Part shown: positions 1 to 64,000 of the stretch, one piece after another
How positions within the stretch are numbered: position 1 is the first letter of the stretch
Layout: the number at the start of each line of letters is the position of its first letter
Assembly: GCF_004353525.1 (NCBI RefSeq)
Contig: NZ_CP085524.1
Location: 878,001-942,000 of the forward strand
Length of the DNA: 64,000 nucleotides
Direction of reading: 5' to 3'
Origin: Zhaonella formicivorans
Lineage (GTDB): Bacteria > Bacillota > DUOV01 > Zhaonellaceae
Program-made: the position numbers and the translations under genes
Notes under the pieces: generated by a model
Databases searched by the model: none
What the model was told of the DNA's origin: nothing
What the model saw: the letters and a program-made list of their open reading frames with translations, nothing else

Positions 1-100
1 TTTTCACTTCTTGCAGCGGTTGTACAAAATGCAGCAGTTCCACTAAGTGTTCAAAATAAACCCCGGTGTGAGCCAGGTTTTGCTTTTTTAATAATTATTA

Positions 101-129
101 TTGCTTAATATTTTAGATAAGAGTATAAT
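101..129 (+). promoter_or_regulatory. Sigma-A-type promoter of pduL
   Basis: TTGCTT at 101-106 and a perfect TATAAT at 124-129 are separated by 17 bp and lie about 55 bp upstream of the pduL start. Bases 1-100 hold no convincing gene; an open stretch on the minus strand there has no usable start codon. Confidence 0.7.
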
Positions 130-185
130 TGCTGTGGTAAAAATTACAGGTAGCAATTATTACATTATTACAAGGAGGAGTCCCA

Positions 186-791
186 ATGAGTGACAAAAAT
201 CTTATGCAAGTGCCAGTTGGAATTTCCAACCGACACGTTCATCTTTCACAGGATGACCTGGAAAAGCTGTTTGGAAAGGATTACCGCTTAAATCCTATTA
301 AAGATTTAACCCAACCCGGACAGTATGCGGCAAAAGAGCTGGTAACCCTTGTGGGTACTAAAGGAATCATTGAAGGTGTGCGGGTATTAGGTCCGGTTCG
401 TTCGCAAACTCAAGTTGAGGTATCGCGTACCGACTGTTTTAAATTGGGAATTAATGCTCCCGTTAGGGAATCTGGAGTTCTTAGCGGTTCTCCGGGGTGT
501 GTACTGGTTGGCCCGGTCGGAATGGTAGCTTTAGAACAAGGTGTAATTATAGCCGCGCGTCATATTCATATGCCCGTTGAACTGGCGAAAACATGGAAAC
601 TAAACGATAAGGATTTGGTTGATGTTTTGGTAAAAGGTGATAGGGAATTATGTTTTCGGAATGTGATTGTCAGGGTCAGTTCCAATTTTGAACTGGAATT
701 TCATGTGGATACAGATGAGGCTAACGCTGCCCTGTTAAAAAACGGGGATATGGTAACTGTTCTTGGCAAAAGCGCCAGCTGCTCTGACTAA
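186..791 (+). CDS. pduL: PduL-type phosphate acyltransferase
   Basis: Phosphotransacylase of the PduL family, unrelated in fold to Pta. It interconverts acyl-CoA and acyl-phosphate (propionyl- or acetyl-), linking CoA thioesters to substrate-level phosphorylation. The 201 residues match the usual PduL length. The two signature metal-binding blocks are visible: NRHVHLS near residues 15-21 (His17, His19) and AARHIHM near 124-130 (His126, His128). No N-terminal encapsulation peptide is evident, so a free cytosolic enzyme rather than a microcompartment protein is likely (inference), and no microcompartment genes are adjacent. AAGGAGGA precedes the ATG, a consensus promoter lies upstream and a terminator follows, so it is probably monocistronic. 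Confidence 0.9.
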   Translation: MSDKNLMQVPVGISNRHVHLSQDDLEKLFGKDYRLNPIKDLTQPGQYAAKELVTLVGTKGIIEGVRVLGPVRSQTQVEVSRTDCFKLGINAPVRESGVLSGSPGCVLVGPVGMVALEQGVIIAARHIHMPVELAKTWKLNDKDLVDVLVKGDRELCFRNVIVRVSSNFELEFHVDTDEANAALLKNGDMVTVLGKSASCSD

Positions 792-826
792 GGTTTTCTG
801 CTTAGTTTACTTTATATTAATAATAA

Positions 827-853
827 AACCCCATAGGTAAGTCCTGTGGGGTT
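827..853. terminator. Bidirectional terminator between pduL and tRNA-Arg
   Basis: Inverted repeat AACCCCA / TGGGGTT with a 13-nt loop. It sits after pduL and directly beyond the 3' end of the oppositely oriented tRNA gene, so it can serve both. Confidence 0.65.
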
Positions 854-929
854 TGGCGCGCCCGGCAGGAATCGAACCTGCGACCTCCGGACTCGGATTC
901 CGTCACTCTATCCCCTGAGCTACGGGCGC
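854..929 (-). tRNA. tRNA-Arg (anticodon CCG)
   Basis: The minus strand folds into a full cloverleaf: acceptor GCGCCCG pairing with CGGGCGC, D arm GCTC/GAGT, anticodon loop ATCCGAG giving anticodon CCG, T arm with GTTCGAATC, discriminator G and an encoded CCA. One mismatch is seen at the base of the anticodon stem (27:43). Confidence 0.93.
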
Positions 930-943
930 AAGCTACAACAAGA

Positions 944-972
944 ATTATACTAAACTACGGGGAAAATGTCAA
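944..972 (-). promoter_or_regulatory. Consensus promoter of tRNA-Arg
   Basis: On the minus strand a perfect TTGACA (967-972) and a perfect TATAAT (944-949) are spaced by 17 bp, 15 bp upstream of the mature tRNA 5' end. This is an ideal stable-RNA promoter. Confidence 0.85.
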
Positions 973-986
973 AAAAAAATTTAACA

Positions 987-1018
987 TTTCTAAAAAACGT
1001 TTAGAAAACGTTTCTAAA
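987..1018. repeat. Three alternating TTTCTAAA / TTTAGAAA arms
   Basis: TTTCTAAA (987-994), TTTAGAAA (1000-1007) and TTTCTAAA (1011-1018) are separated by AAACG and ACG, so two mutually exclusive hairpins share the middle arm. It lies between the tRNA promoter and the small gene at 1135. Operator or leader function is inference. Confidence 0.5.
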
Positions 1019-1134
1019 AAATCTACGTTAAGTAATCCCTTTTCCAGTAAATCTTATTGCATATTTGGCCCAAGTTTGTTATGCTTAAGTTAAGAATAAT
1101 GTATACAAAATACCCACTCATAAGGGGGAAAACA

Positions 1135-1254
1135 ATGCGTTACTTGCTAACCTGGAGCGAAGGGGAGGAAGTAGAGTACCGGCTTGTTGACGATCTAAAC
1201 TCCATTAAACGTTCTTACGAAGAAAAATACTGGATATTAACACCGTTAGATTGA
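1135..1254 (+). CDS. 39-residue acidic small protein
   Basis: Unrecognised small protein with about 10 acidic residues. A longer frame starts at 1057, but AAGGGGGA at 1122-1129 sits the right distance from the ATG at 1135 and the codons before it read poorly, so I choose 1135. A strong terminator begins 8 bases after the stop, which supports a real transcription unit. No domain or catalytic motif is visible. It stands alone between the tRNA and an intergenic repeat. Confidence 0.5.
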   Translation: MRYLLTWSEGEEVEYRLVDDLNSIKRSYEEKYWILTPLD

Positions 1255-1261
1255 AATCTTT

Positions 1262-1284
1262 CCGGCTTAAGGCCGGGTTTTTTT
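1262..1284 (+). terminator. Rho-independent terminator
   Basis: CCGGC / GCCGG stem with a TTAAG loop followed by seven T. Confidence 0.85.
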
Positions 1285-1500
1285 ATCATCCAGGCAGTTA
1301 TACTCAAATAAATATCGTGGTAAATTTCCTGGACGTGGGGATTGTTAAGGGTGTGTTCCACCTTTTGTTATTAAAGAGGGTCACAGAGCATCGTCCCAGG
1401 GAACCATTGGTTACCTGGGAAAGAACAAAAATATTACCTATAAATGTCAAACGGCATCAGAAGCTTTTGTTTTTATTTTCATAAAATATGCTTGCCCAGG
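1285..1500 (+). repeat. Intergenic dispersed repeat, copy 1
   Basis: This gene-free stretch shares several blocks, in the same order, with 12838-12935: a CCAGG block, TTATACTCA, ATAAATAT, TAAATTTCCT, TTACCTATAAATG and GCTTTTGTT. Copy 1 carries about 100 extra bases between the third and fourth parts, including the palindrome CCCAGG / CCTGGG at 1395-1419 with AACCATTGGTT inside it. It has no significant ORF. Confidence 0.6.
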
Positions 1501-1575
1501 TGATCCAGGTAAGGTATTATCTTAGGTAAGAACGCTTGGCTAAAGGGAAAGGTTTTATTTAATGAGGTGCTCTTA

Positions 1576-2187
1576 ATGCGCGAACCATACAACTTGGGAG
1601 TAACCTTGCGCAAAGTTGCTCAAGCTCTTGCTGACAAACAACCGGAGAAAATTGCCCAAATAACTAAAACAGTCTGGATTGAGCAGGAAGCTAGTTTTAG
1701 CATGCCTTTTTTAGGCTCAGAGGTTGTTATTAATTCCTCAACTTGGGATGTAATGACAGCCAATGGGCAACAATGCGACCCCATGACCCGGATTTTAACT
1801 TTACATTATTTAAACACAGCTTTCCATGTTCCTTTGACTGGACGGTTAGTGTCTTTCAAAGAATTGCCAGGAGCTTATATCTATTATGAACCTTTTAGCA
1901 AAAGGGCTATTAAGCCACTGGTCCAGAGCTTTGGGAATGTTCCAGGCAGTTTAACTTCTGCTGCTAAAATGTTTAAGGGCATACCTGCAGCGTTTAAAGA
2001 TGAAAGTGTCGTTTTGTATTCATTTCCTATGGTTCCAATTACTTTAGTAATTCATTGGGGAGATGAAGAATTTCTACCAGCAGGCAATATCTTATTTGAT
2101 GCTTCGGTAAGTAACTATTTAACTGTTGAGGATTGTGCCGTACTTGCCGGTTTGGTAGTGCGCAACTTAGTTAAAAGAAGGGCTTAA
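1576..2187 (+). CDS. DUF3786 domain protein
   Basis: Protein of about 203 residues resembling DUF3786, a family common in anaerobic clostridia and deltaproteobacteria and of unknown function. It is soluble, with no signal peptide or transmembrane segment. A GTG nine bases earlier is in frame, but that GAGGTG is better read as the Shine-Dalgarno for the ATG at 1576. It is followed after 19 bases by the NERD gene and may be cotranscribed with it. Confidence 0.65.
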   Translation: MREPYNLGVTLRKVAQALADKQPEKIAQITKTVWIEQEASFSMPFLGSEVVINSSTWDVMTANGQQCDPMTRILTLHYLNTAFHVPLTGRLVSFKELPGAYIYYEPFSKRAIKPLVQSFGNVPGSLTSAAKMFKGIPAAFKDESVVLYSFPMVPITLVIHWGDEEFLPAGNILFDASVSNYLTVEDCAVLAGLVVRNLVKRRA

Positions 2188-2206
2188 GACTTGAGAGGTT
2201 ATTCGC

Positions 2207-3061
2207 ATGGCTGAAGAACAAAACCCTGTACGGAAAGCACCCCCCGAAGAGGAACTTGATCAAAAGATTCAGGCATATCAGCAGGAATTGGACAGATTAA
2301 AACAGAAGCGAAATTTTCCTTACGTGTATATTGTAGTTGCTTTCCCGGTTACAATTATCTTCCTACTTTTAACCATTATCTCCGAAGGCTTAATTGATTT
2401 TACAACCGGGATTTCCGGCTCTTTATTTTTTTCTCTTTTGATTACATGTTCTTATTTGGTGCTATTTCAGCCCAACAAAGAAGAAGTAGAAAAAGAGCTG
2501 CAAAAAAAGATTAAGAACCTTTACCGGGAAAAAGCAAAGCTTGAGGCAGGTATCAAAGGCGAAAGAGATGTTGCCTATGCATTAAGCTGGTTGCCCAAGG
2601 AATTCATTACTTTTAATAATATTTTACTTCCAAGTCAAGATTACGAAACGCAGCAATTTGATCATCTGGTAATAGGCCCTACTGGAATCTTTCACATAGA
2701 AACGAAAAGCATTAACGGAGTTGTATTGATTAATGAAAACCAAGAATGGTGTTTGATTCGCCCAATCCAAAACAGAATGATCAAGGAAGGCATGGAAAAC
2801 CCCATGGGCCAGCTGCAAAGACATGAAGCTGTGCTTAAGGAATTTATGAAACTTAATTTTCCGGAATTTGCAGTCAGCATTCAAGGCATTATTGCTCTCT
2901 CCAATCCGCAAACACTTATTGAAGGTGAATGCCGGGATTTTCCTGTTTTAAAGAAAGAACGGCTTGTGGATTATATAAAAAATTATCCGGCAGAAAAGAC
3001 AATACCTAAGAGCTTGGTAAAAAAAATAGCTTTGTCTATTGCCTGCGTTAGCTGCGAATGA
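2207..3061 (+). CDS. Membrane-anchored NERD domain protein
   Basis: 284 residues. An N-terminal coiled-coil region (about 14-36) is followed by two hydrophobic segments (about 38-60 and 68-88), a basic coiled coil (about 92-116) and a NERD (nuclease-related) domain from about 118. The NERD core shows GERDVA, then QFDHLVIGPTGIF and HIETK, which fit the Asp and Glu-x-Lys positions of the PD-(D/E)XK fold the family is related to. NERD proteins are presumed DNA-processing enzymes, but the substrate is unknown. Start ATG 2207; a terminator at 3087 closes the unit. Confidence 0.75.
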   Translation: MAEEQNPVRKAPPEEELDQKIQAYQQELDRLKQKRNFPYVYIVVAFPVTIIFLLLTIISEGLIDFTTGISGSLFFSLLITCSYLVLFQPNKEEVEKELQKKIKNLYREKAKLEAGIKGERDVAYALSWLPKEFITFNNILLPSQDYETQQFDHLVIGPTGIFHIETKSINGVVLINENQEWCLIRPIQNRMIKEGMENPMGQLQRHEAVLKEFMKLNFPEFAVSIQGIIALSNPQTLIEGECRDFPVLKKERLVDYIKNYPAEKTIPKSLVKKIALSIACVSCE

Positions 3062-3086
3062 TTTTCCCCACTAGCCCCAACTTACT

Positions 3087-3108
3087 ACTGGTTTGTAACC
3101 AGTTTTTT
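3087..3108 (+). terminator. Rho-independent terminator
   Basis: ACTGGTT / AACCAGT stem, TGT loop, run of six T. Confidence 0.85.
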
Positions 3109-3149
3109 ATTTACGAATTGGAAATACTCCACGAAACGGAGGTAGGTCA

Positions 3150-3992
3150 ATGAAGCTCATTACTTACCAGACAATAGTGGCGGAAGTTAAAAAGCTATGC
3201 ATCGAGGCCAACTATTTCCTGGGCGATGATGTAAAAACTGCTCTCAAAACAGCCTGGCATAATGAAATTTCTCCTCTGGGAAAAGAAATTTTATCCGCAC
3301 TATATCGAAACTCCTTAATCGCTTCGGAAGAACAAGTGCCGATTTGCCAGGATACTGGTACGGCAGTAGTCTTTTTGGAGATTGGTCAAGATGTCAGGAT
3401 AGAAGGAGGATATATTTACGACGCTGTTAACGAGGGAGTAAGACAAGGATACACTGAAGGGTATTTACGAAAATCAATGGTTAACCATCCTTTATGCAGA
3501 AGAAACACCGGCGATAATACGCCAGCAATTATCCATGCGGAAATTGTTCCAGGTAACCAACTGGCAATTACAGTGGCACCCAAAGGCGGAGGAAGTGAAA
3601 ATATGTCAGCATTGGCAATGCTAACGCCTTCTGCCGGTTGGACTGGCGTTAAACAATTTGTTATAGAGACGGTGCGAAAAGCGGGCGCAAATCCCTGTCC
3701 ACCCCTGATTGTAGGTGTAGGCATTGGCGGCAATTTTGAGAAAGCCGCACTGCTGGCCAAAAAATCCTTATTGCGGGAAGTAGGCAGCCCTAATCGGGAT
3801 GCTGAGCTGGCCGAACTGGAGAAAGAATTAATCAAGGAAATAAACAATTTGGGAATTGGCCCTCAAGGTTTTGGCGGCAGTGTAACTGCACTGGCGGTTC
3901 ATATCGAACTTTATCCATGTCACATAGCCAGCCTTCCCGTTGCCGTCAACCTAAACTGTCATGTTGCCCGTCATAAATCTGTTATTTTATAG
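3150..3992 (+). CDS. Class I fumarate hydratase, alpha subunit (FumA N-terminal / TtdA type)
   Basis: Large subunit (280 aa) of the two-subunit [4Fe-4S] hydro-lyase that interconverts fumarate and malate; tartrate dehydratase is the alternative reading. Three cysteines expected to ligate the cluster are visible: CQDTGTA (about residue 64), CRRNTGDN (about 117) and CPPLIVGVG (about 190). The split arrangement and the labile cluster are typical of strict anaerobes, including propionate-oxidising Peptococcaceae where it works in the methylmalonyl-CoA pathway. The beta subunit gene follows within about 12 bases. GGAGG precedes the ATG. Confidence 0.9.
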   Translation: MKLITYQTIVAEVKKLCIEANYFLGDDVKTALKTAWHNEISPLGKEILSALYRNSLIASEEQVPICQDTGTAVVFLEIGQDVRIEGGYIYDAVNEGVRQGYTEGYLRKSMVNHPLCRRNTGDNTPAIIHAEIVPGNQLAITVAPKGGGSENMSALAMLTPSAGWTGVKQFVIETVRKAGANPCPPLIVGVGIGGNFEKAALLAKKSLLREVGSPNRDAELAELEKELIKEINNLGIGPQGFGGSVTALAVHIELYPCHIASLPVAVNLNCHVARHKSVIL

Positions 3993-4004
3993 GCGGTGAT
4001 CATT

Positions 4005-4568
4005 TTGGACAATAAAAGAATCAACCCTCCTCTTTCCGAAGAAGAAGTAACTGCGTTACGGGCCGGAGATAAGGTTCTGATCTCAGGAGTTGTTTACACT
4101 GCGCGGGATGCGGCTCATCAGCGGCTTGTGCATTTGCTGGAACAAGGCCAGAAGCTCCCCATTGAGCTTTCTGGTCAAATCATTTATTACGTTGGACCGG
4201 CCCCTGCTAAACCTGGACAGATAATTGGTTCCGCAGGGCCTACCACTAGCAGCAGAATGGACCCTTTTACCCCGCAGCTTTTAAAAGCGGGCCTCAAGGG
4301 CATGATCGGCAAGGGGCTTCGTTCAGCGGAAGTTCGCCAGGCTATAAAGGATTATAAGGCAGTCTACATGGCTGCACTTGGTGGTGCCGCAGCTTTAATG
4401 GCGAAATGTATCACTAAAGTTGAGGTAGTTGCGTACCAGGATCTCGGCACTGAAGCAATTCATCGCTTGGAAGTGGTAAATTTACCTGTTATTGTGGTTA
4501 ATGATTGTCTGGGCAATGATCTTTACGAGCAAGGGTTTCTCAAATACCGTTTAACCCCTTTACATTGA
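4005..4568 (+). CDS. Class I fumarate hydratase, beta subunit
   Basis: Small subunit of the same hydro-lyase, about 187 residues. Characteristic blocks are GPTTSSRMDPF (about 83) and GKG, and the YMAALGGAAALMA stretch near 125. A GTG at 3996 is in frame, but it overlaps the Shine-Dalgarno AGGCGGTG, so the TTG at 4005 is the better start (inference). It is translationally close to the alpha subunit and the two must be made together. Confidence 0.88.
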   Translation: MDNKRINPPLSEEEVTALRAGDKVLISGVVYTARDAAHQRLVHLLEQGQKLPIELSGQIIYYVGPAPAKPGQIIGSAGPTTSSRMDPFTPQLLKAGLKGMIGKGLRSAEVRQAIKDYKAVYMAALGGAAALMAKCITKVEVVAYQDLGTEAIHRLEVVNLPVIVVNDCLGNDLYEQGFLKYRLTPLH

Positions 4569-4605
4569 AACCCGTAATTTTGTCGAAGTTTTTGGAGGTA
4601 ATATT

Positions 4606-4875
4606 TTGGATACTAGCGAAGAATTTTGTCTTTTTACTTTTGTGTCAACTCATCATGCTATTCAGGCTGAAAAAGTTTTAAGTGAAAACTTGGATATAAA
4701 ACTCATTCCTGTCCCACGGCAGATTTCAGTGAGCTGCGGCTTGGCCATAAAGTTTGCATGCGAACTAAAAAAAACTGTGGAACAGATTTTAGCTAAGCAT
4801 GATATTCCTACCAGCAAATATTTTCGCTGTTTAAAGGAGCATGGTACGTTAAAAATAATTGAGAGCAACCGGTGA
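4606..4875 (+). CDS. DUF3343 protein (putative Se/S carrier-like)
   Basis: 89 residues starting at TTG behind GGAGGT. The pattern FTFVSTHHAIQAEKVL followed by IPVPRQISVSCGLAIKF matches the DUF3343 family, small proteins with a conserved SCG cysteine motif proposed to carry sulfur or selenium. The role is unproven. It overlaps the region just upstream of dinG and is probably cotranscribed with the fumarase genes (37-base gap). Confidence 0.75.
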   Translation: MDTSEEFCLFTFVSTHHAIQAEKVLSENLDIKLIPVPRQISVSCGLAIKFACELKKTVEQILAKHDIPTSKYFRCLKEHGTLKIIESNR

Positions 4876-4882
4876 GTTTAGT

Positions 4883-7708
4883 ATGGAATCTTTTGTAGCG
4901 CTGGATATAGAGACGACAGGATTGCAGCCAGAATGTGACGAGATAATCGAAGTCGCTGCGGTAAAATTTAAAAAGGGGCAGATAGAAAGTAAATTCTCCA
5001 GTCTAATATATACTAGCAAAAGCTTATCTCCTTATTTGACAAAATTAACCGGAATTACCCAGGAAATGCTGAGTCATGCGCCTGCTGCGCAGACGGTACT
5101 TGAGGAATTAAAAACATTCATTGGCACAGACACTTTGGTGTTACACAACGCACCGTTCGATCTCTCGTTCCTGACCAAGTTAAACCAAGGCGTTTTGGCT
5201 AACGAGTATTTGGATACCTTGGATTTGGCAAAGATAGTCCTTCCAACCCTGGGGTCATACCGACTACAGCAACTGGCCGAACATTTTAATTTACCAATAC
5301 CTACTCACCGTGCTTCAGTGGATGCTGAAGCATGCGGTTATATTTTTCTGGAGATTGTAAAAATTTTTGCGAGCACACCTCTCGCTGTGCTTAACCATTA
5401 TATAAACCTTTTTAGCAAGCCACCTAGCAGTTTTGGACATTTATTACAAAAGATATATCTGCAAAAGCTAAATTCCAACGGTTTGGGGAATGTAAGTCCT
5501 GAATTTAACTTCATCAACAAACCATTACATAAAGGAATTTTTGCCGAAGTAAGAAAAGATTCAAAGCAGCAAACCATAAATTTTAATCTGCAGGAAATTA
5601 AAAGTCTTGTTAGTGAAGAAGGTAATTTCGCTTCCAGATACCCCGGCTTTGAATTTAGACAAAGCCAAAGCAAAATGCTTGGTCAGATTTGCGAATCTTT
5701 TATTAATGAAAAATTTTTGGTTCTGGAAGCAGCTACCGGAACAGGCAAGTCTTTGGCTTATTTGATCCCTGCTATTTTTTGGGCATTGCATAAAAAAGAA
5801 AAGGTTATTATTTCGACACATACTATTAATCTCCAAGAGCAGTTATTGTTTAAAGAACTGCCGATACTCCAAAAAGTACTGGATATTAGCTTCGCTTCAG
5901 CAATTATAAAGGGAAGAAATAATTATATTTGTTTGTACAAGTGGCAGGAGAAGCTCCAGAATTCCTTTGAACTGAGCAATCGGGAAAAGTATTTTTTAGC
6001 TAGAATTATTTCATGGTTGCAAAACTCTCTGACCGGAGACAAAAATGAACTAAATTTAAGTTCAAACGAGCAAGACCTATGGAGCAAAGTGGCGGCTGAC
6101 AGTTACAGCTGTTTGGGAAAGATCTGTCCTTGGTTTGACTGCTGCTTTGTCATGGAAGCAAGGAAAAAAGCGGAACAGGCAGATATTGTAATAACCAACC
6201 ATTCATTACTGTTAACCGATGCTAAAATAGAGAACGGTATTCTGCCCAAACATAGATACTTAATCATAGATGAGGCCCATAATTTGGAGCAAGAGGCTAC
6301 AAACCACCTTACTACTGAGTTCTCTAGCTATAAAATTCAGCAGCTAATATTCAATCTATTTCATCATCAGGATAAACGTCCGGCAGGTATGCTAGCAGGA
6401 CTAGGCAAAGAGCTTAAAATTATAAAAGATGATAAGAGGGATTCGGCGGAGACTACACTGGCAGCCGCTATTGATCACTTGCTGGCGCTGGCACATGTTA
6501 TGGAAGACTTAACCAAAGCATTAAAGGTGTTTAATACCAGCACTCTCCCCAATTCAGAGTACAATGCTAAATGGCTAAAAACGGAAATCTATGATTCGCC
6601 TGACTGGCCAGCTGTTAAGACCGCGGCAGAAAACGTAATCATGCATTTAAGAGTATTGGCAGATAATTTGGTGGTGCTGGCAAGATTTTCCGAAGAAGAA
6701 CTGGAGGATCCTGTTCAGGCCAGAAATCTGTTAGCCTATGCAGCACTTTGCAAGGAATACCAGGATAACTTGAATTTTCTGTTCAATTTAGAATCAAGAG
6801 ATTTTGTAACATGGTTGGAAACGGATAATGACAACAATAAATTTCATTTTGCTCTGAAATCAACTCCTATCGAAGTGGGCCCCCTGCTTTATGAGCTGGT
6901 TTTTAAAGAAAAGCAGTCCGTAATTCTTACTTCCGCCACCTTGACGGTCGAGCAGGACTTTTCTTATTTTATCCAGCAGGTTGGTTTAAATTTGCTGCCA
7001 GCGGAGAGAATCATTACAACTATTATCGAATCCAGTTATAATCTAGCTGAACAAGCGTTGTTATGCATAGTTAATAATTTGCCTAATCCTGCGCAAGTAG
7101 ATGAAGCCAAATTTGCGCAAGAGATTCAGCCTGTTTTATCCAAATTGATTCTGGCCAACAAGGGTAGGACATTGGTGCTGTTTACCTCACACCGGCTTTT
7201 AAGACAGGTGTATTATGCGCTGAAAGATGATTTGGAAAGGCATAAAATTCAGCTTTTGGGGCACCAAATTGACGGCAGTCGGACGTATTTGGTGGAAGAA
7301 TTTAAAAAAGCTGAACAGGCCGTGCTTTTTGGCGCCAATAGTTTTTGGGAAGGTGTGGATGTACCAGGAGATGCTTTAACCTTAATCATTATTGTGAAGC
7401 TCCCCTTCCAGGCACCTACTCAGCCTGCATTAGCTGCTAGAATTGAATATTTAAAGAGCAAGTGCCAGGATCCTTTCACAAGTCTAAATTTGCCTCAGGC
7501 AATTATTAAGTTTAAACAAGGGTTTGGAAGGCTGATTAGAACCAGTACAGATAAGGGAATAGTTGTCGTTTTGGATAGGCGCATAATTGAAAAAAATTAT
7601 GGTAGGAAATTCCTTAATTCTCTGCCCTTAAAGACTCATTTCCGGGGAACTGTCTCTGAAATTGTAAAATTTATTATCGATGCAGAACAGATTAGCAAGC
7701 ATTATTAA
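4883..7708 (+). CDS. dinG: DinG-type ATP-dependent helicase with N-terminal DEDDh exonuclease
   Basis: 941 residues from ATG 4883; the TTG at 4859 would add eight poor residues overlapping the upstream gene. The N-terminal 3'-5' exonuclease domain (about 1-165) begins with ALDIETTGL (Asp8, Glu10) and ends with HRASVDAEA. The helicase part has Walker A ATGTGKS (about 284-290), DEAHN (about 462), GANSFWEGVDVPGD and QGFGRLIR (about 878). Four cysteines around 349 and 409-420 (ICLYKW and CLGKICPWFDCC) fit the XPD/DinG iron-sulfur site. The protein probably unwinds or degrades DNA at damaged or blocked sites. Having both the exonuclease and an apparently intact Fe-S site contrasts with the staphylococcal enzyme, which lacks the latter. 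Confidence 0.9.
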   Translation: MESFVALDIETTGLQPECDEIIEVAAVKFKKGQIESKFSSLIYTSKSLSPYLTKLTGITQEMLSHAPAAQTVLEELKTFIGTDTLVLHNAPFDLSFLTKLNQGVLANEYLDTLDLAKIVLPTLGSYRLQQLAEHFNLPIPTHRASVDAEACGYIFLEIVKIFASTPLAVLNHYINLFSKPPSSFGHLLQKIYLQKLNSNGLGNVSPEFNFINKPLHKGIFAEVRKDSKQQTINFNLQEIKSLVSEEGNFASRYPGFEFRQSQSKMLGQICESFINEKFLVLEAATGTGKSLAYLIPAIFWALHKKEKVIISTHTINLQEQLLFKELPILQKVLDISFASAIIKGRNNYICLYKWQEKLQNSFELSNREKYFLARIISWLQNSLTGDKNELNLSSNEQDLWSKVAADSYSCLGKICPWFDCCFVMEARKKAEQADIVITNHSLLLTDAKIENGILPKHRYLIIDEAHNLEQEATNHLTTEFSSYKIQQLIFNLFHHQDKRPAGMLAGLGKELKIIKDDKRDSAETTLAAAIDHLLALAHVMEDLTKALKVFNTSTLPNSEYNAKWLKTEIYDSPDWPAVKTAAENVIMHLRVLADNLVVLARFSEEELEDPVQARNLLAYAALCKEYQDNLNFLFNLESRDFVTWLETDNDNNKFHFALKSTPIEVGPLLYELVFKEKQSVILTSATLTVEQDFSYFIQQVGLNLLPAERIITTIIESSYNLAEQALLCIVNNLPNPAQVDEAKFAQEIQPVLSKLILANKGRTLVLFTSHRLLRQVYYALKDDLERHKIQLLGHQIDGSRTYLVEEFKKAEQAVLFGANSFWEGVDVPGDALTLIIIVKLPFQAPTQPALAARIEYLKSKCQDPFTSLNLPQAIIKFKQGFGRLIRTSTDKGIVVVLDRRIIEKNYGRKFLNSLPLKTHFRGTVSEIVKFIIDAEQISKHY

Positions 7709-7762
7709 GCATTAATTTTCCTCCCGCTGCATATGTTTTATTGATATAAGGGGGAATAGGAC

Positions 7763-8329
7763 ATGCTGCAACTATTTTTTTTCTTGATGTTCTGCTTACT
7801 GGCTGGCTGTTTTACAATTGAGCATTTAATTACGAGAAGTGATTACCTCCCGGAAAACATGCGTTGGAACCTGCTGCAGTTCCTTATTAATCAAGGCTTA
7901 GAAGTGGTATTTCTTCTGGTGGGTTTTGAAGTGCTGAAAGGAGTTTTGCTTGCTGTTACGGGAAAATATTTATTTGCAACTAGCACTGCAGCCCGGTTGG
8001 GAATCATAATCGCCATGGCAGGCTATAGATTTTCCAGGAAGTTCTTTCCGCAAAAAATTAAATTGGCGGGAACAGGCTGCCTGCTAGGTATGATACTCGT
8101 TTTACACCCGCTTGGACTGAAGCTGAATTTTGCGGTCTGGCTTAGCAGTGTACTCTTTACCAGGAAATTATTATATAGCCGTAATTTTGCCTTGGTAACC
8201 TTACCCCTTTGTTTATTGGTCACACAGGCTTCTTCCAATCTTATATTTATCAGTATGTTTGCCGTTATTATGATTCTTTACCCCGAAAACTCCTCCGGTG
8301 TGCATAATTTACTGCCTGCTGCGGCATAA
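7763..8329 (+). CDS. Polytopic membrane protein, unassigned
   Basis: 188 residues with five or six hydrophobic segments covering most of the chain. Loop sizes vaguely recall PlsY-type acyltransferases, but the PlsY glycine motifs are missing, so I assign no function. It starts at ATG behind AAGGGGGA. The 3' end is followed by the spoVM gene. Confidence 0.6.
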   Translation: MLQLFFFLMFCLLAGCFTIEHLITRSDYLPENMRWNLLQFLINQGLEVVFLLVGFEVLKGVLLAVTGKYLFATSTAARLGIIIAMAGYRFSRKFFPQKIKLAGTGCLLGMILVLHPLGLKLNFAVWLSSVLFTRKLLYSRNFALVTLPLCLLVTQASSNLIFISMFAVIMILYPENSSGVHNLLPAAA

Positions 8330-8426
8330 AAATTTAATCTGGCTACTGTCACTTTTCCTTTAGGCAAGAAATAAGATATAAAGGGAAACACATCACGGGC
8401 CTGAGGGGAAGAGGGGTGAGAAGACG

Positions 8427-8495
8427 GTGAAAGTTTATTTTATTCCACTGCCAGGCTTCCTGAAAAACTTCTTGCGAAAAATATTGAAACAATAG
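8427..8495 (+). CDS. spoVM: Stage V sporulation protein M (22 aa)
   Basis: A very short gene reading GTG then VYFIPLPGFLKNFLRKIL and ending KQ. It matches the SpoVM pattern M-K-x-Y-x-I-x-L-P-x-F-L and then an amphipathic helix with an Arg near position 17, including the functionally important Pro9. SpoVM inserts as an amphipathic helix on the convex forespore membrane and anchors SpoIVA to start coat assembly. GAGGGGTG lies 8 bases upstream and a strong terminator follows 6 bases after the stop. No sporulation-sigma promoter could be fixed with confidence upstream. Confidence 0.82.
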   Translation: MKVYFIPLPGFLKNFLRKILKQ

Positions 8496-8501
8496 CCGTA
8501 A

Positions 8502-8532
8502 AAAGAGAGTAGAGCAATTCTACTCTCTTTTT
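8502..8532 (+). terminator. Terminator of spoVM
   Basis: Perfect 12-bp stem AAAGAGAGTAGA / TCTACTCTCTTT with a GCAAT loop and following T. Confidence 0.88.
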
Positions 8533-8544
8533 ATTGGCATAAAA

Positions 8545-8928
8545 TTATTTAAAAGAAACTCCTACTATCCCACCGATAACGCCTGCAGACATACAATAAA
8601 GCATTTTAATTCCCACCGTGGCCATACTTAGTGGTTCAGCGATTAAAACGGCAAGCAAAATTGCGGTTAAAAGGTACAGCACCCCTACCCCAAAGCTGTA
8701 AAAAAGGGCCCTGGATTCGGCTAAACGGGCAGATTTGAATCCACCCCAAAATACACTTAGTACAAGTACAATTTGAGAAAAACTCTTTAGATGGTATTCG
8801 GAAAGCGAAGAAAATTGAAAGATTAGACTGAAGAGAATCACCAGGATTATAGATAGCACAATGGCATTTAAAAAGCCATTAAACAGTGGAGTTAAAAGTG
8901 AATTATGATCTTTGCCAGCTTTTTGCAT
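8545..8928 (-). CDS. TIGR04086 family membrane protein
   Basis: 127 residues from ATG 8928, where GGGGGGTGA gives a clear ribosome binding site; a longer frame to 9000 has no such signal. Four hydrophobic segments with the pattern VFWGGFKSARLAESRALFYS and a C-terminal GVIGGIVGV fit TIGR04086, a family of small spore-former membrane proteins (YrzE-like) of unknown role. Converges with spoVM. Confidence 0.72.
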   Translation of the reverse strand: MQKAGKDHNSLLTPLFNGFLNAIVLSIILVILFSLIFQFSSLSEYHLKSFSQIVLVLSVFWGGFKSARLAESRALFYSFGVGVLYLLTAILLAVLIAEPLSMATVGIKMLYCMSAGVIGGIVGVSFK

Positions 8929-9100
8929 AGCAATCACCCCCCCACAATTACTTATATGCCTGTATTGATTTGATATAACCGACGGCAAAAAAATTTTCAA
9001 TTCTAAACTAACAGAGGCCTTTCTTAAGAGGTAAAGAATCAGTTATGTCGAAGATAACTATTGTAAATCTTGGCAGCGTGCAGTCACGAGAGGGTTTTTT

Positions 9101-10081
9101 ATGGCTGTAATTGGCTTTCCTAGAACACTTTTTTATTATACCTATTGGCCATTTTGGAACAGCTTCTTTCAAGGACTAGGTCTAGAGGTAAGAAGGTCCT
9201 CTGTAACTACAAAACAAATTCTGGACAACGGCGTTAAGGAAACAGTTACGGACGCTTGTGTGCCGATTAAAATCTACCATGGACATGTAATGGCATTAAG
9301 CGATCAAATTGATTACTTGTTTTGCCCAAGAATGGTAAGTGTTGATAAGTTTTCAACCTTTTGTCCCAAATTTCTGGGGTTGCCCGAAATGATTCGTTAT
9401 ACCTTACCAAACTCATTCGACATTATCGAGGTAAATATTGATTTAAAAAAAGGTCCGCTGGAGTTGTGGAAAATATGTTTAAGCTTGGCCAAAGATTTTG
9501 GCTGCAGTACCAGCTTAGCTTTGAAGAGTTTTCACACTTCGCTGCTTAAACAAAAAGCATTTTTTAAACTTCTCTATCAGGGTTATCAGCCGGAACAGGC
9601 TTTTGCCTTTTTATTCGAACAGGCTCCGCTCAAAAGTCTGCCGGATAAGCATAAACTCAACTTGGCAGTTCTTGGTTATCCTTACCAAGTTTACGATCCG
9701 TATATAAGCGTCAACTTGATGGAGCACTTGGAAAAGTTGGGAGTCAAAGCATGGACGATGGAAATGGTTCCTGAAAGAAAACTCCGTACATATCAGCACA
9801 ATCTGCCCAAACGCCTCTTTTGGCATTACAGCAACAGGGTTATATGGGCACTTTATTATTACCTGGAACAGGAACAGATAGATGGCGTGATCCATGTTAC
9901 TGCCTTTGGTTGTGGCCCTGATGCAATGGTAGACAAACTGATGGAATTGGAAATTAAACGTTTGGCAAAGCACATGCCTTTTATGAGTTTGACCATAGAT
10001 GAGCATTCCGGAGAAGCGGGCCTTGTTACCAGGCTGGAAGCTTTTGTGGACATGATTTTATTGGGGAGGAAAGCTTCATGA
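9101..10081 (+). CDS. Acyl-CoA dehydratase activase-related protein (DUF2229 type), first copy
   Basis: 326 residues opening with IGFPRTLFYYTYWPFW and containing cysteines at TDACVPIK, FCPRM and TFCPKF, the layout of DUF2229 / 2-hydroxyglutaryl-CoA dehydratase D-like proteins. These usually accompany or are fused to the BadF/HgdC activase ATPase. It begins a three-gene operon: its last codons overlap the next gene by 4 bases (ATGA). The substrate of the system is unknown; no dehydratase subunits are adjacent. Confidence 0.78.
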   Translation: MAVIGFPRTLFYYTYWPFWNSFFQGLGLEVRRSSVTTKQILDNGVKETVTDACVPIKIYHGHVMALSDQIDYLFCPRMVSVDKFSTFCPKFLGLPEMIRYTLPNSFDIIEVNIDLKKGPLELWKICLSLAKDFGCSTSLALKSFHTSLLKQKAFFKLLYQGYQPEQAFAFLFEQAPLKSLPDKHKLNLAVLGYPYQVYDPYISVNLMEHLEKLGVKAWTMEMVPERKLRTYQHNLPKRLFWHYSNRVIWALYYYLEQEQIDGVIHVTAFGCGPDAMVDKLMELEIKRLAKHMPFMSLTIDEHSGEAGLVTRLEAFVDMILLGRKAS

Positions 10082-11181
10082 AAGTGTCTTTTCCACGTAT
10101 GGGGACATCCTATATAGCTTTTAAACACCTCATAGAACATCTTGGTCATGAATGTGTTGTTCCTCCGGCACCCAGCAGCAAAACGTTAAATCTAGGAGTT
10201 AAATATTCTCCGGAATTTGCCTGCATTCCCTTTAAGGTACTGACTGGAACTTACATTGAAGCCCTTGAAATGGGAGCTGATACTCTAATCACATCAGGAG
10301 GAGTGGGTCCATGCCGCGCAGGTCTGTACGGCATGTTGCATCAGAAAATATTGAAAAACCTGGGTTACGACTTTGAAATGCTTGTATTTGAACCACCTCT
10401 ATTGTACCTGGTTGACTTTGTGACTAAGCTGAGAAAAATTTTAAAACCGGCGAAAATTTCGTGGAGGCGTTTTTATAAAGAATTGAAAGCTGCTTGGCAG
10501 AAATTAATGGTACTGGATGATGTGGAAATCCTTTCCCACCAAATTAGGCCTTACGAGCTCCATAAAGGAAGTACAACCATTGCTTTTAACAAATGCTTGG
10601 CTCTCATTGACCGCGCTGACTCACCGGATGAAATAGCGCGAAGCAAAGAAGAGTGTATAGAGATCCTAAACTCAGTCCCTCAGGATAAAAGTCGAAAACC
10701 TTTGCGTGTCGGAATAATCGGGGAAATTTATGTGGTGCTGGAGCCATTCATGAACCTGGAAATAGAAAAAACTCTTGGAGAATTAGGGGTTTCCACCCAT
10801 CGTTCCATTTATTTAACCCAATGGGCAAGAAACAACACTATTATCAACACTGAAGGCGGCATTAGAAAAGCTGCTTACCCCTATCTAAAGCGAATGATTG
10901 GTGGCCATGGTATAAACAGCTTAGGGGAAACGGTGCTGTACGCCAAAAATGGTTTTGACGGAGTAGTCCAAATAGCTCCATTTACCTGTATACCGGAGAT
11001 AGTTGCCAAAAGCATTTTGCCTCGGGTGAGCAAAGACTTAAACATACCTGTTTTATCTTTAACAATTGATGAGCAGACAGGAAAAGCAGGATTACAAACT
11101 AGATTGGAAGCATTTGTTGATTTGCTGCAGCAAAAGAGAATGATGGAGGAGAATGTCTATGCTAGGTTTTCTGGGAATTGA
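10078..11181 (+). CDS. Acyl-CoA dehydratase activase-related protein, second copy
   Basis: 367 residues, paralogous in layout to the preceding product (MKVSFPRMGTSYIAFKHL at the start, SGGVGPCRAG and PFTCIPEIVAKSILP later, LTIDEQTGKAGLQTRLEAFVD at the end). The same LTIDEHSGEAGL-type C-terminus closes the upstream protein. Cysteines at EFACIPF, GPCRAG and FTCIPE are candidate iron-sulfur ligands. It overlaps both neighbours, so the three are cotranslated. Confidence 0.78.
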   Translation: MKVSFPRMGTSYIAFKHLIEHLGHECVVPPAPSSKTLNLGVKYSPEFACIPFKVLTGTYIEALEMGADTLITSGGVGPCRAGLYGMLHQKILKNLGYDFEMLVFEPPLLYLVDFVTKLRKILKPAKISWRRFYKELKAAWQKLMVLDDVEILSHQIRPYELHKGSTTIAFNKCLALIDRADSPDEIARSKEECIEILNSVPQDKSRKPLRVGIIGEIYVVLEPFMNLEIEKTLGELGVSTHRSIYLTQWARNNTIINTEGGIRKAAYPYLKRMIGGHGINSLGETVLYAKNGFDGVVQIAPFTCIPEIVAKSILPRVSKDLNIPVLSLTIDEQTGKAGLQTRLEAFVDLLQQKRMMEENVYARFSGN

Positions 11182-12112
11182 TGTGGGATCTGTTAGCACT
11201 AATTTCGTGGTAATTGATGCTGAAAGCAATATCTTGGTTCATCTGTACCTACGCACTCAAGGCCAACCAATCAGGGTGCTGCAGGAAGGGATGCAGTTGG
11301 TAAAAGATTCGCTGCCAAGTACTTTTACAATTGCCGGCGTTGGCACTACGGGCAGCGGAAGAATTTTAGCCGGTGTCATGATTGGAGCCGATGTAATAAA
11401 AAATGAAATTACCGCTCATGCTGTGGCCACATCTTTTCTGGTTCCTGAAGTTCAAACTATCCTGGAGATCGGGGGACAAGACTCTAAGATTATTATTTTA
11501 CGCAACGGGGTAGTAACCGATTTTGCAATGAATACGGTTTGTGCTGCCGGAACCGGATCATTTTTAGACCAGCAAGCAGCCCGTTTAAATATTCCCATTG
11601 AAAACTTCGGGGAAATTGCATTACGCTCAAAAAATCCTGTACGCATTGCAGGCAGATGTACGGTTTTTGCGGAATCGGATATGATTCATAAACAACAGAT
11701 GGGGCATAATGTGGAAGATATCATAGCCGGCCTTTGCGAAGCTCTAGTAAGAAATTACTTAAATAACATAGGGAAGGGAAAAGAAATCTTAGAGCCTATT
11801 GCTTTTCAAGGGGGAGTAGCTGCCAATTTAGGAATAAGGGCGGCTTTTGAAAAGGCTTTAAACAAGAAAATCATCATCCCAAAATATTTTAATGTTATGG
11901 GAGCAATTGGGGCAGCTATTTTGGCCAAAGAAGAGGTTAAAAACAGGAAAACAACCTCCTTTCGTGGTTTTGCAGCTGCCGAACAAGAATACCAGGCCAG
12001 CAGTTTTGAATGTACAGGGTGCTCCAATGCTTGTGAGATTATTAATATTCAGATGAACCGTTCTATTATAGCCCGGTGGGGCAGTCGCTGCGGCAAATGG
12101 GAGCATGTATAA
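11159..12112 (+). CDS. CoA-substrate-specific enzyme activase (BadF/BcrA/HgdC ATPase)
   Basis: ASKHA-fold ATPase of about 317 residues: GIDVGSVSTNFVV phosphate-1 block, GTTGSGR, EIGGQDSKII, and the CAAGTGSFLDQQ and AGRCTVF cysteines that bind the bridging [4Fe-4S] cluster. Family members use ATP hydrolysis to push a low-potential electron into a partner dehydratase or reductase. The C-terminal tail adds ECTGCSNAC, an extra cysteine group. ATG 11153 is only 2 bases from GGAGGA, so ATG 11159 (8 bases) is preferred. The start lies inside the upstream gene. Confidence 0.87.
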   Translation: MLGFLGIDVGSVSTNFVVIDAESNILVHLYLRTQGQPIRVLQEGMQLVKDSLPSTFTIAGVGTTGSGRILAGVMIGADVIKNEITAHAVATSFLVPEVQTILEIGGQDSKIIILRNGVVTDFAMNTVCAAGTGSFLDQQAARLNIPIENFGEIALRSKNPVRIAGRCTVFAESDMIHKQQMGHNVEDIIAGLCEALVRNYLNNIGKGKEILEPIAFQGGVAANLGIRAAFEKALNKKIIIPKYFNVMGAIGAAILAKEEVKNRKTTSFRGFAAAEQEYQASSFECTGCSNACEIINIQMNRSIIARWGSRCGKWEHV

Positions 12113-12141
12113 CAAAACGCGGTTGGCTGGATTATCACAGA

Positions 12142-12170
12142 TTACCACTTGGTAAATTATCACTTGGTAA
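12142..12170. promoter_or_regulatory. Tandem dyads upstream of the Fur-family promoter
   Basis: TTACC-ACTT-GGTAA (12142-12155) and TTATC-ACTT-GGTAA (12157-12170) repeat with a 15-bp period and end 2 bp before the -35 box. The first is a perfect inverted repeat. It is a candidate operator, although it does not resemble a classical Fur or PerR box. Confidence 0.55.
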
Positions 12171-12172
12171 AT

Positions 12173-12201
12173 TTGACAATTAGCTCACACTACATTATAA
12201 T
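12173..12201 (+). promoter_or_regulatory. Promoter of the Fur-family gene
   Basis: Perfect TTGACA (12173-12178), 17-bp spacer, perfect TATAAT (12196-12201). Confidence 0.85.
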
Positions 12202-12245
12202 TAAGTTAAATTAAATGAGAATGAATGTCAAGCGAGGTTGTAATA

Positions 12246-12677
12246 GTGAATCAAAGCTTAGAAGACATCTACAAACGGCTGCATGAGAAAGAATATAAAA
12301 TAACCCCACAGCGCCAAGTGATTTTGAAAGCATTTTTGGAGCATGTAGAAGAACATTTAAGCGCAGAAGAGGTATATAAGATAGTTAAAGAAAAAAACCC
12401 TGAAATTGGGTTGGCCACCGTTTATCGAACCTTGGATTTGCTGGCTGAGCTAGATATCCTACAGAAAATGGATTTCGGTGATGGGAAAAGTCGTTACGAA
12501 TTTAACGATCAGGAGGTTCATCACCATCACCATCTGATTTGTTTAAAATGCGGACATGTAGAAGAATTTGAAGATGATCTGCTGGAAACTCTGGAAGCTG
12601 CTATAAGCAGAAAAACTAACTTTGAAGTTTTAGACCATCAGCTGAAATTTTACGGCTATTGTCAAAAGTGTAGATAA
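12246..12677 (+). CDS. Fur-family metalloregulator
   Basis: About 143 residues. The N-terminal winged helix has YKITPQRQVILKAFLE and GLATVYRTLDLLAE. The dimerisation part has the HHHHH metal cluster, LICLKCGHVEEF and a C-terminal CQKC, giving the two CxxC pairs of a structural zinc site. Fur, PerR and Zur cannot be separated with confidence by eye. An ATG at 12225 is in frame, but GAGG at 12233 points to the GTG at 12246. Single-gene unit with its own promoter, tandem dyads upstream and a terminator. Confidence 0.87.
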   Translation: MNQSLEDIYKRLHEKEYKITPQRQVILKAFLEHVEEHLSAEEVYKIVKEKNPEIGLATVYRTLDLLAELDILQKMDFGDGKSRYEFNDQEVHHHHHLICLKCGHVEEFEDDLLETLEAAISRKTNFEVLDHQLKFYGYCQKCR

Positions 12678-12684
12678 GCGTCGC

Positions 12685-12715
12685 AACCCCTGTAGTCTCT
12701 TCTGCAGGGGTTTTT
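12685..12715 (+). terminator. Terminator of the Fur-family gene
   Basis: AACCCCTG / CAGGGGTT stem followed by T-rich sequence. Confidence 0.85.
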
Positions 12716-12787
12716 GATTTAATTGAAAATTAGCATGAATTCTTTTTGCTATCGAAAGCACATCGACTTCTTGGTTTCAATAAGGGC

Positions 12788-12935
12788 AACTTGGCTTCCG
12801 CCGAAGCCTGAAAGCCTGACATAAGCCAAGTTATCTTGATCGTCCAGGAATTATACTCACATAAATATTGTGATAAATTTCCTCAAGCATTACCTATAAA
12901 TGCCGAAATGCATAAAGGCTTTTGTTCCTGGCAGG
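12788..12935 (+). repeat. Intergenic hairpin and dispersed repeat, copy 2
   Basis: A 10-bp inverted repeat AACTTGGCTT / AAGCCAAGTT (12788 to about 12830) contains an inner GGCTTC / GAAGCC hairpin. It is followed by the second copy of the repeat at 1285: ATAAATAT, TAAATTTCCT, TTACCTATAAATG and GCTTTTGTT blocks. Here the block is bounded by CCAGGAA and TTCCTGG in inverted orientation. No gene lies in 12716-13008. Confidence 0.6.
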
Positions 12936-13008
12936 GGAATTTACAGCAAGCACGAATAAATGATGTAATGTCTGGCGAAAATGAAATTACGAAAGGAGTC
13001 TCTAGTTA

Positions 13009-13188
13009 ATGGCTGAAGAAAACAAAGGAAAATTGGAATTAATTGCGACAAAAACTTTAAAAGCCCACGATGAACTTTATATTTTAGTAGATTTTTTAAA
13101 TAAAAATCTCAAGGACCATAAGGTTATGTTTGGGCTGACAAAAAACTCTGCGGAAGGTACAATGACAGTTTCGATTTATGAAGTTTGA
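13009..13188 (+). CDS. YpmA-like protein (DUF4264)
   Basis: 59 residues with KAHDELYILVDFLNKNLK and KVMFGLTKN, closely following the pattern of Bacillus YpmA (DUF4264), an uncharacterised protein of spore-forming Firmicutes. AAAGGAG precedes the ATG. Short but convincing. Confidence 0.72.
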   Translation: MAEENKGKLELIATKTLKAHDELYILVDFLNKNLKDHKVMFGLTKNSAEGTMTVSIYEV

Positions 13189-13254
13189 TTAGAGTATAAC
13201 CTCTAACCGCTTCTCTCACATACTATATAGTAAAAAGTGAGGGGGGAAAACCAA

Positions 13255-13416
13255 GTGCATCTAACTGACTGCTGTTTACATTGTTACCAGGAAATAGCTA
13301 ATAGTGATTGGGAGCAAATAGCTATACTGGAAAATATTTGGGTTTTTCGCTGCCCTCATTGTAAGACGATCCATACTTGTCTGCCTGATGGAACTATTCA
13401 AATTAAAACAACGTAA
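13255..13416 (+). CDS. Small zinc-ribbon-like protein
   Basis: 53 residues from GTG behind GAGGGGGGA. Two cysteine pairs, DCCLHC near the N-terminus and RCPHC near residue 33, would form a zinc ribbon. Function unknown. A perfect 12-bp palindrome TACTATATAGTA at 13221-13232 lies just upstream and may be a promoter or operator. surE follows 17 bases after the stop. Confidence 0.6.
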   Translation: MHLTDCCLHCYQEIANSDWEQIAILENIWVFRCPHCKTIHTCLPDGTIQIKTT

Positions 13417-13433
13417 GACATCAAGGAGAGTTT

Positions 13434-14195
13434 ATGTTAATTTTGCTCACTAATGATGATGGAATTAGAGCTGAGGGACTTCAGCATCTTCGCTGTTCAT
13501 TGGAAGCAATTGCCGAGGTAACAGTGGTTGCGCCTGAACGTGAACGGAGCGCAGCAGGGCATGGTATTACTATGCATAAACCATTACGGGTAAATAAAGT
13601 CCTGCTTGGGTCAAAAACTTTTGGTTTATCTGTTTCAGGTACTCCTGCCGATTGCGTTAAACTAGCTTTAGATAAGCTCATGCCCAAAAAACCCGATTTG
13701 GTTATTTCGGGAATTAATAACGGGCTGAATCTTGGAACCGATGTTTTGTATTCCGGCACCGTATCCGCTGCCTTGGAAGCTGTTATTGCTAATATACCCG
13801 CATTGGCTGTATCGGTTGCTGCAGGTGCATCGCATGAGGATTTTGCTTATGCAGCCAGTTTTGTCAAAGATTTAGTTCAAGATATCGGTCCCGCCAATTT
13901 TCCCTTTAACACCCTATTAAACGTTAATATTCCAAGGACTTCAGAAGGCCCAGTTACTGGCGTTAAAGTTACTTCTCAGGGGGTTAGAAAATATGAAAAC
14001 TCTGTCGAGGTTAGAAAAGATCCTCGCGGGAAAGAATATTATTGGCTGTGCGGCGAAGCAGTCAAGTTAGATACTTCTCCGGCCTCGGATTTGGCCGCTT
14101 TGGAACAAAGAGCTATTTCTTTAACCCCCCTGCAGGCTGACTTGACAAATTACAACAGCATGGAACTGTTGAAAAAGTGGCAGGTAAAATTTTAA
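13434..14195 (+). CDS. surE: 5'-nucleotidase SurE
   Basis: 253 residues. The family signature LLTNDDGIRAEGL carries the metal-binding Asp pair, followed by VVAPERERSAAGHGIT, SGTPADCVKLAL and SGINNGLNLGTDVLYSGTVSAALEA in two consecutive blocks. SurE is a metal-dependent nucleoside monophosphatase involved in survival and salvage. AAGGAGAG precedes the ATG. Confidence 0.95.
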   Translation: MLILLTNDDGIRAEGLQHLRCSLEAIAEVTVVAPERERSAAGHGITMHKPLRVNKVLLGSKTFGLSVSGTPADCVKLALDKLMPKKPDLVISGINNGLNLGTDVLYSGTVSAALEAVIANIPALAVSVAAGASHEDFAYAASFVKDLVQDIGPANFPFNTLLNVNIPRTSEGPVTGVKVTSQGVRKYENSVEVRKDPRGKEYYWLCGEAVKLDTSPASDLAALEQRAISLTPLQADLTNYNSMELLKKWQVKF

Positions 14196-14222
14196 AAGGG
14201 AAGCGTTAAAGCTGCTTCCCTT
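14196..14222 (-). terminator. Hairpin terminator between surE and the SASP relic
   Basis: AAGGGAAGC / GCTTCCCTT nine-base stem. The T-rich flank is on the minus strand, so it mainly ends leftward transcription from the SASP relic; it may also act weakly after surE. Confidence 0.65.
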
Positions 14223-14500
14223 CACTAATCTGCTTTTCCATTTCGCGGATCATAATTTTGACCATGTTGCCGCCAATTTCTCCTCCTACTTTACTACTTT
14301 ACCACAATTGCGTGAAGTTATCTCCCCCAATAGCCCTGGTCTATCTGGTCATCTATTCCAATTTTTTTGGCCAGAACAGTTTTAAAAACTTCCAGATCTA
14401 GCTCCGGTAGAAGCTTTTGTTCCCTGGCTGCAGTTACTTCTGTGAACCCCCTTTTTCGTTTTCCTCTAGTATCAGACCAAACCGGGTGTTTAAAACTAAG
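14206..14500 (-). pseudogene. Broken alpha/beta-type small acid-soluble spore protein gene
   Basis: On the minus strand one frame reads FTEVTAAREQKLLPEL then EVFKTVLAKKIGIDDQID then GYWG and hits a stop. A second frame continues EITSRNCGKV, and a third ends VGGEIGGNMVKIMIREM then EKQISEGKQL. Together these give the conserved SASP order GxWGxxTSRxCGxVGGxMVxxM. The breaks are a missing G in a GGGGG run and a tandem duplication of the 8-mer GTAAAGTA. No good start codon is visible. SASPs coat spore DNA; other intact copies presumably exist elsewhere. Confidence 0.68.
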
Positions 14501-14524
14501 ATATCTTTAATATTTTTGCTAAAA

Positions 14525-15904
14525 TTAGACTAAAAACATAGCTATTAGCGTAGTAATAATCAATCCCAACAGCACTGGCAGTAAATTCTTTCGGGCCAGG
14601 TCAAAAGGATCTACGTTACAAATGGCAGCTACTGGGATTAAGGCCCAGGGTATAATTGTACCCCCACCTACCCAAATACCGGCAATCTGTCCTAAAGCTG
14701 TTAAAGTTGCTGTGCTGGCGTGCAATGCAGTTCCAAATAGTTTGGCGATAGAACCGGCCAAGGATATGCCGGAAAAACCGGAGCCGTCTAAACCGGTAAT
14801 ACATCCCACTACGGTGAGAGTGACTGCCCCGATTTGTTTATTCAAAGGTACTGCGTTGGCCAAAGCTAAACCTAAATCGTTAACCAGGCCATGTGAATTG
14901 GCAGGTAGTACCTCGCCTAAAATTGCCTTGATTCCGGCATCTCCTAAATAAAAAAATGCTGCAATTGGTATTACCGGTCCAAAAACTCTAAAGCCAAATT
15001 GGAATCCCTCTATTAAGTATTCAGTTATTTTTTCCAAAGAACTGTCACCGTGTTCAAAAAAAGAAACTCCAACTAAAATAGCTATGGCAGTGCCGCCCAC
15101 TAAGGCAGTAGCATCTCCTCCTTGCAAATTCAACACAGACATAGCGGCTACATCTAAGATGAACAACAGCGGTACTACCAAGGCAGTTATCCTGGCTAAA
15201 AGACTGTATTCCATTGATTTACCGTTTTGTTTCGTATGTATTTCAGGAGGTGCTAATTTCCCGGTATTTAAATCCTTTTTAAGTATGATAAATGCTGCCA
15301 CAGTGGTTACGATTCCCATTACAAATACCAAAGGTATGCTGGCGTTAATCACTTCACCTACAGGAATTCCTGCGGCTCCGGCAGTTAAAGAAGGAGCGCC
15401 TTGAATTACAAAATCCCCCGATAAAGCGATGCCGTGTCCAAATAAGTTCATGGCCATGGCAGCGCCAAGAGCAGGTAATCCTACTCGTAAAGCAACCGGC
15501 AAAAGAACTGCGCCAATCAATGCTACGCCAGGTGACGGCCAAAAGAACCACGAAATTACCATCATTACTATTCCAATCACCCAGTAAGCCAAAGCAGGGC
15601 TTTTGATTAAACCTGCTATCGGGACAATCATCAATTCGTTTGCTCCGGTTTCGCTTAAAATTTTAGACATGGCAACAATCAAAGAAATAATCAAGATGGT
15701 ACCTAAGAGCTCTGTTATGGCGTAAATAAAACCATTAAACACACCGGAAATTGCTCCGCTTAGCGAAGCATTTGACACTAGACCCAGTACAAAAATTCCT
15801 GCAATACATGCCATAGAAGTATCGCGGCGAATAATCATCAGTCCCAGGATAAGAACAATAAACAACAGATACACCCAGTGCAAAGCAGTTAATTCTACGC
15901 TCAT
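14525..15904 (-). CDS. Ion-transporter-superfamily-like permease
   Basis: 459 residues with about 11-12 hydrophobic segments. Intramembrane stretches such as WPSPGVALIGAVLLPVALRVGLP and MNLFGHGIALSGDFVIQGAP resemble organic-acid or Na+/H+ antiporter-type carriers, but I cannot name the substrate. GGAGGTAAAAC precedes the ATG. A second strong Shine-Dalgarno lies about 35 bases further upstream and could serve a 14-codon leader whose stop overlaps this start. Confidence 0.65.
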   Translation of the reverse strand: MSVELTALHWVYLLFIVLILGLMIIRRDTSMACIAGIFVLGLVSNASLSGAISGVFNGFIYAITELLGTILIISLIVAMSKILSETGANELMIVPIAGLIKSPALAYWVIGIVMMVISWFFWPSPGVALIGAVLLPVALRVGLPALGAAMAMNLFGHGIALSGDFVIQGAPSLTAGAAGIPVGEVINASIPLVFVMGIVTTVAAFIILKKDLNTGKLAPPEIHTKQNGKSMEYSLLARITALVVPLLFILDVAAMSVLNLQGGDATALVGGTAIAILVGVSFFEHGDSSLEKITEYLIEGFQFGFRVFGPVIPIAAFFYLGDAGIKAILGEVLPANSHGLVNDLGLALANAVPLNKQIGAVTLTVVGCITGLDGSGFSGISLAGSIAKLFGTALHASTATLTALGQIAGIWVGGGTIIPWALIPVAAICNVDPFDLARKNLLPVLLGLIITTLIAMFLV

Positions 15905-15975
15905 GTTTTACCTCCTTTACAATTTGTAGGGTTAGAAATGTTCACCTCCTTCTGTTTCTTTAAACATGGTAGTGG

Positions 15976-17517
15976 TCAACGCCATGGTTTATGCCTTTTT
16001 ATAAAGTTAAAATCAGCATTATTTAACCCACCTGTGCAGTATAACCCCAAAATGTAAACAAATAACCCCATGCCAATTATATTCATTAAAGCACCCAATC
16101 CCGGCGGATAAAACATTCTATGAACAATAATGTAGTTTAAGAAAATATTCATCAGCAGACCTGCAGCTGCAGGTGATATGAAATTTTTACCCCAATCTAT
16201 TTTAAAACCTGTTAAAACTTGTAACGAGTAAAAATTCAAAGCGGCAGTCACTGCTGCTCCGGCTATCACAGCCGCAGATGTTCCTTTGATACCTATGCCT
16301 GGTATGGCTGTAAGCCAGTAAATGCCTGTTAAGGTGATTAAAGTTCCCACTAAGACATTTCTAAAAATTAAATTAACTTTTCCTAAACCTTGTAAAATTC
16401 CACCAGTAGTTTGTTGGAGGTAAAAAAACGGGCAGCCCAAAGCTAATGCCTTTAAGACCGGACTCGCTTCCGGTGCGTTATATAATAAAATCATTATTTC
16501 CTGCGCAAGTTGGGTAAAGATGACTAAACAGGGTACTGCAGTAAGAACAGTTATCCTCACTGCTTGATTTATTCTTTTTTTTATTAAAGCGAAATTGATA
16601 CAAGCCAGCGCTTCGGAAATTGCCGGCACCAGGGAAATCGCCAAAGAAACAGTGATGATGGAAGGCAAATTAATCAGGGAAAAAGCCATTCCGGAAAAAT
16701 GTCCGTAAATTTTAGTAGCTTCGTTGATTGTAAAGCCTGAAAAAATCAACCTCTTAGGTATTAAAACAGCCTGCAAAGTTAATGAGGCTGCTAAAACCAC
16801 CCGGGTCAATGTTACGGGAATAGCTAAGCCGTAAATATTGGCAAGTGTTTGTATAATACTTTGGGTTGGTCCACTGGCAATTTGCCTGATTTCTCTGTTT
16901 TGCCAGAAGAAACAAAGCAAGATAAGTAAACCGGCAAGTTCACCGCATACCATGGCCAAAGCTAGCCCGGCGGAAGCAAATTCTATACCATAACTCAATA
17001 AAAATGATGCGGCACTAATACCGATCGTAAATCTTACAAGCTGCTCCACTATTTGACTTACCGCTGAGGGCAACATATTTTGCAGGCCTTGAAAATACCC
17101 ACGAAAAGCTGAGCCAACTGCAACGATAAAAACGGCAGGGATTGCGGTTATAAAAGGCCAGTAAACCCTGACATCAGTAAAAATACGCCCAGTCATATAA
17201 GGTGCAATCCAAATCATCAGTACAGTACTAACCAATCCCGATCCTAGTAAAAATTGTAGAGCAACAAAAAAAATTTTTTTTACTTGACCGATGTTTTTTC
17301 GAGCATACTCTTCCGAGATTAATTTGGACACGGCAACCGGAATCCCGGCAGTTGTTAACACCAGGATTAATGAATAAACGGGAAAAACCATCTCATATAA
17401 ACCAATGCCTTCGGCACCAATTAAGCGCACGATGTATACCCTGTAAATAAAGGCAAGCACCCGTGTGGTAAAACTTGCTATCATCAGTAGAAGCGCACCT
17501 TGTACAAACTTTTGCAA
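15976..17517 (-). CDS. spoVB: Stage V sporulation protein B, MATE/MOP-type lipid flippase
   Basis: About 513 residues with some 13-14 membrane segments. The N-terminus TTRVLAFIYRVYIVRLIGAEGIGLYEM and YSLILVLTTAGIPVAVSKLISEE are typical of SpoVB/YtgP polysaccharide transporters. These MOP-superfamily flippases act in spore cortex or cell-wall precursor export. A GTG at 17532 is in frame, but the GGGGGGA there fits better as a ribosome binding site for the TTG at 17517. Divergent from the EF-G gene across a 276-bp spacer. Confidence 0.83.
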   Translation of the reverse strand: MQKFVQGALLLMIASFTTRVLAFIYRVYIVRLIGAEGIGLYEMVFPVYSLILVLTTAGIPVAVSKLISEEYARKNIGQVKKIFFVALQFLLGSGLVSTVLMIWIAPYMTGRIFTDVRVYWPFITAIPAVFIVAVGSAFRGYFQGLQNMLPSAVSQIVEQLVRFTIGISAASFLLSYGIEFASAGLALAMVCGELAGLLILLCFFWQNREIRQIASGPTQSIIQTLANIYGLAIPVTLTRVVLAASLTLQAVLIPKRLIFSGFTINEATKIYGHFSGMAFSLINLPSIITVSLAISLVPAISEALACINFALIKKRINQAVRITVLTAVPCLVIFTQLAQEIMILLYNAPEASPVLKALALGCPFFYLQQTTGGILQGLGKVNLIFRNVLVGTLITLTGIYWLTAIPGIGIKGTSAAVIAGAAVTAALNFYSLQVLTGFKIDWGKNFISPAAAGLLMNIFLNYIIVHRMFYPPGLGALMNIIGMGLFVYILGLYCTGGLNNADFNFIKRHKPWR

Positions 17518-17733
17518 AATCTTTCCCCCCACTAAGCTCTTACTACATAACTATGCTGGTAAAAAAATCATTAGTAAAAAAAGTTATAACAACAGAAGGA
17601 AGATTGTATAAATTAAAGTAAACATGGCAAAATATGGATTAAGTTAGCTATTTTGTCAGATTTGCTAAAAAAAATTACCAGAGAAAAAAGGATTTTAAGG
17701 TTCTCGAAGAAAATATATAACATGCTTGGTACT

Positions 17734-17763
17734 AAACGGTGGTTTGCCGCAAACCGCCGGTTT
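17734..17763 (+). promoter_or_regulatory. Leader hairpin of the EF-G paralogue
   Basis: AAACGGTGGTTTG / CAAACCGCCGGTTT forms a 13-bp stem with one bulge and a CCG loop, ending 30 bases before the start codon and followed by TTTT. It could attenuate transcription of the downstream gene (inference). Confidence 0.55.
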
Positions 17764-17793
17764 TAGAAATGTAAGTAACAAAGGAGGAGGCAG

Positions 17794-19842
17794 ATGAAAG
17801 TCTACGAATCAGGTAAGATTAGAAATGTAGGTATTGTGGCCCACGGTGGTGCCGGTAAGACTTCACTTACTGAAGCCTTGTTATTTAACGTGGGAACTAT
17901 TACCCGTCTGGGTAAGGTTGATGAGGGCAATACAACAACAGATTACCTCCCGGAAGAAATCAAACGCAAAATCACTATTAACATGGCTATGGCTCCAATT
18001 GAATGGCGTGACACTAAGATCAACTTGTTGGATACGCCAGGATACGCGGACTTTATTGGCGATGTAAAAGGAGCATTACGAGTTGTTGATGGTTTGATTT
18101 TCACGGTTTGTGCTGTATCCGGAGTAGAAGTTCAGACCGAAATAATCTGGGAATATGCGGATCAAGCAAACCTGCCTCGATTAGTCTTTGTAAACAAAAT
18201 GGATCGCGAAAACGCCAACTTCTACAATGTGCTTGATCAGCTGCAACAAACTTTTACTGGAAAGCATATTGTTCCAATTCAACTGCCAATTGGCGCCGAG
18301 GATAGTTTTCAAGGGGTTATTGATCTGTTGGAGATGAAAGCATTTAGATTCGAAGGTCCAAACAGTAAGTGCCAAGAAATTAGTTTACCGTCGGAATCCG
18401 AGGATGAAGCAGCCACATACCGTTTAAGCTTAATGGAAGCTGCTGCCGAAGGTGATGACGAACTGTTAATGAAATATTTGGACGGGGAAGAATTAAATGC
18501 AGAAGAAATAAAGTTTGGATTAAAAGCAGGGATAACCGCAGGAAAAGTAGTACCCGTATTATGTGGCTCCGCTTTAAAAAATATAGCAACTACCCCTCTC
18601 TTGGACGTGATTGTTGATTACCTGCCTTCGCCTTTGGAACGGGTAGGTGAAACAAAAGAACTAAGCAAAGAACCTTTGGCCGCTTTAGTATTTAAAACTA
18701 TAGCCGACCCATATGTAGGAAAAATTAGTTTCTTCAGGGTTTTTGAAGGCACATTGAAAGCTGATAGCGTTGTATACAATGCTAACAAGGAGAACGAAGA
18801 AAAAATCGGGCAGCTTTTCATCATGACCGGAAAAAACCAACAACCTGTCACAGAGGTTAGGGCAGGCGATATTGCGGCAATTACCAAACTTCAATTTACC
18901 ACCACTGGCGATACTCTCACACTAAAAACTAATGCAAAAATTTTAGAAGGGATTGAATTCCCGGTTCCGACTTTATCTGTTGCTATCCAACCAAAAAGCA
19001 AGGGTGATGAGGATAAACTCGGAAGCGCCTTAAGCAGGCTCTTAGAAGAAGATACAACTCTAAAACTGGAAAAGAATCTGGAAACGAAAGAAACTTTGCT
19101 CACGGGCATGGGAGAAATGCATTTAGATATCATTATCGAGCGTCTACAGCGCAAATTCGGCGTTGAAGTCGTAATGTCGAACCCAAAAGTACCTTACCGA
19201 GAAACAATCAAGGCTGCTGTTACTAGAATAGAAGGAAAGCATAAAAAACAATCCGGCGGACACGGACAATACGGGCATGTATTTATCGATTTGGCTCCTC
19301 TGGATTCCGGCGAATTTGAATTCCAGGAAACTATTTTTGGCGGAGCTGTACCGAAACAATATATACCTGCAGTTGAAAAGGGTATTAAAGAGGCTATGCC
19401 TGAAGGTATCCTGGCCGGTTATCCGGTTACCAATGTGAAGGTTACCTTAACCGACGGATCTTACCACCCGGTTGATTCCTCGGAAATGGCCTTCAAAATT
19501 GCAGCTGCGCTGGCATTTCGTAAAGCCCTGGAAAAGGCAAAACCAGTTTTGCTGGAACCTTATATGAACGTTGAAGTAACCGTTCCCGAGCAGTTTATGG
19601 GCGATATTATAGGAGATTTCAACAGCAAGCGGGGAAGGATACTCGGTATGGAACCTAAGGGTAAAAACCAGATCATTAGAGCAATGGTTCCTTTAGCTGA
19701 AATGTATAAATACGCTATTGATTTAAAATCAATAACTCAAGGCCGTGGTAGTTTTACCATGACTTTTGCCCAATATGAAGAAGTTCCGCAAAATATTGCC
19801 GAAAAAATAATTGAAGCGGCGAAAGTAGCTAAAAGCAGTTAA
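17794..19842 (+). CDS. EF-G-like translational GTPase, non-canonical paralogue
   Basis: 682 residues with all EF-G domains. The P-loop reads AHGGAGKTS instead of the canonical AHIDAGKTT, and switch II reads DTPGYADF, so the catalytic His is replaced by Tyr84. This matches the EF-G2-like branch rather than housekeeping FusA. NKMDREN (G4) and SGGHGQYGHVFIDL (domain IV) are present. A role in translocation under special conditions or in ribosome recycling is inference. AAAGGAGGAGG precedes the ATG and a terminator follows. No str operon genes are adjacent, which agrees with a secondary EF-G. Confidence 0.88.
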   Translation: MKVYESGKIRNVGIVAHGGAGKTSLTEALLFNVGTITRLGKVDEGNTTTDYLPEEIKRKITINMAMAPIEWRDTKINLLDTPGYADFIGDVKGALRVVDGLIFTVCAVSGVEVQTEIIWEYADQANLPRLVFVNKMDRENANFYNVLDQLQQTFTGKHIVPIQLPIGAEDSFQGVIDLLEMKAFRFEGPNSKCQEISLPSESEDEAATYRLSLMEAAAEGDDELLMKYLDGEELNAEEIKFGLKAGITAGKVVPVLCGSALKNIATTPLLDVIVDYLPSPLERVGETKELSKEPLAALVFKTIADPYVGKISFFRVFEGTLKADSVVYNANKENEEKIGQLFIMTGKNQQPVTEVRAGDIAAITKLQFTTTGDTLTLKTNAKILEGIEFPVPTLSVAIQPKSKGDEDKLGSALSRLLEEDTTLKLEKNLETKETLLTGMGEMHLDIIIERLQRKFGVEVVMSNPKVPYRETIKAAVTRIEGKHKKQSGGHGQYGHVFIDLAPLDSGEFEFQETIFGGAVPKQYIPAVEKGIKEAMPEGILAGYPVTNVKVTLTDGSYHPVDSSEMAFKIAAALAFRKALEKAKPVLLEPYMNVEVTVPEQFMGDIIGDFNSKRGRILGMEPKGKNQIIRAMVPLAEMYKYAIDLKSITQGRGSFTMTFAQYEEVPQNIAEKIIEAAKVAKSS

Positions 19843-19897
19843 AAAATTTTATAGGCGTATTCGCCCAGAAATTTACACATCCGGCATAGTTAAAGAA

Positions 19898-19922
19898 AAG
19901 AGGTCGTTAAGGCGACCTCTTT
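19898..19922 (+). terminator. Terminator of the EF-G gene
   Basis: Perfect 9-bp stem AAGAGGTCG / CGACCTCTT, loop TTAAGG. A further 8-bp inverted repeat AGCTCGCA / TGCGAGCT spans 19936-20010 in otherwise gene-free sequence. Confidence 0.82.
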
Positions 19923-20054
19923 AGTTTGTAGATAAAGCTCGCACGCCGTTACCGAGAGCTTTGCTGCCAGCCTTGAGCGAACAATTCCCGCTCCATAATA
20001 CCTGCGAGCTAGTAATAGTTTGTTGATAGTAAGGTGACCAATTTTTAATGAATA

Positions 20055-20087
20055 AAAAAATCGAGCGCACTTGGCGCCCGATTTTTT
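20055..20087 (-). terminator. Terminator of the tRNA-Trp locus
   Basis: AAAAAATCGAGCGC pairs with GCGCCCGATTTTTT apart from one mismatch. Positioned just beyond the tRNA 3' end for leftward transcription. Confidence 0.7.
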
Positions 20088-20090
20088 CAT

Positions 20091-20135
20091 TGGCAGGGGA
20101 GACAGGAATCGAACCCGCAACCAACGGATTTGGAG
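20091..20135 (-). tRNA. 3' half of tRNA-Trp (CCA), ICE attL core
   Basis: The minus strand gives anticodon loop CTCCAAA, the 3' anticodon strand TCCGT, a T arm with GTTCGATT, the acceptor 3' strand and CCA. Upstream of the loop the sequence is AAGAA, which cannot pair with TCCGT, and no D arm follows. The gene is therefore cut at the anticodon loop. This is what a tRNA-targeting integrase leaves at the end distal to the tRNA 5' half. The intact tRNA-Trp should be at the other ICE end, outside this window. Confidence 0.8.
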
Positions 20136-20159
20136 TTCTTCTTCATGTATCCTGTTATG

Positions 20160-20267
20160 TTTTAGTTATATTTACTAAGTTTCAAAGGCAGGTTTTTTTT
20201 GCAGTTTGTTATGTATTTGCTAACTAAATTTTAGTTGTGTACGGGTAATTTCTTTTAGATTTTAGTT
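20160..20267. promoter_or_regulatory. Direct repeats next to attL, candidate integrase arm sites
   Basis: TTTTAGTT occurs at 20160-20167, 20229-20236 and 20260-20267, with a near copy TTTTAGAT at 20253-20260. The spacing and position 25-130 bp inside the attL core resemble arm-type binding sites of tyrosine integrases. A hairpin with a T tail, AGGGCCTT / AAGGCTCT, follows at 20303-20330. Confidence 0.4.
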
Positions 20268-20403
20268 GGTTTGTTTGCGGATATGTTTGTAATCCATTTT
20301 TAAGGGCCTTGAAGAAGGCTCTTTCTTTTTGCTGCATGGATCACCAAATTGCAAGCTCAAACCCCGGATGTAACAGGTTTATTTATTTTGGAGGTGGTCA
20401 TAG

Positions 20404-21038
20404 ATGGATAAAGAACTTTATTTAATTTTAAAGCCCTATGATAACTGGTGGAATGATGAAGGAGAAGAAAAAAACTTGCAGGCGAAAAAAGCTTTAAACG
20501 ATTTTTACAAAGAATTAAAAAAATACAGGGTTGATAGAAATTATACCAAAAGAGACATATTGCATTTCTCTTATTTTCAATATCTGGTTAATATTAAAAG
20601 AGCTTTCATGCAGCAACAGTTTATGAGGGCTTGTAATGAAATAGTTTCCCTAATGCATTATGGGCCTTTTTTTCAGGGGAGAATTTACTATAATGTACTT
20701 AGGGTGTTGGAAGATTTGATAACATTAAAAATATTTTTGCTAATAAATTTAAATTCGATGAACTCAATCACATGGCATATTATTTTTCTTATGTAGATAT
20801 ATGTTACGTTTGTAACGGAAACCATTCTGTTGCTTCCGGCATCGTGTACAAAAAGGGACATATTGAGGCTAAAGTATACGATATAACCAGGCTTTTTGAG
20901 CATGTATATACGGATGGTTTATATTGGTATAATAGTCACAACAACGACATTTTAGATGATTTATTTGATTTTCGTGTAGGGGTTATATATGAAGTTTCAA
21001 AGTTAAAATACGGAGTAAAGGCGGATTTAAAGGGCTGA
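20404..21038 (+). pseudogene. Frameshifted gene for a protein of about 211 aa, unknown
   Basis: Frame one starts at ATG 20404 behind GGAGGTGG and reads well to VLEDLITLK. Frame two continues NIFANKFKFDELNHMAYYFS and CYVCNGNHSVASGIVYKKG to the stop at 21038. They join with a -1 shift at the AAAAA run 20727-20731. The C-terminal part contains a CYVC pair and several Tyr and Trp. I do not recognise the family. It is first in the ICE after attL, and a G-U-containing hairpin with a T run ends it near 21027-21050. A real frameshift mutation, programmed slippage or sequencing error are all possible. Confidence 0.6.
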
Positions 21039-21126
21039 AAGGCTCTTTTTTTATTTGTTATAGCTTCGGGCCGGATGCCGTACCGGCTTATATTAATGTC
21101 AACACTGCAAAGAGAGGTGAATCAAA

Positions 21127-22317
21127 TTGAACATTGCTCTGGCTACCGGTGACCATGACTTGAACAGAGCAATAAAGGAGAGGGTAAAAAATTATGGGTC
21201 AATCATAGAATTCAGCTGCAAAGAGGAAATTGGGGTATCTGCAGATATTGAGTGCTTCATACTCTCTTCCTCCCTGGCAGGGGAAATTTCCTGTGAAAAG
21301 CTGCTGGAATCAATTATTTCTAAAAACAAAAGGGTTATCTTAATTGCTGCTGTTGAAGAGAAGGACCTGGTCGAATTTGCGTTGACTCTTGGCATCTATG
21401 ACATCGTATTTCAACCCGCCAGGGTTGAGCTTATCATAAAACTGCTTTTTGAACCGGCAGGATTGGATTATGTGTCTGAGTTTGTATTGAATAAAAAAAT
21501 GCCGGAAATAAATCACTATGTAATGCCCAAATATGTAATTAAAGAGCAGTCTGCCCGGGCTAAAATATCAGCCTGGTGGAGTGCCCAGGGCAGGGCAGGG
21601 AAAACGTCTTTGGCGGTAATGCAGGCAGTTTGGCTTGCGAGGACGTATCCCGAAAAAGTTGCATTGCTTGACTTTAAGGAAGTTACGCCTCATGTGCATA
21701 AATTTCTCAAGCTTGAAACAACCGCAGGCATCGAATGCCTTTATGAGGCCTTTGAGCAGAATTCTTTGACTGCTGTTAAAGTTCTGGAGCATATGCAAAA
21801 GAAATATGGAGTCTATTTCCTGACTGGTGTGGGTTTAAAAAGCTTTTATAAATTTACTGAAAAGTATTTTGGCAAGGTACTTGAACTGTTGAAAACGGAA
21901 TTTGATTATATTGTAGTTGATTTAAATGATGGACTTTTCTTTTCGTCTACTGCTGCTGCGCTGCAGCTGGCAGAAGAAATCAATGTGGTTTTACTGCCTC
22001 ATATGTATTTACTGGAAGATACCAGAGACATGGTTAATTTTTTAAAGGATAAATGGGATATAGAGGACAGATGTATCCGGTTTGTACTAAATAAAACCGG
22101 TTCAGGCAGCTTAGAAGCGGAAACGGTGGAAAGGGTGTTCAGGAAATCTGTAATGTGTGTTATTGAGCATAAAGAAATTGCAAAAATTGCTTATGGTGGT
22201 CAGCCATATATCTCGGGCATTGCTTCTGTGTTTGGCAGCCAGAAATCAAAAGGTGAAGAAACATTATTCAAGAGAAGCTGGCTGGGGAGGGTTGTTAATG
22301 CTGGTAAATCCGTATAA
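21127..22317 (+). CDS. tadZ: TadZ/CpaE-like pilus assembly ATPase
   Basis: 396 residues starting at TTG behind AGAGAGGTG. A receiver-like N-terminal domain (about 1-115) precedes a MinD/ParA-type ATPase domain with a deviant Walker A QGRAGKTS near 157-164 and VALLDFKE. TadZ/CpaE proteins localise Tad pilus machinery at the membrane. It is the first gene of the pilus operon and overlaps cpaF by 20 bases. A distant paralogue lies at 50008. Confidence 0.78.
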   Translation: MNIALATGDHDLNRAIKERVKNYGSIIEFSCKEEIGVSADIECFILSSSLAGEISCEKLLESIISKNKRVILIAAVEEKDLVEFALTLGIYDIVFQPARVELIIKLLFEPAGLDYVSEFVLNKKMPEINHYVMPKYVIKEQSARAKISAWWSAQGRAGKTSLAVMQAVWLARTYPEKVALLDFKEVTPHVHKFLKLETTAGIECLYEAFEQNSLTAVKVLEHMQKKYGVYFLTGVGLKSFYKFTEKYFGKVLELLKTEFDYIVVDLNDGLFFSSTAAALQLAEEINVVLLPHMYLLEDTRDMVNFLKDKWDIEDRCIRFVLNKTGSGSLEAETVERVFRKSVMCVIEHKEIAKIAYGGQPYISGIASVFGSQKSKGEETLFKRSWLGRVVNAGKSV

Positions 22318-23458
22318 CATTGGTCTGATAAATCCGACAAAGCAAATAAGCCAGGTCAAGCAGCCTTTTGAAAAAATGACCGATGAAATTATAGAAGAAC
22401 TGCTGCTAAAAAAACTGGATTTAATCTCCGGCGTACAGCAGGGTAAGTTTACCATATCTTCTGTAAAAACAGAAATAAGGGGACTGGTTGCTGAAAAGAA
22501 TTTACGTCCGGAAAACCTTGATGAGTTTGTGGAGTCGGTTGTTAATAACCTGTTTGGCTATGACCTACTGCAGCCTTATATAGAAGATCCTGATGTTAGC
22601 GATATTCTTGGCAATAACCATAATACATTTTATATTAAGAAATTCGGAGTAAAGATACGTATACCAGTTGATTTTGGCAGTGAACAAAACTATCTTAAGT
22701 TTCTTTACAAGGTGGCTGCAATTTGTGGAGACAAGATTGACGAAAACATGAATGCTGAAGCTGTGTTTTCAGACAAAAAAAGGAATATGCGCATCGTAAT
22801 ATCACTTAAGCCTGTTAGTGCCAAGGCCCCTACTATAGCTATCCGAAAGCACACCCGTACTTACTCCCTGTGTGAACTGGCTGAAATGGGTATGCTGGAC
22901 AGGGAGCAAAAGGACTTGCTGCATGAGGCAGTGCTTAAAAGAAAAAATATTATTATTGCAGGGAAGGGAGGTTCGGGAAAAAGCACGCTGCTTGGCGCAT
23001 TAATTGCTCTGGTGCCTTACACTGAAAGGGGGTTACTCATTCAGGAGACTTTTGAAATCGAACCGGAACATCCCGATGTTGTCTGTAAGCTTGTCAGACT
23101 TTCGGATAACCCTTTTGTAAAGGACTACACCCTTTTTGACCTCACTAAGATAGGTCTGCTGATGAGTATGGACAGAATATTTATCGGAGAGTTGAAAGAC
23201 CGGGAGGCCTTTGACTTTTTCAATGCGGTTTTTACAGGACATGAGGGAAGTATGGCCACTGTCCACGCTCCTTCAGCCGGGCAGGTGATAGAAAGGTTAT
23301 TACAGCTTATGGCCAGAGCCAACACAAATGTTGCTTATGAAGAACTGAAAAAAATGCTGGCCGAGACCCTGGATATTGTTGTGTTTATGAAGGACTTTAA
23401 GATAAAAGAAGTTTTTAACCTTAAACAACAACGGAAAGGAAACGGGGAGGTATGCTAG
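22298..23458 (+). CDS. cpaF: CpaF/TadA secretion ATPase
   Basis: 386 residues from ATG 22298 (GGGGAGG upstream); a longer frame begins at 22157 inside tadZ and is not needed. The N-terminal part has NLFGYDLLQPYIEDPDVSDI, typical of CpaF/VirB11. Walker A is GKGGSGKST near 222, followed by EIEPEHPD, Walker B RIFIGELKD, and TGHEGSMATVHAPSAGQVIERLL. It powers pilin polymerisation in Tad systems. Overlaps the next gene by 7 bases. Confidence 0.9.
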   Translation: MLVNPYNIGLINPTKQISQVKQPFEKMTDEIIEELLLKKLDLISGVQQGKFTISSVKTEIRGLVAEKNLRPENLDEFVESVVNNLFGYDLLQPYIEDPDVSDILGNNHNTFYIKKFGVKIRIPVDFGSEQNYLKFLYKVAAICGDKIDENMNAEAVFSDKKRNMRIVISLKPVSAKAPTIAIRKHTRTYSLCELAEMGMLDREQKDLLHEAVLKRKNIIIAGKGGSGKSTLLGALIALVPYTERGLLIQETFEIEPEHPDVVCKLVRLSDNPFVKDYTLFDLTKIGLLMSMDRIFIGELKDREAFDFFNAVFTGHEGSMATVHAPSAGQVIERLLQLMARANTNVAYEELKKMLAETLDIVVFMKDFKIKEVFNLKQQRKGNGEVC

Positions 23459-24381
23459 AGGCGACGGGTATTATTTCGTTTGCACTGATTTTTTTTGTTG
23501 CCTACCAGTTTTCTCTTGAACTGGAACATAAGGAACGGTTAAAAGCAGTGCTTAGGAATAATTTTTTGGGCACGAAAGCCTTATACGATAGGCTTGCAGG
23601 TGAATACCTGAGGGAAAACAAGTTTTATATCAGTGTGTTAAAGTACCTGAACAGTATAATATTACGTTCAGGCATACGAAAGTATTTGCCCTGGTTAAAC
23701 GCTGTGTGGCTTATGGTTTTTCTGCTTTTGGCTTTTCTGGTTGCTGCCTTGATCTTAAAAAACTTTGGTTCTATTGCTGCCGGCGCTTATGGCCTGACTT
23801 TTGCCCTGGCCCTGCTGGCCGTATTGTTTCTGATGGCAGCTATTAACAAACAGGCAGTACGAAAGATGTACCTGACTTTTTTAAATGTTTACACAGGGTT
23901 TATTAACGTTGAGAAGAATGAAATCAACGCTTTGGAGCAAACTGCACGGTATATGGAGGAACCTTTACGGTCAGTCATCAGGAGGTGGTGTTTCAGGTAT
24001 AAAATCTCCAATTTGAGTATTGATGATTTTTTGGATGGGATTTTATCCGAGATTAGCGACAGGGAATTTAGAAAGTTTATTAAGTTTACCAGGATGAACC
24101 TGAAGTATGGGGGTGATTACCGGAAAGCTTTGGAGAAAATGAAAGAGCAGGGGGAGAGACTGGCAAGTATATACGCTTTGAAAAGTTCGGGTGCTGTTGT
24201 TGGAACAGGAGCCATCCTGTTTATGATTGTACTGGACTTGCTGCTGCTGTTTTCCCTGACAGGGGAACCGGAGACTATGCTATATCTGAAAAACTCCCTG
24301 AAAGGCCAGATGATGCTCGCTGCAAACGCAGGGGCTATTTTATTTTCCCTCTGGGTTATTTTCAACATTAACAGGGAATAG
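23452..24381 (+). CDS. tadB: TadB-like pilus platform protein
   Basis: 309 residues. A short N-terminal hydrophobic segment, two central segments (about 84-135) and two C-terminal ones flank a cytoplasmic domain, as in the T2SSF/TadB platform. MEEPLRSVIRRWCFRY and FDDFLD-like helices precede the last membrane pair. It is paired with the TadC-like protein that follows. Confidence 0.72.
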   Translation: MLEATGIISFALIFFVAYQFSLELEHKERLKAVLRNNFLGTKALYDRLAGEYLRENKFYISVLKYLNSIILRSGIRKYLPWLNAVWLMVFLLLAFLVAALILKNFGSIAAGAYGLTFALALLAVLFLMAAINKQAVRKMYLTFLNVYTGFINVEKNEINALEQTARYMEEPLRSVIRRWCFRYKISNLSIDDFLDGILSEISDREFRKFIKFTRMNLKYGGDYRKALEKMKEQGERLASIYALKSSGAVVGTGAILFMIVLDLLLLFSLTGEPETMLYLKNSLKGQMMLAANAGAILFSLWVIFNINRE

Positions 24382-24401
24382 GGGGGATCTGAATAGGTGT
24401 A

Positions 24402-25214
24402 TTGCTGATTTTACCGGTTTCTGTTTTGATTACTGTTGCCTTAATTCTTGTGGTAGAAGAAATACGCATTTACCGGCTGGCCAGAAGGTTAGGGATTAAA
24501 GGGTTTTTGGGACATGTTGATTCTTATATACGCACCCGGCCCAAACTGAATGTAAATGCCATTGAGCAAAAGATTAAAAAAGCCGGGACCCCTTTTAACA
24601 TGACACCTGCTGCTTATTATATGGCGAAGGTGCTCCTGCCGGTATGTTTTACCTTCTATGCATTTTTTACCGGGCAGGGGCTTTATGTCCTGGTTTTGTT
24701 GATGGCGGCAGGTTTTTTTCTGCCGGACGCGCTGCTTTTTTCCAAAATACGAGACCGGAGAGAAATGTTCAGAAAAGAATTTCCCGAAACGCTCGATATA
24801 ATCGAACTGGGAATAACAGCCGATGTGCCTCTGGAAGATATTTTTCTCCTGGCTGCTGACGCAGCGGAAGGGGCTGAGCTTAAAAAAGAGCTGCTAATGT
24901 TGTCAGCCAGGTATTTTGTTACAAAGAATAAGGAAGAGTGTTTGCAGCATTTTACTGAAAGCGTGGACATACCTGAAGCAAAAATATTGTCCATGGCCCT
25001 GCTGCAGGGTGAGAAAACAGGCAGGACCAGGGAAATCCTTTCTTCTGTCTCTTCCGGTATGTTTAATGCAGTTCAGGCAAAAGCAGGAAGGGGTGAGAAA
25101 AGCGTTGAGTACAAGATTTTATTTGCTGTTGTGGCCTTAATGGCAAGTTCTGTCATGCTTTATATGCAAGTTTATTTTTCAAACTTAGAAAGTGGGTTAA
25201 AAATATTATTTTAG
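24402..25214 (+). CDS. tadC: TadC-like pilus platform protein
   Basis: 270 residues from TTG 24402; no ATG is available near the GGGGGGA upstream. Membrane segments lie at the N-terminus, at about 70-108 and at the C-terminus. The block RREMFRKEFPETLDIIELGITADVPLEDIF is the T2SSF-domain signature. Together with TadB it forms the inner-membrane platform for the pilus ATPase. Confidence 0.72.
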   Translation: MLILPVSVLITVALILVVEEIRIYRLARRLGIKGFLGHVDSYIRTRPKLNVNAIEQKIKKAGTPFNMTPAAYYMAKVLLPVCFTFYAFFTGQGLYVLVLLMAAGFFLPDALLFSKIRDRREMFRKEFPETLDIIELGITADVPLEDIFLLAADAAEGAELKKELLMLSARYFVTKNKEECLQHFTESVDIPEAKILSMALLQGEKTGRTREILSSVSSGMFNAVQAKAGRGEKSVEYKILFAVVALMASSVMLYMQVYFSNLESGLKILF

Positions 25215-25233
25215 TAACGAGGGAGGAAATAAA

Positions 25234-25422
25234 ATGCTAAAGAAAGTCCGTGAGATTTTGAAAAGCAGAAAAGGAGCCAATGAGGTGATTGCCTTTGTAA
25301 TACTGTTAATTTTTATTTTGCTGGCGGTGGCACCTAAGGTAAAGGGGATTGGGTCAACTACCGGGGCCGGTGTTGACAAATTAAACAACGATCTAAAAGC
25401 TGAACTGGGCGTAACTCCCTGA
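25234..25422 (+). CDS. Flp-pilin-like small protein
   Basis: 62 residues. A short basic leader ending in SRKG is followed by ANEVIAFVILLIFILLAVA, a class III prepilin arrangement that the peptidase at 34347 could cleave. The Glu is at +3 rather than +5 of canonical Flp pilins, so this may be a variant major pilin. A good ribosome site GGGAGG precedes the ATG. It overlaps the next gene by one base. Confidence 0.65.
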   Translation: MLKKVREILKSRKGANEVIAFVILLIFILLAVAPKVKGIGSTTGAGVDKLNNDLKAELGVTP

Positions 25423-25889
25423 TGAAAGGAGTAAGGGGCAGGAAGCTTGGGCTTTCTGCCCCGGTAAAAATGCTTAAGAGGTTTGCCAGTAAGGGTTCTA
25501 CAGAGATTATAGCTTTTATGCTAGTGCTGCCGTTTTTGCTGCTGCCAATCCTGAATACGGTTAAAATGCTTGAAACACTTACTAAATATGAAGCTATCCG
25601 TCAGCTTGGCAGGATGTATGTTATCAGAATGGAGACAGAGGGCGGACTAACGCCGGCGGCATTGTATGAACTGAATTTGAAACTGCAGGAGAAGGGGCTG
25701 GAACCCGAAAAAGTCCATCTGGACTATACTCCATATCCGGTGCCGTATGGTGAGGAGGTAAAGATAAAGATCAGCTATGACTACAAGGCAACCAGCTACA
25801 CCATAGGGCTGGGGGGAATTACGAAGAATGAGGAAAATTACACCATGGTTTACGGACCTTTATCATCAGTCAGCAAGAAATATGAGTAG
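25422..25889 (+). CDS. Pseudopilin-like protein (TadE/DUF4320 type)
   Basis: 155 residues. A cytoplasmic leader ends KGSTEIIAFMLVLPFLLLPI, a prepilin-like cleavage site followed by one hydrophobic helix, and then a small extracellular domain. It resembles the TadE or DUF4320 proteins of clostridial Tad-like operons. Its stop codon lies within the start of the next gene. Confidence 0.6.
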   Translation: MKGVRGRKLGLSAPVKMLKRFASKGSTEIIAFMLVLPFLLLPILNTVKMLETLTKYEAIRQLGRMYVIRMETEGGLTPAALYELNLKLQEKGLEPEKVHLDYTPYPVPYGEEVKIKISYDYKATSYTIGLGGITKNEENYTMVYGPLSSVSKKYE

Positions 25890-26400
25890 CAACAGGGGCT
25901 CGGCCACGCTGATCCTGGGGCTGTTATTTTTTTTTATTTGCTTTAGTTTTTCGCTGTTTGTGGTTGAAAGTAAGTTTCTAAGGTTAAAAAAGGATCTGGC
26001 TGACGATGCGGTGGTGGCGGCAGGGCTGGCTGCTTTAAAAAGCGCTTTGTCTGAGAATATTGCTTACGGGGAATATGAGCTTGACAGGCAGTTGGCGGAA
26101 GAAACTTTTATACGGCACCTGGCAAATAATTTGAAGCTTGACGGTAACCTGAACGGACTGCCGGGCAGTATCGTAGCCGGTCAGCTTGTTATTGAAAGCC
26201 TGGTTGTATATAACCCGGAGGATATTGCTCCAGGGCTCACTTGCCCTAGTGGTACACCGGTAACGGAAACAACCATACACGTTGATTTGAACTTTAGAGT
26301 TAGAAGGCCGGTCTTAACCGGTCTTTTTGGTGAGTATATTACTGTCAGAATTCACAGGGATGTGGGAAATGATTATCGGTTGGAAGAGGTGGAAATGTGA
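25882..26400 (+). CDS. Pseudopilin-like protein (TadE/TadG type)
   Basis: About 172 residues from ATG 25882, which overlaps the upstream stop (ATGAGTAG) for translational coupling. A short leader with NRGSATLILGLLFFFICF gives a single N-terminal helix, then a charged helix and a beta-rich region ending RVRRPVLTGLFGEYI. It is probably a minor pilin. An upstream in-frame codon at 25828 overlaps the preceding gene and lacks a ribosome site. Confidence 0.6.
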   Translation: MSSNRGSATLILGLLFFFICFSFSLFVVESKFLRLKKDLADDAVVAAGLAALKSALSENIAYGEYELDRQLAEETFIRHLANNLKLDGNLNGLPGSIVAGQLVIESLVVYNPEDIAPGLTCPSGTPVTETTIHVDLNFRVRRPVLTGLFGEYITVRIHRDVGNDYRLEEVEM

Positions 26401-27032
26401 ACAGGAAGCGTCTGAAAATAATTGCCTTTTGTACATTGCTTGCGTTGGGGCTGAGTTTTCTTCAGTATAACTACTTTCGTTCCCTGGGAAAAAAAGAGCC
26501 TGAAACTGGGGTTCTGGTTGCCAAGGAGTTTATTCCTACCGGTGAGCCTGTAAACGGCAGGGTAGAGATTAAACATATTCCCGCATCGGCAAAAGTAAAA
26601 AGTATGGTTGAAAATATAGGAAAAGAGCAGGTATATGCCAGGACTGATATTTCCGAAGGATCCTATATCCTTAAGGATATGGTTTCTGTCGTTGAACTGC
26701 CGGTTATTAAGGATGACACGAGGCGGGTTATAATTGCTGCGGATATGGTTTCAGCTTTAGCAGGGAAAATTAAACCAGGGGATAAGGTGGATATAGGGTT
26801 TGTGCCATCCGGGAAAGATGTCGGCAGTGCGGAAATAAAGGCTTATGAAGTGCCGGTGCTGGAAGTGTTTAATGAGCAGGGAGAACCTTTAAACGCTGCT
26901 TCCGGCTCTAAAAACGAGTACCAGCCTGTTTCAAGGATACCGGCAGCAGTTGCGCTGGCAGTAACCGGGGAACAGGGGCTAATGCTTAAAGAGCTTGAGA
27001 CCAGAGGCAAGCTCTTTTTGTTGGGGTATTAA
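26397..27032 (+). CDS. cpaB: CpaB/RcpC-like SAF-domain pilus protein
   Basis: 211 residues from GTG 26397. An N-terminal signal-anchor (about 9-24) is followed by a SAF-type domain: VLVAKEFIPTGEPVNGR, ARTDISEGSYILKDMV, DDTRRVIIAADM and GDKVDIGFV. CpaB/RcpC proteins assist Tad pilus assembly at the cell surface. It is the last gene of the operon starting at 21127, with overlapping or nearly overlapping junctions throughout. Confidence 0.75.
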   Translation: MNRKRLKIIAFCTLLALGLSFLQYNYFRSLGKKEPETGVLVAKEFIPTGEPVNGRVEIKHIPASAKVKSMVENIGKEQVYARTDISEGSYILKDMVSVVELPVIKDDTRRVIIAADMVSALAGKIKPGDKVDIGFVPSGKDVGSAEIKAYEVPVLEVFNEQGEPLNAASGSKNEYQPVSRIPAAVALAVTGEQGLMLKELETRGKLFLLGY

Positions 27033-27103
27033 GAGCCAGTAGAGTATTTGGAAATATTGTTTTGTAATAGTTCTTCTGCTTTTTCTTTTGTGGAGCATAC
27101 ATA

Positions 27104-27281
27104 GCCTTTCGGTCGGCTTTGATTTTACTGCCCCTCCGGCCTTCGGCAAGGGTATAGGGCCGTGAACATATCCTCCTGGGTGAAATGAAAGTAATATGCA
27201 GTCCGGTATCCTTCCCGGCCCCTGCCATGCAGCCCTTGCCTCAGCCCTGTGGAGCAGGATGCAGCAATCAAGCCGAAAGGC
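27104..27281 (+). repeat. Dispersed structured element, copy A
   Basis: A conserved core at 27162-27216, containing CATATCCTCCTGGGT and ATGCAGTCCGGTATCC, is enclosed by nested inverted arms. These are GGGCCG / CGGCCC (27157-27162 / 27216-27221), GGCAAGGG / CCCTTGCC (27145-27152 / 27233-27240) and an outer stem GCCTTTCGG / CCGAAAGGC (27104-27112 / 27273-27281). The same core recurs at 36041 and 55103 with different arm sequences that still pair. It lies between cpaB and a small zinc-finger gene; no protein gene is convincing here. Confidence 0.75.
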
Positions 27282-27307
27282 AAATGTTTAAAAGGGAGGA
27301 GAAAAAA

Positions 27308-27526
27308 GTGTTTCCAAGCAAAATTGGGATGGAAGTTGTTAAGTTGGAGCAGATGAGAGATGCGGAAATTGAGAGGGTTAAATCTTTGTACAGGGAAAAA
27401 CTCCGGGGACTGCAAAGCATATGTCCGCATGCTTACGATAATGGCGTTTCAGCAGTAAAAGAAGTAAGACATGGGTTTAATTTGTATGAGTCCAGGTGTG
27501 ATATTTGTGGGAAAAGATTAGGCTGA
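27308..27526 (+). CDS. Small zinc-finger-like protein (72 aa)
   Basis: From GTG 27308 behind GGGAGGAG. An N-terminal helix rich in Glu, Lys and Arg is followed by SICPHAYDN and RCDICGKRLG, four Cys/His ligands that could bind one zinc ion. Function unknown. A longer frame begins inside structured element A and is not supported. Confidence 0.55.
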   Translation: MFPSKIGMEVVKLEQMRDAEIERVKSLYREKLRGLQSICPHAYDNGVSAVKEVRHGFNLYESRCDICGKRLG

Positions 27527-27605
27527 TGGTATGGTAACAGGTGTTGCCGTATTATTTTTGCTTGGTTAAAATAAATCTTGTAAGTAAAGGTTAATCCTTC
27601 CAGCT

Positions 27606-27677
27606 CCCCTTTCGTGCAGCCGTGTGGCGGTGCGGTCCATTGGCAGTGCGGTGTCAGTGGATTTTGCACGAAAGGGG
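27606..27677 (+). promoter_or_regulatory. Long inverted repeat sequestering a ribosome binding site
   Basis: CCCCTTTCGTGCA (27606-27618) pairs perfectly with TGCACGAAAGGGG (27665-27677). The right arm overlaps the Shine-Dalgarno AAAGGGGGTGG of the gene at 27686, so the hairpin would block its translation. Confidence 0.6.
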
Positions 27678-27685
27678 GTGGTGTT

Positions 27686-27835
27686 ATGGGCTGTTTTTGG
27701 TCTTTTGTACTTAATGTCTTAAGCCAAATCATTGCCGCGTTAGTGGCAGATTTGGTAAGGATTAAAGGCAAAAGTAAAGAAGAAAGACGGCTCCGCAACA
27801 GCCGCCTTTCTTCCAAAATCCAGAAACACCATTAA
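27686..27835 (+). CDS. Small membrane peptide (49 aa)
   Basis: From ATG 27686: MGCFWSFVLNVLSQIIAALV is a hydrophobic helix followed by a strongly basic tail. The size and layout, and the sequestered ribosome site, recall toxins of type I toxin-antitoxin pairs, but no antisense RNA promoter was identified. A hairpin CGGCT / AGCCG within AAGAAAG / CTTTCTT (27778-27811) overlaps the 3' end of the frame. The membrane peptide might also be a regulatory or leader product. Confidence 0.45.
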   Translation: MGCFWSFVLNVLSQIIAALVADLVRIKGKSKEERRLRNSRLSSKIQKHH

Positions 27836-27933
27836 CACTTTGGGGCTGCACCGCCCTACTTACAGTTATATTATACCACATCGAGTAGTTTTTGTTACAT
27901 TGTTTATTCAAATATTCCGGGGAGGTTGTACAA

Positions 27934-29019
27934 ATGAAGAAAGTTTTAACTGTTGTGTTGCTCATTGCTTTATTAGTATCGGTTACCCCAGTCTGGGCTA
28001 AGGCTGAAAAGGTATCAAAAACTACAAAGGATAGTGAATGGTTTGTCGGCCAGATTGAAACCTTAGAGGAAGCTAAAAAAATAGCTAATGAGCGCATGGG
28101 AAAGTTAACTGTTCCTCATTGGATTCAAAAATACGATGAGATAGGAAATGGTTATGTAGAGGAAACTACTAGGGAAGTTGAAAATGTTGTTTTTATTCTT
28201 AAAGGACAAAATAAATACTTAGTTGAAGATGTGGGGGCATGGACTCTGTTCACCGACAGTCCTTACTTTGAAAGTGAAATTAAAGCAAAATTATTTGACG
28301 TGGCTTTTGACATGGTGCTTTCATATCCCGAAATAGAACTAGTATCTATTAATGACACTCCCTGGCAGGAGACGGAGTACAAGGATTACTTTGTCAGCGA
28401 GGTCAAGAGGCTTATCAGGGAAGGGGCCGGTTCAGCGTTCAGTATGCTGAGGAACAAAGACCCTTATGCCTGGCAGGTGTTTTTAAACCCCAAATACAAC
28501 GGCAGGGCTTATGAGATTTTCAACCCCAAAACAAGGGAAGAACAGGAATCTGCCGTAAAAATTTTAAGTGAGCTGGAAGTGCTTGACCCTTCATATTCTC
28601 TCCCTGACAAGCGACCAAGCGACGGAAATATTTCCGCTCAGGCGGTGCTGAAGCTCAACGACAACAAGGTTGTTATTGTTAAAAACGGGGCTACGGAGAA
28701 AGTTAACCGTCTGGCAGTGAGGCTCCAGGCCCCGAAAGGCGTCACTATGGTACCGCTGCGGGGCGTTTTGGATGAACTGGGCGCTGATCTAAGCTATGAT
28801 GGTAGAAATAAACAGGTGATAATTAAACAGGGTAATTCAGAAATTGTTTTGAAAGAAAACAGCAGGACAGCTAAAATCAACGGCCAGGCAAAGGAGATAG
28901 TTGCTTCCATGCAGATTCAAAACGGCAGGGCCATGATACCCTTAAGGCTGGTTTCAGATGCTTTGGGATATACTACTGTCTTTAATAGCATGACTGGTGA
29001 AATTACGGTTACTAAGTAA
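27934..29019 (+). CDS. Secreted protein with copper-amine-oxidase-N (stalk) domain
   Basis: 361 residues from ATG 27934 (GGGGAGG upstream). A signal peptide of about 25 residues ends WAKA. The central part is unassigned (YPEIELVSI, NPKYNGRAYEIF). The C-terminal 100 residues form a copper amine oxidase N-terminal-like domain: VPLRGVLDELGADLSYD, VIIKQG, and MIPLRLVSDALGY. Such domains are common in surface proteins of spore-forming clostridia. Likely exported and cell-wall associated (inference). Confidence 0.75.
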   Translation: MKKVLTVVLLIALLVSVTPVWAKAEKVSKTTKDSEWFVGQIETLEEAKKIANERMGKLTVPHWIQKYDEIGNGYVEETTREVENVVFILKGQNKYLVEDVGAWTLFTDSPYFESEIKAKLFDVAFDMVLSYPEIELVSINDTPWQETEYKDYFVSEVKRLIREGAGSAFSMLRNKDPYAWQVFLNPKYNGRAYEIFNPKTREEQESAVKILSELEVLDPSYSLPDKRPSDGNISAQAVLKLNDNKVVIVKNGATEKVNRLAVRLQAPKGVTMVPLRGVLDELGADLSYDGRNKQVIIKQGNSEIVLKENSRTAKINGQAKEIVASMQIQNGRAMIPLRLVSDALGYTTVFNSMTGEITVTK

Positions 29020-29100
29020 TAAAATAAAAATTAATCCCTGGAGCTTATAGATGGCTTACGGGTGTTTTGTTATACTTGATATTAGGGTGGTGGTGCAAAC

Positions 29101-29460
29101 ATGGAAAAGGTTTTGATGCAAATATTAGATGAAATAAAAGGTGTAAAAGGTGAAGTTTGCAGTTTAAGAAGTGACGTTAACGACCTCAAGGTACGTATGG
29201 GCCGCTTGGAGAACCGTATCGACGGCATGGAGACGCGCATGGGCCATGTGGAGTCACGTTTGGACGGTATAGAGTCACGCATGGACCATATGGAGTCCGG
29301 TCTTGGTGTATTAAATAAAACTACAGTACGTATTGAGCAGAAGCTGGACATGGTATACCAACAAACCGGCATGTTAACCGAATTCAAGACTGAAACGGAA
29401 CAAAAGTTTAAAACTCATGATATGGAAATTCAGCTCTTAAAGAAAGCTGTATCACATTAA
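29101..29460 (+). CDS. Coiled-coil protein (119 aa)
   Basis: Almost entirely heptad repeats (VRMGRLENRIDGMETRMG, VESRLDGIESRMDHMESG). It resembles the generic coiled-coil proteins often annotated DUF1640- or t-SNARE-like. No membrane segment. Function unknown; it might organise the adjacent surface proteins. GGTGGTG precedes the ATG and a perfect terminator follows. Confidence 0.65.
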   Translation: MEKVLMQILDEIKGVKGEVCSLRSDVNDLKVRMGRLENRIDGMETRMGHVESRLDGIESRMDHMESGLGVLNKTTVRIEQKLDMVYQQTGMLTEFKTETEQKFKTHDMEIQLLKKAVSH

Positions 29461-29468
29461 ATTTAATT

Positions 29469-29487
29469 GGGCCTTAAGGCCCTTTTT
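29469..29487 (+). terminator. Rho-independent terminator
   Basis: GGGCC / GGCCC with TTAA loop and five T. Confidence 0.8.
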
Positions 29488-29512
29488 ATTTTGGCTTTAG
29501 GGAGGGAAAAAG

Positions 29513-32500
29513 TTGAGGGCAAAAAAAATAACTGCCTGGGTATTACTGCTGGCTGTATTAGTTTTATTTTTACCCCATAGTACTAATAAAGCTGATGCAG
29601 CGACCTGGGTGCCGGACCCGAAAGACCTGGGCACGCTGGAACAGAGAAAAACACCGGTTACGGTAACTTCAGTGACTAATGAGGGTACAGGAAATAAAGT
29701 TTTCCATGATTACTGGCAGATGAAAGTATATGATATTTCAGGAAATTACTTGGGTTCCGGCGAGACCATAGGCGTTGCCAATTCGGGCGGCGACCCCAAA
29801 GGTGGCGTATATAACTATGTGCCCAGGTCAAAACTGGCCGAATGGGTGGAGCTTCTCAATGGCAATTATTCGCATGTTAACAATAACTTCAGTAATTTTT
29901 CAAGCACGTTAAGCGCAAACGGTAAATCTTCAACAAGGATGTGGATACAAAAGTTTGACAGGCTAAACGGGGCCTATACAGAAAACTTTGATGTGACAAC
30001 TAAAACTGCCAGGTTAACTGTAACTCCGTATCCTACGGCTAAAATAACCTATGACAAGTCTACCCGGGCAGGTGAAACTGAGACATTTTCTTTAACAGCG
30101 CAGGGCTATGCGGCATATAACAGGGGCTTAAGCAAATGGGCCTTTTATGTTGACGGAAAAAGAATTTCTTATGGTGATAAAGTAGCAAGTCTTTCAGGTA
30201 AAACAGTCACATATACTTTTGCTATTGCCGGAACGTACACAGTAAAGTTAGAGGTTACGGACAACGTAGGCAGGACGACAACAGAACAAATTACCGTTAA
30301 AGTTGACCCGGCGGCGGCACCTCCCGCCCCAAAACCGCCTTCCAGCGGGCTGGTGGCTGATTTTGAAATGCCTTTCAGTGCTTTAGTGAATACGAACGTG
30401 CAAATTAAAAATACTTCATATACCACCGGCAGCAACTGGATAACTTATGCCGAATGGACAGTCAGCCCCAAGAGTTATACTGGCAGCCTGACAATGCCTG
30501 GTGGAACATTAAAATTCACTCAGCAAGGCACATACGATGTCACTCTAAAGGTTTGGGACAACACAAATAACAGCGATTCAGTAACTAAAAGCATTGTAAT
30601 TTCCGAAGAACTAGTTGAACCACCACCACCGCCGCCTCCGGTAGAGCCTGAGCCGGAAAATATACCGCCTACAGCCAGGATTTCAGGCCCTACTAAAGCT
30701 AAACAGGGGGAAACAGTTATTTTAGAAAACCAAAGCTATGACTTGGACGGGGAAATTGTCTATAACGAGTGGTCAATAAGTCCCAGCACCGGGGTAGATA
30801 CCAATTTTACTGATGAAGAAGCCAAGCTGACTTTCAACCAAGAAGGTACTTATACTGTCTACCTGGACGTAGAGGATGATAAGGGCGACGGGGATACAGA
30901 CAGCCATACGATAACCGTAACCAACCAGCCGCCAGTGGCCCGGATTGGCATAGTAGAGGAAGCTACTCAGGGTGAAGATGTTAACATTAAAAGCCTTTCT
31001 TATGACCCGGACGGGGAAATTGTTTCAACCGAATGGAGCGTTACACCAGAAGGCATGGTAGGTACACTGCAGGGTGAGGAAAATACAGTTTACTTCGATA
31101 CCCCAGGGGATTATACTATATCTCTTAAAGTTACAGACGAGTTTGGAAAAACCAGTACGGCATCTAAAACAATTAAAATTAAACCAGATATTCCGACTGC
31201 ATTTTTTGAATGGAGAGGTACACCCAAAGAGAATAGAAAATTAATCTTGGACGCAGGGAAAAGTGTGGGCAGCACACGTTATCCAATTGACTTTTCCAAG
31301 ACAAAATGGGAGTACATACCTTTGGAGGGACAGAACCCTGACAATATCAAGGTTAGGACTTCTTTAGACTTAAAAATCAGGGAAGTAATGTTTAAGGAGC
31401 CTGGCCGGTATAAAGTAAGGCTTGCAGTTACAAACACAGCAGGCAACACTTCGACCTGGTTTGAAGAAGAAATAACCATTATGCCCGATGAACCGCCGGT
31501 GGCCGATTTTATGCTGCTCAAGACAGTCCTCCGGGATGCGGCAGATGGAAGAACTGCGACAATAGAACCGCAGGATATTTCCTATAGCCCCGATGGAGAT
31601 ATTATTTCTAAACGTATCTGGAAATACAGGTACGATAGTGACAATGACGGTGATTTCAATGATGAAACATGGGTTACTTTGGATAATGGCAATAACCCTC
31701 TGCCCAGGCTTACTTCAGCGGACGTGGGAAAATATCAGTTTGAGTTATATATCGAGGAAAGCTTCGGGCAAGAAACCCTGGAGGAATTTATAGAACCGGC
31801 AGATGTAAAAAAAGCCGATACATCCTTAAAGATAGCTGCAGATAAAATTATTGAAGTTATAAACATACAGCCCGTTGTTGGCTTTGAAGTAAGCCCGAAA
31901 AAGAAAGTTAATATTGTTTTCAGTATAGGCCAATATAACAATATAGCAAGTTTAGATTCATTTATTAATTCAATTTTAAAGCCACAATTATTGGCAAACA
32001 ACATAGCCCTACAAATAACTAAAGATGGGCCATATAACTACCCTGTTCGCTATCAAAACCTTATCTCATATTCTTCTTCTTTTGCTGGTAATTATGGTGG
32101 TCCCGGAGGTGGGAACTATGCTGACGGGGGGTATTTGGTCAGCGATAGGTCATATTATTTTGCAAAAAACAGGTATATTGATATAGGGTATAATTTAAAA
32201 AAATCGGACTTTATTTCTCTTAGGTTTCAAGCGGTTACGGGTGGAGGTGTTACTTCATTAGAAGATATTTATTTCTATGTTAGCAACAATGGGAGTAATT
32301 GGGTATATGTAGGTTCTGCAAAAGGTAATAACAACAGTTCACCTGCTGTTTTGACTGTAAATAGTTCTTCTTTACCCGATAATATACGTTTTTTCCGTAG
32401 TTCAAACCCAAGATGTAACGATTACCTAATAGTTGATATTAATAAATCTACATCACAACTCAACACCACAATAACTAATACCTCTTTTAAGTCAACAGAA

Positions 32501-34333
32501 ACAAATTTTATAATAAACATTGATACACAAACACTTAATTTTTTAAGTGATACGCAAGCAAAATCCGATGTGATTACTAGTTTAATTAAAAATGAAGTTA
32601 ATTTTATTGGTATAGGCTCTGCATCTAATGCCTCTCAATATCAGCAGTTGGTTGATTCAAACCTAAATAACGGCTTGGTTATAACTGACGCTGAATTAGG
32701 GGTTGCCATTCAGCAACTAACCGATTATGTATTAACTGTCGTAAATAACAAAACCACTAACATTCAGTACGCCTTGCTAAACGAAGAAATAGATTATAAA
32801 ACTTACTATGAAGATCCAGAAAATGACCCTGAATACGCAAGGCGCTGGAAGTATGCACATGACCCGGCTTACTTTGAAAATAGCTTAGGGTTGGCCAGCT
32901 ATCACGAATTATGGGTATCGGATAAAGTAACAACTTTTGATCGCGTAGGAAAGTTTGACGTAATTTTTCAAGCCAAGGACAATCCGAAAAAAGACAACCG
33001 TTTCGATAACTACCGCCTGTGGAGCTATATGCCCTTAGACCATCTCACTATTTACGTCCACAGAAAGCCGGTTGCCTTATTTAGTTTTACTTTGACTAAA
33101 ATCAATCCGTCTACCTATGGCATTACATTTATTGATAAAGCATATGACTTGGATCACCAGTCCCTGCCGAGCAAAGGCATTACAGAAAGGGAATGGAAGT
33201 GGAGGGAACACGGTGAAACAATCTGGCATACTGGTCAACCATTTACCCTATCTGCCGGTAAAACTTATTATGTGATGTATAGGGTAAAAGACATGGAAGA
33301 ACAATGGTCAGACCCCAATGTAAAAGTTTTAACTACATCAGGTAATCTACCCCCGGTGGCCGAGTTTATAGTTTCACCCAGTACAGTACCGGTAAACAAA
33401 ACTGTGACACACCAGGATTTGTCTTATGACCCAAACGGTGACCCAATAGTGGAACGGGCCTGGCGTTATCAAAGACCGAACGGCACTTGGGTAAACAGTG
33501 GCGGGACTTTCCCTGGCAATGTTTACACGATTATAGGTGAGTACAGGATTGAACTAAAGGTACGGGATAGTCAAGGGGCATGGTCTGAGCCATTTTATCA
33601 AACCGTAACGGTAATTCCCGAAAACCAGAAACCGGTGGCCCAGTTCTCTATAAGCCCGGACCCTGTCATTTCCGATGAGCCGTATACCCTACGTGAGAAT
33701 TCCTGGGACCCGGAGGGAGACCCAATAGTTGCACGAGAATGGCAGTTCCAAAGGCCCGCTGACTCCGGCTGGGTTGACATTCCTTCCTGGAAAAGTACCT
33801 TCGACGAGATGGGGATTGATGAAGACGGAATATACAAATTCCGGCTCCGTGTGAAGGATGACCCTTCAGGCAGAAGCCCTGGTTTAACTCCCATGTGGAG
33901 TGACTGGACGGAGCAAACAGTTAGGGTTGAGGCTAAGCTGGTTGTTGACGGCGAAAGTGAAAAAAATACTTACGCTGCCGGCCAGGCCATGCTGTTGAAC
34001 GCCCGGACAGAAGGAAAGGCATACAAGGTGGAAGCCGTAATGTGGTATTCAAAGAATGATTTTGTTTCCACCAACGTAACTAGTTTAAAACCCGATTCTG
34101 CATTAACCAATCCACTACAGGACACTATGACTTGGCATAGCAGGAGAACCAAAGCCGAGGGAAGAGATTTGGTTGTAATTATACCGCTTGGCACTCCGGA
34201 AGGTACTTATCAGGTAAGGTTTACTGCATATAAGAAAAGAGCGGACGGAAGTGACAAGACAAGCGTTGATATAGTTAACATCAATGTTAAGGGAAATGTC
34301 TATGACCATTCCAGGTCAGAAATATTAAGGTAG
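29513..34333 (+). CDS. Large secreted PKD-repeat adhesin (1606 aa)
   Basis: Starts at TTG behind GGAGGGAAAAAG. A signal peptide ends about residue 31 (NKADA). Repeated PKD/Ig-like domains carry the motif YDPDGEI, YDLDGEIV or YDPNGDPI followed by Y-x-V/I-x-L-x-V. A proline stretch (EPPPPPPPVEPEPENIPP) lies near residue 370. Around residues 785-1085 an AT-rich insert reads VNIVFSIGQYNNIAS up to FIINIDTQTLNFL, resembling a von Willebrand A-like domain interrupted by a Gly/Asn/Ser-rich segment. No LPxTG anchor is seen. It may act as the mating or attachment adhesin of the element. Confidence 0.75.
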   Translation: MRAKKITAWVLLLAVLVLFLPHSTNKADAATWVPDPKDLGTLEQRKTPVTVTSVTNEGTGNKVFHDYWQMKVYDISGNYLGSGETIGVANSGGDPKGGVYNYVPRSKLAEWVELLNGNYSHVNNNFSNFSSTLSANGKSSTRMWIQKFDRLNGAYTENFDVTTKTARLTVTPYPTAKITYDKSTRAGETETFSLTAQGYAAYNRGLSKWAFYVDGKRISYGDKVASLSGKTVTYTFAIAGTYTVKLEVTDNVGRTTTEQITVKVDPAAAPPAPKPPSSGLVADFEMPFSALVNTNVQIKNTSYTTGSNWITYAEWTVSPKSYTGSLTMPGGTLKFTQQGTYDVTLKVWDNTNNSDSVTKSIVISEELVEPPPPPPPVEPEPENIPPTARISGPTKAKQGETVILENQSYDLDGEIVYNEWSISPSTGVDTNFTDEEAKLTFNQEGTYTVYLDVEDDKGDGDTDSHTITVTNQPPVARIGIVEEATQGEDVNIKSLSYDPDGEIVSTEWSVTPEGMVGTLQGEENTVYFDTPGDYTISLKVTDEFGKTSTASKTIKIKPDIPTAFFEWRGTPKENRKLILDAGKSVGSTRYPIDFSKTKWEYIPLEGQNPDNIKVRTSLDLKIREVMFKEPGRYKVRLAVTNTAGNTSTWFEEEITIMPDEPPVADFMLLKTVLRDAADGRTATIEPQDISYSPDGDIISKRIWKYRYDSDNDGDFNDETWVTLDNGNNPLPRLTSADVGKYQFELYIEESFGQETLEEFIEPADVKKADTSLKIAADKIIEVINIQPVVGFEVSPKKKVNIVFSIGQYNNIASLDSFINSILKPQLLANNIALQITKDGPYNYPVRYQNLISYSSSFAGNYGGPGGGNYADGGYLVSDRSYYFAKNRYIDIGYNLKKSDFISLRFQAVTGGGVTSLEDIYFYVSNNGSNWVYVGSAKGNNNSSPAVLTVNSSSLPDNIRFFRSSNPRCNDYLIVDINKSTSQLNTTITNTSFKSTETNFIINIDTQTLNFLSDTQAKSDVITSLIKNEVNFIGIGSASNASQYQQLVDSNLNNGLVITDAELGVAIQQLTDYVLTVVNNKTTNIQYALLNEEIDYKTYYEDPENDPEYARRWKYAHDPAYFENSLGLASYHELWVSDKVTTFDRVGKFDVIFQAKDNPKKDNRFDNYRLWSYMPLDHLTIYVHRKPVALFSFTLTKINPSTYGITFIDKAYDLDHQSLPSKGITEREWKWREHGETIWHTGQPFTLSAGKTYYVMYRVKDMEEQWSDPNVKVLTTSGNLPPVAEFIVSPSTVPVNKTVTHQDLSYDPNGDPIVERAWRYQRPNGTWVNSGGTFPGNVYTIIGEYRIELKVRDSQGAWSEPFYQTVTVIPENQKPVAQFSISPDPVISDEPYTLRENSWDPEGDPIVAREWQFQRPADSGWVDIPSWKSTFDEMGIDEDGIYKFRLRVKDDPSGRSPGLTPMWSDWTEQTVRVEAKLVVDGESEKNTYAAGQAMLLNARTEGKAYKVEAVMWYSKNDFVSTNVTSLKPDSALTNPLQDTMTWHSRRTKAEGRDLVVIIPLGTPEGTYQVRFTAYKKRADGSDKTSVDIVNINVKGNVYDHSRSEILR

Positions 34334-34346
34334 GAGGTAAAGTGTT

Positions 34347-34793
34347 ATTATTGATAGAGCTACAATGCTGCCCGTTCTTGGCCTGCTTGGCTACCTGAGC
34401 TATGTTGATATAAAAAAGAGGGAAGTGCCCGATGCCGCGGTACTGGCCCTCTTTCTTTATTCTCTTTTTGTTTTACTGTTTAATGCTGATCGATGGGGTA
34501 TGGTAATTGGGCACGCCCTGCTGTCTTTTAAAGTGTTTATAAGCTTTCTTTTATTGGCTTTTGTAACCCAGAGAGGTTTTGGGGGCGGGGACATTAAACT
34601 TATTTCCGCCCTGGCATTCTTTTTGGGAGATAATTTTTTCCTGCTGGCTGCTCCTGCAGCTATCCTGATGTTCTTTACCCTGGTATGGGCTTTTGGTACA
34701 GGAAAAGGTTTTCGTTATGAGATTCCTTTCGTCCCATATATATTTTTGAGTTATTTAACTGTTTGTGTCGTAAGGACTTACATGGGAGCCTAA
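34347..34793 (+). CDS. Prepilin peptidase (A24, CpaA/TadV type)
   Basis: About 142-148 residues with six hydrophobic segments. The two catalytic aspartates of aspartic prepilin peptidases are in DIKKREVPD (about residue 15) and GGGDIKL (about 77). It would process the pilins at 25234-25882. An ATG occurs at 34365 but lies 27 bases from AGGAGG; in-frame ATT codons at 34347 and 34350 are at normal distance, so a non-standard ATT start is possible. Confidence 0.82.
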   Translation: MIDRATMLPVLGLLGYLSYVDIKKREVPDAAVLALFLYSLFVLLFNADRWGMVIGHALLSFKVFISFLLLAFVTQRGFGGGDIKLISALAFFLGDNFFLLAAPAAILMFFTLVWAFGTGKGFRYEIPFVPYIFLSYLTVCVVRTYMGA

Positions 34794-34838
34794 GAAAAAA
34801 TTATAAAAAATTTCTAACCCGGAAAGGAGGAGAAAAAT

Positions 34839-35864
34839 ATGGCTGATCTGCTTAGGGTGGAAGGGATATACTCCCAGGGTTTCGGAATGCTGTCCAAAAA
34901 AATCATGCGTGACAGGAGGATCCACGTCATTGCCAAGTCTATATATGCCTATATAATCACGTATGCGGGGGCAGGCGAAACTGCTTTTCCGGGAAGGGAA
35001 ATGATTTGCAGCGACCTGGGTATTAACAAAAACACTTATACAAAATATTTGGGTCAGCTGAAAGATTACGATTATGTCAGGATTGAGCAGTCAGTAGGGG
35101 AAAAGGGGACTTTTGGGAATAACATTTTTACAATCGTTTCGATTCCCGCATTTCCTGAAAATGAAATCCACCCTAACTGGCAGAAGGAAAAGGAAAATGC
35201 AAAACTGAAGAATAAGACCGTGTCCCAAGAAATAGGACACGGTAATACAACCGAGCAAGATGTCCAACCGTGTCCTATTTCACCGTATACGGTCAAATGG
35301 GACACTAATAATAACAATATATTTAATAATAACAATATATATAACAACAACAACGATCTAGATACTAATTATTTACTAGATAATAATGAGGCTGCTCAAG
35401 AACAAGAAAAAGTTGTTGTTGTTGTTGAAAATACTCCAGAACAAAAACCTGAAAAGGAACCTTTGGTTTCCGAGGTACGAGAGGCATTATGTGAGATAGA
35501 CCCTGAACTGGTTGATGAAAGCCATGTGGAAATTTGGAAAAAGTATGAGCCGGAAAAAATACTGCAGGCGGTGGCGGTTTTAAAGCAGCAAAAACAGGTT
35601 GAGTCTGTTACAGGATTTTTGATTAAAGCTCTGGAAAACGGCTGGAAACCGGGCAAGGTTTACAAAGGAAGGGCAAGTCCAAATAAAGTAAGAATTTGTA
35701 TCAGTAAACTAAATGAGCTACTGGGCGAGGACTCTTCCGGGTTTATAAAAGCCAAGGCCGAACAAATTAGGCAGGTTTTTGAGGAACACCCTGAACAAGC
35801 AATCGTAAAAATAAAGAAAATGTTTGATAACTACAAAAAATACAAAGATCTTTATTTAAGCTGA
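34839..35864 (+). CDS. Helix-turn-helix replication-initiator-like protein
   Basis: 341 residues. The N-terminal winged-helix region (about 15-85) has SKSIYAYIITYAGAGETAFPGREMICSDLGINKNTYTKYLGQL, as in plasmid and ICE initiator-like HTH_36 proteins. A central Asn-rich low-complexity linker (about 150-190) follows, then a C-terminal helical domain with SVTGFLIKALENGWKPG, reminiscent of RepA/DnaD-like proteins. The linker DNA carries clustered dyads and an AT-rich tract (35218-35345). It may start replication of the excised element. GGAAAGGAGG precedes the ATG. Confidence 0.65.
   Translation: MADLLRVEGIYSQGFGMLSKKIMRDRRIHVIAKSIYAYIITYAGAGETAFPGREMICSDLGINKNTYTKYLGQLKDYDYVRIEQSVGEKGTFGNNIFTIVSIPAFPENEIHPNWQKEKENAKLKNKTVSQEIGHGNTTEQDVQPCPISPYTVKWDTNNNNIFNNNNIYNNNNDLDTNYLLDNNEAAQEQEKVVVVVENTPEQKPEKEPLVSEVREALCEIDPELVDESHVEIWKKYEPEKILQAVAVLKQQKQVESVTGFLIKALENGWKPGKVYKGRASPNKVRICISKLNELLGEDSSGFIKAKAEQIRQVFEEHPEQAIVKIKKMFDNYKKYKDLYLS
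35218..35345. other. Clustered dyads and AT-rich tract inside the rep-like gene, candidate origin
   Basis: CCGTGTCC (35218-35225) pairs with GGACACGG (35235-35242), which also pairs with a second CCGTGTCC (35268-35275); GGACAC recurs at 35300-35305. CCGTATACGG (35283-35292) is a perfect palindrome. TAATAACAATATAT is directly repeated in the AT-rich stretch to 35345. Some plasmid rep genes carry their origin internally in this way, so this is a candidate oriV. Confidence 0.42.
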
Positions 35865-35887
35865 AACGTCTTATGTAGGCGTTTTTT
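35864..35887 (+). terminator. Terminator of the rep-like gene
   Basis: AAACGTC / GGCGTTT stem (one G-U pair) followed by six T. Confidence 0.65.
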
Positions 35888-36001
35888 AAATGATAATGGT
35901 ACCCTGAGGCAGTACTTTTGTAAAGTAACAGGGAAAAATGACGTTCAGCTTTCGTTGTCCTCCGGCAGAGCGCAGCTTTTAACGTCTTTTTGGATTCTAA
36001 T

Positions 36002-36123
36002 ATTATACCGGTAGTCCTCCTTCCGTTAAGGGCAAGGGGAGTGAGCATATCCTCCTGAGAAAATATGAAAGTAGTATGCAGTCCGGTATCCCTCCCTCCC
36101 TGCTGCGCTTCGCTTGTACCCTT
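36002..36123 (+). repeat. Dispersed structured element, copy B
   Basis: Conserved core from about 36041 (CATATCCTCCTG, ATGCAGTCCGGTATCC). The arms are GGGAG / CTCCC next to the core and AAGGG with CAAG (36028-36036) pairing with CTTG and CCCTT (36113-36123). A GCG-CTT-CGC mini-hairpin lies on the 3' side. The 5' flank ATTATACCGGT is shared with copy C. The preceding 35888-36001 is gene-free and contains further short inverted repeats (CCCTG / CAGGG, TACTTT / AAAGTA). The rest up to 36323 shows only an ATGCT / AGCAT hairpin. Confidence 0.72.
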
Positions 36124-36323
36124 GATTTGAATGCTGAAGCATGTTCTTTTTTTAAGAGTATTAATAATTGACCATCTATTCTGTTTTAGGTGTATTACGT
36201 TGCCGCTAGCCCCAAGATGGGGTTAGTAGTACATTACTTGATTATATATACTTGAATCTTAGCTGCAAACAGGTTAATATGTAATTACAAAGTAATAATG
36301 TTACAAAATACAGGAGGTACGTT

Positions 36324-36575
36324 ATGCAGATTGATGTAATCAGGATTGGTAATTCCAAAGGAGTCCGCATTCCTGCTGCCCTGCTCAAGCAATGTGGAAT
36401 TGACAAGAGGGTTGAGGTTGAAGTCCAGGAGAACTGCATTATTCTTAAGCCGGTTAAGATTCCCAGAGAAGGATGGGCTGCTGCTTTTAGACGCATGAAC
36501 AGGAACGGAGACGATGTCCTTTTGCTGCCTGATGAGCTAGATAATGACCTCCTGGAGGAATGGGATGAATATTAA
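36324..36575 (+). CDS. mazE: MazE-like AbrB-fold antitoxin
   Basis: 83 residues. The N-terminal SpoVT/AbrB swapped-hairpin domain is clear: VIRIGNSKGVRIPAALLKQ and VEVEVQENCIILKPV. The acidic C-terminus DELDNDLLEEWDEY would bind and cover the toxin. It overlaps the toxin gene by 11 bases, the usual coupling. AGGAGGTACGTT precedes the ATG. Such pairs autoregulate their promoter and stabilise mobile elements. Confidence 0.85.
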   Translation: MQIDVIRIGNSKGVRIPAALLKQCGIDKRVEVEVQENCIILKPVKIPREGWAAAFRRMNRNGDDVLLLPDELDNDLLEEWDEY

Positions 36576-36891
36576 TCAGTATGATGTTTACTGGACCGAC
36601 TTAAATCCTGCCAAGGGGTCGGAAATAAACAAGGTTCGCCCTTGTGTAGTGATTTCTCCACCGGAAATGAATGCTTATTTGCGTACTGTTATTGTTGCTC
36701 CGGTTACAAGTAAAGGGCGGGAGGGTTATCCTACACGGGTTTATATGTCTGTAAGTGACGTATACGGCTGGGTTGTGCTTGATCAAATCCGGGCCATTGA
36801 TAAATCGAGGCTGTGCAATAAAATCGGCAGTTTGGACGAAAATGCAGTTTGTGCCATAAAAAGTGTGATTAAGGAAATGTTAGTAGACTGA
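36565..36891 (+). CDS. mazF: MazF/PemK-type mRNA interferase toxin
   Basis: 108 residues from ATG 36565 (GGAGGA upstream). Typical blocks are YDVYWTDLNPAKGSEINKVRPCVVISP, VIVAPVTSKG and VVLDQIRAIDKSRL. MazF toxins cleave single-stranded RNA at short motifs; the motif here cannot be predicted. Likely maintains the ICE against loss. Confidence 0.92.
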   Translation: MNINQYDVYWTDLNPAKGSEINKVRPCVVISPPEMNAYLRTVIVAPVTSKGREGYPTRVYMSVSDVYGWVVLDQIRAIDKSRLCNKIGSLDENAVCAIKSVIKEMLVD

Positions 36892-36936
36892 CTTAAGAGC
36901 AATGGAATAAAAGCTTATATCAAAAAAGTGTTAATG

Positions 36937-36961
36937 ACCAGGCAAAATTAGCCTGGTTTTT
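36937..36961 (+). terminator. Terminator after mazEF
   Basis: ACCAGGC / GCCTGGT stem and five T. Confidence 0.82.
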
Positions 36962-36992
36962 CTATTCTTATACCTTAAAAAGGGGTGGTGGC

Positions 36993-37568
36993 TTGTTAAA
37001 AAGGCCTGGTATCGCCGTTAATTGTCTTAAAATTGTTAATGAACTATGGCAGCACAGCTTTGATGTCTATTATTTATGCACAAAAATAATTTCGCTTCTG
37101 CCTGAGGAATTTTTGGAACATGAAACTTATGAACTGCTTACAGCTGCATTTTTCCATGACATCGGAAAGAGCTATTGGCCAAGAGAATGGTTTGAAAAGC
37201 CCCGAAGTTTACTTGAAAAAGAATGGCCCGCAATGTGTTTGCATCCCGTTGTGGGAGCGGAACTACTCCAGGATATATGGCCTGAAGTGAGTGGAAATGT
37301 ACTTGAGCTTATAAAATCTCATCATGAAAGACCGGGAGGAAAAGGGTATCCAAGTGGCTTGAAGGAAGTGAAAAACGATATATTGGTGCTGGCTGCCTGT
37401 GACGTGTTTAGCGCCTGTACTGCAGCTAGAAAGTACAGAACTAAGACAATCTCTGCAGAGCTTGCTTTGGTCGAAGTGAGAAAATTTGCTCCGTCAGAAG
37501 TGCTACAGGCATTAAAAAGTGTACTTGAACAAAAAAGAGAAAATGCAATTTTAGAAAAGGGGTGGTGA
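36993..37568 (+). CDS. HD-GYP-like domain protein
   Basis: 191 residues from TTG behind GGGGTGGTGG. FFHDIGKSYWP gives the HD pair (about 54-55), with further metal ligands in CLHPVVGAEL and SHHERPGGKGYPSGL, the GYP motif of cyclic-di-GMP phosphodiesterases. No sensory domain is attached. It could adjust c-di-GMP and so pilus or adhesion behaviour, but the activity is not shown. It is followed within a base by the 37570 gene. Confidence 0.75.
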   Translation: MLKRPGIAVNCLKIVNELWQHSFDVYYLCTKIISLLPEEFLEHETYELLTAAFFHDIGKSYWPREWFEKPRSLLEKEWPAMCLHPVVGAELLQDIWPEVSGNVLELIKSHHERPGGKGYPSGLKEVKNDILVLAACDVFSACTAARKYRTKTISAELALVEVRKFAPSEVLQALKSVLEQKRENAILEKGW

Positions 37569-37569
37569 T

Positions 37570-37839
37570 TTGGAATGCCTGGCCGGTATGAAAGTGTGGG
37601 TACATAAAAAAGAGAAAAGAGAAGTGAGGCGTAAAGGCTACGTAGTTGCGGTTCATGACAGGTTTGTCTGTGTATGGATGGCTGGCAGGGCTGACGAAAA
37701 CGTGGGATGGAGGGAGTGCTTTTTTTACGATGATATAGCAAACGGCAATGTGGAAATTACCTTAAGGACAACAGTTGGCAGGATATACTCAAACAGGTTT
37801 ATGCAAGGTTTAGCCGTTACAGTTTCCGGGGTTATCTAA
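37570..37839 (+). CDS. Small basic beta-rich protein (89 aa)
   Basis: Starts TTG directly after the HD-GYP gene with GGGGTGGTGAT as ribosome site. The stretch MKVWVHKKEKREVRRKGYVVAVHDRFVCVWMAG looks like an SH3- or KOW-like barrel. No known family recognised. A terminator follows. Confidence 0.5.
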   Translation: MECLAGMKVWVHKKEKREVRRKGYVVAVHDRFVCVWMAGRADENVGWRECFFYDDIANGNVEITLRTTVGRIYSNRFMQGLAVTVSGVI

Positions 37840-37857
37840 CTAATGTAAAAAGAGTCT

Positions 37858-37883
37858 GGCGGTAAGTTTTTCTTGCCGCCTTT
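37858..37883 (+). terminator. Rho-independent terminator
   Basis: GGCGGTAAG / CTTGCCGCC stem (one G-U), T-rich tail. Confidence 0.75.
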
Positions 37884-37911
37884 AATTTATTAAAAAAGAA
37901 AGGGTGTTAAT

Positions 37912-39273
37912 ATGCATAGCTTTAAAAATCTTAAGTTTCATAAACGTAAAAATATGAGTATTTCCCTGAAATTTGGTTTTATTGGAGTTGGACTTATGGG
38001 GGGCAGGGTAGTGGATACCATAGCGCAGCTTTTAGGGCCGGACGGTAAACAGCTATATTCCACCTTGGCAATTAATATCAACAGGCAGGATCTTGATTCT
38101 TTGCAGCATGTTGGTAACAAACTACAGCTTAACTCACCGTTTAAGGCAGCTGGCAGGAATCCCGAGGTTGGTTATGAGGCACTTTCACAGAATGAAGATA
38201 CAGTGAAGAAAGCAATCGCAGATCTAGCCTTTCAGTCGGACTTTCTCTGGTTCGTGGCTGGCCTGGGAGGCGGCACAGGGACCGGGTCGATACTGCAGCT
38301 GGTGCAGTGGGCAGAGGACCTGCAGTCCATTGGCGTTGACTTCGGTATCATAGTGTCCCTCCCCAGGGTTCTAGACGGCTATCAGGAGAATAAAAACGCG
38401 CTGCTGGTACTGGAACAGTTAGACAGGGCTGTGGCAAGCCGGTTGTTCCCTGTGATTATTGTTGATAATGAATTACTTTGTACAAGGTACCTGGAAAAGA
38501 GAAAGTATGAAAATATAAGCGTTGACTGGACACAGCACAGCAATGCGGAGATCGCTGGGTTGCTGCATCAGATGAATATTATCACAACTCAAGTCCCATA
38601 CGGTCATAAACATTTTGACGGTGAGGAGTTCAGGCTGGTATTGAAAGCAGGCGGATGTATGCAGTTTGCTAAGACAATGATAGACATAAAAGATTTCCGG
38701 GATGAGTTAACTATTAAAAACTTATTGCAAAGGTCTATCCAGAACGGAACGGCATCGGGAGGATATGATGAAGAAGATGCTGTCATGGCGGGTATTTCAG
38801 TATTTGCGCCCTTTACCATGGCTAACGAAGTCTATGATGTGTCCAATGTCCGTATACTTGAAAATGCTGTTAAGGATATTTGCCCACGGACAGAAGTCAG
38901 GTGGGGTCATTATGTGGATTACAACACCAGTGCCCCACGGGTTGAAATTTATTCTGTAATCTCTGGCCTGGGGTTGCCCCGCAGGGTCCTGGATATACAG
39001 GAACTGCTCAAAGGACTCAAGCCCAAGGAGGCGGCCAGAAAGCTGGATTTAAATTTTGGGGTAGAAATAGAAGAAAAAAAGGAAAAACCCTCTGTTACTT
39101 CAGCTATTGTAAACCCCTTTGCCAGAAAGAAAGTTGAACAGCACCGGCAAGGTGAGCAGCCAGAAGGGAAGGTAGTACCTCTGTCACCGGAACCTAAACT
39201 AAACTGGCAAAATGCACAGGTAAAAGAAATACCGGCCTGGTTAAAGCGTTACCCAGATGAACCTGTTATATAA
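37912..39273 (+). CDS. tubZ: TubZ-like tubulin/FtsZ-family GTPase
   Basis: 453 residues. The nucleotide-binding core shows FGFIGVGLMGGRVVDTIAQ (T1) and VAGLGGGTGTGSILQ, the tubulin signature loop (T4), near residue 118. The C-terminal tail is disordered and basic-proline rich (about 395-453), as in TubZ, and lacks the FtsZ conserved tail. TubZ filaments treadmill and move TubR-tubC complexes during plasmid or phage DNA segregation. A cognate iteron array and a small winged-helix gene follow directly. AAAGGGTG precedes the ATG. Confidence 0.78.
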   Translation: MHSFKNLKFHKRKNMSISLKFGFIGVGLMGGRVVDTIAQLLGPDGKQLYSTLAININRQDLDSLQHVGNKLQLNSPFKAAGRNPEVGYEALSQNEDTVKKAIADLAFQSDFLWFVAGLGGGTGTGSILQLVQWAEDLQSIGVDFGIIVSLPRVLDGYQENKNALLVLEQLDRAVASRLFPVIIVDNELLCTRYLEKRKYENISVDWTQHSNAEIAGLLHQMNIITTQVPYGHKHFDGEEFRLVLKAGGCMQFAKTMIDIKDFRDELTIKNLLQRSIQNGTASGGYDEEDAVMAGISVFAPFTMANEVYDVSNVRILENAVKDICPRTEVRWGHYVDYNTSAPRVEIYSVISGLGLPRRVLDIQELLKGLKPKEAARKLDLNFGVEIEEKKEKPSVTSAIVNPFARKKVEQHRQGEQPEGKVVPLSPEPKLNWQNAQVKEIPAWLKRYPDEPVI

Positions 39274-39306
39274 ATCCCTAACATGAATTCACGGTATGAG
39301 TACATA

Positions 39307-39384
39307 TTATGAATTTGTTTTATAAATTCGTTTTTTAAATCTGTTTAATAAATCCGCTTAATAAATTCGTTTAATAAATCTGTA
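39307..39384 (+). repeat. Six tandem 13-bp iterons, candidate tubC centromere
   Basis: Exact 13-bp period: units at 39307, 39320, 39333, 39346, 39359 and 39372 with consensus T(A/T)ATAAAT(C/T)(C/T)GTT. The first unit is the most divergent. It lies between the TubZ gene and the winged-helix gene, where a centromere bound by TubR is expected. TubR binding would also repress transcription of the gene downstream. Confidence 0.78.
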
Positions 39385-39427
39385 AAGTGTATTTATGCTA
39401 TGAATTTAAATGGAGGGTGGTGAAAGA

Positions 39428-39784
39428 GTGGACATACCTTCGCTTTCTCTTGAACAAATAAATTATTTTGCTGCAAAACTTACTGAAAACGATGATCTCT
39501 TGGAAGGAGTGCTTAGCTTTATCCGGCATGAGGTATATAACAAGTTTGTGTCAAAGGAAACACTGGCCCAGGATATAAAAAAGAGCAGGACTGTTGCCAG
39601 TAAAATTTTAAACCTTTTGGAAGGAATGACTTTAATAAATGTTACATACGCCGGAATGCCACGGACATGTATGGCTGTCCTCAACGAAAACGGCAGGGAG
39701 GTGGTAAAAAAACTGGTTGATATGGGCGTTCTGGAAATAACTGAGGAAGGAGTGAAGAGAGTTGGGACATATAACAGCCCCTGA
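39428..39784 (+). CDS. TubR-like winged-helix DNA-binding protein
   Basis: 118 residues from GTG 39428 (GGAGGGTGGTG upstream); an ATG at 39410 overlaps that site. The segment FVSKETLAQDIKKSRTVASKILNLLEGMTLINVTY is a winged helix with beta-wing, the fold and size of TubR adaptor proteins. It sits next to the iteron array and TubZ gene, which is the main support for the assignment. In the Bacillus pBtoxis system tubR precedes tubZ; here the order is reversed. Confidence 0.62.
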   Translation: MDIPSLSLEQINYFAAKLTENDDLLEGVLSFIRHEVYNKFVSKETLAQDIKKSRTVASKILNLLEGMTLINVTYAGMPRTCMAVLNENGREVVKKLVDMGVLEITEEGVKRVGTYNSP

Positions 39785-39826
39785 TGCCAGCAATAATGCA
39801 TGCCCGTGGGCACCCCCCCACACCCC

Positions 39827-39926
39827 CCTTAGAAAATCCTCTAAGCATGCCAACGTATAGGGATTTTCTAAGGCAGGATAAAGAGCAGTACCTGCTCATA
39901 TACACACATACTAGGCAAAGCCTAGT
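39827..39926. other. Candidate oriT region
   Basis: Perfect 13-bp inverted repeat CCTTAGAAAATCC / GGATTTTCTAAGG (39827-39839, 39861-39873), then AGCAG / CTGCT (39884-39896) and ACTAGGC-AAA-GCCTAGT (39910-39926). The region is gene-free and immediately upstream of the RHH accessory and relaxase genes, the usual oriT location. The nick site cannot be fixed. The remainder of 39785-40070 is AT-rich without a gene. Confidence 0.6.
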
Positions 39927-40070
39927 AGTTTCTATAAAAAATAAAATACCTTTTTATGTACCTCTTTTATCCTTGCTATATCAGAAATTATACCCAAAAA
40001 CCGTTAAACCATTGGTAATGCTTAAAAAATGGATATACCACAACTTATACACAGGAAGGAGGATTAATTT

Positions 40071-40442
40071 TTGCCTCAAATTCATCTTAAAATAAGCGAA
40101 AGTTTAAATAAAAAAATCACAGCATTAGCTTCTGCAGAACAGAAATCCAAATCTGAAGTTGTTAGAAATATTTTAGAACATTATACAGCCGAAAACGCTG
40201 CGGAAAATTCATTAGACTTGGTTTCGGAAACAATCCGCAAAGTTATTAAGTCTGAACTAAGGCGCACCGAGGACAGACTGGCAAAGATAGCTGCCAAAAA
40301 TACTATTGCAGCTGCAACCGCCATGTACCTTAATACCCTGGCTATAGAGGACTGCGGTAAAAGAAACGCTATAGAATTTTATAAAGAGGCAAGAAAAAAG
40401 GCGGTTGCTTTTTTACAAAGCGATGAAAAGGAGGATAGCTAG
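40071..40442 (+). CDS. Ribbon-helix-helix relaxosome accessory protein
   Basis: 123 residues from TTG behind AAGGAGG. The N-terminal IHLKISESLNKKITALASAEQKSKSEVVRNILEHY is a ribbon-helix-helix DNA-binding motif; the rest is helical. MobC/auxiliary proteins of this kind bind oriT and help the relaxase. It ends 13 bases before the relaxase gene. Confidence 0.72.
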   Translation: MPQIHLKISESLNKKITALASAEQKSKSEVVRNILEHYTAENAAENSLDLVSETIRKVIKSELRRTEDRLAKIAAKNTIAAATAMYLNTLAIEDCGKRNAIEFYKEARKKAVAFLQSDEKEDS

Positions 40443-40455
40443 GGGGTAAAATCAA

Positions 40456-41730
40456 GTGGCAGTTAAATCTCCTGTGATATTTAAACTGAAATATTATTCA
40501 CCTACAAACAAAAATAAAGCCAGGAATGTCGCTCACATAAACTATATTGCTAACCGTCCGGGAGTTGCTTTAGAAGAACCTAACCTGGAGGAAGAAGAAT
40601 TCAGCCTGGAAAGCGCCAATATCCACGTGAAATACATGGGTGAGCGACCCCGTTCCCACGGGCTTTTTGGCCCGGAGGAACATATACTTGACCCGCGGGC
40701 GGTTCAAAAGGAACTTAAAAACCACCAGGGATATGTCTGGCGGGCCATAGTATCACTGCGGGAAGAAGATGCTGTCAGGCTGGGATATACTGGGCGCGAG
40801 GCTTGGGAAAAAATGCTCCGCACTTCTGTCGAAGAAGCGGCGGGGAAAATGGGTATTAAACCAACTAACTTAAGATGGGTGGCTGCCTTTCACCAGGAAA
40901 AAGGCCACCCTCACGTTCACATGGTATTGTGGGAGAAAAGTCCTGAGAAATTACGTTGGACCAAAGAACAGGCAAAACAAGAACTTATTGCTATGAAAAA
41001 GACGTTTGTCAAAGAATTATATGCTGACGAACGGGCTAAGCTCTTAAGAGAGAAAACGGCGCTCAGGGAATACATGCGCAGCCAAACTAAGCTTAATGTC
41101 CAGGAAGCCAGGCTCAAATATAAGTCCTTGAGAAAGGATTTTAAAAAGCTCAGACTTGAAATTAAGTCTTTGGAAGGCAAAGAACCCGGTGTAGCTCCCG
41201 TGTTAAAAGTGAGCATACCCCCGGAACTTAAAGGCTTAGTAACTGATGCTTATAGTGAGCTGGCATATAAAATCAATTGTCTTGCAGCTATTATGCCTAA
41301 ACGCGGCAGGGTGGCCCTCAGGTTTATGCCTGAGCATGTAAAACAGGAAGCCAGGGCTGTGGCTGACTGGATCTTAAAGCAGCCTGAATTTAAGGGGCAA
41401 GTTGAAAGGATACAGGAAATAGCTGCGGAATACAAGAAACAATATACCATTAAAGATACTGCCCTGACAGAAGCTAAGGAGAAAGCTTACGCAGAAATCC
41501 GGGACCGGGTCGCCCAAATTGTTTTAAAGGGCGCTGCTGCCATCAATAAGGAGGAACGGTTAGAAAATGATATAATCAGGGGAGTCTGGAATAGTGCATG
41601 GCGGGCTGTTGAAAAAGAATGCAGCCGTGCTCAGGCAGAAATGCAGCTTGCCCAACAAAAAGAAGCATTGAGGGAAAAAGCCAAACAAAAGGCAAGGGAG
41701 CAAGGTTATGCTGAAAATGAAAAGGAATAA
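40456..41730 (+). CDS. MobL-type relaxase
   Basis: 424 residues from GTG. The N-terminal half has VIFKLKYYSP, NKARNVAHINYIANRPG and HQEKGHPHVHMVLWEK, where the three-histidine motif near residue 150 binds the catalytic metal. This pattern fits the MOB-L family of Firmicutes (pLS20 type). The C-terminal half is helical and charged. It would nick oriT and lead the strand into the channel formed by the genes from 43167 on. A Tyr in the first 50 residues is the likely nucleophile, not identified here. Confidence 0.85.
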   Translation: MAVKSPVIFKLKYYSPTNKNKARNVAHINYIANRPGVALEEPNLEEEEFSLESANIHVKYMGERPRSHGLFGPEEHILDPRAVQKELKNHQGYVWRAIVSLREEDAVRLGYTGREAWEKMLRTSVEEAAGKMGIKPTNLRWVAAFHQEKGHPHVHMVLWEKSPEKLRWTKEQAKQELIAMKKTFVKELYADERAKLLREKTALREYMRSQTKLNVQEARLKYKSLRKDFKKLRLEIKSLEGKEPGVAPVLKVSIPPELKGLVTDAYSELAYKINCLAAIMPKRGRVALRFMPEHVKQEARAVADWILKQPEFKGQVERIQEIAAEYKKQYTIKDTALTEAKEKAYAEIRDRVAQIVLKGAAAINKEERLENDIIRGVWNSAWRAVEKECSRAQAEMQLAQQKEALREKAKQKAREQGYAENEKE

Positions 41731-41770
41731 ATATATTGTAACCTACATTACGTATTATTTTATTAATTTG

Positions 41771-41781
41771 TATGGTATAAT
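41771..41781 (+). promoter_or_regulatory. Extended -10 promoter
   Basis: TGGTATAAT with a perfect TATAAT (41776-41781), 33 bases before the next start codon. No clear -35 box. Confidence 0.5.
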
Positions 41782-41813
41782 AAACCTACAAACTTACCAT
41801 ATGGAGGGGCACT

Positions 41814-42116
41814 ATGTTGGTTATTCGTGGTGTTTTACAAGAGGAACTAGAGCGCCAACAAAGAATGTTGAAAGCATATTTGGCAAAGCTTGAGGCTTTG
41901 CCTAAAGGAAATATTGTTCCTAAAAAAGTAAACGGCAGAAATTATTCATATTTACAATTTCGCTCCGGACGCAGGGTTGTTAGCCAATATATTCCGGAAA
42001 GCGAGCTGCCTATTATTAAAGCCAAGATTGAGGAACGTAAGCGATACCAGAAAACGGTAAGGGACATCCAGAAAGAAATTAAATTCATTCAAAAGGCCCT
42101 TAAAATCAAAGTTTAA
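41814..42116 (+). CDS. Hypothetical partner of nucleotidyltransferase (100 aa)
   Basis: Basic helical protein: EELERQQRMLKAYLAKLEALPKG followed by a beta segment NGRNYSYLQFRSGRRVVSQYI and a C-terminal helix. A similar small protein is commonly found beside nucleotidyltransferase genes of mobile elements (from general knowledge, not checked). It has its own promoter and GGAGGGG ribosome site and is followed after 18 bases by the nucleotidyltransferase-fold gene. An antitoxin role is inference. Confidence 0.55.
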   Translation: MLVIRGVLQEELERQQRMLKAYLAKLEALPKGNIVPKKVNGRNYSYLQFRSGRRVVSQYIPESELPIIKAKIEERKRYQKTVRDIQKEIKFIQKALKIKV

Positions 42117-42134
42117 AATAAAGGTGGGTTACAT

Positions 42135-42878
42135 GTGGATGAGCAAAAGCGGGTATTTTGGGATACTATGAAACTGTTTAAGGAAATCGGATTGTTGCCC
42201 CACGTGCTTCTAATCGGAAGCTGGGTAGAATATGTTTATGAATTTGCTTACTATAAAGATTATTATTCAAACCTGAGAACTAGAGACCTTGATTTTCTAG
42301 TAAAAAACATTAACCGGCCTTCAAATCCTATAGATATTAAACAGGCACTGACAAATAACGGTTATATCATGGATGTTGATTCCTTAACGGGTACTACAAA
42401 GTTTTTTAAGGAAAATCTTTTAGAACTTGAATTTCTTGTAATGGAAAAAGGACGGGGACAGTCTGAACCGTATTTGATTAAACCTTTAAATATAAGGGCG
42501 GAAGGACTTCGACATCTTGACATACTTTTAAATAATACTACTCAGGTTAGTATAGACGAATATGGAATGATGTTGCAAATTCCTCTCCCACAGGCATATT
42601 TGCTTCATAAAATAATTATTTCTGACAAACGTTCTGATTTTAAAAGGGAAAAAGACCTGCGGTCTATATTAAATATTCTGGAGTATATGAAGCAATACCC
42701 ACAAGAATTGCATACTTTAAGCTATATTTATCAAAACCGACTGTTAAAAAGTGAACAGGCAAAAGTGTTCAAGTACTGCAACGAATATAATATTGATTTA
42801 GGCTTTGATCTCTCTAGAGTTAATAACAATATTCTTATAAAAGATGCCGTAAAAAGAAATTTTGAAATGGAAAGGTAA
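42135..42878 (+). CDS. Nucleotidyltransferase-fold protein (GSU2403/AbiEii-like)
   Basis: 247 residues from GTG. LLIGSWVEYVYEF gives the GS motif and LRTRDLDFLV the metal-binding D-x-D; LELEFLVMEKG would supply the third acidic position. This is the minimal polymerase-beta-type nucleotidyltransferase core. Relatives include toxins that modify tRNA 3' ends and the GSU2403 family. Together with the 41814 gene it probably forms a toxin-antitoxin or abortive-infection pair. Confidence 0.65.
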   Translation: MDEQKRVFWDTMKLFKEIGLLPHVLLIGSWVEYVYEFAYYKDYYSNLRTRDLDFLVKNINRPSNPIDIKQALTNNGYIMDVDSLTGTTKFFKENLLELEFLVMEKGRGQSEPYLIKPLNIRAEGLRHLDILLNNTTQVSIDEYGMMLQIPLPQAYLLHKIIISDKRSDFKREKDLRSILNILEYMKQYPQELHTLSYIYQNRLLKSEQAKVFKYCNEYNIDLGFDLSRVNNNILIKDAVKRNFEMER

Positions 42879-42887
42879 CAGAAATGT

Positions 42888-43068
42888 GTGAATAAAAGAC
42901 TGAGTGATAAGGAAATCAATAGGATTGTAAAAAACACAAAAGCTTCATTAACTGTATCCATCGTCGCTTTCAACCAGGCTGGGCAGAAAAATGTTAAAAG
43001 GGGAGATAACCGAAAAGCAGGCCGTTGAGGCGATTATAAAAAAATATTTGCACAACCTAAAGCCGTAA
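42888..43068 (+). pseudogene. Frameshifted VbhA-like antitoxin
   Basis: The first frame reads MNKRLSDKEINRIVKNTKAS and LTVS. A second frame reads TRLGRKMLKGEIT then EKQAVEAIIKKYLHNLKP, the typical C-terminal half of antitoxin VbhA domains. They join only with a shift near 42960-42970. VbhA proteins inhibit Fic toxins; no Fic gene is seen nearby. A terminator AAAGCC / GGCTTT at 43059-43080 follows. Confidence 0.5.
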
Positions 43069-43166
43069 AAGGCTTTTTTTATTTTGGCGGAAAGGGGGTG
43101 GTTTCAACTTTCATATAGACATGATATTACAGAGCTATAGTTGAGCCAGAAAGGAGGCAGTTTCTT

Positions 43167-45059
43167 ATTAAAAAAAATATTAAAACCGGGTTCCTTATTG
43201 GTATTACAGTAGTTTCAATCCTTGATGTGCTGGTACTGCCGGCGCTTTTTTATTTTCCCGACTTTATCAGGTGGTACGGCTTTGGGCCGGCGCTGGGCAA
43301 ACTGGCAGCAGTCTTCGTGAAAAAGCCGTGGATGGGCACTGAACTGCTGGTAAAACAGGGAAGTTACCGTACTATATGGCTTTTTTTACAGCTGTTTTTA
43401 GGGGCAGGTCTGTTGTCTGTCCTTTGGAGGCCGGAACTGCCGAAAGTATCAAATAAAATAGCTGATGGCCTTGGAGGCCCTCCTGCTGCCGGAAGGGGCC
43501 AGTTTGGCACTTCTCGCTGGCGCACTGAAAAGGAAATCGCTAAAACCCTTGACTTGTATTTTACTGATCAAAACTTATCCAAAGGGGGAGTGGTAGTAGG
43601 AGCTGAAAAGCTGGACAGGAAAATGAAAGTTTATTTAGAGAGCCAGGACACCCATGTGTTACTACTGGGTGCAACCCGTTCAGGTAAGACCCGTTCAGTT
43701 ATTCTTCCCACTGTCTGGTGCATCGGAAAAACAGGTGAAAGCATGGTGCTGACCGACCCGAAGGGGGAGCTTTTTGAAAAAAGCTCAGGATATCTGAAAA
43801 ACCAAGGGTATGAGGTTATTTTGCTGGACCTTAGAGAAACTTTGCGGGGTAATCGCTGGAACGTGATGGAACCGGTCGTCAGGGCAGCCGGGGAGGGAAG
43901 GGATGATAAGGCTGTGGAAGCATCTTTGGACATAGCCCATGCCATAGTGTACCAAAAAGCACACAACAGCGACCCCATCTGGGAGCTGGGTGAAAAAGCC
44001 ATAGTGGCCGGTTTGATTCTGTCTGTTGCCTATGAGGCCGCAGATATAAGTCAGAAGCATATGTACAGCGTGGCTATGATGCTGGCCAGACTGGCCGTAT
44101 TTGATGAGGACGGTTATTGCCCCTTAAATGAATATGTTACCGGCCTTGGCATGCTGCACCCGGCAAGGGGAGCATTCTCAACGGCCCTGATGGCTTCGCC
44201 AAAGACGAGGGCTTCGTTTTTTGCCGGGGCCATGGCCAAACTGCAGCTCTTTACCGACCCTAATATTGCAGCTATGACAGCAATGCAGGACCATAACCTT
44301 ACCGCCATAGGAGCTAGACCAACGGCGGTATTTTTGGTTATCCCGGATGAAAAGTCAACCCGTTATCTTTTGGCCAGCCTGTACATAAACCAGGTCTACC
44401 AGGCTTTGGTGGAGTTAGCTCTAGAAAATGGCGGAAGGGTTAAAAACCGTGTCCATTTCCTGCTTGATGAGTTTGGGAACCTGCCGCCAATACCTGATAT
44501 GGATAAAAAGATCACAGTAGCCGGTGGCAGGGGGATGAAATTTACCCTGGCCCTCCAGGGTCTGTCCCAGCTAAAGCCCCTTTATGGTGAACGGTCACAG
44601 ACAATTACCGGCAACTGCCATACCTGGCTGTATTTAAGCACCACTGACCCTGATACGGCCAGAGTCATTTCTGAAAAGACTGGCAAATATACGGTACAGA
44701 CTGAAAGCTCTAACTATAACTACTCGGAAAACCGTGTGGGGGGCAGTACCGGCTTGGGACTGACGGGCAGGGCTTTACTTACCCCTGATGAAGTGGAACG
44801 TTGGCCAAAAGGCTCTTCATTGGTCCTGCAGGCAAGAGAAATGCCTGCAAGACTTCCTTTGCCTGACCTCTCTGAGTGGCCGGCGGATAAGGAACTGGAT
44901 GGGAGTTACCAGGGATGTTATGGCATCAACAAAATGCCTGATGTGCAGGTCTGGTATCCTGGTTTGAGTTTTACTGAAAAACTGCCTGAGGGTGGTGATG
45001 AAGTTGCCTGTAGTAAAGTAACGGGGGAAAATGTGCAAAACATTTTAGAACAATTATAA
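43167..45059 (+). CDS. VirD4/TraG-type coupling protein
   Basis: About 630 residues. N-terminal membrane segments (about 8-32 and 66-88) precede the ATPase domain: Walker A GATRSGKTR near 168-176, TDPKGELFEKSSGYL, Walker B VHFLLDEFGNLPPIPD near 432 and ALQGLSQLK. It docks the relaxase-DNA complex to the channel. A GTG exists at 43227, but that cuts the first helix; ATT at 43167 lies 9 bases after AGGAGG and opens IKKNIKTGFLIGITVVSIL, so an ATT start is likely. First gene of the transfer operon. Confidence 0.9.
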   Translation: MKKNIKTGFLIGITVVSILDVLVLPALFYFPDFIRWYGFGPALGKLAAVFVKKPWMGTELLVKQGSYRTIWLFLQLFLGAGLLSVLWRPELPKVSNKIADGLGGPPAAGRGQFGTSRWRTEKEIAKTLDLYFTDQNLSKGGVVVGAEKLDRKMKVYLESQDTHVLLLGATRSGKTRSVILPTVWCIGKTGESMVLTDPKGELFEKSSGYLKNQGYEVILLDLRETLRGNRWNVMEPVVRAAGEGRDDKAVEASLDIAHAIVYQKAHNSDPIWELGEKAIVAGLILSVAYEAADISQKHMYSVAMMLARLAVFDEDGYCPLNEYVTGLGMLHPARGAFSTALMASPKTRASFFAGAMAKLQLFTDPNIAAMTAMQDHNLTAIGARPTAVFLVIPDEKSTRYLLASLYINQVYQALVELALENGGRVKNRVHFLLDEFGNLPPIPDMDKKITVAGGRGMKFTLALQGLSQLKPLYGERSQTITGNCHTWLYLSTTDPDTARVISEKTGKYTVQTESSNYNYSENRVGGSTGLGLTGRALLTPDEVERWPKGSSLVLQAREMPARLPLPDLSEWPADKELDGSYQGCYGINKMPDVQVWYPGLSFTEKLPEGGDEVACSKVTGENVQNILEQL

Positions 45060-45077
45060 AGGGGAGGTAGTATATAA

Positions 45078-45383
45078 ATGAGAAAGTCATTTAAACTAGT
45101 CTTTTTTCTTGCTGTTTTAACTTTTGCCATACCGGCTTACGCCGAACCGCAGATCGTCAGCGGCGCAAAAAATTTACTCAATGATGCCACTACGTGGCTT
45201 TTGGGATTAATCCCCACTGCTGCAGGACTGATGATTGGCTACCATGCACTGATGAAGCAATTTAATGATGATCCCACATCGGCCAGCATTCATAACAAAG
45301 CTATGAAAAACATTCTGGTCGCCGGGGCAATCGGTGTAAGCGCTGTGGGCCTGGTTAAGGCTTTTCTGGCGTATTTCCAGTAA
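45078..45383 (+). CDS. VirB2/TrbC-like small membrane protein
   Basis: 101 residues: signal peptide ending YAEP near 24, then two hydrophobic segments (about 40-57 and 78-97) separated by a short charged loop. This is the layout of conjugative pilin or channel-lining proteins. GGGGAGG precedes the ATG; it follows the coupling protein by 18 bases. Confidence 0.65.
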   Translation: MRKSFKLVFFLAVLTFAIPAYAEPQIVSGAKNLLNDATTWLLGLIPTAAGLMIGYHALMKQFNDDPTSASIHNKAMKNILVAGAIGVSAVGLVKAFLAYFQ

Positions 45384-45418
45384 GGAAATACGCCAGGCCA
45401 TGAACGGAGGCGAGTTAG

Positions 45419-46285
45419 ATGGATTTTGGCTGGATAGGTCAGGCCCTGACGGATGGGATAACCGGTTTTTTTATTACTCTCTTTAATGAGCTTATAAATT
45501 TTATGGCAGGGGGGTTAGCAGAGACTTATCAGCTTGCTTTACATCTTTTAGACCTGACATATGTAAGAAACACAATTTTGTTAGCCCAGACAGTTGCCGG
45601 TTCGCTGATTGTAATCCGCATACTGGTGCAAAGCCTTACCACATACATCCTGTACCAGAACGGCGATTCGTCTGCCAACCCCAAGAAGCTGCTGTTAGAC
45701 AGCGCTTTTGGGATAGCTATGATGGCTAGCATCCCCTGGGTTGTGAAGTGGGTATATTCCTGGGGTACAAATTTGGCAGTGGATGTAGCAAATGTTATTA
45801 ACTACAACTCGGGTGATATTCCGGCATTTAATGCTTTTATTACCGTGAACTTGGTACACATTATCGTAGTGATTCTTGCAGCTGTGCTCTGGCTTTTGAT
45901 TTTGTTTCAGTCCGGGGTGCGCAGTGTTGAGGTGTCGCTTTTGGCGGTAATGGGGCCTTTTTTAGTTTTAGGTGGAAAAAATGATTTGTTTGGCCGCTGG
46001 TGGGCTAATCTGGTCGTTCTTTCCGTGACACAGGCAGTCCAGATATTTCTGGTTAAAGGTTCAATGGTTGCAGTTTCTTTAGTAGGTGCGGTTATTCCCG
46101 GAGGCGGGGGCAATAACGCTTTTTTCGGGACATTAATGTCTGTCTGCTTCCTCTGGGTTGCATTTAAAACGCCAGGGATATTGAAGGAGTATTCCTACAG
46201 TACCGGTATAGGCCAGGCTTTTGGTAATGCGGCGCAGCAGGCTGGAAGTTTTGCCTTAATGAGAAAAGCTTTTACGAAAGTGTAG
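45419..46285 (+). CDS. TrbL/VirB6-like channel protein
   Basis: 288 residues with six to seven membrane segments. The centre has VNLVHIIVVILAAVLWLLILFQSGVRSVEVSLLAVMGPFL and a Gly-rich loop VIPGGGGNNAFFG, as in TrbL/VirB6 homologues of Firmicute elements. Predicted inner-membrane core of the secretion channel. GGAGG precedes the ATG. Confidence 0.72.
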   Translation: MDFGWIGQALTDGITGFFITLFNELINFMAGGLAETYQLALHLLDLTYVRNTILLAQTVAGSLIVIRILVQSLTTYILYQNGDSSANPKKLLLDSAFGIAMMASIPWVVKWVYSWGTNLAVDVANVINYNSGDIPAFNAFITVNLVHIIVVILAAVLWLLILFQSGVRSVEVSLLAVMGPFLVLGGKNDLFGRWWANLVVLSVTQAVQIFLVKGSMVAVSLVGAVIPGGGGNNAFFGTLMSVCFLWVAFKTPGILKEYSYSTGIGQAFGNAAQQAGSFALMRKAFTKV

Positions 46286-46294
46286 GTGGATATT

Positions 46295-46594
46295 ATGATG
46301 TATCCCATTCCAAGAAACGTGGAAACCAGGTTTACCTTTTTTGACGGGTTTGGCTGGTTTGAACTGTTTATTACTTTACTTGGCGCGGCTTTAGGCTTAG
46401 TGGTAAGTTTAATTTTGAGTATATTTTTCAGCAGCCTGTTCCTAAGAATAGCTGCTTTTCTTTTTTGCGCCGGTGCGGCTTTTTTTATTACCAGGCCCAC
46501 ACCCGACGGCAGTTTTTTAGAGCTATATTCTAAGTTCCGGAGATGGGCCAAAAGCCCAAAAAGATACTATTACCAAGGAAGTGATGCAAATTGA
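46295..46594 (+). CDS. PrgI/VirB3-like membrane protein
   Basis: About 99 residues with two adjacent hydrophobic segments (about 22-65) and PIPRNVETRF at the N-terminus, as in PrgI-family proteins. A GTG at 46286 overlaps the ribosome site AGGTGG, so ATG 46295 (or 46298) is the better start. It precedes the VirB4-type genes, the usual order. Confidence 0.68.
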   Translation: MMYPIPRNVETRFTFFDGFGWFELFITLLGAALGLVVSLILSIFFSSLFLRIAAFLFCAGAAFFITRPTPDGSFLELYSKFRRWAKSPKRYYYQGSDAN

Positions 46595-47226
46595 TTTTGA
46601 AAATTAATAATAAGCCATTGAAACAAGCTTCAAAAAGCAGTGAAGGTTTGGGAAATACGGTTCAAAACTGGCTGCCTTTCAGGGACCTGGAGGACTACCT
46701 GATAAGCACAAAGGATAACCGACTTATTGCTGTGCTGAGGGTAATGCCGTTAAATATTAATTTAAAGTCGGATAATGAAAAGGGCAGAATTATTTCAGCA
46801 GTACACGAAGCTTTTAACGGACTGCAGTTTCCCATTCAGATTTTCGCGGTACCAAGGCCCATCGATCTTGATATGTATATAAGAAAACTACAGGAACTGT
46901 CTTCCGATGCGGGTAATTTTAAAAGAAAAACCTTGCTGCTTGACTATATAAGGTATGTAACCGGAATGGTTGCAGGTGGTGAAGCGCTGGAAAAGCGCTA
47001 TTATATTCTTCTTTCTGCTGAAAAAGGGAAAAATTCCAAAGCAGAGCTGCTGCAAAAGGCTCATGAATTAGGCTCTGGTTTATCACGGGCGGGATTAGCT
47101 GTTTCAGTTTGCGATGGGCAAGAGATTTTTGACCTTATGTTTACTTTTCATAACCCTGTGCAGGTGGCTTTTGAAAAAGCTCATGAAATTGGTATTAACA
47201 CTTATGTAACTTATTACGGTGACTAG
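46591..47226 (+). CDS. VirB4 N-terminal-domain-like protein
   Basis: 211 residues starting TTG and overlapping the upstream gene by 4 bases. LPFRDLEDYLISTKDNRLIAVLRVMPLNINLKS resembles the N-terminal region of VirB4/TraC-type ATPases, here encoded separately. No P-loop is present. It probably acts as a complex with the following ATPase. Confidence 0.6.
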   Translation: MILKINNKPLKQASKSSEGLGNTVQNWLPFRDLEDYLISTKDNRLIAVLRVMPLNINLKSDNEKGRIISAVHEAFNGLQFPIQIFAVPRPIDLDMYIRKLQELSSDAGNFKRKTLLLDYIRYVTGMVAGGEALEKRYYILLSAEKGKNSKAELLQKAHELGSGLSRAGLAVSVCDGQEIFDLMFTFHNPVQVAFEKAHEIGINTYVTYYGD

Positions 47227-47236
47227 GAGGTGCTTT

Positions 47237-49033
47237 ATGAGAAAAAAAAAACAAAAAAGTGTACAGGTTTTGCAGTCAGGCATTGTGGATCAGTTTGCGC
47301 CTGTTGTTTTGAATTTCGCCCAAAACCATATTACCTTTGGAGAACAGGTTGGCCAGGTATTAGTTATTTTAAACTATCCCCCCAAAGTTCATGCTGCCTG
47401 GCTTTCCCGGATGTCTAACATGCCGGGAGTAGTCTGTTCAGTTCATATCGTACCCACAGACCCAGCCAGGCTGATTGAAAATATAAACAGGAGCATAGGA
47501 GAACTGACCGGTATTCTTGAACGGGGCGGGAATGCCCTCACTGTCAGCAGGGCGGAACAGTCAATCAAAGACGCTCAGGATTTGCTCAGGAAAATCGACC
47601 AGGAACAACAACAGGTTTTTAATGTGGTTGTTTGTCTGTTGGTTTTGGCTAATGATATGGAAGTCCTTGAGAGGAGAGTCAGGCAGGTACAGGCAGCCCT
47701 TGCAGCTGCGGGAATGAGGGGCAGAAACCTGATGTTCCTGCAGGAGCAGGGCCTTTTGGCAGCAGGGCCATGGTGTCATTGTCCGGAAGAAGTGTCCCGT
47801 ATGGCAAAAAGAAATATGCCCAGCGAAACGGTGGCAGCCGGTTTCCCGTTCACTGCCAGCGGTATAAACGATGGTTCGGGTATAATCATCGGCAAGGATG
47901 CCGAGGGGGGTTTGGTACTGATTGATATATGGAAGCGCGGCGGCGACAGGACAAACTCCAACTGGCTTATTCTTGCCAAACCGGGAGCCGGGAAATCTTT
48001 TACAGTTAAAATGATGATCTTGCGGGAACTGGCTCAGGGCAGAAAGGTTATAGTTATTGACCCTGACAGGGAATACAAGCTCATGTGCCACGAACTGGGA
48101 GGTATGTGGATAAACTGCGGGGGAGGCGAAGCAAAAATTAACCCCCTGCAGGTCAGGGAGACCGGAAATATAAAAGATGAAGACAATCAAGAAAACGACA
48201 CGGTGGTACAAAGCGCCCTGGCTGTCCACCTGCAGACTGTCAGGACTTTTTTTGCCCTCTACATGCGGGACTTAACGGATTTGGAAAAAACGGCCCTGGA
48301 AGAGACGCTGGTGGAAGTATACAGGGAATTTGACATAACCTGGGACACAATACCACGGGAAGTGAAGTTATGGCCCACCATGGCGGATTTATATGCAAGA
48401 GTACGGGAAAGGGCAGAAAAAGAACCTGGTGTATATGGCAGACTGGCGGTGCTGTTAAAGAGGCCGGCGGAAGGCGCCGATGTGGGCCTCTGGGCTGGTC
48501 AGACATCGGTGTCTGCGGATAGCGATTTTGTTGTTCTTGATGTTTACAACTTGCAGCAGGCCAACGATGAGGTCAGGAGGGCGCAGTACTTCAATGTTCT
48601 TACCTGGGCCTGGTCAAAGATAGCCGAAGACAGGACGGAGCAGGTTATTCTGGCCGTTGACGAGGCGTGGCTCCTGGCAGACCCGCAGACACCGCAGGCG
48701 CTGCAGTTTTTGAGGGAAACTTCGAAGCGGATTAGAAAATATGAAGGAGCGCTCTGGGTTATTTCCCAGAACGTGGTGGACTTCCTGGACCCGGCAGTGG
48801 CCAGGCACGGCCAGGCCCTGCTGGACAACCCGTGTTATAAATTGCTGCTGGCGCAGGGTGAAAAGGATTTGCAGGCTCTGGCCGGACTGATGAATCTTTC
48901 GGAGGCGGAAATTGAGCTTTTGGCTACTGCAAAAAGAGGGGAGGGACTGATGGTTGCAGGTTCCCAGAGGATAAGAGTTAAAATTGAGGCTGCTCCCTAT
49001 GAAATGCAGTATCTGACGGGTGGGGGACGGTAA
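47237..49033 (+). CDS. VirB4-type conjugation ATPase
   Basis: 598 residues from ATG 47237 (GGAGGTGC). Walker A KPGAGKSFTVK near 246-256, VIDPDREY, Walker B-type EQVILAVDEAWLLADPQTPQ near 473, and LRETSKRIRKYEGALWVISQNVVDFL. It energises substrate transfer and channel assembly. The N-terminal domain is short because part of it is in the preceding gene. Confidence 0.9.
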   Translation: MRKKKQKSVQVLQSGIVDQFAPVVLNFAQNHITFGEQVGQVLVILNYPPKVHAAWLSRMSNMPGVVCSVHIVPTDPARLIENINRSIGELTGILERGGNALTVSRAEQSIKDAQDLLRKIDQEQQQVFNVVVCLLVLANDMEVLERRVRQVQAALAAAGMRGRNLMFLQEQGLLAAGPWCHCPEEVSRMAKRNMPSETVAAGFPFTASGINDGSGIIIGKDAEGGLVLIDIWKRGGDRTNSNWLILAKPGAGKSFTVKMMILRELAQGRKVIVIDPDREYKLMCHELGGMWINCGGGEAKINPLQVRETGNIKDEDNQENDTVVQSALAVHLQTVRTFFALYMRDLTDLEKTALEETLVEVYREFDITWDTIPREVKLWPTMADLYARVRERAEKEPGVYGRLAVLLKRPAEGADVGLWAGQTSVSADSDFVVLDVYNLQQANDEVRRAQYFNVLTWAWSKIAEDRTEQVILAVDEAWLLADPQTPQALQFLRETSKRIRKYEGALWVISQNVVDFLDPAVARHGQALLDNPCYKLLLAQGEKDLQALAGLMNLSEAEIELLATAKRGEGLMVAGSQRIRVKIEAAPYEMQYLTGGGR

Positions 49034-49034
49034 A

Positions 49035-49988
49035 ATGCAGGCTTTTGCCAGGGCTATTATTGCTCTTTTTCCGCCTGAAGATATTGTTAAAATGATACTA
49101 ACAGTCATCTTGTTGCCCATTTTGTTTTTGTCTTTGTTTCTGGTTGGGCCAACATTAATACTAATGAAGATACCTTTGGCCGGGCCGGTTGAATTAAAAT
49201 ATTATCAGGACGCTGCAGAAAAAATTAACAGGGAAATGCAGGATGTTGAGGAGCCGCCCTGGACTTCCCTTGACTGGAGAAAGCTGGTGGCTGTTGATGC
49301 CGTGCTTTTTCAGCAGCGGTTTAACCTTGCCTCTCCTGAAAGGGCCCAGTGGCTGGCCGAAAAGTTTACCCGTATAGTGGAGGAGAAACGGACAGAAAAA
49401 AGATGGGACAGTGAAAAGCAGGAATATGTTACAAAGACTGTGGTTGTGCAAAGGTATGTAACTTTTGACGAAGTATTGCAGGAGCTGGGCATATACGATA
49501 AAAAGCAGATGGTGGAAAACTACCTTAGCGTGGATTTAAGCCTCCTGGCGAATGTGGATGAGGGTATTGACACGGAAGGTGATTTTAGTCCGGTTGAAGG
49601 CAATTTCACCTGGCCCCTTCCCGGTTATTACAGGGTGAGTAGTAAGTTTGGCCCCAGGATCCATCCGGTTACTGGGAAAAATTCCTTCCACAGGGGTATA
49701 GACCTTCCGGCTCCCAGGGGGACCAAGATAGTTGCGGCAAAAGACGGTATTGTGGTCGGAACAAGTTACAGCCCTGTGGAAGGCAAAACAGTCGTCATTA
49801 AACATGATTTCGGGTTTACCAGGTATGCCCATATGGACAGTTTTGCTGTTACAAGGGGACAGAAGGTTAAAGCAGGTGAAAAGATTGGGGAAGTCGGGAG
49901 CACCGGCTTTTTTAGTACGGGAGCGCATTTGCACTTTGAAGTAAGGCCGGACAACAAACCGGCAGACCCGTTGCAGTTTTTCAGATGA
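49035..49988 (+). CDS. Membrane-anchored M23 peptidoglycan hydrolase
   Basis: 317 residues. An N-terminal transmembrane helix (about 20-45) is followed by a linker and a C-terminal M23/LytM domain: RVSSKFGPRIHPVTGKNSFHRGIDLPAP with His and Asp ligands, and GAHLHFEVRP. It opens the cell wall for the transfer channel. It overlaps nothing but is tightly packed behind the ATPase. Confidence 0.88.
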   Translation: MQAFARAIIALFPPEDIVKMILTVILLPILFLSLFLVGPTLILMKIPLAGPVELKYYQDAAEKINREMQDVEEPPWTSLDWRKLVAVDAVLFQQRFNLASPERAQWLAEKFTRIVEEKRTEKRWDSEKQEYVTKTVVVQRYVTFDEVLQELGIYDKKQMVENYLSVDLSLLANVDEGIDTEGDFSPVEGNFTWPLPGYYRVSSKFGPRIHPVTGKNSFHRGIDLPAPRGTKIVAAKDGIVVGTSYSPVEGKTVVIKHDFGFTRYAHMDSFAVTRGQKVKAGEKIGEVGSTGFFSTGAHLHFEVRPDNKPADPLQFFR

Positions 49989-50007
49989 GGAGGTTGGTTG
50001 CGCTTAT

Positions 50008-51096
50008 ATGCTTATAGCGGTTATCAGTGAAAAAAAGTTATTTGATGAGCTGGTTTCAGCAGCAAAGGCAGCAGGGCAAGTGGTATTTGAAAGATGTGTT
50101 GAAAGTCAGGAAGAACTGGGGGAAGTATTCAATGAAGTTAAAAGGATAAGCTGCGACATACTTGTGCTTGATTTTTATTCTTTGCCCGCAGAACGAGTCT
50201 TCCGGGAAGTGAGGGCATACAGGCTGTTAAAGGCTGCTACCAGAATAGTTGTGGTGGCGCCGGGTTTTAAACCGGGAAACAGTATTATGAGAAATGTGTT
50301 CGCCTTGGGGATATACGATATTTACGCACCTGAAAATATATCCGACGGTTTTGTCGATGGGCTGGTCGGGGTTTTGTCAGGCCAGCCCAAAACTATTCAG
50401 GAAGCTTGGCGATGGTATTCGGAAATTTCAGGACGGGAATTCAGTCCGGAAGGGCAAAATGGCAGCCAAAAAGAAAAAGTGGTGTACCGTGACCGCATAA
50501 TTGGCACTGTTGTTATTGCCGTTGCGGGTACGGACAGGGGTGTGGGGTGTACTCACACCTCTGTTTCACTGGCAAGTTTTCTTTCAGGGAGAAAAAACAG
50601 GGTTGCTGTAGTGGAACTAAACTGTAACCCTGTTTTCTTGGTACTGGATAATAATGAGCAAGGGAGGCTTGGCTCTTTCCGGCTGAAAGGCATAGATTTT
50701 TACAGTAACGAGCTGCTGCAACGGGATGACAAACTGTTCGGCGAAATACTGCAGGCAGGTTATAACTTTGTAATTCTGGACCTGGGCCAGCTAAAGTATT
50801 GCAGTAATGAATCTGGGGTCAGGGTTTCTGACTACTATGACGAGATGCTCCGGGCCGATGTACAGGTCCTTGTCTCCGGGGGAGCACTGTGGCAGGTTAG
50901 AAATTTGGTGCCATATATGCCTGATGTGGAACCGTCATCCGGATGGTACCTGCTGTTTAATTTTATTGACGATAATATGTTTTGCAACATCCGGAGCATA
51001 ATTAAAAATTACGGTTTTACTAACAGCCCTTTTGCCAACCCTTTTTGTCCCGACCCGTTTGAAATGAAAGAGGATCGGGAAAAGGTTTTTAGTTAG
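50008..51096 (+). CDS. TadZ-like receiver plus degenerate MinD-type protein
   Basis: 362 residues. A receiver-like N-terminal domain (DILVLDFYSLPAE, ATRIVVVAPG) is followed by a ParA/MinD-like domain whose P-loop AGTDRGVGCTHTSVSLASFL lacks the usual GKT, so ATP hydrolysis may be lost. FVILDLGQL is the second signature. It resembles the product at 21127 in layout and closes the transfer operon, so it may couple the channel to the pilus or to the cell pole. Confidence 0.62.
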   Translation: MLIAVISEKKLFDELVSAAKAAGQVVFERCVESQEELGEVFNEVKRISCDILVLDFYSLPAERVFREVRAYRLLKAATRIVVVAPGFKPGNSIMRNVFALGIYDIYAPENISDGFVDGLVGVLSGQPKTIQEAWRWYSEISGREFSPEGQNGSQKEKVVYRDRIIGTVVIAVAGTDRGVGCTHTSVSLASFLSGRKNRVAVVELNCNPVFLVLDNNEQGRLGSFRLKGIDFYSNELLQRDDKLFGEILQAGYNFVILDLGQLKYCSNESGVRVSDYYDEMLRADVQVLVSGGALWQVRNLVPYMPDVEPSSGWYLLFNFIDDNMFCNIRSIIKNYGFTNSPFANPFCPDPFEMKEDREKVFS

Positions 51097-51232
51097 TACG
51101 AAAATAAATTTGAAATATTCTTTAACAACTGCATATGGCAACCAGGATAACCCGTAAAAAGGTAATAATTAACTAGCCAATGCAGATCTTGCATCAGTGA
51201 AATTAATTCTTTTGGAAAAACCATTGTAGCTG

Positions 51233-52479
51233 TTAAGCAACCTCGTGGGGTTCTATCACCTCCAGACCTAGTTTCTTAGCTTCAGCAATAATCCTTTTAA
51301 CTCGGAACTTTTCCTGTTTTTGTTTGGCTTTTTCAAAGGATGTTTCATCGTAATCAGCATCATTTTTTAACAGGTTGTATATTATTACGAGAACTTTTCT
51401 GGCTAATGCAACAAGAGCTTTTTTGGCGCCACGGCGTTGTTTGATTTTCCAATACCAGGATGATAAGTAGCTTTGACGTATTCGGGTGATGCACCAAGCA
51501 ACTTCACATAGGATCCGTTTTAAATAGGTGTTACCGTTGGTGGTACGAGTGGACTTTTTTTTCCTGCACTTTCATTGTTACCGGGGCTTAAGCCCGCCCA
51601 GGAACAGATATGTTCAGCGGTTTTAAAACGACTCATATCAATTCCGATTTCCGCCAAAATGGCTGCTGCTGCAGTTTTATCAATGCCCGGTATGCCGTCT
51701 AGTTGCTCTAGTTGTCTTTGATACTGAGCCAGTTTTTCTTCTAAGTTTTGCTCTACTTGACGGAGATGCTCGTAATGCTGATCTAGCCAACCTAACAATA
51801 GCTTTAGAAACTCTCTTTGATGAACATCCATTTTGCCATTGACAGCCTGTTTGATCTCATGGAGCTTATTCTTAGCACGCCCCTTTACAAAATTCTCTAC
51901 TTCCCGGGCGGATATTTTCCCATGGTGGCTAAGATGATCCATAATCGCCCGGCCCGATACGCCGAAGATATCGGTCAGGAAGGTAGAGAGCTTAAAGCCG
52001 CAGCTTTGTAAGTGTTTTTCGATCCGGTTTTTCTGTGACGTAATTTCCTCGATGATACTTTTGCGGTACCGGGTCAGATTACGGAGTTCCCGGATTGGTT
52101 TGGAGGGAACAAAACTTCCTTCTAATAATCCGGCACGCAAAAGGGTAGCTATCCATTCGGCGTCCTTCATGTCGGTCTTTTTACCGGGTACATTTTTCAT
52201 ATGCCGGGCATTGGCAACAATCAAAACCATACTGCCGTCAAAGGCTTCTTCCAACACGTTATATACAGGCTGCCAATAGATGCCGGTGCTTTCCATTGCA
52301 ACATGCCGACAGTTCTCATTTTCTAGCCAAACTTTCATTTCATCTAGCCCGGCAAGAAGGGTGGAAAAGGTGCGGATGGTTTTAACCGGTTCCCCGTCAA
52401 CATTGCCTTTTAATAGGCAGGCTACAACCGTTTCTTTGTGGACATCAAGACCACAACATATTTCCAGGATGTCTTGCAT
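51233..52479 (-). CDS. IS110-family transposase, frames joined by a -1 shift
   Basis: From ATG 52479 (GGAG upstream). The N-terminal DEDD RuvC-like domain has CCGLDVHKETVVACLL, MESTGIYWQPVYNVLE and KKTDMKDAEWIA. The C-terminal transposase_20 part has IPGIDKTAAAAILAEIG and AGLSPGNNESAGKK. The frame ends at 51520, but a -1 shift at the A8 run (T8 at 51555-51562) continues STRTTNGNTYLKRILCEVAW to the stop at 51233. The A-AAA-AAA tract is a typical slippery site, so programmed frameshifting, slippage or a lost base are all possible. Element ends were not identified. Confidence 0.82.
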
Positions 52480-52620
52480 GTAACTCACTCCTGCTCCAAA
52501 GAATTTCAGGGATGATTGCTCGAGAAATAAAGATTTTAGTACCCGTGCTGTTCCCAAGTCCTTAAGAACAAGGGGCGACAATTGGCTGTGCTCAAAAGCA
52601 ATCAAGTTAGGTTATTTAAC
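52480..52620 (-). other. Non-coding leader of the IS110 transposase, possible bridge-RNA region
   Basis: In IS110-group elements the non-coding left end upstream of the transposase encodes the bridge RNA. This stretch has no better gene and lies in that position. No structure was confirmed. Beyond it, 52620-53055 is gene-free; I see a near-repeat AAAATC(C)AACCTTTG twice and the inverted repeat AATGCA / TGCATT, nothing else. Confidence 0.3.
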
Positions 52621-53055
52621 GAGGTTATACCATCAAAATAAAATCAACCTTTGTCCCTGATAATTTCAATGTAGCAAAAAATCCAACCTTTGCAATAACT
52701 TAGCTAATTTTCATGATTGGTTGTGCCTTCCAGGCATGGGTGGTTATTTACTAAAGGCTGTACTTCCAGGAGCTACGAAAAAAAGAAAGTTTCTGGGGCT
52801 AATTGGATAATTTGCTTTACCCTTCAAAATGAATCACGTTTCTAAGCGGACGGAACATAATGCATATTATGTGCATTCTTTTTATGGACATGGTTACATT
52901 TTGGTTATCTTATTGCGGCATATCACTATTATGTCCAAAGAGTTGCTGAATAAATCAAGCTCCGCACTCCCTAGAAATAAGAGTACGAAGAGCGCTTTAT
53001 TAATATAACAAAAGCCAGTGCGTGAACTTTTTGAGATGTAATAATTGCAATTTAA

Positions 53056-53084
53056 TTGGTTAATTTTTCAAATTAAGGTATAAT
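53056..53084 (+). promoter_or_regulatory. Promoter of the stalk-domain gene
   Basis: TTGGTT (53056-53061), 17-bp spacer, TATAAT (53079-53084), 32 bases before the start codon. Confidence 0.6.
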
Positions 53085-53116
53085 TAACTTAATAGAAATT
53101 TGGTAGGTGAATAGTA

Positions 53117-54514
53117 ATGAAAAAATGTTTTTGTGTATTTTTAGTAATTTCAATTGTTTTGGTTAACGTATTTCTAGATCCCCCCGCAAAGGCTGCTAAT
53201 TTTATCTCTGTGTTTATTAATGGAGAACAAAAAATATTCACCCCTGCTCCCATGATGGTTTCTGGACATACTCTCGTTCCAATGAGAGCGTTTTTTGAAG
53301 CACTAGGAGCAGAAGTTGAGTGGGACAGCACAAACAATATTGTTACAGGAACAAGAGATGATACTATCGTATCTTTAAAAATTGGCAAAAACGAAGCCTA
53401 CGTTAACGGTAAGTTATTTAAACTACAAGTACCTGCACAAATTATTAAAGGCTCAACTTATATCCCTCTTAGATTTGTAGGGGAAGCGCTGGGTGACACT
53501 GTGGTTTGGGACAGTATTACCAGTTCAATTAAAATAACTTCTAAAAACTCTCCAATAAACCCGAACAACAATATTTTTAATTCTCTTCAAGAAATGGAAC
53601 AGCTTGCTGAAAAAGTTAAACAAGCAAGAGATTTTGATAGTAAAGGTATAATTTCTTACAATTCCGGCAATGTTTCTGAAGCTATCGAATACTTTTCCAA
53701 GGCAATTTCTTTGTACAATGAAGTTCTAGCAGCCGATTCTTTAATGACTGCTACAATCAAAATAGAAAAAGCTTATTCTCATTACAATTTATCATTTGCG
53801 TTTCGGGATAATAAAAGCACACCAAATAATTTAGATAAAGCTATTGGTGAAGCACAGGAAGCTATAAAACTTCTTCCGGAAAATCCCGAATTTTTTGCCG
53901 CTTATGCTGATTTGCTGCGGAAAAAAGGTCTTTATGATAAAGCTATTGAAAATTTCCAAAAAGCTATTGACCTAGAAAATAAGAGTTATACTGAAATTGT
54001 TAATTTGTATAACCAATCGAAAGACAATAGTAATGTTCCAGATTTCATAAATAGTTTAGCAAATCCAGATGAAATTGAGACCGTTCATAATCAGGCGTTA
54101 TCAAATTATTATACTTGGATGGGTTTAGCTTATGTTGGGAAAGATAATATAAAAAAAGCTGAGGAGTTATGGGATAAAGCTGAAGCACTAGATCCGAATA
54201 ATGTTCAAGTAGCTGAGTTCCGTGAGGATATTGCTAGAATTCTTACTTCTGCAATAAACACTACTCCTTCGGTTCCTGTGGTGCCGGTAACTACTGACGA
54301 TGTTATTGAAAGTCGGATTGACGGTGAGTTTGAAGGCTGGGATGGAGATACAATTTTTAAATTGATGAACGGCCAAATTTGGCAGCAGTCCTCGTTTAGC
54401 TATGTTTACCATTATGCTTATATGCCGAAGGTTACAATCTATAAGTCCGGCACTCTATATAAAATGAAGGTTGAGGGAGTAGATAAGGAGATTTCGGTTA
54501 TTCGATTAAAATAA
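53117..54514 (+). CDS. Secreted stalk-domain / TPR protein
   Basis: 465 residues. A signal peptide ends about residue 27 (AKA). A copper amine oxidase N-terminal-like domain follows (FINGEQKIFTPAP, VPMRAFFEALGAEVEWD, IPLRFVGEALGDTVVWD). TPR-like repeats then run from about 160 to 380 (EAIEYFSKAISLYNEVL, AIGEAQEAIKLLPENPEF, KAIENFQKAIDLENKSY). The C-terminal tail is unassigned. Probably cell-surface associated. AT content is higher than in the transfer genes, so it may be a later acquisition. Confidence 0.75.
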   Translation: MKKCFCVFLVISIVLVNVFLDPPAKAANFISVFINGEQKIFTPAPMMVSGHTLVPMRAFFEALGAEVEWDSTNNIVTGTRDDTIVSLKIGKNEAYVNGKLFKLQVPAQIIKGSTYIPLRFVGEALGDTVVWDSITSSIKITSKNSPINPNNNIFNSLQEMEQLAEKVKQARDFDSKGIISYNSGNVSEAIEYFSKAISLYNEVLAADSLMTATIKIEKAYSHYNLSFAFRDNKSTPNNLDKAIGEAQEAIKLLPENPEFFAAYADLLRKKGLYDKAIENFQKAIDLENKSYTEIVNLYNQSKDNSNVPDFINSLANPDEIETVHNQALSNYYTWMGLAYVGKDNIKKAEELWDKAEALDPNNVQVAEFREDIARILTSAINTTPSVPVVPVTTDDVIESRIDGEFEGWDGDTIFKLMNGQIWQQSSFSYVYHYAYMPKVTIYKSGTLYKMKVEGVDKEISVIRLK

Positions 54515-54528
54515 AAATAATTAAAAGG

Positions 54529-54553
54529 ACCTCCCCGTAATTTTTAGGGAGGT
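54529..54553 (+). terminator. Rho-independent terminator
   Basis: ACCTCCC / GGGAGGT stem; T-rich flank. Confidence 0.72.
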
Positions 54554-54858
54554 TAAATTTTATTTAACATTGTTCTAGGGAAAGCACTAAACTAAATTTG
54601 CGAGAAAATCGACTGTTAAGTGTAACATCGTAGAGCCGTTTTAACCGTAAGTCGCCATTTGTCCGAATAATCATAGGTTGGAATGTAAAATTCCTGAGTA
54701 CAACGGGTGATGTATAAAGACAGTCCAAGGATCTTCCTGACTACACCAAGATTTGTAAATGATAAGGCTATACATCTAATTAGCGTTTAGCATTCCAAAG
54801 CAATGCAACACAGATAGAGGCAATGACTTGTAATTAATTTTTTAATCTCCTTAACTCA
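54554..54858. other. Gene-free stretch, unexplained
   Basis: No ORF longer than a few codons with a ribosome site on either strand. It ends at the terminator 54859-54899, so a non-coding transcript is conceivable, but I see no recognisable RNA family. Confidence 0.3.
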
Positions 54859-54899
54859 GACCCCTTACGATTTCTCTAACGAAATCAAAAGGGTCTTTT
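54859..54899 (+). terminator. Terminator-like hairpin
   Basis: GACCC / GGGTC outer and GATTTC / GAAATC inner stems, followed by T. A second GC-rich hairpin with T run (CTGCC / GGCAG) lies at about 55001-55038. Confidence 0.65.
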
Positions 54900-55040
54900 A
54901 TTTATTACAAACAAAGTAGCCATTATTCTTCTGGCGCCTCGGTCGAACATTTCATTACGCACTGCTTCATTCAATGTACCACCTCGGCGCTAAATTTAAC
55001 GCCCTGCCTCCGGTACCTCCGGCAGCGCGTTTTTATTTTA

Positions 55041-55234
55041 TTACCCCTTAGGGCTTTGGCGATTATACCGGTGTGGTCTCATTCAGTCAAGAGCAAGCCC
55101 CTGTGAACATATCCTCCTGGGTAATATGCATGTAAAATGCAGTCCGGTATCCTTCCCAGGGGTGCTCCGCAACGCTTCGCACTCTTGACTTCCTGGCCCA
55201 CACCAGGGATGGGCTAACCGCCCCTAAGGGGTAA
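55041..55234 (+). repeat. Dispersed structured element, copy C
   Basis: The most regular copy. Nested stems from outside in are TTACCCCTTAGGG / CCCTAAGGGGTAA (55041-55053 / 55222-55234), GGTGTGG / CCACACC (55070-55076 / 55198-55204), GTCAAGAG / CTCTTGAC (55086-55093 / 55182-55189) and CCCCTG / CAGGGG (55098-55103 / 55157-55162). They enclose the conserved core (CATATCCTCCTGGGT, ATGCAGTCCGGTATCC). It lies about 165 bp upstream of an IS110-family transposase relic. Confidence 0.75.
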
Positions 55235-55397
55235 TCGTTAAAATTTAACTTTATATGAAAGGTGGTACTTTCAATGAAAGAGGATTCCTGTAATGAATTA
55301 AAATGAGCTTTGAAAAAAGAAGTACCTCCTGTTAACATACGAGGTGTCGAGGTGTCGATTAACTAGCGACCCTTAAATAACAGAGGAGGTACTCAAT

Positions 55398-56679
55398 ATG
55401 AAGTATAACCAGAACTCAAGAATTTTGCAAATAACAGAAAAGACTTTAATCATTGGTGTAGATGTAGCTAGCGAGACAAATTACGCCAGAGCTTTCGATT
55501 ACAGAGGCGTAGAACTAGCTAAGCTACTAAAATTCAATAATGACAACAACGGCTTCAAGACATTTTCTGAGTGGGTAAAAAGTGTGGCAAAACAACAGCA
55601 GAAGCAGCAGGTAATGGTTGGGATGGAGCCTACGGGACACTATTGGTTTACCTTTGCCCAGCATCTTAAGGATCACCAGCTGAAAATAGTACTAGTGAAT
55701 CCGTTTCACGTAAAGCGAAGCAAAGAATTGGATGATAATAATCCGACCAAAAATGACCGAAAGGACCCAAAACCATTGCCATGCTGGTAAAAGACGGTCG
55801 ATACATGGAACCGTACATTCCCGAAGGAATTTACAGCGATTTACGAAATGCAATGGAAACCCGCTTAAGATTAGTGAAGCAGCTTAACAGCATCCGAAAC
55901 AGAGTTAAACGCTGGATAAGCATATATTTCCCGGAGTTCAACAGAGTCTTTGGGGATTGGGAAGGCAAAGCAGCAATAGTAACGCTAAAAGAGTTTCCAA
56001 CACCGGATAAAGTACTTGAAAAAGGCGTCGAAGGCATAGTTGCCAGCTGGAGAAAAGAAATCAGCAGAGCTGTTGGAGTTAGACGAGCCAGCCAACTAGT
56101 TGAGGCAGCAAAGATATCAGTAGGAGTACGAGAAGGATTAAGAGCAGCTCAAAATGAACTTGCCACACTACTAGAAGAATATGAAATGCTGCAGAGGCAA
56201 TATGAAAGGACAATGGCTCTAATAGAAGAATTAGCCATGCAGATTCCCGGTATTGAAGAAATGCTAAAAATCAAGGGAGTAGGCCTCATAGCAGCAGCAG
56301 GGTTTATAGCTGAAGTAGGGGATATTACAAGGTTTGAACATCGAAAGCAGGTACAGAAGCTGGCGGGACTAAGCCTGAAAGAAAATAGCTCAGGAAAGCA
56401 TAAGGGCCAAACAACTATTAGCAAACGAGGGCGAAAAAGGCTAAGATCGTTGTTATTTCAAGGGATTATGCCCATAGTGGCTAAGAACAACGAATTTAAA
56501 GAACTACACCAGTACTACACAACAAGGCCACAGAACCCGCTCAAAAGAAACAGTCGCTAGTACTCTTATGCTGTAAGCTCATAAGGATATTTTACACCTT
56601 ACTGAGAAAAGGCGTAGCTTATGACCCACAAAAAATGATGAGTGATATAAGAAGGCAAGAATTACAGGAAGCAGCCTAA
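55398..56679 (+). pseudogene. IS110-family transposase with two frameshifts
   Basis: Starts at ATG behind AGAGGAGGT. Frame one: IIGVDVASETNYARAF and GMEPTGHYWFTFAQHL, ending KNDRKDPK. Frame two (after a missing A in AAAA 55769-55772): MLVKDGRYMEPYIPEG up to IPGIEEMLKIKGVGLI and AGLSLKENSSGKHKGQ. Frame three (after AAAA 56543-56546): KQSLVLLCCKLIRIFYTLL up to QELQEAA. Restoring one A at each run gives a full DEDD transposase of about 426 residues. It is a different IS110 branch from the copy at 51233. Confidence 0.78.
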
Positions 56680-56684
56680 AAAAA

Positions 56685-56805
56685 GCACCGCAACTGACAA
56701 TGTTACATTTCATCCGTTTGCCAGTCAAGGGTAAAGACTGCGTCGCCGCTATCGCGGCCCCTTGACAGTCAAACTCCTGCAATGTAACAAGCAATCAAGC
56801 GGTGC
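56685..56805 (+). repeat. Long multi-stem palindrome after the IS110 relic
   Basis: GCACCGC / GCGGTGC (56685-56691 / 56799-56805), TGTTACATT / AATGTAACA (56701-56709 / 56781-56789) and GTCAAGGG / CCCTTGAC (56724-56731 / 56759-56766) are nested, with a GCCGC / GCGGC tip. It begins 6 bases after the transposase stop. It may be the downstream non-coding RNA end of an IS1111-type element or a strong terminator. Confidence 0.6.
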
Positions 56806-57015
56806 TGGAAATGTAAAAAAACCTTGCTTAATTAAAGATTACGTTCATTGACAAAGCGAGCCGGAATAGTCAGGTTGAAATTTATCCATAAGGGCATTTG
56901 ACCCAGCAAAGGAGCAAGGCTGACATCCACCTCATGGGCAGGCAGTACGAAGGAATTTAGGGGCACAGACCCTGTGAGACATGGGAGGTTTGCCACCGGA
57001 GAACAAGTGGATTAC

Positions 57016-57132
57016 ATGGCCGAAATACGTTTAAAAGACGCATATTCTGTCGGTATACACTTGTTAATCCAGATATATACAAAAATAGGCATATTGTCCA
57101 AGAGGATTGACTTTGTACAAATGAAAATCTAA
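57016..57132 (+). CDS. Possible small protein (38 aa)
   Basis: ATG GCC frame reading IRLKDAYSVGIHLLIQIYTK and ending FVQMKI, amphipathic. A GGAG lies 14 bases upstream, which is far. No family recognised. The rest of 56806-57180 shows no gene. Confidence 0.25.
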   Translation: MAEIRLKDAYSVGIHLLIQIYTKIGILSKRIDFVQMKI

Positions 57133-57221
57133 GATTAAGCGAGATTTTCAAAGAAAATTAAAGATTATAGAGGGAGGATACTAAGGCAAAAATCGGTCAG
57201 GCGGTTAATCAGATTTTACAA

Positions 57222-57989
57222 ATGTTTGAAGCCGGGGAAATGCCAAAAGCGATAGCCAGGACTGTTATCGAAATGAAGTGCCAGCCAGTACCGGCTGCAA
57301 AATGGAGTTTGGGAAACCAGTTAATAATGTTTGCTAACGGGACCAGTGATGCCAGGGGTTTTAAACAATGGCAGGAGGTAGGCCGTTATGTTAAAAAAGG
57401 CGCTAAAGCGTTTTATATCCTGGGTCCTTTGACTAAAAAGGTTAAAGTTTTGGATGAAGACACGGGAGAAGAAAAAGAAAAGGTTGTAGTATATGGTTTT
57501 AGATCAATTCCCGTTTTTGCTTATGAGGACACGGAGGGGAAAGAGCTTGAAAAACCGGATTACAGACCGGCGGAACTACCGCCCCTGGTTAATGTCGCTA
57601 AAAAATATGGTGTTTCTATAAAATACAGTCCTTTTACAAAAAAGTTTTATGGCAGCTTTAATTTAATCAAAAAGGATATAACGTTGTGCAGTCACGATGT
57701 GGACGTATTTTTCCACGAACTGGCCCATGCAATCCACAATACTGTCAGGCCGTTAAAAGGCGGCCAGGACAGGGAGCAGGAGATTGTTGCAGAAACAGTT
57801 GCCGCAGTTCTTTGCCAGATTTATGGCTACGAGGGGTATATATACCAGGGCTATAAGTACATTCAAAAATATGCTGAAGCGGAAAATGGAGCAGGGACTG
57901 TAAAAGCAATTATGAGAGTGCTGGGTGACGTTCAAAAGGTTTTGGAAATAATTTTAGATACTCAGGAAAGTTTAGAGACAGCCTGTTAA
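57222..57989 (+). CDS. ArdC-like antirestriction / zinc metallopeptidase
   Basis: 255 residues from ATG 57222. The N-terminal ssDNA-binding ArdC region has WSLGNQLIMFANGTSDARGFKQW and GRYVKKGAKAFYILGPL. The C-terminal metallopeptidase part has FFHELAHAIHN (HExxH) and an acidic third-ligand region (EQEIVAETVAAVLC). ArdC proteins protect incoming ssDNA in the recipient. The frame is open upstream to AGGGAGGA at about 57171 and reads KIGQAVNQILQ, like the family N-terminus, but no standard start codon is found there. Confidence 0.78.
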   Translation: MFEAGEMPKAIARTVIEMKCQPVPAAKWSLGNQLIMFANGTSDARGFKQWQEVGRYVKKGAKAFYILGPLTKKVKVLDEDTGEEKEKVVVYGFRSIPVFAYEDTEGKELEKPDYRPAELPPLVNVAKKYGVSIKYSPFTKKFYGSFNLIKKDITLCSHDVDVFFHELAHAIHNTVRPLKGGQDREQEIVAETVAAVLCQIYGYEGYIYQGYKYIQKYAEAENGAGTVKAIMRVLGDVQKVLEIILDTQESLETAC

Positions 57990-58074
57990 GCTTATATGAA
58001 CTACAAGCCTGCCAGGTGGACAAAAGCCCGGCTGGCTGCAAAAGATAACGTGCTTAGGGAAAGGTGGTATTAGT

Positions 58075-58380
58075 ATGCAAAAAATTACTAATATAGTTCA
58101 ACAGTTAAAAATGGATGTCAGGAAGCTCGGTATGCCTACGTTATTATTCCAGAGTTTTGCGTTTACCTTGGAAGTAAAGCCTACTTCAATCATTGAATCT
58201 GAGTTTGGCATCTGTTTTATGACGGAAGGACAAATGGCGGGTTTCATCAGTAAATTTCATGCTGCGTTGCAGGAGGTAAACAGGCCGGCCAACCTTATAG
58301 TCGCTTGCAAAAAGTGCTATGAAATAACTGATGCAGAAACCGGTGATTCCAAAGGATATGTATTTTGGCCAGGAAATTAA
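58075..58380 (+). CDS. Hypothetical protein (101 aa)
   Basis: AAAGGTGG precedes the ATG. The sequence has KKCYEITDAETGDSKGYVFW near the C-terminus and no membrane segment. No family recognised. It lies between the ArdC-like gene and a small membrane protein and probably shares their transcript. Confidence 0.5.
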   Translation: MQKITNIVQQLKMDVRKLGMPTLLFQSFAFTLEVKPTSIIESEFGICFMTEGQMAGFISKFHAALQEVNRPANLIVACKKCYEITDAETGDSKGYVFWPGN

Positions 58381-58393
58381 GGAGTTGATAGCA

Positions 58394-58786
58394 ATGTTCA
58401 AAATAAAAAGTCCTTTTGAGATTGTAGCGCACTTTAATGATGCGGTGGCAAAAGGTGTTAGTGTTGTTTTCAGGGGCAGGATTGGGGTGGTTGTGCATTA
58501 CTTTATATTTAATACTCTTTTTGCAAACATTTTATATTTTGTCGGTAAAAAATTAAATGAGTTTCAAGTTAACGTGGTATTCAAAAATATTCACGTGGAT
58601 CCAGCAGTTGAGGCGCAGTTAAAAGCCAGGCTTGAGGCAAACATTTTTGACCCTGTTTTTTGGACTAACCCATATATACTTTTGTATGTCACACCTTTTA
58701 TAGTTTTGTACTTAATCTGTTTTCTCTCTCCTTTTATTCTGGCCGGAAAAGCCTCCCGAACCTATTGTAAGCGAGATGATGTATAA
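58394..58786 (+). CDS. Hypothetical membrane protein (130 aa)
   Basis: From ATG 58394 (AAGGAG upstream, 13 bases after the previous stop). Two hydrophobic regions (about 36-55 and 95-120) flank a polar loop. It ends KASRTYCKRDDV. Unassigned. A longer frame from 58331 overlaps the upstream gene and is not supported. Confidence 0.5.
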   Translation: MFKIKSPFEIVAHFNDAVAKGVSVVFRGRIGVVVHYFIFNTLFANILYFVGKKLNEFQVNVVFKNIHVDPAVEAQLKARLEANIFDPVFWTNPYILLYVTPFIVLYLICFLSPFILAGKASRTYCKRDDV

Positions 58787-58862
58787 GCGGTTTAGTACGT
58801 ACAGAGAAATCATACTTTGGTTGATCTTTTGGTATTCGGTTAGGGGTAAAAGATAAAGGGTT

Positions 58863-58899
58863 AAAATGATAGGTGGTGTCCAGTGTGACATCATTTTTT
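58863..58899 (+). terminator. Possible terminator
   Basis: AAAATGAT / ATCATTTT with T run to 58899; the inner pairing is weak. Confidence 0.4.
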
Positions 58900-58999
58900 A
58901 TTAATATGAATGCGAATCCCGAAGATTAATCTGTGGTCTTAAAAGAGGAAAAATTTAGAAGTATGTCGAACTTCTTTTTCAGAAAAATTTAAGCGGGGT

Positions 59000-60310
59000 G
59001 TGTGTATTGACGTGGACAAGTTGACAGAGGGAACTTGGATCGTAAATACAATCAAACACTTATCAGAACTAAAGCAAAATACAACGGAGCTTACTTTTTT
59101 CGAAGCTACAGAACAAGCAGGTAAAGCCGGTGCATTGCTTGGTCGATTAGTTGCTGACAAGCAAGAGATCGTGCCATACCAAAAAGCAAGAATATTTGCC
59201 CGTCAGTCCAGCATTAGTAGTGGCGAACTGATCACTTATTTAAATTATTTACGACAAGCTGAAAAAATAGATTATACAGTCGATGAAATGGGAAGACCTA
59301 AAGAAATAGAGGTATATTGTTTCTCGGGTAAAGAAGCATTGGAGACCGTATCTACAATATATAATAAACTAGAGCCACAGGAAGAGGAACAAGCTAGTTT
59401 AATAGGATTAAATTATACTTTTGAGCTACCTAGAGTTCCTGACGAACTTAAAGAGTTTCTGACGAAAAATGGGGTATCTGAAGAGTGTGCAGCCACAACA
59501 ATCGAACTTCAGAAGACATTTGGACTTGTGAAAGTAAGTGGAGAAGGTTCCGATCAAGTTTTATATAACGAGTATTCTTTTAATGGAGATCCACAGCGAG
59601 TAGCAAAGGCTTTATCTGCACTAGATAATGACGAACGCGATATGGTAATGGAAGTCCAGCGATTGGTTTCGGAAACTCCAGGATTTCTCATTGAGGATAT
59701 ACCCTCTACAATTAAGCCACATATAGTAGAAATGATGGAGGGCGTAGGGTTACTTGATGGGATAACAGTCCAATCGGCAATTGGTTCGGCTACCTTCCTG
59801 ACAACTCCGCAGTTAAGGGGTCCAGGGGTTGGAAGTTTTTTACTCTCCGAAGACGTGTTTCATAAAGCAAAGATTTTGTTAAGTTGTTTAAGATTTGGCC
59901 AAACCAAGTCCTCATTTGGAAGAGGAAAGATTTCGACTTTAGAAAAGATGTTGAATATAGTAAACAAATTATTACGTGGAGAATGGGTCGGACCTGCAAC
60001 AGCTATCGGCGAGGATTATGCGTTGTTGGAGATGGATGGAGTTATCCAAACAAGACCCACCGAACCCTACGGATTTTATATGAAATTAAGGCAATATGAA
60101 GTTGGAGAACTGGTTCGACAAATGATAACCTATAATAGAGTTGCTCTAGAGATAGAATCGAATATCGGAGATCTGCTTAAAGAACAACCGAGCAGTTGCG
60201 TAATTCCAGAAACAAGAAAAAGTCAGATTTTAGCGAAGTCTACAGCTCCAGTTGAAGCCTTAAGAAATAAGATGCTTTCAACCTTAAGGACAGGAGGTGT
60301 TAGTAGATGA
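59000..60310 (+). CDS. Unrecognised protein of a nuclease operon (436 aa)
   Basis: Starts at GTG 59000 or 59012 after GGGGTG. Mixed alpha/beta soluble protein; RQSSISSGELITYLNYLRQAEKIDYTVDEMGRPKEI looks like a winged helix (about 65-105). A second repeat-like region follows, PDELKEFLTKNGVSEECAATTIELQ. No catalytic motif is visible. The stop overlaps the start of the nuclease gene (ATGA), so they form one unit. A DNA- or target-recognition partner of the nuclease is the simplest guess. Confidence 0.6.
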   Translation: MCIDVDKLTEGTWIVNTIKHLSELKQNTTELTFFEATEQAGKAGALLGRLVADKQEIVPYQKARIFARQSSISSGELITYLNYLRQAEKIDYTVDEMGRPKEIEVYCFSGKEALETVSTIYNKLEPQEEEQASLIGLNYTFELPRVPDELKEFLTKNGVSEECAATTIELQKTFGLVKVSGEGSDQVLYNEYSFNGDPQRVAKALSALDNDERDMVMEVQRLVSETPGFLIEDIPSTIKPHIVEMMEGVGLLDGITVQSAIGSATFLTTPQLRGPGVGSFLLSEDVFHKAKILLSCLRFGQTKSSFGRGKISTLEKMLNIVNKLLRGEWVGPATAIGEDYALLEMDGVIQTRPTEPYGFYMKLRQYEVGELVRQMITYNRVALEIESNIGDLLKEQPSSCVIPETRKSQILAKSTAPVEALRNKMLSTLRTGGVSR

Positions 60311-61599
60311 CGAATGATAATAAATCGGTTAAGAAAGGTCTTGGTTTTGAGTACCAAGTTTCGGGTATGTTTCAAAGCCAAGGTTACTTAACCAGAAGGG
60401 GTATTCCCCTTCAATATGGGGTTTCAAATCATGATGTAACTGATATTGATGTATTAGGAATAATTTTTACCAATCCTTTTCAGGGACATAGAATAATTTG
60501 TGATTGTAAAAATAAAGCGAGATCTAAGCCTTATGAACGGATATTTTGGGCAAAAGGGCTTGGGGAGTTTGTGAAAGCAAATAATGTATTTGTTGCTTTA
60601 AATAAGACCCAGTGGGAAATTATTCGTTTTGCATCCACTGGCGGTGTGAAGGTGCTAACAAGTGAAATTTTAGAGGAATATAAAGACAAAAGATATTCTA
60701 TTGGTTTAGCCGATGGAGATTTTTATAGTGAATATGAAAGTAAACTTCAAAAAGTCGCAAAATCCAACTCATACATAAATAGTATTTTGTCTAATACCAG
60801 AAAGCTTTATTTACATGAGAATCCTTATGTTGCTGTAAATATTTGCTTGGAGTTTTTGAAAAGCGTTGCTCGCGGTCTTGATCACGCTGGCAATCATAAT
60901 AATGATCACCGAGATACATTGAAGTTTCTCGCTTGTGAGCTAACTATCTTGGTAGGACTCCAGATCCTTTGGATTTGTTCTGATGTTTTAGGGTTGCCGG
61001 GGGGAGCAAGACGTAATCATATTACATCGAAACTTACATATGGAGATTTAGACCCGAAAACCGCTAATGATTTAATAAGTACTGTAAAAGACTTGGCGAA
61101 TGAGATAATTAGATCATCAGTTCCTAAATCAGTTGCTCCTAAAAGTATTGACCTAGGTTCGATCGATCCTCCCCCATATACAGATAGCCTAATCGGGTTA
61201 ATCGAAAGAGCATTAGCTCGTCCAAATTTATATCTAACTATGCCACAACACCTTGACTTTCTGCTTTTTGAACAAGGACTAAAAGGTAAGGAATATTCTG
61301 AGGAGCAACTGATGAATGTATTCGGGTATGGTTTATCCGATGAGAGATTTAAGGTCTCACGGAACATTCTTTCATTTGTCAGGGAGTCCTGCGGTTTGGA
61401 TTGGAAATCTTTATGGAATAAGGGAGAAATCCAGAAACAAGTATCAACTAATCATGTAAAACCTAAGGAAGTGATTGCAACTAGGGAGGACATAAAACCG
61501 ACAAAATTAAAGGAAAATGATAAAGCAGATAACAGACCTCAACAAGTAACAACCGAAGATGAGTTGAGTAGTTTGAATAAGGTCGGATGGACTGAATAA
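60307..61599 (+). CDS. PD-(D/E)XK-type nuclease protein (430 aa)
   Basis: The N-terminus GLGFEYQVSGMFQSQGYLTRRG, then TDIDVLGIIFTN and RIICDCKNKA, is the Mrr/RecB-like endonuclease core: an early Glu, Asp in DIDVLG and D-x-K in CDCK. The central and C-terminal parts (about 150-430) are helical and unassigned, and the tail is charged and likely disordered. ATG overlaps the preceding stop. Likely acts with the 59000 protein in defence or restriction. It could also be a solitary type IV-like enzyme. Confidence 0.65.
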   Translation: MTNDNKSVKKGLGFEYQVSGMFQSQGYLTRRGIPLQYGVSNHDVTDIDVLGIIFTNPFQGHRIICDCKNKARSKPYERIFWAKGLGEFVKANNVFVALNKTQWEIIRFASTGGVKVLTSEILEEYKDKRYSIGLADGDFYSEYESKLQKVAKSNSYINSILSNTRKLYLHENPYVAVNICLEFLKSVARGLDHAGNHNNDHRDTLKFLACELTILVGLQILWICSDVLGLPGGARRNHITSKLTYGDLDPKTANDLISTVKDLANEIIRSSVPKSVAPKSIDLGSIDPPPYTDSLIGLIERALARPNLYLTMPQHLDFLLFEQGLKGKEYSEEQLMNVFGYGLSDERFKVSRNILSFVRESCGLDWKSLWNKGEIQKQVSTNHVKPKEVIATREDIKPTKLKENDKADNRPQQVTTEDELSSLNKVGWTE

Positions 61600-61739
61600 G
61601 TCGTAATTACTAGTCTAGAGAGCCTCTAGACATTTATTTTTCTAAAGATCGAACTTGAAATTTTATATTTTAATACACTTGGGTTTATGTTTTTTGTAAT
61701 ATAAAAAACAAGATTCCAGAACTTAATTTTTTAATTTTT

Positions 61740-62320
61740 TTACTTTGTTTCCTGGATTGTAGTGGCTCAAAATATTTGACCGCGTTTAGCTCACATTGAC
61801 TGGCCGCATTTTCATCTCACTTTATTTGGCCGGGTAGCTCTTAAGTACCGCCCGGCCATTAAGAAGGGCTTACAACGCAAACTCGTTTTTAATTACCACC
61901 TTAACCATATGGTCATCTATGAGCCTTTTTTGTTCTAAGACGCCGCCATGAGGTAGGCAAGACACATGTTGTTACCTTACGGGCAATGCCACCGGCGTAT
62001 TCGTATGCCTCGTCCACTGACGCCAGAAAAAGAAATCCTTTTTCTAAACGGCAACTGAATCTCAGCTAGGTAAGGTCAAATAGTGTGAGGGCAGAAACAA
62101 AGATTTTCAGCGCTGAGGCCGTTAAATAGATATTTGCTTTTTCCATAGGGATTCCAGAGTAATTAACAATCTATATATACCCTATGCTTGATGCCCGGAT
62201 TCAGTTCAGTCATGTGGTTGACTAACCTAACCAACTGGCAACCTTATTTGACATCTCATGACAACCGCCACTGACGGTTGTAAAGTGGCCGTCAAATAAT
62301 GTAGGCATCAACTCCCCTGG
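61740..62320 (-). mobile_element. Degenerate IS21-like remnant
   Basis: Near 61770-61840 three related units occur (TTTGACCGCGTTT, CTGGCCGCATTTT, TTTGGCCGGGT), as in the multiple terminal repeats of IS21 relatives. Near 62290-62306 a unit GGCCGTCAAATAAT appears in inverted orientation. Between them only broken minus-strand peptide remains: LASVDEAYEYAGGIARKV and, in another frame, KRLIDDHMVKVVIKNEFAL. A hairpin GGCCGGGC / TACCCGGCC spans about 61831-61857. The remaining gene-free sequence (61600-61740 and 62320-62406) shows nothing. Confidence 0.4.
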
Positions 62321-62406
62321 CAGATGCTCGGGTTGCTCTTCAGTATTACCCTATCTTTCTCCTAGTAAGAAACATTATATATAACGCAATTTTCCAAGTA
62401 TCTGTT

Positions 62407-64000
62407 TCATCTTACCAACCTAGGTTCCCATTTCAGTCTCAATTTTTCTTCTATTAGGTGTTTTAATATATATATTCTTATTTTTATCTGACTTATTTCA
62501 GAATCTAACATAAATATATTGCCTTCGGCCGTTTTCGAAGCTTTTAAAATTCGACGATTTCCAGTAAGGTCAACTATTTCTGAGTCGGGAAAAAGATTAT
62601 CATCTAAATCCCAACACACTATACCTGCAAGTCTATCAAAAGAATGATTTAGCCGATTTCCTAATTTGTATTTAAATTCGATAAATTGGTAATGAGGCCT
62701 TGCAAGATCTAAAGAACTTTTTGTAGCAACTAAAGCATCATAGCCCTGCCTCGTATCGTAATCAATAACTTTAAAGGGAAAAATATCAGGATATTTTATT
62801 GATAATATTAAAAATAACGCAAAAACACCCTGCTCCTGCCTGGGTTCAATTAATTCTATCCCATCATCAGTTATGATAGTTTTCTTTTTTTTAAGGTAAT
62901 TTTGCCTTCGTGAAAAATCTTTAAGTTCATCTTCTGCTTTTTTATAAATTTTAACCTCGTTTTCCATATCTAAAAAATCTTCATATTCATTTGAACTTCT
63001 TATTTCATCAATAATTTTTTCGGCTATATCCTTTATTTTAATCAAAAGATCATTAGGTGTATTTTCTATTGAACCTCTGTTAGCAGTTAACTCTAAGCCC
63101 TGGCAATTTATAAACCCATGAAATTTAGTCCATTCACTCTTTTGGAAAAACCAATCGTTTACTCTTTGAACAGGTATATAATCTTTTGCTAACCAAATGC
63201 CATATCTTTCTGAAACTGTGTATAATCCTTCACGTCTACCCGATTTTAGACAAGGATTGTAATCTCTCTTAGCTTGATCTCCTTCTACACTTATAAAAAT
63301 ATCCATTGTGATATGTCTTTTTTCAGGAATGGTAATATTTTTGAACATCCAATATTTAGTAAAATACTTGCCACGGTTATTTTCTTTTATATTATCTTTT
63401 TTGAAATGTGAATCTTTAAATCTTTCTGGTGGAAAGACGTGCCCAGGATGAATGGTTTTATAATCTTTTGAGTCAACCCCTCTTACCAATACTTCGCATT
63501 TTGCCCATCTCCTGTTTTTTCTTTCTGGATATAAAGCTAATTCAAAAGAACCAAGTTTTGTAAACCATAAGATATAGTCAATCATTTCTTGGGTTGTAAA
63601 ATGATCATTGTTATTGTTGTTATATCCTATAATTTTAATATTAGTACTATGGGTTTTTATATTGATGCTATTTTTACTAATGGTATAATTGACAATTGGA
63701 ACTTTTCGCTGATTTAAAATAATTAAAGGTTTATCAACCCATGCTTTGATAATAGGCCCATTAAGAGCTATTGTTGTAACTTCAATTTTATTAGAATTGT
63801 AGTAAATTTTGGTTCCATGACCCTTATAACCAATCGTTTCCTCTTCTTGTTCCTGGTATTTAGCACTGTAACCTAATGAAAAAAATTTTTTAATTTCTTC
63901 TTCATTCATTCCTACTCCATTATCAAATACGGATATAACTAATTGCTCTCCTTCATCCGTATTTTCCATTTGTGCAGATATGGAAATTTTTGTAGCTCTT
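62407..64000 (-). CDS. GHKL ATPase with C-terminal PD-(D/E)XK-like domain, 5' end outside the window
   Basis: The frame stays open to the window edge; an internal ATG is at 63969, but RATKISIS before it looks like the N-box region, so the start is beyond 64,000. G1 is DNGVGMNEEEIKKFFSLGYSAK and G2 is IGYKGHGTKIYYNS, the Bergerat fold of Hsp90/MutL/histidine kinases. The middle is unassigned. Near the C-terminus TRQGYDALVATKSS and then YQFIEFKYKLG give Asp and E-x-K of a PD-(D/E)XK nuclease. Likely a defence effector in which ATP controls the nuclease (inference). Confidence 0.68.
   Translation of the reverse strand, partial: RATKISISAQMENTDEGEQLVISVFDNGVGMNEEEIKKFFSLGYSAKYQEQEEETIGYKGHGTKIYYNSNKIEVTTIALNGPIIKAWVDKPLIILNQRKVPIVNYTISKNSINIKTHSTNIKIIGYNNNNNDHFTTQEMIDYILWFTKLGSFELALYPERKNRRWAKCEVLVRGVDSKDYKTIHPGHVFPPERFKDSHFKKDNIKENNRGKYFTKYWMFKNITIPEKRHITMDIFISVEGDQAKRDYNPCLKSGRREGLYTVSERYGIWLAKDYIPVQRVNDWFFQKSEWTKFHGFINCQGLELTANRGSIENTPNDLLIKIKDIAEKIIDEIRSSNEYEDFLDMENEVKIYKKAEDELKDFSRRQNYLKKKKTIITDDGIELIEPRQEQGVFALFLILSIKYPDIFPFKVIDYDTRQGYDALVATKSSLDLARPHYQFIEFKYKLGNRLNHSFDRLAGIVCWDLDDNLFPDSEIVDLTGNRRILKASKTAEGNIFMLDSEISQIKIRIYILKHLIEEKLRLKWEPRLVR

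What the first reader, a model, noticed from the sequence alone, without database searches (positions are those of the whole stretch)
27104..27281. Dispersed structured element with covarying stems, copy A
The core of about 55 nt is nearly identical in three places, while the enclosing stems differ in sequence but remain complementary (GGGCCG/CGGCCC here, GGGAG/CTCCC at 36.0 kb, CCCCTG/CAGGGG at 55.1 kb; the outer stems differ likewise). Compensatory change of this kind indicates selection for folding. All copies have the same orientation. It may be a new non-coding RNA, a regulatory leader or a mobile palindromic element.
Basis: seen in the sequence. Interest (0 to 1): 0.8.

Follow-up and report, generated by a model that had tools for sequence, protein, structure and literature searches.

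The report
Folded-DNA start site on transferred strand
Three copies of a DNA hairpin in a conjugative element are most likely the place where a newly arrived single DNA strand is first copied and transcribed; the hairpin's tip is shared with a proven single-strand replication origin of Bacillus plasmids and with conjugative plasmids of several bacterial phyla.

Summary
In detail: three same-orientation copies (27104-27281, ~36.0 kb, ~55.1 kb), the only ones in the genome, with variable but complementary stems around a conserved core. The family reaches other Firmicutes, and plasmids of Proteobacteria, Actinobacteria and Cyanobacteria, and it covaries clearly: one core pair shows all four Watson-Crick types in 61/61 sequences. 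But the folded strand is the MINUS strand (G.T 19 versus A.C 2), opposite to the downstream genes. So this is not a leader RNA and not evidently mobile.

The window is a MobL conjugative element. In six such elements the core lies on the relaxase template strand, the strand nicked by the prototype pLS20 relaxase (PMC5313138). The 3' arm carries a -35 box in duplex and a TATAAT-like -10 in a loop in 17/18 Firmicute elements. Downstream genes include MazEF, ArdC and RadC. A relative contains a 19-nt exact match to the sso of pTA1060, which scores as Rfam RF01691.

Best reading: a single-strand origin / single-stranded-DNA promoter of the sso-Frpo class, priming second-strand synthesis and early gene expression after transfer. 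New variant of a known kind; inferred from sequence, not shown biochemically.

The parts
27104..27281 (-). Copy A, whole hairpin from outer stem to outer stem (GCCTTTCGG 27104-27112 / CCGAAAGGC 27273-27281). The minus strand is the inferred folded and transferred strand.
27153..27221 (-). Copy A inner stem plus core (GGGCCGGGAAGGATACCGGA...GGAGGATATGTTCACGGCCC on the minus strand)
   Evidence: R2 55.9 bits, E 1.2e-9
27144..27149 (-). Copy A -35-like TTGCCG, in the stem 27145-27152 / 27233-27240
27122..27127 (-). Copy A -10-like TAAAAT, 16 nt from the -35
27308..27526 (+). 72-aa ORF directly downstream of copy A (no family match); alternative ATG at 27284
36032..36101 (-). Copy B inner stem plus core
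   Evidence: R2 52.5 bits, E 7e-9
36024..36029 (-). Copy B -35-like TTAACG (alternative TTGCCC at spacing 22); poorly paired in the predicted fold
36002..36007 (-). Copy B -10 TATAAT, spacing 16
36324..36891 (+). MazE antitoxin (from 36324) and MazF/PemK toxin (36544-36891), first genes downstream of copy B
55040..55235 (-). Copy C, whole hairpin (outer stem 55040-55053 / 55221-55235)
55094..55162 (-). Copy C inner stem plus core
   Evidence: R2 42.4 bits, E 1.3e-6
55085..55090 (-). Copy C -35 TTGACT, in duplex
55062..55067 (-). Copy C -10 TATAAT, spacing 17
39836..39880 (.). Putative oriT inverted repeat (CCTTAGAAAATCC...GGATTTTCTAAGG) beside a GC-rich run, upstream of the RHH and relaxase genes; inferred, not tested
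   Evidence: sequence; arrangement as in oriT of pLS20 (PMC5313138)
40456..41730 (+). MobL-family relaxase
   Evidence: PF18555 E 5.8e-19
43227..45059 (+). Type IV coupling protein
   Evidence: PF02534 E 1.7e-59
47219..49033 (+). VirB4/TraC-type conjugation ATPase
57222..57989 (+). ArdC N-terminal domain protein, downstream of copy C beyond an IS110 element
   Evidence: PF08401 E 2.7e-5

Best explanation
Each copy is a site that works while the conjugative element is single-stranded. The minus strand is the inferred transferred strand. On it the sequence folds into a long hairpin with a conserved tip, GG(G)ATACCGGA-[small hairpin]-GGAGGATATG. The stem rebuilds a promoter: the 3' arm is the non-template strand with a -35 in duplex and a -10 in an unpaired bubble; the 5' arm is the template. 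Host RNA polymerase would start there and transcribe rightwards. The RNA primes synthesis of the second strand (a single-strand origin, as in pTA1060 and ICEBs1 sso1). Where genes follow, it also serves as an early message for MazEF, ArdC-type and other establishment genes (as Frpo does in F). When the strand becomes double the hairpin is lost and the site switches off. Shown here: the fold's covariation, the folded strand, the promoter-like arms in Firmicutes, the link to MobL elements, and the similarity of the tip to a known sso. Inferred: single-strandedness in vivo, polymerase binding, priming, and early gene expression.
For: Covariation: and stem shuffles (94/152 pairs outward of the CTTG/CAAG anchor against 49.6 expected, maximum 71 in 5000). 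Folded strand: variable stem mismatches are G.T 19, A.C 2 on this strand; an invariant T.G in 43/44 non-Firmicute inner stems; the core strand folds more stably in 56/60. Promoter: 17/18 non-redundant Firmicute elements have >=5/6 TATAAT 24-35 nt past the core (15.5% per element in shuffles over a wider window); mean unpaired probability -10 0.67, -35 0.08, arm 0.26. Conjugation: MobL relaxase and the element co-occur in 9 of 14 element-bearing phylum genomes against 17 of 285 others, Fisher 1e-7; on shared contigs all 10 elements in 6 conjugative regions have the core opposite the relaxase strand; pLS20 MobL relaxase nicks that strand (PMC5313138). In the F plasmid the core is on the transferred strand, upstream of a leading-region methylase. 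Downstream genes: MazE, HicB, MqsA, ArdC, RadC, ArdC in C. acnes pTZC1, MTase-antirestriction-psiB in Serratia p75. Known function: RF01691 scores 60.9 bits at 6354-6409, inside the sso of pTA1060 (6349-6549 per PMC4595007), and that sso shares 19 nt with a family member. In six small plasmids annotated with 'protein rep' the core is on the rep coding strand.
Against: No biochemical data. The -10 is not clear in Gram-negative members, F included. In a second Firmicute group the linear -35 to -10 spacing is 20-22; a stem bulge may shorten it in some members. Copy B has a poorly paired -35. Frpo1 and Frpo2 of F are not hit by the model. In a microvirus the core lies opposite the gene sense, which would be the packaged strand, and some hits lie in contigs with tailed-phage genes. 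In two actinobacterial plasmids the core is on the relaxase strand. R2 does not hit the pTA1060 sso itself. The transferred strand of this element is inferred, not mapped.
Confidence: 0.7

Rival explanations
1. Single-strand origin only: the hairpin primes second-strand synthesis; its position upstream of establishment genes is incidental.
For: Core occurs in tiny plasmids with little besides rep or mob and in a proven sso.
Against: Recurrent placement directly upstream of establishment-type genes on the template-compatible strand in conjugative elements.
Confidence: 0.14
2. The hairpin recruits DnaG or a primosome rather than RNA polymerase.
For: Such sites exist on ssDNA (reviewed in PMC4595007); the conserved tip could bind any host factor, and the -10 is weak outside Firmicutes.
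Against: Promoter boxes at defined places in the Firmicute stems.
Confidence: 0.08
3. A structured RNA (leader or small RNA), as Rfam describes the related RF01691.
For: Fold and covariation are equally compatible with RNA; RF01691 is filed as an sRNA.
Against: Folded strand is opposite to the downstream genes; -35/-10 sit inside the 3' arm; RF01691 itself falls on a DNA sso.
Confidence: 0.06
4. A cruciform or folded-DNA site bound by an element-encoded protein (replication, partition or recombination).
For: Long inverted repeats; a microvirus and tailed-phage contigs also carry it, so conjugation is not required.
Against: No protein partner seen to be shared across the carriers; strand asymmetry of G.T versus A.C.
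Confidence: 0.02

Closest known systems
sso of B. subtilis plasmid pTA1060 and ICEBs1 sso1 (PMC4595007); Rfam RF01691 Bacillus-plasmid RNA
   Same: Tip ACCGGACCGTAGGGAGGAT identical over 19 nt to family member L087; by inspection the same CC/GG pairs, bulged A and following 3-bp helix (TAA/TTA for ATA/TAT); TTGAC in the 3' arm; core on the rep strand.
   Different: Inner stems and flanks differ; RF01691 does not detect window copy A; here there are three copies, longer stems and a -10 bubble, upstream of establishment genes.
Frpo1/Frpo2 of plasmid F and ssi2/ssi3 of ColIb-P9 (PMC9849209, PMC11541004)
   Same: Works-like: stem-loop on the transferred strand with -35/-10, upstream of leading genes, several same-orientation copies per element.
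   Different: Not detectably homologous: the model misses Frpo1/2, though F carries a separate member of this family at 54006-54063.
EGeRS1 of pLS20-family plasmids (PMC8708921)
   Same: Multi-copy structured regions before establishment genes in a MobL plasmid family.
   Different: Much longer; authors find no promoter in the fold, and state that the transferred strand is the non-template strand for those genes.
STAXI motif (PMC2864571)
   Same: Structured, near SSB and antirestriction genes, suggested as possible ssDNA.
   Different: Pseudoknot repeats; no Rfam match at the window element.

Membership tests
RF01691 / pTA1060-type sso | Score above the family's gathering threshold | tested here: not met
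   No RF01691 match at copy A up to E 10; related element L089 16.7 bits against 31 required
RF01691 / pTA1060-type sso | Shared apical motif | tested here: met
   19-nt identity of L087 to pTA1060 sso; Brevibacillus site is hit by both R2 and RF01691
Single-strand origin (functional class) | Intergenic, orientation-specific, on the displaced or transferred strand | tested here: inconclusive
   Consistent in 6 conjugative regions and 6 small plasmids with 'protein rep'; microvirus and two actinobacterial plasmids differ
Single-strand origin (functional class) | Reduces ssDNA and stabilises an sso-less plasmid | not testable with these tools
   needs bench work
Frpo/ssi single-stranded-DNA promoter | Hairpin of the transferred strand rebuilding -35 and -10 | tested here: met
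   17/18 Firmicute elements have a -10 at a defined place; that the strand is the transferred one is inferred
Frpo/ssi single-stranded-DNA promoter | Sequence homology to F Frpo1/2 | tested here: not met
   R2 does not hit Frpo1/2 in L090
Frpo/ssi single-stranded-DNA promoter | RNA polymerase transcribes from folded ssDNA | not testable with these tools
   needs in vitro transcription
Non-coding RNA / leader | Folded strand equals the transcribed sense of the downstream genes | tested here: not met
   G.T 19 versus A.C 2 on the opposite strand

The most novel reading that the evidence does not exclude
One apical ssDNA motif is a cross-phylum recognition site by which a conserved host factor, probably RNA polymerase, is loaded on single-stranded DNA. 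It would unite Gram-positive single-strand origins (filed in Rfam as the RNA RF01691), conjugative elements of Firmicutes, Actinobacteria and Proteobacteria, an unnoticed site in the F plasmid, and some phages.
Probability: 0.4. Interest if true: 0.85.

Novelty: new variant of a known kind. Interest (0 to 1): 0.74.

Why it matters
How a transferred single strand is first copied and expressed is poorly known outside a few model plasmids. This motif can be found by a simple search, marks the folded strand, and points to the first genes a conjugative element may express in a new host. It also suggests that an Rfam 'RNA' is a DNA origin, and gives a testable site in the F plasmid of E. coli K-12.

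Tried and rejected
Known RNA family: none in the window, copy A or 11 related loci at the element above threshold. IS110 bridge RNA for copy C: copies A and B have no IS110 beside them. Transposable palindrome: flanks are not shared, only three copies, all in one conjugative element. Ordinary dsDNA promoter: it would fire away from the downstream genes, and the arms would not need to be complementary. Frpo homologue: my scan for -35/-10 spacing finds none in Frpo1/2 and the model misses them. Exact-pattern scans of viral contigs found nothing until the pattern was loosened. EGeRS1 was considered and set aside on the authors' own description.

Full report
Observation. The window holds three direct copies of a 55-nt core at 27162, 36042 and 55103, the only ones in the 3.31-Mb genome, each inside nested complementary arms that differ in sequence. 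Rfam reports nothing there.

Family. A covariance model of the three cores found relatives in phylum genomes. A pattern scan of 84,980 genomes added 20 loci in Thermoanaerobacter, Caldanaerobacter, Pelotomaculum, Thermaerobacter and others. A Thermoanaerobacter-type copy matched a Stenotrophomonas plasmid. That element matched 313 plasmid records, 222 predicted conjugative, mostly Burkholderia and Pseudomonas but also Cutibacterium and E. coli. A Cutibacterium core matched 278 records. A wider model, R2, finds 21 of 399 phylum genomes and a site in the F plasmid, NC_002483 54006-54063, just upstream of a leading-region methylase.

Covariation. In 24 Firmicute elements 96.7% of cells pair, with 36 double-sided changes against 9.8 in shuffles. 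In 61 distinct rows of the wide alignment the pair at columns 17-53 is CG 57, GC 2, AT 1, TA 1, never unpaired (that alignment was fitted to the model, so counts lean towards it). The stem carrying the -35 also covaries. The GAA/TTC and GAG/CTC alternation inside the 'conserved' core is a double-sided change.

Which strand folds. Fold and covariation alone do not tell strand or DNA from RNA. Isolated stem mismatches are G.T 19 and A.C 2 on the strand reading GGATACCGGA; an invariant T.G sits in 43/44 non-Firmicute stems. In the window that is the minus strand, opposite to the genes that follow.

Promoter in the fold. DNA-parameter folds of that strand place a TTG-containing -35 in duplex and a TATAAT-like -10 in an internal loop, with more duplex beyond, in most Firmicute elements. 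17 of 18 non-redundant Firmicute elements have at least five of six -10 bases. Spacing is 15-17 in one group and mainly 20-22 in another. Several actinobacterial members have TAnnnT at 16; Gram-negative members are unclear.

Conjugative context. The window encodes a MobL relaxase, a coupling protein, TrbL, VirB4 and an M23 peptidase. In the phylum sample the element and a MobL-like relaxase co-occur in 9 of 14 element-bearing genomes (window genome left out) against 17 of 285 others, Fisher 1e-7. On shared contigs (G000, G035, G098, G112, G121, G229) all ten copies lie on the strand opposite to the relaxase gene. [quoted passage not shown] F gives an independent case of known polarity.

Downstream genes. 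Reading away from the hairpin on the template-compatible strand one meets: MazEF (copy B); ArdC, RadC, MqsA and HicB; ArdC in C. acnes; methylase, antirestriction and psiB in Serratia; methylases in Stenotrophomonas and Pseudomonas. Copy A precedes an unassigned 72-aa ORF; copy C is separated from an ArdC-type gene by an IS110 element. Not every carrier follows the rule (Arsenophonus, pNAH20 and Pseudomonas CIP-10 have a left neighbour on the other strand).

Known function of the tip. The weak RF01691 match in Stenotrophomonas led to pTA1060: RF01691 scores 60.9 bits at 6354-6409, inside the sso defined at 6349-6549 (PMC4595007). L087 shares ACCGGACCGTAGGGAGGAT with it. By inspection pTA1060 TAACC/GG(A)TTA can pair like ATACC/GG(A)TAT with the same bulged A; the lowest-energy fold computed for that plasmid's tip shows other pairs there, so this correspondence is an inference. 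ICEBs1 sso1, 76% identical to that sso, works as an orientation-specific origin (PMC4595007). In pTA1060, pLTK2, pPS1, Priestia, pBbsII and Leptolyngbya pRF1 the core is on the rep-coding strand, which for rolling-circle plasmids is usually the displaced strand (own knowledge).

Conclusion and limits. The best account is a single-strand origin that can double as a single-stranded-DNA promoter. Contrary facts are stated above: the microvirus, phage-like contigs, two actinobacterial plasmids, weak -10 boxes in Gram-negatives, and no biochemistry. I file it as working like sso/Frpo and as sharing the tip of the pTA1060 sso; by Rfam's own threshold the window copy is not an RF01691 member, and the family is not homologous to Frpo as far as tested. 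No description of this motif across phyla turned up in the open papers searched; subscription papers were not searchable.

Noticed in passing
window 22157-35864: Tad/Flp-type pilus cargo (T2SSE, T2SSF, RcpC/CpaB, A24 peptidase, a 1606-aa PKD protein) lies left of the conjugation genes.
   Followed up: no
window 37912-39273: TubZ-like tubulin in an element that looks integrated, suggesting plasmid-like partition.
   Followed up: no
window 51520-52605 and 55398-56560: Two IS110-family transposase loci; the second appears split in two frames and separates copy C from an ArdC-type gene.
   Followed up: partly
NC_002483 54006-54063 (L090:7007-7064, minus): Plasmid F carries a member of this family besides Frpo1/2, overlapping the 3' part of a small annotated ORF upstream of a methylase.
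   Followed up: partly
L128, L101, L164, L108, L150, L179: In these viral-collection contigs the element precedes a small unassigned protein, several with an SSB-like acidic tail ending D-x-P-F.
   Followed up: partly
L240:1545-1602 (PQ006669): A microvirus carries the element on the strand opposite to all its genes, which the ssDNA model does not explain.
   Followed up: partly
L131:9017-9071: The element sits beside terminase and portal genes in a tailed-phage-like contig.
   Followed up: no

Follow-up and report, generated by a model that had tools for sequence, protein, structure and literature searches.

Type III partition systems have been described for the Bacillus plasmids pBtoxis, pBc10987/pXO1-like and pBsph, and for pCLG2 and phage c-st of Clostridium botulinum. 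They comprise the GTPase TubZ, the winged-helix protein TubR and a tandem-repeat centromere, tubC, which is located upstream of tubRZ, with tubY nearby (PMC7762940). TubR clusters on tubC and represses its own operon, while the TubR complex follows the minus end of the TubZ filament via the TubZ tail (PMC5016525). The first demonstration that an ICE is actively partitioned came from an actin-type module, the ParM-type system srpMRC of SXT/R391, which was demonstrated experimentally to stabilize R391 at low copy number (PMC4489591). Filament-forming motors of plasmid type are also encoded on Bacillota chromosomes, i.e. the ParMs of Desulfitobacterium and C. botulinum (PMC12270681); the words "integrative", "integrated" and "relaxase" are all absent from the main text of that report. 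No description of a TubZ on an ICE was found in the open-access literature, to which the search was confined.

The locus analyzed here shares features with each of these systems. A TubZ GTPase, a winged-helix TubR and tandem repeats are all present, as in the TubZRC systems of Bacillus and C. botulinum, but in the order tubZ-tubC-tubR and on an ICE integrated in a tRNA gene, whereas in those systems tubC lies upstream of tubR-tubZ. The cassette resembles srpMRC as a candidate active partition module on an ICE, but the latter has a type II actin-like motor, belongs to Gammaproteobacteria and has its centromere upstream of the motor gene (PMC4489591). Similarly, the chromosomal ParMs are actin-like, whereas the motor encoded here is of the tubulin type (PMC12270681).

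The ICE in tRNA-Trp

The window, i.e. the whole stretch of 64,000 nucleotides that was analyzed, corresponds to positions 878001-942000 of a single 3.31-Mb contig. The left end of the ICE (attL, 20085-20136) is a 52-bp segment that perfectly duplicates the 3′ part of tRNA-Trp and is identical to positions 71080-71131 in window coordinates. The latter copy (attR) is located within the intact tRNA-Trp gene beside a tyrosine integrase gene (69771-71018), both lying 5.8-7.1 kb beyond the window end. As these perfect repeats are 50,995 bp apart, they delimit an ICE of approximately 51.0 kb in tRNA-Trp. In another genome from this family, the identical tRNA-Trp/D-Ala ligase junction holds a fragment of a related integrase, which indicates that this site is used by such elements. 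In addition to the recombinase and the flanking repeats, the element encodes on the + strand a MobL relaxase (40456-41730; PF18555, 5.8e-19), a VirD4/TraG coupling protein (43227-45059; PF02534, 1.7e-59) and the VirB4-type ATPase of a type IV secretion system (T4SS; 47219-49033; PF19044, 1.8e-16), whose full-length relatives in the phylum are 37-67% identical. These features confirm the location on an ICE proposed by the initial annotation.

Several further genes of the + strand are relevant to maintenance of the element. One encodes a replication-initiator-like protein (34839-35864; HTH_36, Pfam 1.6e-6) that matches DnaD-like loader and phage replication-initiation PHROGs (phrog_7882, 4.8e-20; phrog_4221, 8.8e-12) and has a homologue (4.5e-33) in a related element of genome G048. 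A second stability module (36324-36891) consists of a MazE-like antitoxin gene (1.2e-7) and an adjoining gene assigned to a MazF-like toxin by sequence and position; its homologues recur in related ICEs. The right-hand border of the slot occupied by the partition cassette is a ribbon-helix-helix (RHH) gene (40071-40442; RHH_1, 9.6e-4), whose adjacency to the MobL gene is conserved in related ICEs.

The ICE also carries an M23 peptidase gene. Its left part (20404-34793) contains Tad/type IV-pilus-like genes (T2SSE ATPase, T2SSF-like, RcpC, A24 prepilin peptidase) and encodes a 1606-aa repeat protein; a T2SSE gene is present in the G048 element too. Past the window, a candidate defence gene encodes an OLD-like nuclease with AAA_15 and TOPRIM domains (L003, 826-2565, − strand). 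An intact IS110 is found at 51520-52605, near a second IS110-type transposase gene (55398-56560) that is split into overlapping frames encoding an N-terminal DEDD part and a C-terminal part. A prophage origin was not supported, as no relative was found among viral contigs and the phage collection yielded at most weak matches to phage G.

The tubZ-array-tubR cassette

The tubZ gene (37912-39273, + strand) encodes a tubulin-like GTPase of 453 aa, with a C-terminal tail ending in EIPAWLKRYPDEPVI. Matches to Pfam Tubulin (4.4e-12) and TubZ-like_C (7.1e-11) both exceeded the curated cut-off. In a phmmer search of solved structures the top match was the TubZ/RepX of a B. cereus plasmid (4ei7; 8.3e-44, residues 15-371), with the next TubZ (approximately 5e-16) and FtsZ (4.8e-12) behind it by a wide margin. 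The GTP signature loop GLGGGTGTGS (core GGGTGTG) is intact, as is the T7 motif HFDGEEF, which aligns with HFDASEF of 4ei7 and retains the catalytic acid. On these grounds the ORF encodes a genuine TubZ, as had been claimed; the host FtsZ is encoded by a separate gene. An intrinsic-terminator-like hairpin (37858-37880, + strand; 9-bp stem and T-run, -16 kcal/mol) is located 31 bp upstream of tubZ, and no sigma-70-like promoter was found between the two.

The tubR gene (39428-39784, + strand) encodes a winged-helix adaptor of 118 aa. Its GTG start was favoured over an alternative ATG at 39410 because of the Shine-Dalgarno sequence GGAGGG at 39412-39417, 10 nt 5′ of the GTG. Since the product alone gave no significant family match, a TubR profile was built from other genomes, using the small ORFs next to tubZ and leaving out the window protein. 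When 599 ORFs from the window and the adjacent DNA were searched with this profile, the frame at 39410-39784 was the sole match (2.6e-8); with the G048 relative also omitted it was recovered at 9.3e-7. In these searches the next ORF scored 0.12-0.13. The profile of the whole TubR family matched the solved TubRs 6aht (2.9e-17), 4asn (6.1e-8) and 3m8e of pBtoxis (9.4e-7), all of them ahead of the best MarR-type match (8.2e-5). Structure prediction, which had been suggested as a check, yielded a winged helix: by TMq, the AlphaFold model based on eight aligned sequences (pLDDT 75) is closest to TubR 3m8e (0.61, rmsd 2.6 Å), and one MarR-type protein with a marginally better E-value reached a TMq of only 0.46. 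Folding of the single sequence was poor (pLDDT 60) and gave no structural match. The profile, the solved TubRs and the fold thus agree in identifying a genuine TubR.

The intergenic region is occupied by 13-bp iterons (39257-39412, + strand), which constitute a putative tubC. Self-identity at lag 13 is 0.66, whereas dinucleotide-shuffled sequences gave 0.42 (z = 11, 0/500). A weight matrix built from the six strongest copies (39309-39386) gave the flanks of the array a score of 4.8 vs -62 ± 14 in shuffles (0/5000), and the weaker copies keep the register. As this register persists from 39257, within the last tubZ codons, to 39412, at the edge of the tubR Shine-Dalgarno sequence, the array fills the entire interval. 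Six exact iterons had initially been described; the array is real, but only the spacing is exact, and approximately 12 units stand in register, providing the tandem repeat expected of type III partition. The weight-matrix scan revealed no second 13-bp cluster elsewhere in the ICE. Single units occur elsewhere in the window at chance frequency (51 found vs 50 expected), and so clustering alone is informative. Units of this length are not confined to the present locus, as a 13-bp array is also found 5′ of tubR in genome G154.

Since the array extends right up to the Shine-Dalgarno sequence of tubR, it might be an operator only, through which TubR autoregulates while TubZ acts elsewhere, e.g. by localizing the conjugation complex. 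In known systems tubRZ is repressed by TubR (PMC5016525), TubRZ adjoins VirD4 or VirB4 genes in the G048 and Alicyclobacillus elements, and the partition proteins of R1 are reported to enhance transfer (PMC4949242). However, some 12 in-register sites far exceed the need of a simple operator, a single array serves both purposes in known type III systems, and the ICE has no other array of this kind. We consider this explanation improbable, although it is the strongest of the alternatives to a partition centromere.

The order tubZ-array-tubR is unusual, as first noted: the order is tubR-tubZ in each of the eleven other systems considered (L016, L017, L018, L019, L023, L028, L029, L031, L032, L033 and L034). 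The array therefore does not lie upstream of a tubR-tubZ operon, and gene order is typical of type III systems rather than definitional. No TubY-like MerR/coiled-coil candidate was found among the ORFs scanned, which comprised part of the total, and a divergent TubY could escape detection.

Other tubZ-like loci were also observed. A second probable chromosomal TubZRC lies on a 4.93-Mb contig of G154 (L023, G154:C3:1507001-1527000; approximately 9415-9640 and 9665-11530), with a long 13-bp array 5′ of a TubR-like gene, a TubZ of 517 aa with an N-terminal extension, and a VirB4-like gene nearby. In L022 (G051:C14) two tubZ-like genes encoding 533 and 479 aa are adjacent (10580-12181 and 12512-13951), and no obvious TubR was found upstream of them on the same strand. 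In G311, G374 and G354 (L024, L025 and L026, respectively) a chromosomal TubZ-like protein gene adjoins PEP-carboxykinase-like and cupin-like genes, a non-plasmid neighbourhood conserved across the three genomes.

The partition slot in related ICEs

Of the other genomes in the phylum sample, 31 encode a close VirB4 homologue, and among these only G048 encodes a TubZ at the threshold used. The G048 element (L008, L019-L021) has relaxase, VirD4, VirB4, Rep-like and ArdC-like genes in common with the window ICE, and its TubZ is 43% identical and shares an IPAWL tail. Unlike in the window ICE, its genes are in the order tubR-tubZ, have another repeat 5′ of tubR and are placed between the relaxase gene and virD4.

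Five ICEs whose VirB4 is 63-67% identical to that of the window ICE (L041, L042, L043, L048 and L049) carry a gene for a 340-aa actin-like protein (ALP) between an HD gene, or its neighbourhood, and the RHH-MobL pair. This protein matches ALP_N (7e-33), and its closest relative is the plasmid ParM 6izr (2.4e-70). The ALP gene is followed by a gap with repeats of the TGTTTACA/TTTGTATTACA type approximately 81 bp apart, and then by a conserved ORF of 93-95 aa (longer in L049); this layout of motor, repeats and adaptor-like gene is that of tubZ-array-tubR. The repeats (L041, 11706-12172, and the equivalents in L042, L043 and L048) are likely to be the centromere of the ALP module. In most relatives simple autocorrelation detected no periodicity in this gap, the repeats recurring at approximately 81 bp instead.

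Among the 17 related loci read, ALP genes are present in 12, not always exactly in the slot between HD and RHH-MobL, and TubZ in none. Conversely, no ALP is encoded in the window ICE or in the 60-kb region examined that surrounds the G048 TubZ gene. The two motors occur together in 0/19 elements, for which chance alone gives approximately 0.12, two TubZ carriers being too few for a statistical test of mutual exclusion. In the VirD4 tree the window ICE forms a long branch and groups with 13 ALP-bearing or unassigned elements (100/100), while in the other clade the G048 element is placed next to an element with an ALP (100/98). As these clades are separate and supported, the two TubZ carriers represent separate changes. 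Because the corresponding slot of sister ICEs is filled by a ParM-like actin module, the best reading of the sequences is that the motor class has been exchanged, ParM-like actin vs TubZ, and that the present module was gained by this exchange. Tubulin-type and actin-type motors thus appear to alternate in one slot of one ICE family, which is the main new point of this analysis.

The slot comparison also bears on the possibility that the cassette is mainly a replication module, with the array as an iteron origin and TubZ/TubR supporting replication of the excised circle, as RepX/TubZ was first described for some Bacillus plasmids. Many plasmid homologues are annotated as "plasmid replication protein", 4ei7 itself is named RepX, and origins typically have tandem iterons. 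However, a separate replication-initiator-like gene is present at 34839 and is common to the G048 element, and the sister ICEs have a ParM-like actin in the slot. ParM-like actins are known for segregation, not for replication initiation. A primary role in replication seems slightly less probable still than an operator without a centromere.

Proposed function and implications

The cassette is, in all likelihood, a complete type III (TubZ-TubR-tubC) module that would segregate the excised 51-kb ICE. The excised ICE would form a low-copy circle, and the replication-initiator-like gene fits a replicating circle. TubR would bind the 13-bp array cooperatively to form a segrosome, and would probably also repress its own gene. 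The end of a treadmilling TubZ filament would then hold the segrosome and carry it along, so that each daughter cell inherits a copy before the ICE re-integrates. We infer such a plasmid-like, actively segregated phase from the comparison with the ParM-type slot and from the precedent of SXT/R391. That the cassette is instead a decaying, non-functional remnant of an integrated plasmid, as the IS110 insertions might indicate, is very unlikely, since intact ORFs with conserved motifs encode TubZ, TubR, integrase, relaxase, VirD4 and VirB4, the att repeats are perfect over 52 bp and the iterons stay in register across 156 bp.

The end of the TubZ tail, EIPAWLKRY, resembles DIPAFLRRK of the host FtsZ (which ends in LDIPAFLRRK). 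The sole other TubZ found with an FtsZ-like ending is that of G048 (NIPAWLE); the tails of the remaining TubZs listed are acidic, of the NPLLRK type or of other kinds. A five-residue word common to the window and G048 tails arose in 65/20,000 trials with shuffled tails. The resemblance suggests contact with partners of the FtsZ tail. More speculatively, and with rather low probability, the TubZ tail could carry a copy of the conserved C-terminal peptide of FtsZ, by which TubZ filaments would dock on such partners (e.g. FtsA or SepF), coupling segregation of the excised ICE to division and replacing the usual tail contacts and TubY.

The observed slot contents suggest that ICE-borne ALPs are one possible source of chromosomal ParM genes, and motors in such slots may account for some of the plasmid-type motors that have been described as chromosomal. 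The related ICEs with TubZ or ALP provide matched pairs for asking what sets the choice of motor. Tubulin and actin alternatives in one slot argue for an actively segregated extrachromosomal phase as a general need of these elements.

Follow-up and report, generated by a model that had tools for sequence, protein, structure and literature searches.

The window, that is, the whole stretch of DNA analysed here (64,000 nucleotides of Zhaonella formicivorans), covers positions 878001-942000 of one single 3.31-Mb contig (G000:C1) and contains two adjacent genes, here called gene A and gene B (Table 1). Both open reading frames are present and overlap by four bases, as had been claimed in a reading of the DNA made without database searches (the sequence-only reading). 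Gene A probably starts at the GTG at 59012 rather than at 59000, because this codon (VDKLTEG) aligns with the ATG start (MDKLT; ATG-GAT-AAA) of the closest gene A copies, those of the Bacillus loci L019 and L020, which are 77% and 75% identical, respectively. Terminator-like hairpins lie before gene A and after gene B, and therefore the pair looks like its own transcription unit, although six such sites were found against 2.4 expected from shuffles and a single site is weak evidence. No inverted repeat common to the three closest copies was found upstream of gene A, and the idea of a conserved operator at this position was dropped.

The placement of the pair in an integrated conjugative element (ICE) was borne out by genes for a MobL relaxase, a coupling protein and a VirB4/TraG-type ATPase, together with an integrase ORF recognised by eye. 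The element also contains a TubZ/FtsZ-like GTPase gene just before the relaxase gene, which is unusual for a chromosomal element. The antirestriction gene noticed beside the pair was identified by its ArdC N-terminal domain. The neighbour on the other side had been taken for an ATPase-nuclease; it is a GHKL-type ATPase, but Pfam revealed no nuclease domain in it. This gene and an OLD-like ORF, both at the integrase end of the element, are possible further cargo defence genes. An IS110-type-like transposase ORF pair is present in two near-identical copies, each split over two overlapping frames; a third IS110 transposase is encoded in one frame.

Table 1. Features of the window and of the adjoining DNA (record L129).
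Feature	Position	Strand	Remarks
TubZ-type GTPase	37912-39273		PF00091 + PF22453
MobL relaxase	40456-41730		
T4SS coupling protein (TraG/VirD4-type)	43227-45059		
TraG/VirB4-type ATPase	47219-49033		
M23 peptidase	49020-49988		
IS110 transposase	51520-52605		
IS110-type-like transposase ORF pair	55398-56560; L129:16061-17342		Two copies
ArdC N-terminal domain protein	57222-57989		Upstream of the pair; PF08401, 24.8 bits vs cut-off 22.6
Terminator-like hairpin	58871-58896	+	Upstream of gene A; consensus match only
Gene A	59012-60310	+	About 432 aa; predicted winged-helix chain; no family; 59000-60310, 436 aa in the ORF list
AGGAGG ribosome-binding site of gene B	60292-60297	+	Inside the 3' end of gene A; recognised by eye
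ATGA, shared stop of gene A and start of gene B	60307-60310	+	4-base overlap; read from sequence
Gene B	60307-61599	+	430 aa; predicted PD-(D/E)XK domain (residues ~8-130), all-helical C-terminal part and disordered tail
Intrinsic-terminator-like hairpin	61613-61631	+	Directly 3' of gene B; consensus match only
GHKL-type ATPase	62407-64000 and on (L129:908-2626)		Downstream of the pair; PF13589
OLD-like ATPase-TOPRIM ORF	L129:3327-5066		Beyond the window; motif recognition by eye only
Tyrosine integrase ORF	L129:8272-9519		Beyond the window; recognised by eye

Profile and structure searches of both proteins had been proposed with the sequence-only reading. At E-values up to 1, the two window proteins matched none of the families of Pfam, NCBIfam or PADLOC, including the system models of PADLOC 2.0.0 (0 families), and against PHROGs the best E-values were only 0.11-0.3, with nothing below 0.01. 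Among the PDB sequence profiles, gene B was without any match and the best for gene A had an E-value of 0.45 or worse. The remark that the partner of the nuclease belongs to no recognised family thus holds for both proteins.

On the other hand, fold comparison supported the assignment of gene B as a nuclease. In the structure model (pLDDT 86.5, alignment of 83 sequences), residues 8-130 superimposed on AF1548 (1y88) with a Z-score of 13.9 and an rmsd of 2.6 Å over 113 aligned residues, the top of the fold list, followed by other matches of the nuclease domain to 1xmx (Z 11.9), Can2/Card1 (Z 9.4-11.8) and EndoMS (Z 10.6). The active-site residues E15, D46, D48 and K68 are found in all 83 homologues, position 66 carries D in 75 of them and E in the other 8, and T45 is kept in 82; R78, G84 and G246 are also invariant. 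This conservation of the active site is far beyond chance. The motifs pointed out earlier, DIDVLG (containing D48) and CDCK (containing D66 and K68), are thus real and conserved, and the layout is that of PD-(D/E)XK enzymes, with an acidic residue on the second strand, (D/E)-x-K on the third and a Glu on the first helix. By modelled fold and by motif, gene B encodes a PD-(D/E)XK nuclease, the presumed activity of which is the cutting of DNA. Residues 135-380 are helical in the model. When 92 members of the family (46 A and 46 B proteins) were scanned with Pfam, the sole match was Mrr_cat (PF04471), in two members with a best E-value of 0.0017, and the remaining 90 matched no Pfam family at an E-value of 0.01.

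Gene A had been described as a winged-helix-containing protein, and its structure model (pLDDT 85.5) agrees with this description; from the predicted succession of helices and hairpins, about four winged helices can be read in tandem. The top rows of a Foldseek search were tandem winged-helix chains of RPC62 and TFIIIC (E-values 1.3e-3 to 9e-3). The model shares with RNA polymerase III RPC62/RPC82 and with TFIIIC the tandem winged-helix arrangement, but superposition was poor, with TM-scores of 0.15-0.18 in Foldseek and a VIA-align Z-score of 8.0 at best, indicating the same kind of arrangement and not kinship; a kinship with RPC62 was rejected on these values. In the fold lists, which are filled by single domains, no row assigned a fold to gene A past about residue 195 or to residues 135-380 of gene B; given this make-up of the lists, the result does not mark the folds as novel. 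In the homologue alignment, gene A is conserved as strictly as gene B. Its most conserved part is internal, which is partly built in at residues 330-339, since a pattern on these residues served to retrieve the genome loci; outside this pattern, the conserved region 270-345 includes Y340, K291, G300, G309 and P270. In a Vibrio parahaemolyticus plasmid (NZ_CP047989.1, 20802-23115), gene A is split by an ISVa2-type transposase gene, and sister plasmids have gene A whole.

A co-occurrence analysis had likewise been suggested. Scanning of the genome collection with the gene A alignment gave 122 matching stretches; 83 of these encode a relative, and 80 loci were kept. Gene B lies directly downstream of gene A in 78 of the 80; in the other two (L074 and L075) the contig breaks off immediately after gene A or within it. 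Both genes were also present at each of the 10 viral-contig and 7 plasmid loci fetched. Searching from gene B instead, 14 plasmid records were matched, and an A-type gene adjoined gene B, by profile or coordinates, in all 13 that were checked, one Burkholderia glumae record being left out. Exactly one gene B was found in each of the 38 genomes searched whole. Over the 80 loci, the pairwise distances of A and B were strongly correlated (Mantel r 0.954; none of 1000 permutations as high), which is what a pair inherited together would give. Among 89 pairs from non-duplicate loci, 39 have a 4-base and 27 a 1-base overlap; the starts were chosen by script, so that odd values are partly start errors. 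The duplicate loci L012, L017, L018, L024, L063 and L078 were omitted from the overlap and neighbour counts.

In a small local search, the most distant plasmid copies, from B. glumae, Mycolicibacterium and two Streptomyces (L130, L131, L132 and L133), matched the B profile with E-values of 4e-12 to 7e-19 and the A profile with 8e-8 to 3e-6, and the 4-base overlap is kept in the three annotated copies. These four form a remote branch of the two-gene module, outside the reach of the A pattern, and one of them adjoins ThiF and multiubiquitin genes.

Relatives of the pair were found in Bacillota, Pseudomonadota, Actinomycetota, Bacteroidota, Acidobacteriota, Thermodesulfobacteriota, Myxococcota and other phyla, and one on a contig from a Lokiarchaeota bin, a kind of assembly that can be contaminated. 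The carriers are plasmids, P2-like phages and prophages, ICEs and chromosomal islands, and most of the plasmid records annotate the proteins as hypothetical. The pair is rare. It was absent from all 100 relatives of the window's genome, and in the window's phylum only two of 398 genomes had it, namely the window's own and one with a divergent copy that has an A-type gene. In the order of the genome carrying locus L033, four of 398 matched: the L033 genome itself, one true copy with gene A, and two nuclease-domain fragments without it. In phage records, no match was found to gene B or to the gene A of viral contig L016 by tblastn, or to the pair of viral contig L011 by blastn. Likewise, E. coli genomes gave no match to the L016 pair by blastn, a search at the DNA level that reaches down to about 65-70% identity.

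In a FastTree phylogeny of gene A, the sequences cluster by phylum above chance, but with 22 label changes against a minimum of 14, which makes horizontal transfer likely. Copies in Pseudomonas, Stenotrophomonas and an uncultured gammaproteobacterium are nearly the same, with common stretches of up to 11.5 kb at roughly 88% identity. The ratio dN/dS was computed for 12 of 16 sequence pairs, one of which was identical and gave no ratio and one of which was saturated; the ten finite values were 0.02-0.13 for gene A and 0.01-0.17 for gene B. Both genes are under purifying selection.

The pair fills cargo slots that stand empty, or carry other genes, in related elements. In the viral contigs L016 and L011 it occupies, in opposite orientation, the slot between gpS and gpV, where it adjoins a P2-like phage's gene for tail completion and its baseplate genes. 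Yersinia phage 201.16 has the same flanks and an empty slot, with 73 bases between gpV and gpS, and compared with this phage L016 has positions 7535-10089 in place of about 105 bases. In phage 56.17 the slot carries a retron-type reverse transcriptase. In the Yersinia P2-like phages 06.16-2 and 31.17 it holds one hypothetical protein of about 353 aa (L136:972-2033; L137:972-2036), a candidate cargo gene. In L033, a conjugative element carries the pair between its DUF2958 and DUF736 genes, and a Citrobacter plasmid with the same flanks has only a helix-turn-helix gene between them. The L033 insert (9928-12302, 2.4 kb) is hardly more than the pair. The transferred unit accordingly consists of the two genes. 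The P2 hotspot treated by Rousset et al. (PMC9122126) is a different one, adjoining cos, with retrons and restriction enzymes as cargo.

The neighbours of the pair were far richer in defence-type families than random genes. With PADLOC (E-values up to 1e-8), 245 families were matched for 149 neighbours and 425 for another 144, compared with 31 for 135 genes drawn at random from the same genomes; among the 25 control matches listed, none was hit by more than one protein. These counts are of families, which overlap, and not of proteins, and show enrichment rather than its exact size. The neighbour scan comprised 293 of 301 listed ORFs, after exclusion of one ORF longer than 1400 aa and of those shorter than 100 aa, and the gene calls are simple ORF picks, some of them spurious; the control comprised 135 of 140 picked ORFs from 20 of the 38 genomes. 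Named defence neighbours included GajA/GajB, LmuB (Lamassu), RmrA, type I-III methyltransferases, IIG enzymes and a DRT-labelled model. Gabija genes are directly beside the pair in L062 and L068, although a few of the loci are near copies, among them these two from Nocardioides, which have one common Gabija neighbourhood. N6-methylase genes were found within 12 kb of gene B in four of the 38 genomes (0.39 expected, P 5e-4) and within 20 kb in five (0.64 expected, P 3.5e-4). Other neighbours were integrases, resolvases, phage tail genes and plasmid genes, and many loci have no recognised defence neighbour.

No neighbour family was common to more than eight of the loci compared, and methylases stand beside some copies only; nothing in the neighbourhood thus points to a third component or a cognate methyltransferase. 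A third gene of the system was accordingly dropped as a candidate, and the operon is without the cognate methyltransferase that defines type I-III restriction-modification.

Residues 8-130 of gene B share the alpha-beta core and the active-site layout of Mrr_cat-type nucleases (AF1548/1y88, Mrr) and of EndoMS/NucS, but gene B differs from them in its distinct helical part at the C-terminus and in being obligately paired with another gene, and its family matches the Mrr_cat sequence no better than stated above. The CARF-PD-(D/E)XK nucleases Can2/Card1 of type III CRISPR have the same nuclease domain fold; however, the match spans the nuclease part only and Pfam scans revealed no CARF domain in A or B. 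Gabija and PARIS resemble the pair in being mobile two-gene operons with a nuclease-type effector in defence neighbourhoods. Gabija consists of an OLD-type ATPase-TOPRIM nuclease and a UvrD-like helicase, both of which are absent from this pair.

A literature search that covered titles, abstract openings and passages found no description of the pair, and an accession search with six protein ids found no paper. The DefensePredictor study (PMC13092281) reports validated systems in E. coli, 13 of them with PD-(D/E)XK domains. Overlap of the pair with these systems appears unlikely, since no E. coli genome matched the L016 pair at the DNA level. Such an absence from E. coli, seen in one DNA search, would also explain why E. 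coli-based screens missed the pair. We have filed the pair as an undescribed variant of nuclease-based defence, with a putative role in defence.

The best explanation, which we regard as fairly probable, is that A and B together make up an immune module which is self-contained, moves horizontally and would protect its carriers against phages or plasmids. The suggestion that the pair may well be a new defence system is supported by the lack of a named family, by the nuclease fold of gene B, by the obligate and mobile pairing and by the enriched neighbourhood. The pair's mobility, slot-filling, defence company, rarity and an active site intact in every copy are more easily reconciled with an immune module than with a core function. 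In this module, B would be a metal-dependent PD-(D/E)XK DNA nuclease with an Mrr-like catalytic core and a helical domain of its own, and A a tandem winged-helix protein that could bind both nucleic acid and B, as a sensor or an adaptor. A may recognise a feature of invading or replicating foreign DNA, such as a structure or a modification, or else an infection state, and would then place or unleash B on the DNA. The A-B complex, the sensing by A and the cutting by B are what we infer. The module has no methyltransferase of its own, and therefore self and non-self must be told apart in another way; self could be spared via structure, modification or infection state and not via a host methyl mark. 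As a chain of winged helices conserved as strictly as B, A is a natural candidate for this discrimination.

The same gene order, regulator before nuclease with translational overlap, would also suit a toxin-antitoxin or addiction module, as would the predicted winged-helix fold of A and the carriage on plasmids, prophages and ICEs. A would then check B by binding and perhaps repress the operon, and loss of the element or shut-off by infection would free B to damage the host chromosome. Classical toxin-antitoxin proteins are smaller than A and B, which at about 350-430 aa each are large for such a pair. Moreover, the three closest copies share no operator-like repeat upstream of A, and A is most conserved internally, although the fetching of loci by residues 330-339 contributes to this. 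We consider an addiction module unlikely.

A housekeeping role in mobile elements, be it DNA processing in transfer, junction resolution or exclusion of sister elements, is still less probable. The pair does often adjoin conjugation and replication genes, but it also occurs in P2-like phages and chromosomal islands, and it is missing from the complete records of near relatives that have these phage and element backbones. The least credible alternative, and in our view a very improbable one, is a far-diverged Mrr-type (type IV) restriction system in which the target of B would be modified-base DNA and A would serve only as an accessory regulator. That Mrr_cat gave the only Pfam match in the family and that AF1548 heads the fold list would agree with such an origin, whereas the general lack of Pfam matches speaks against it and the strict conservation of A suits a dispensable regulator poorly.

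Returning to the immune module, we tentatively propose a more specific form of it, which we find conceivable but stop short of calling probable: an ancient two-gene immune system, so far undescribed, that does without methyltransferase, ATPase or helicase, in which the winged-helix chain senses foreign versus own DNA, the paired Mrr-like nuclease executes, and the bare two-gene cassette spreads between the phages, ICEs and plasmids of many phyla. If this is true, it adds a compact system without a recognised ATP-using part, and the discrimination of self from non-self must reside in the winged-helix protein or in the nuclease itself. What the system senses would then be a directly testable question that involves only two genes. 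The work also names an unannotated family found in phages, ICEs and plasmids.
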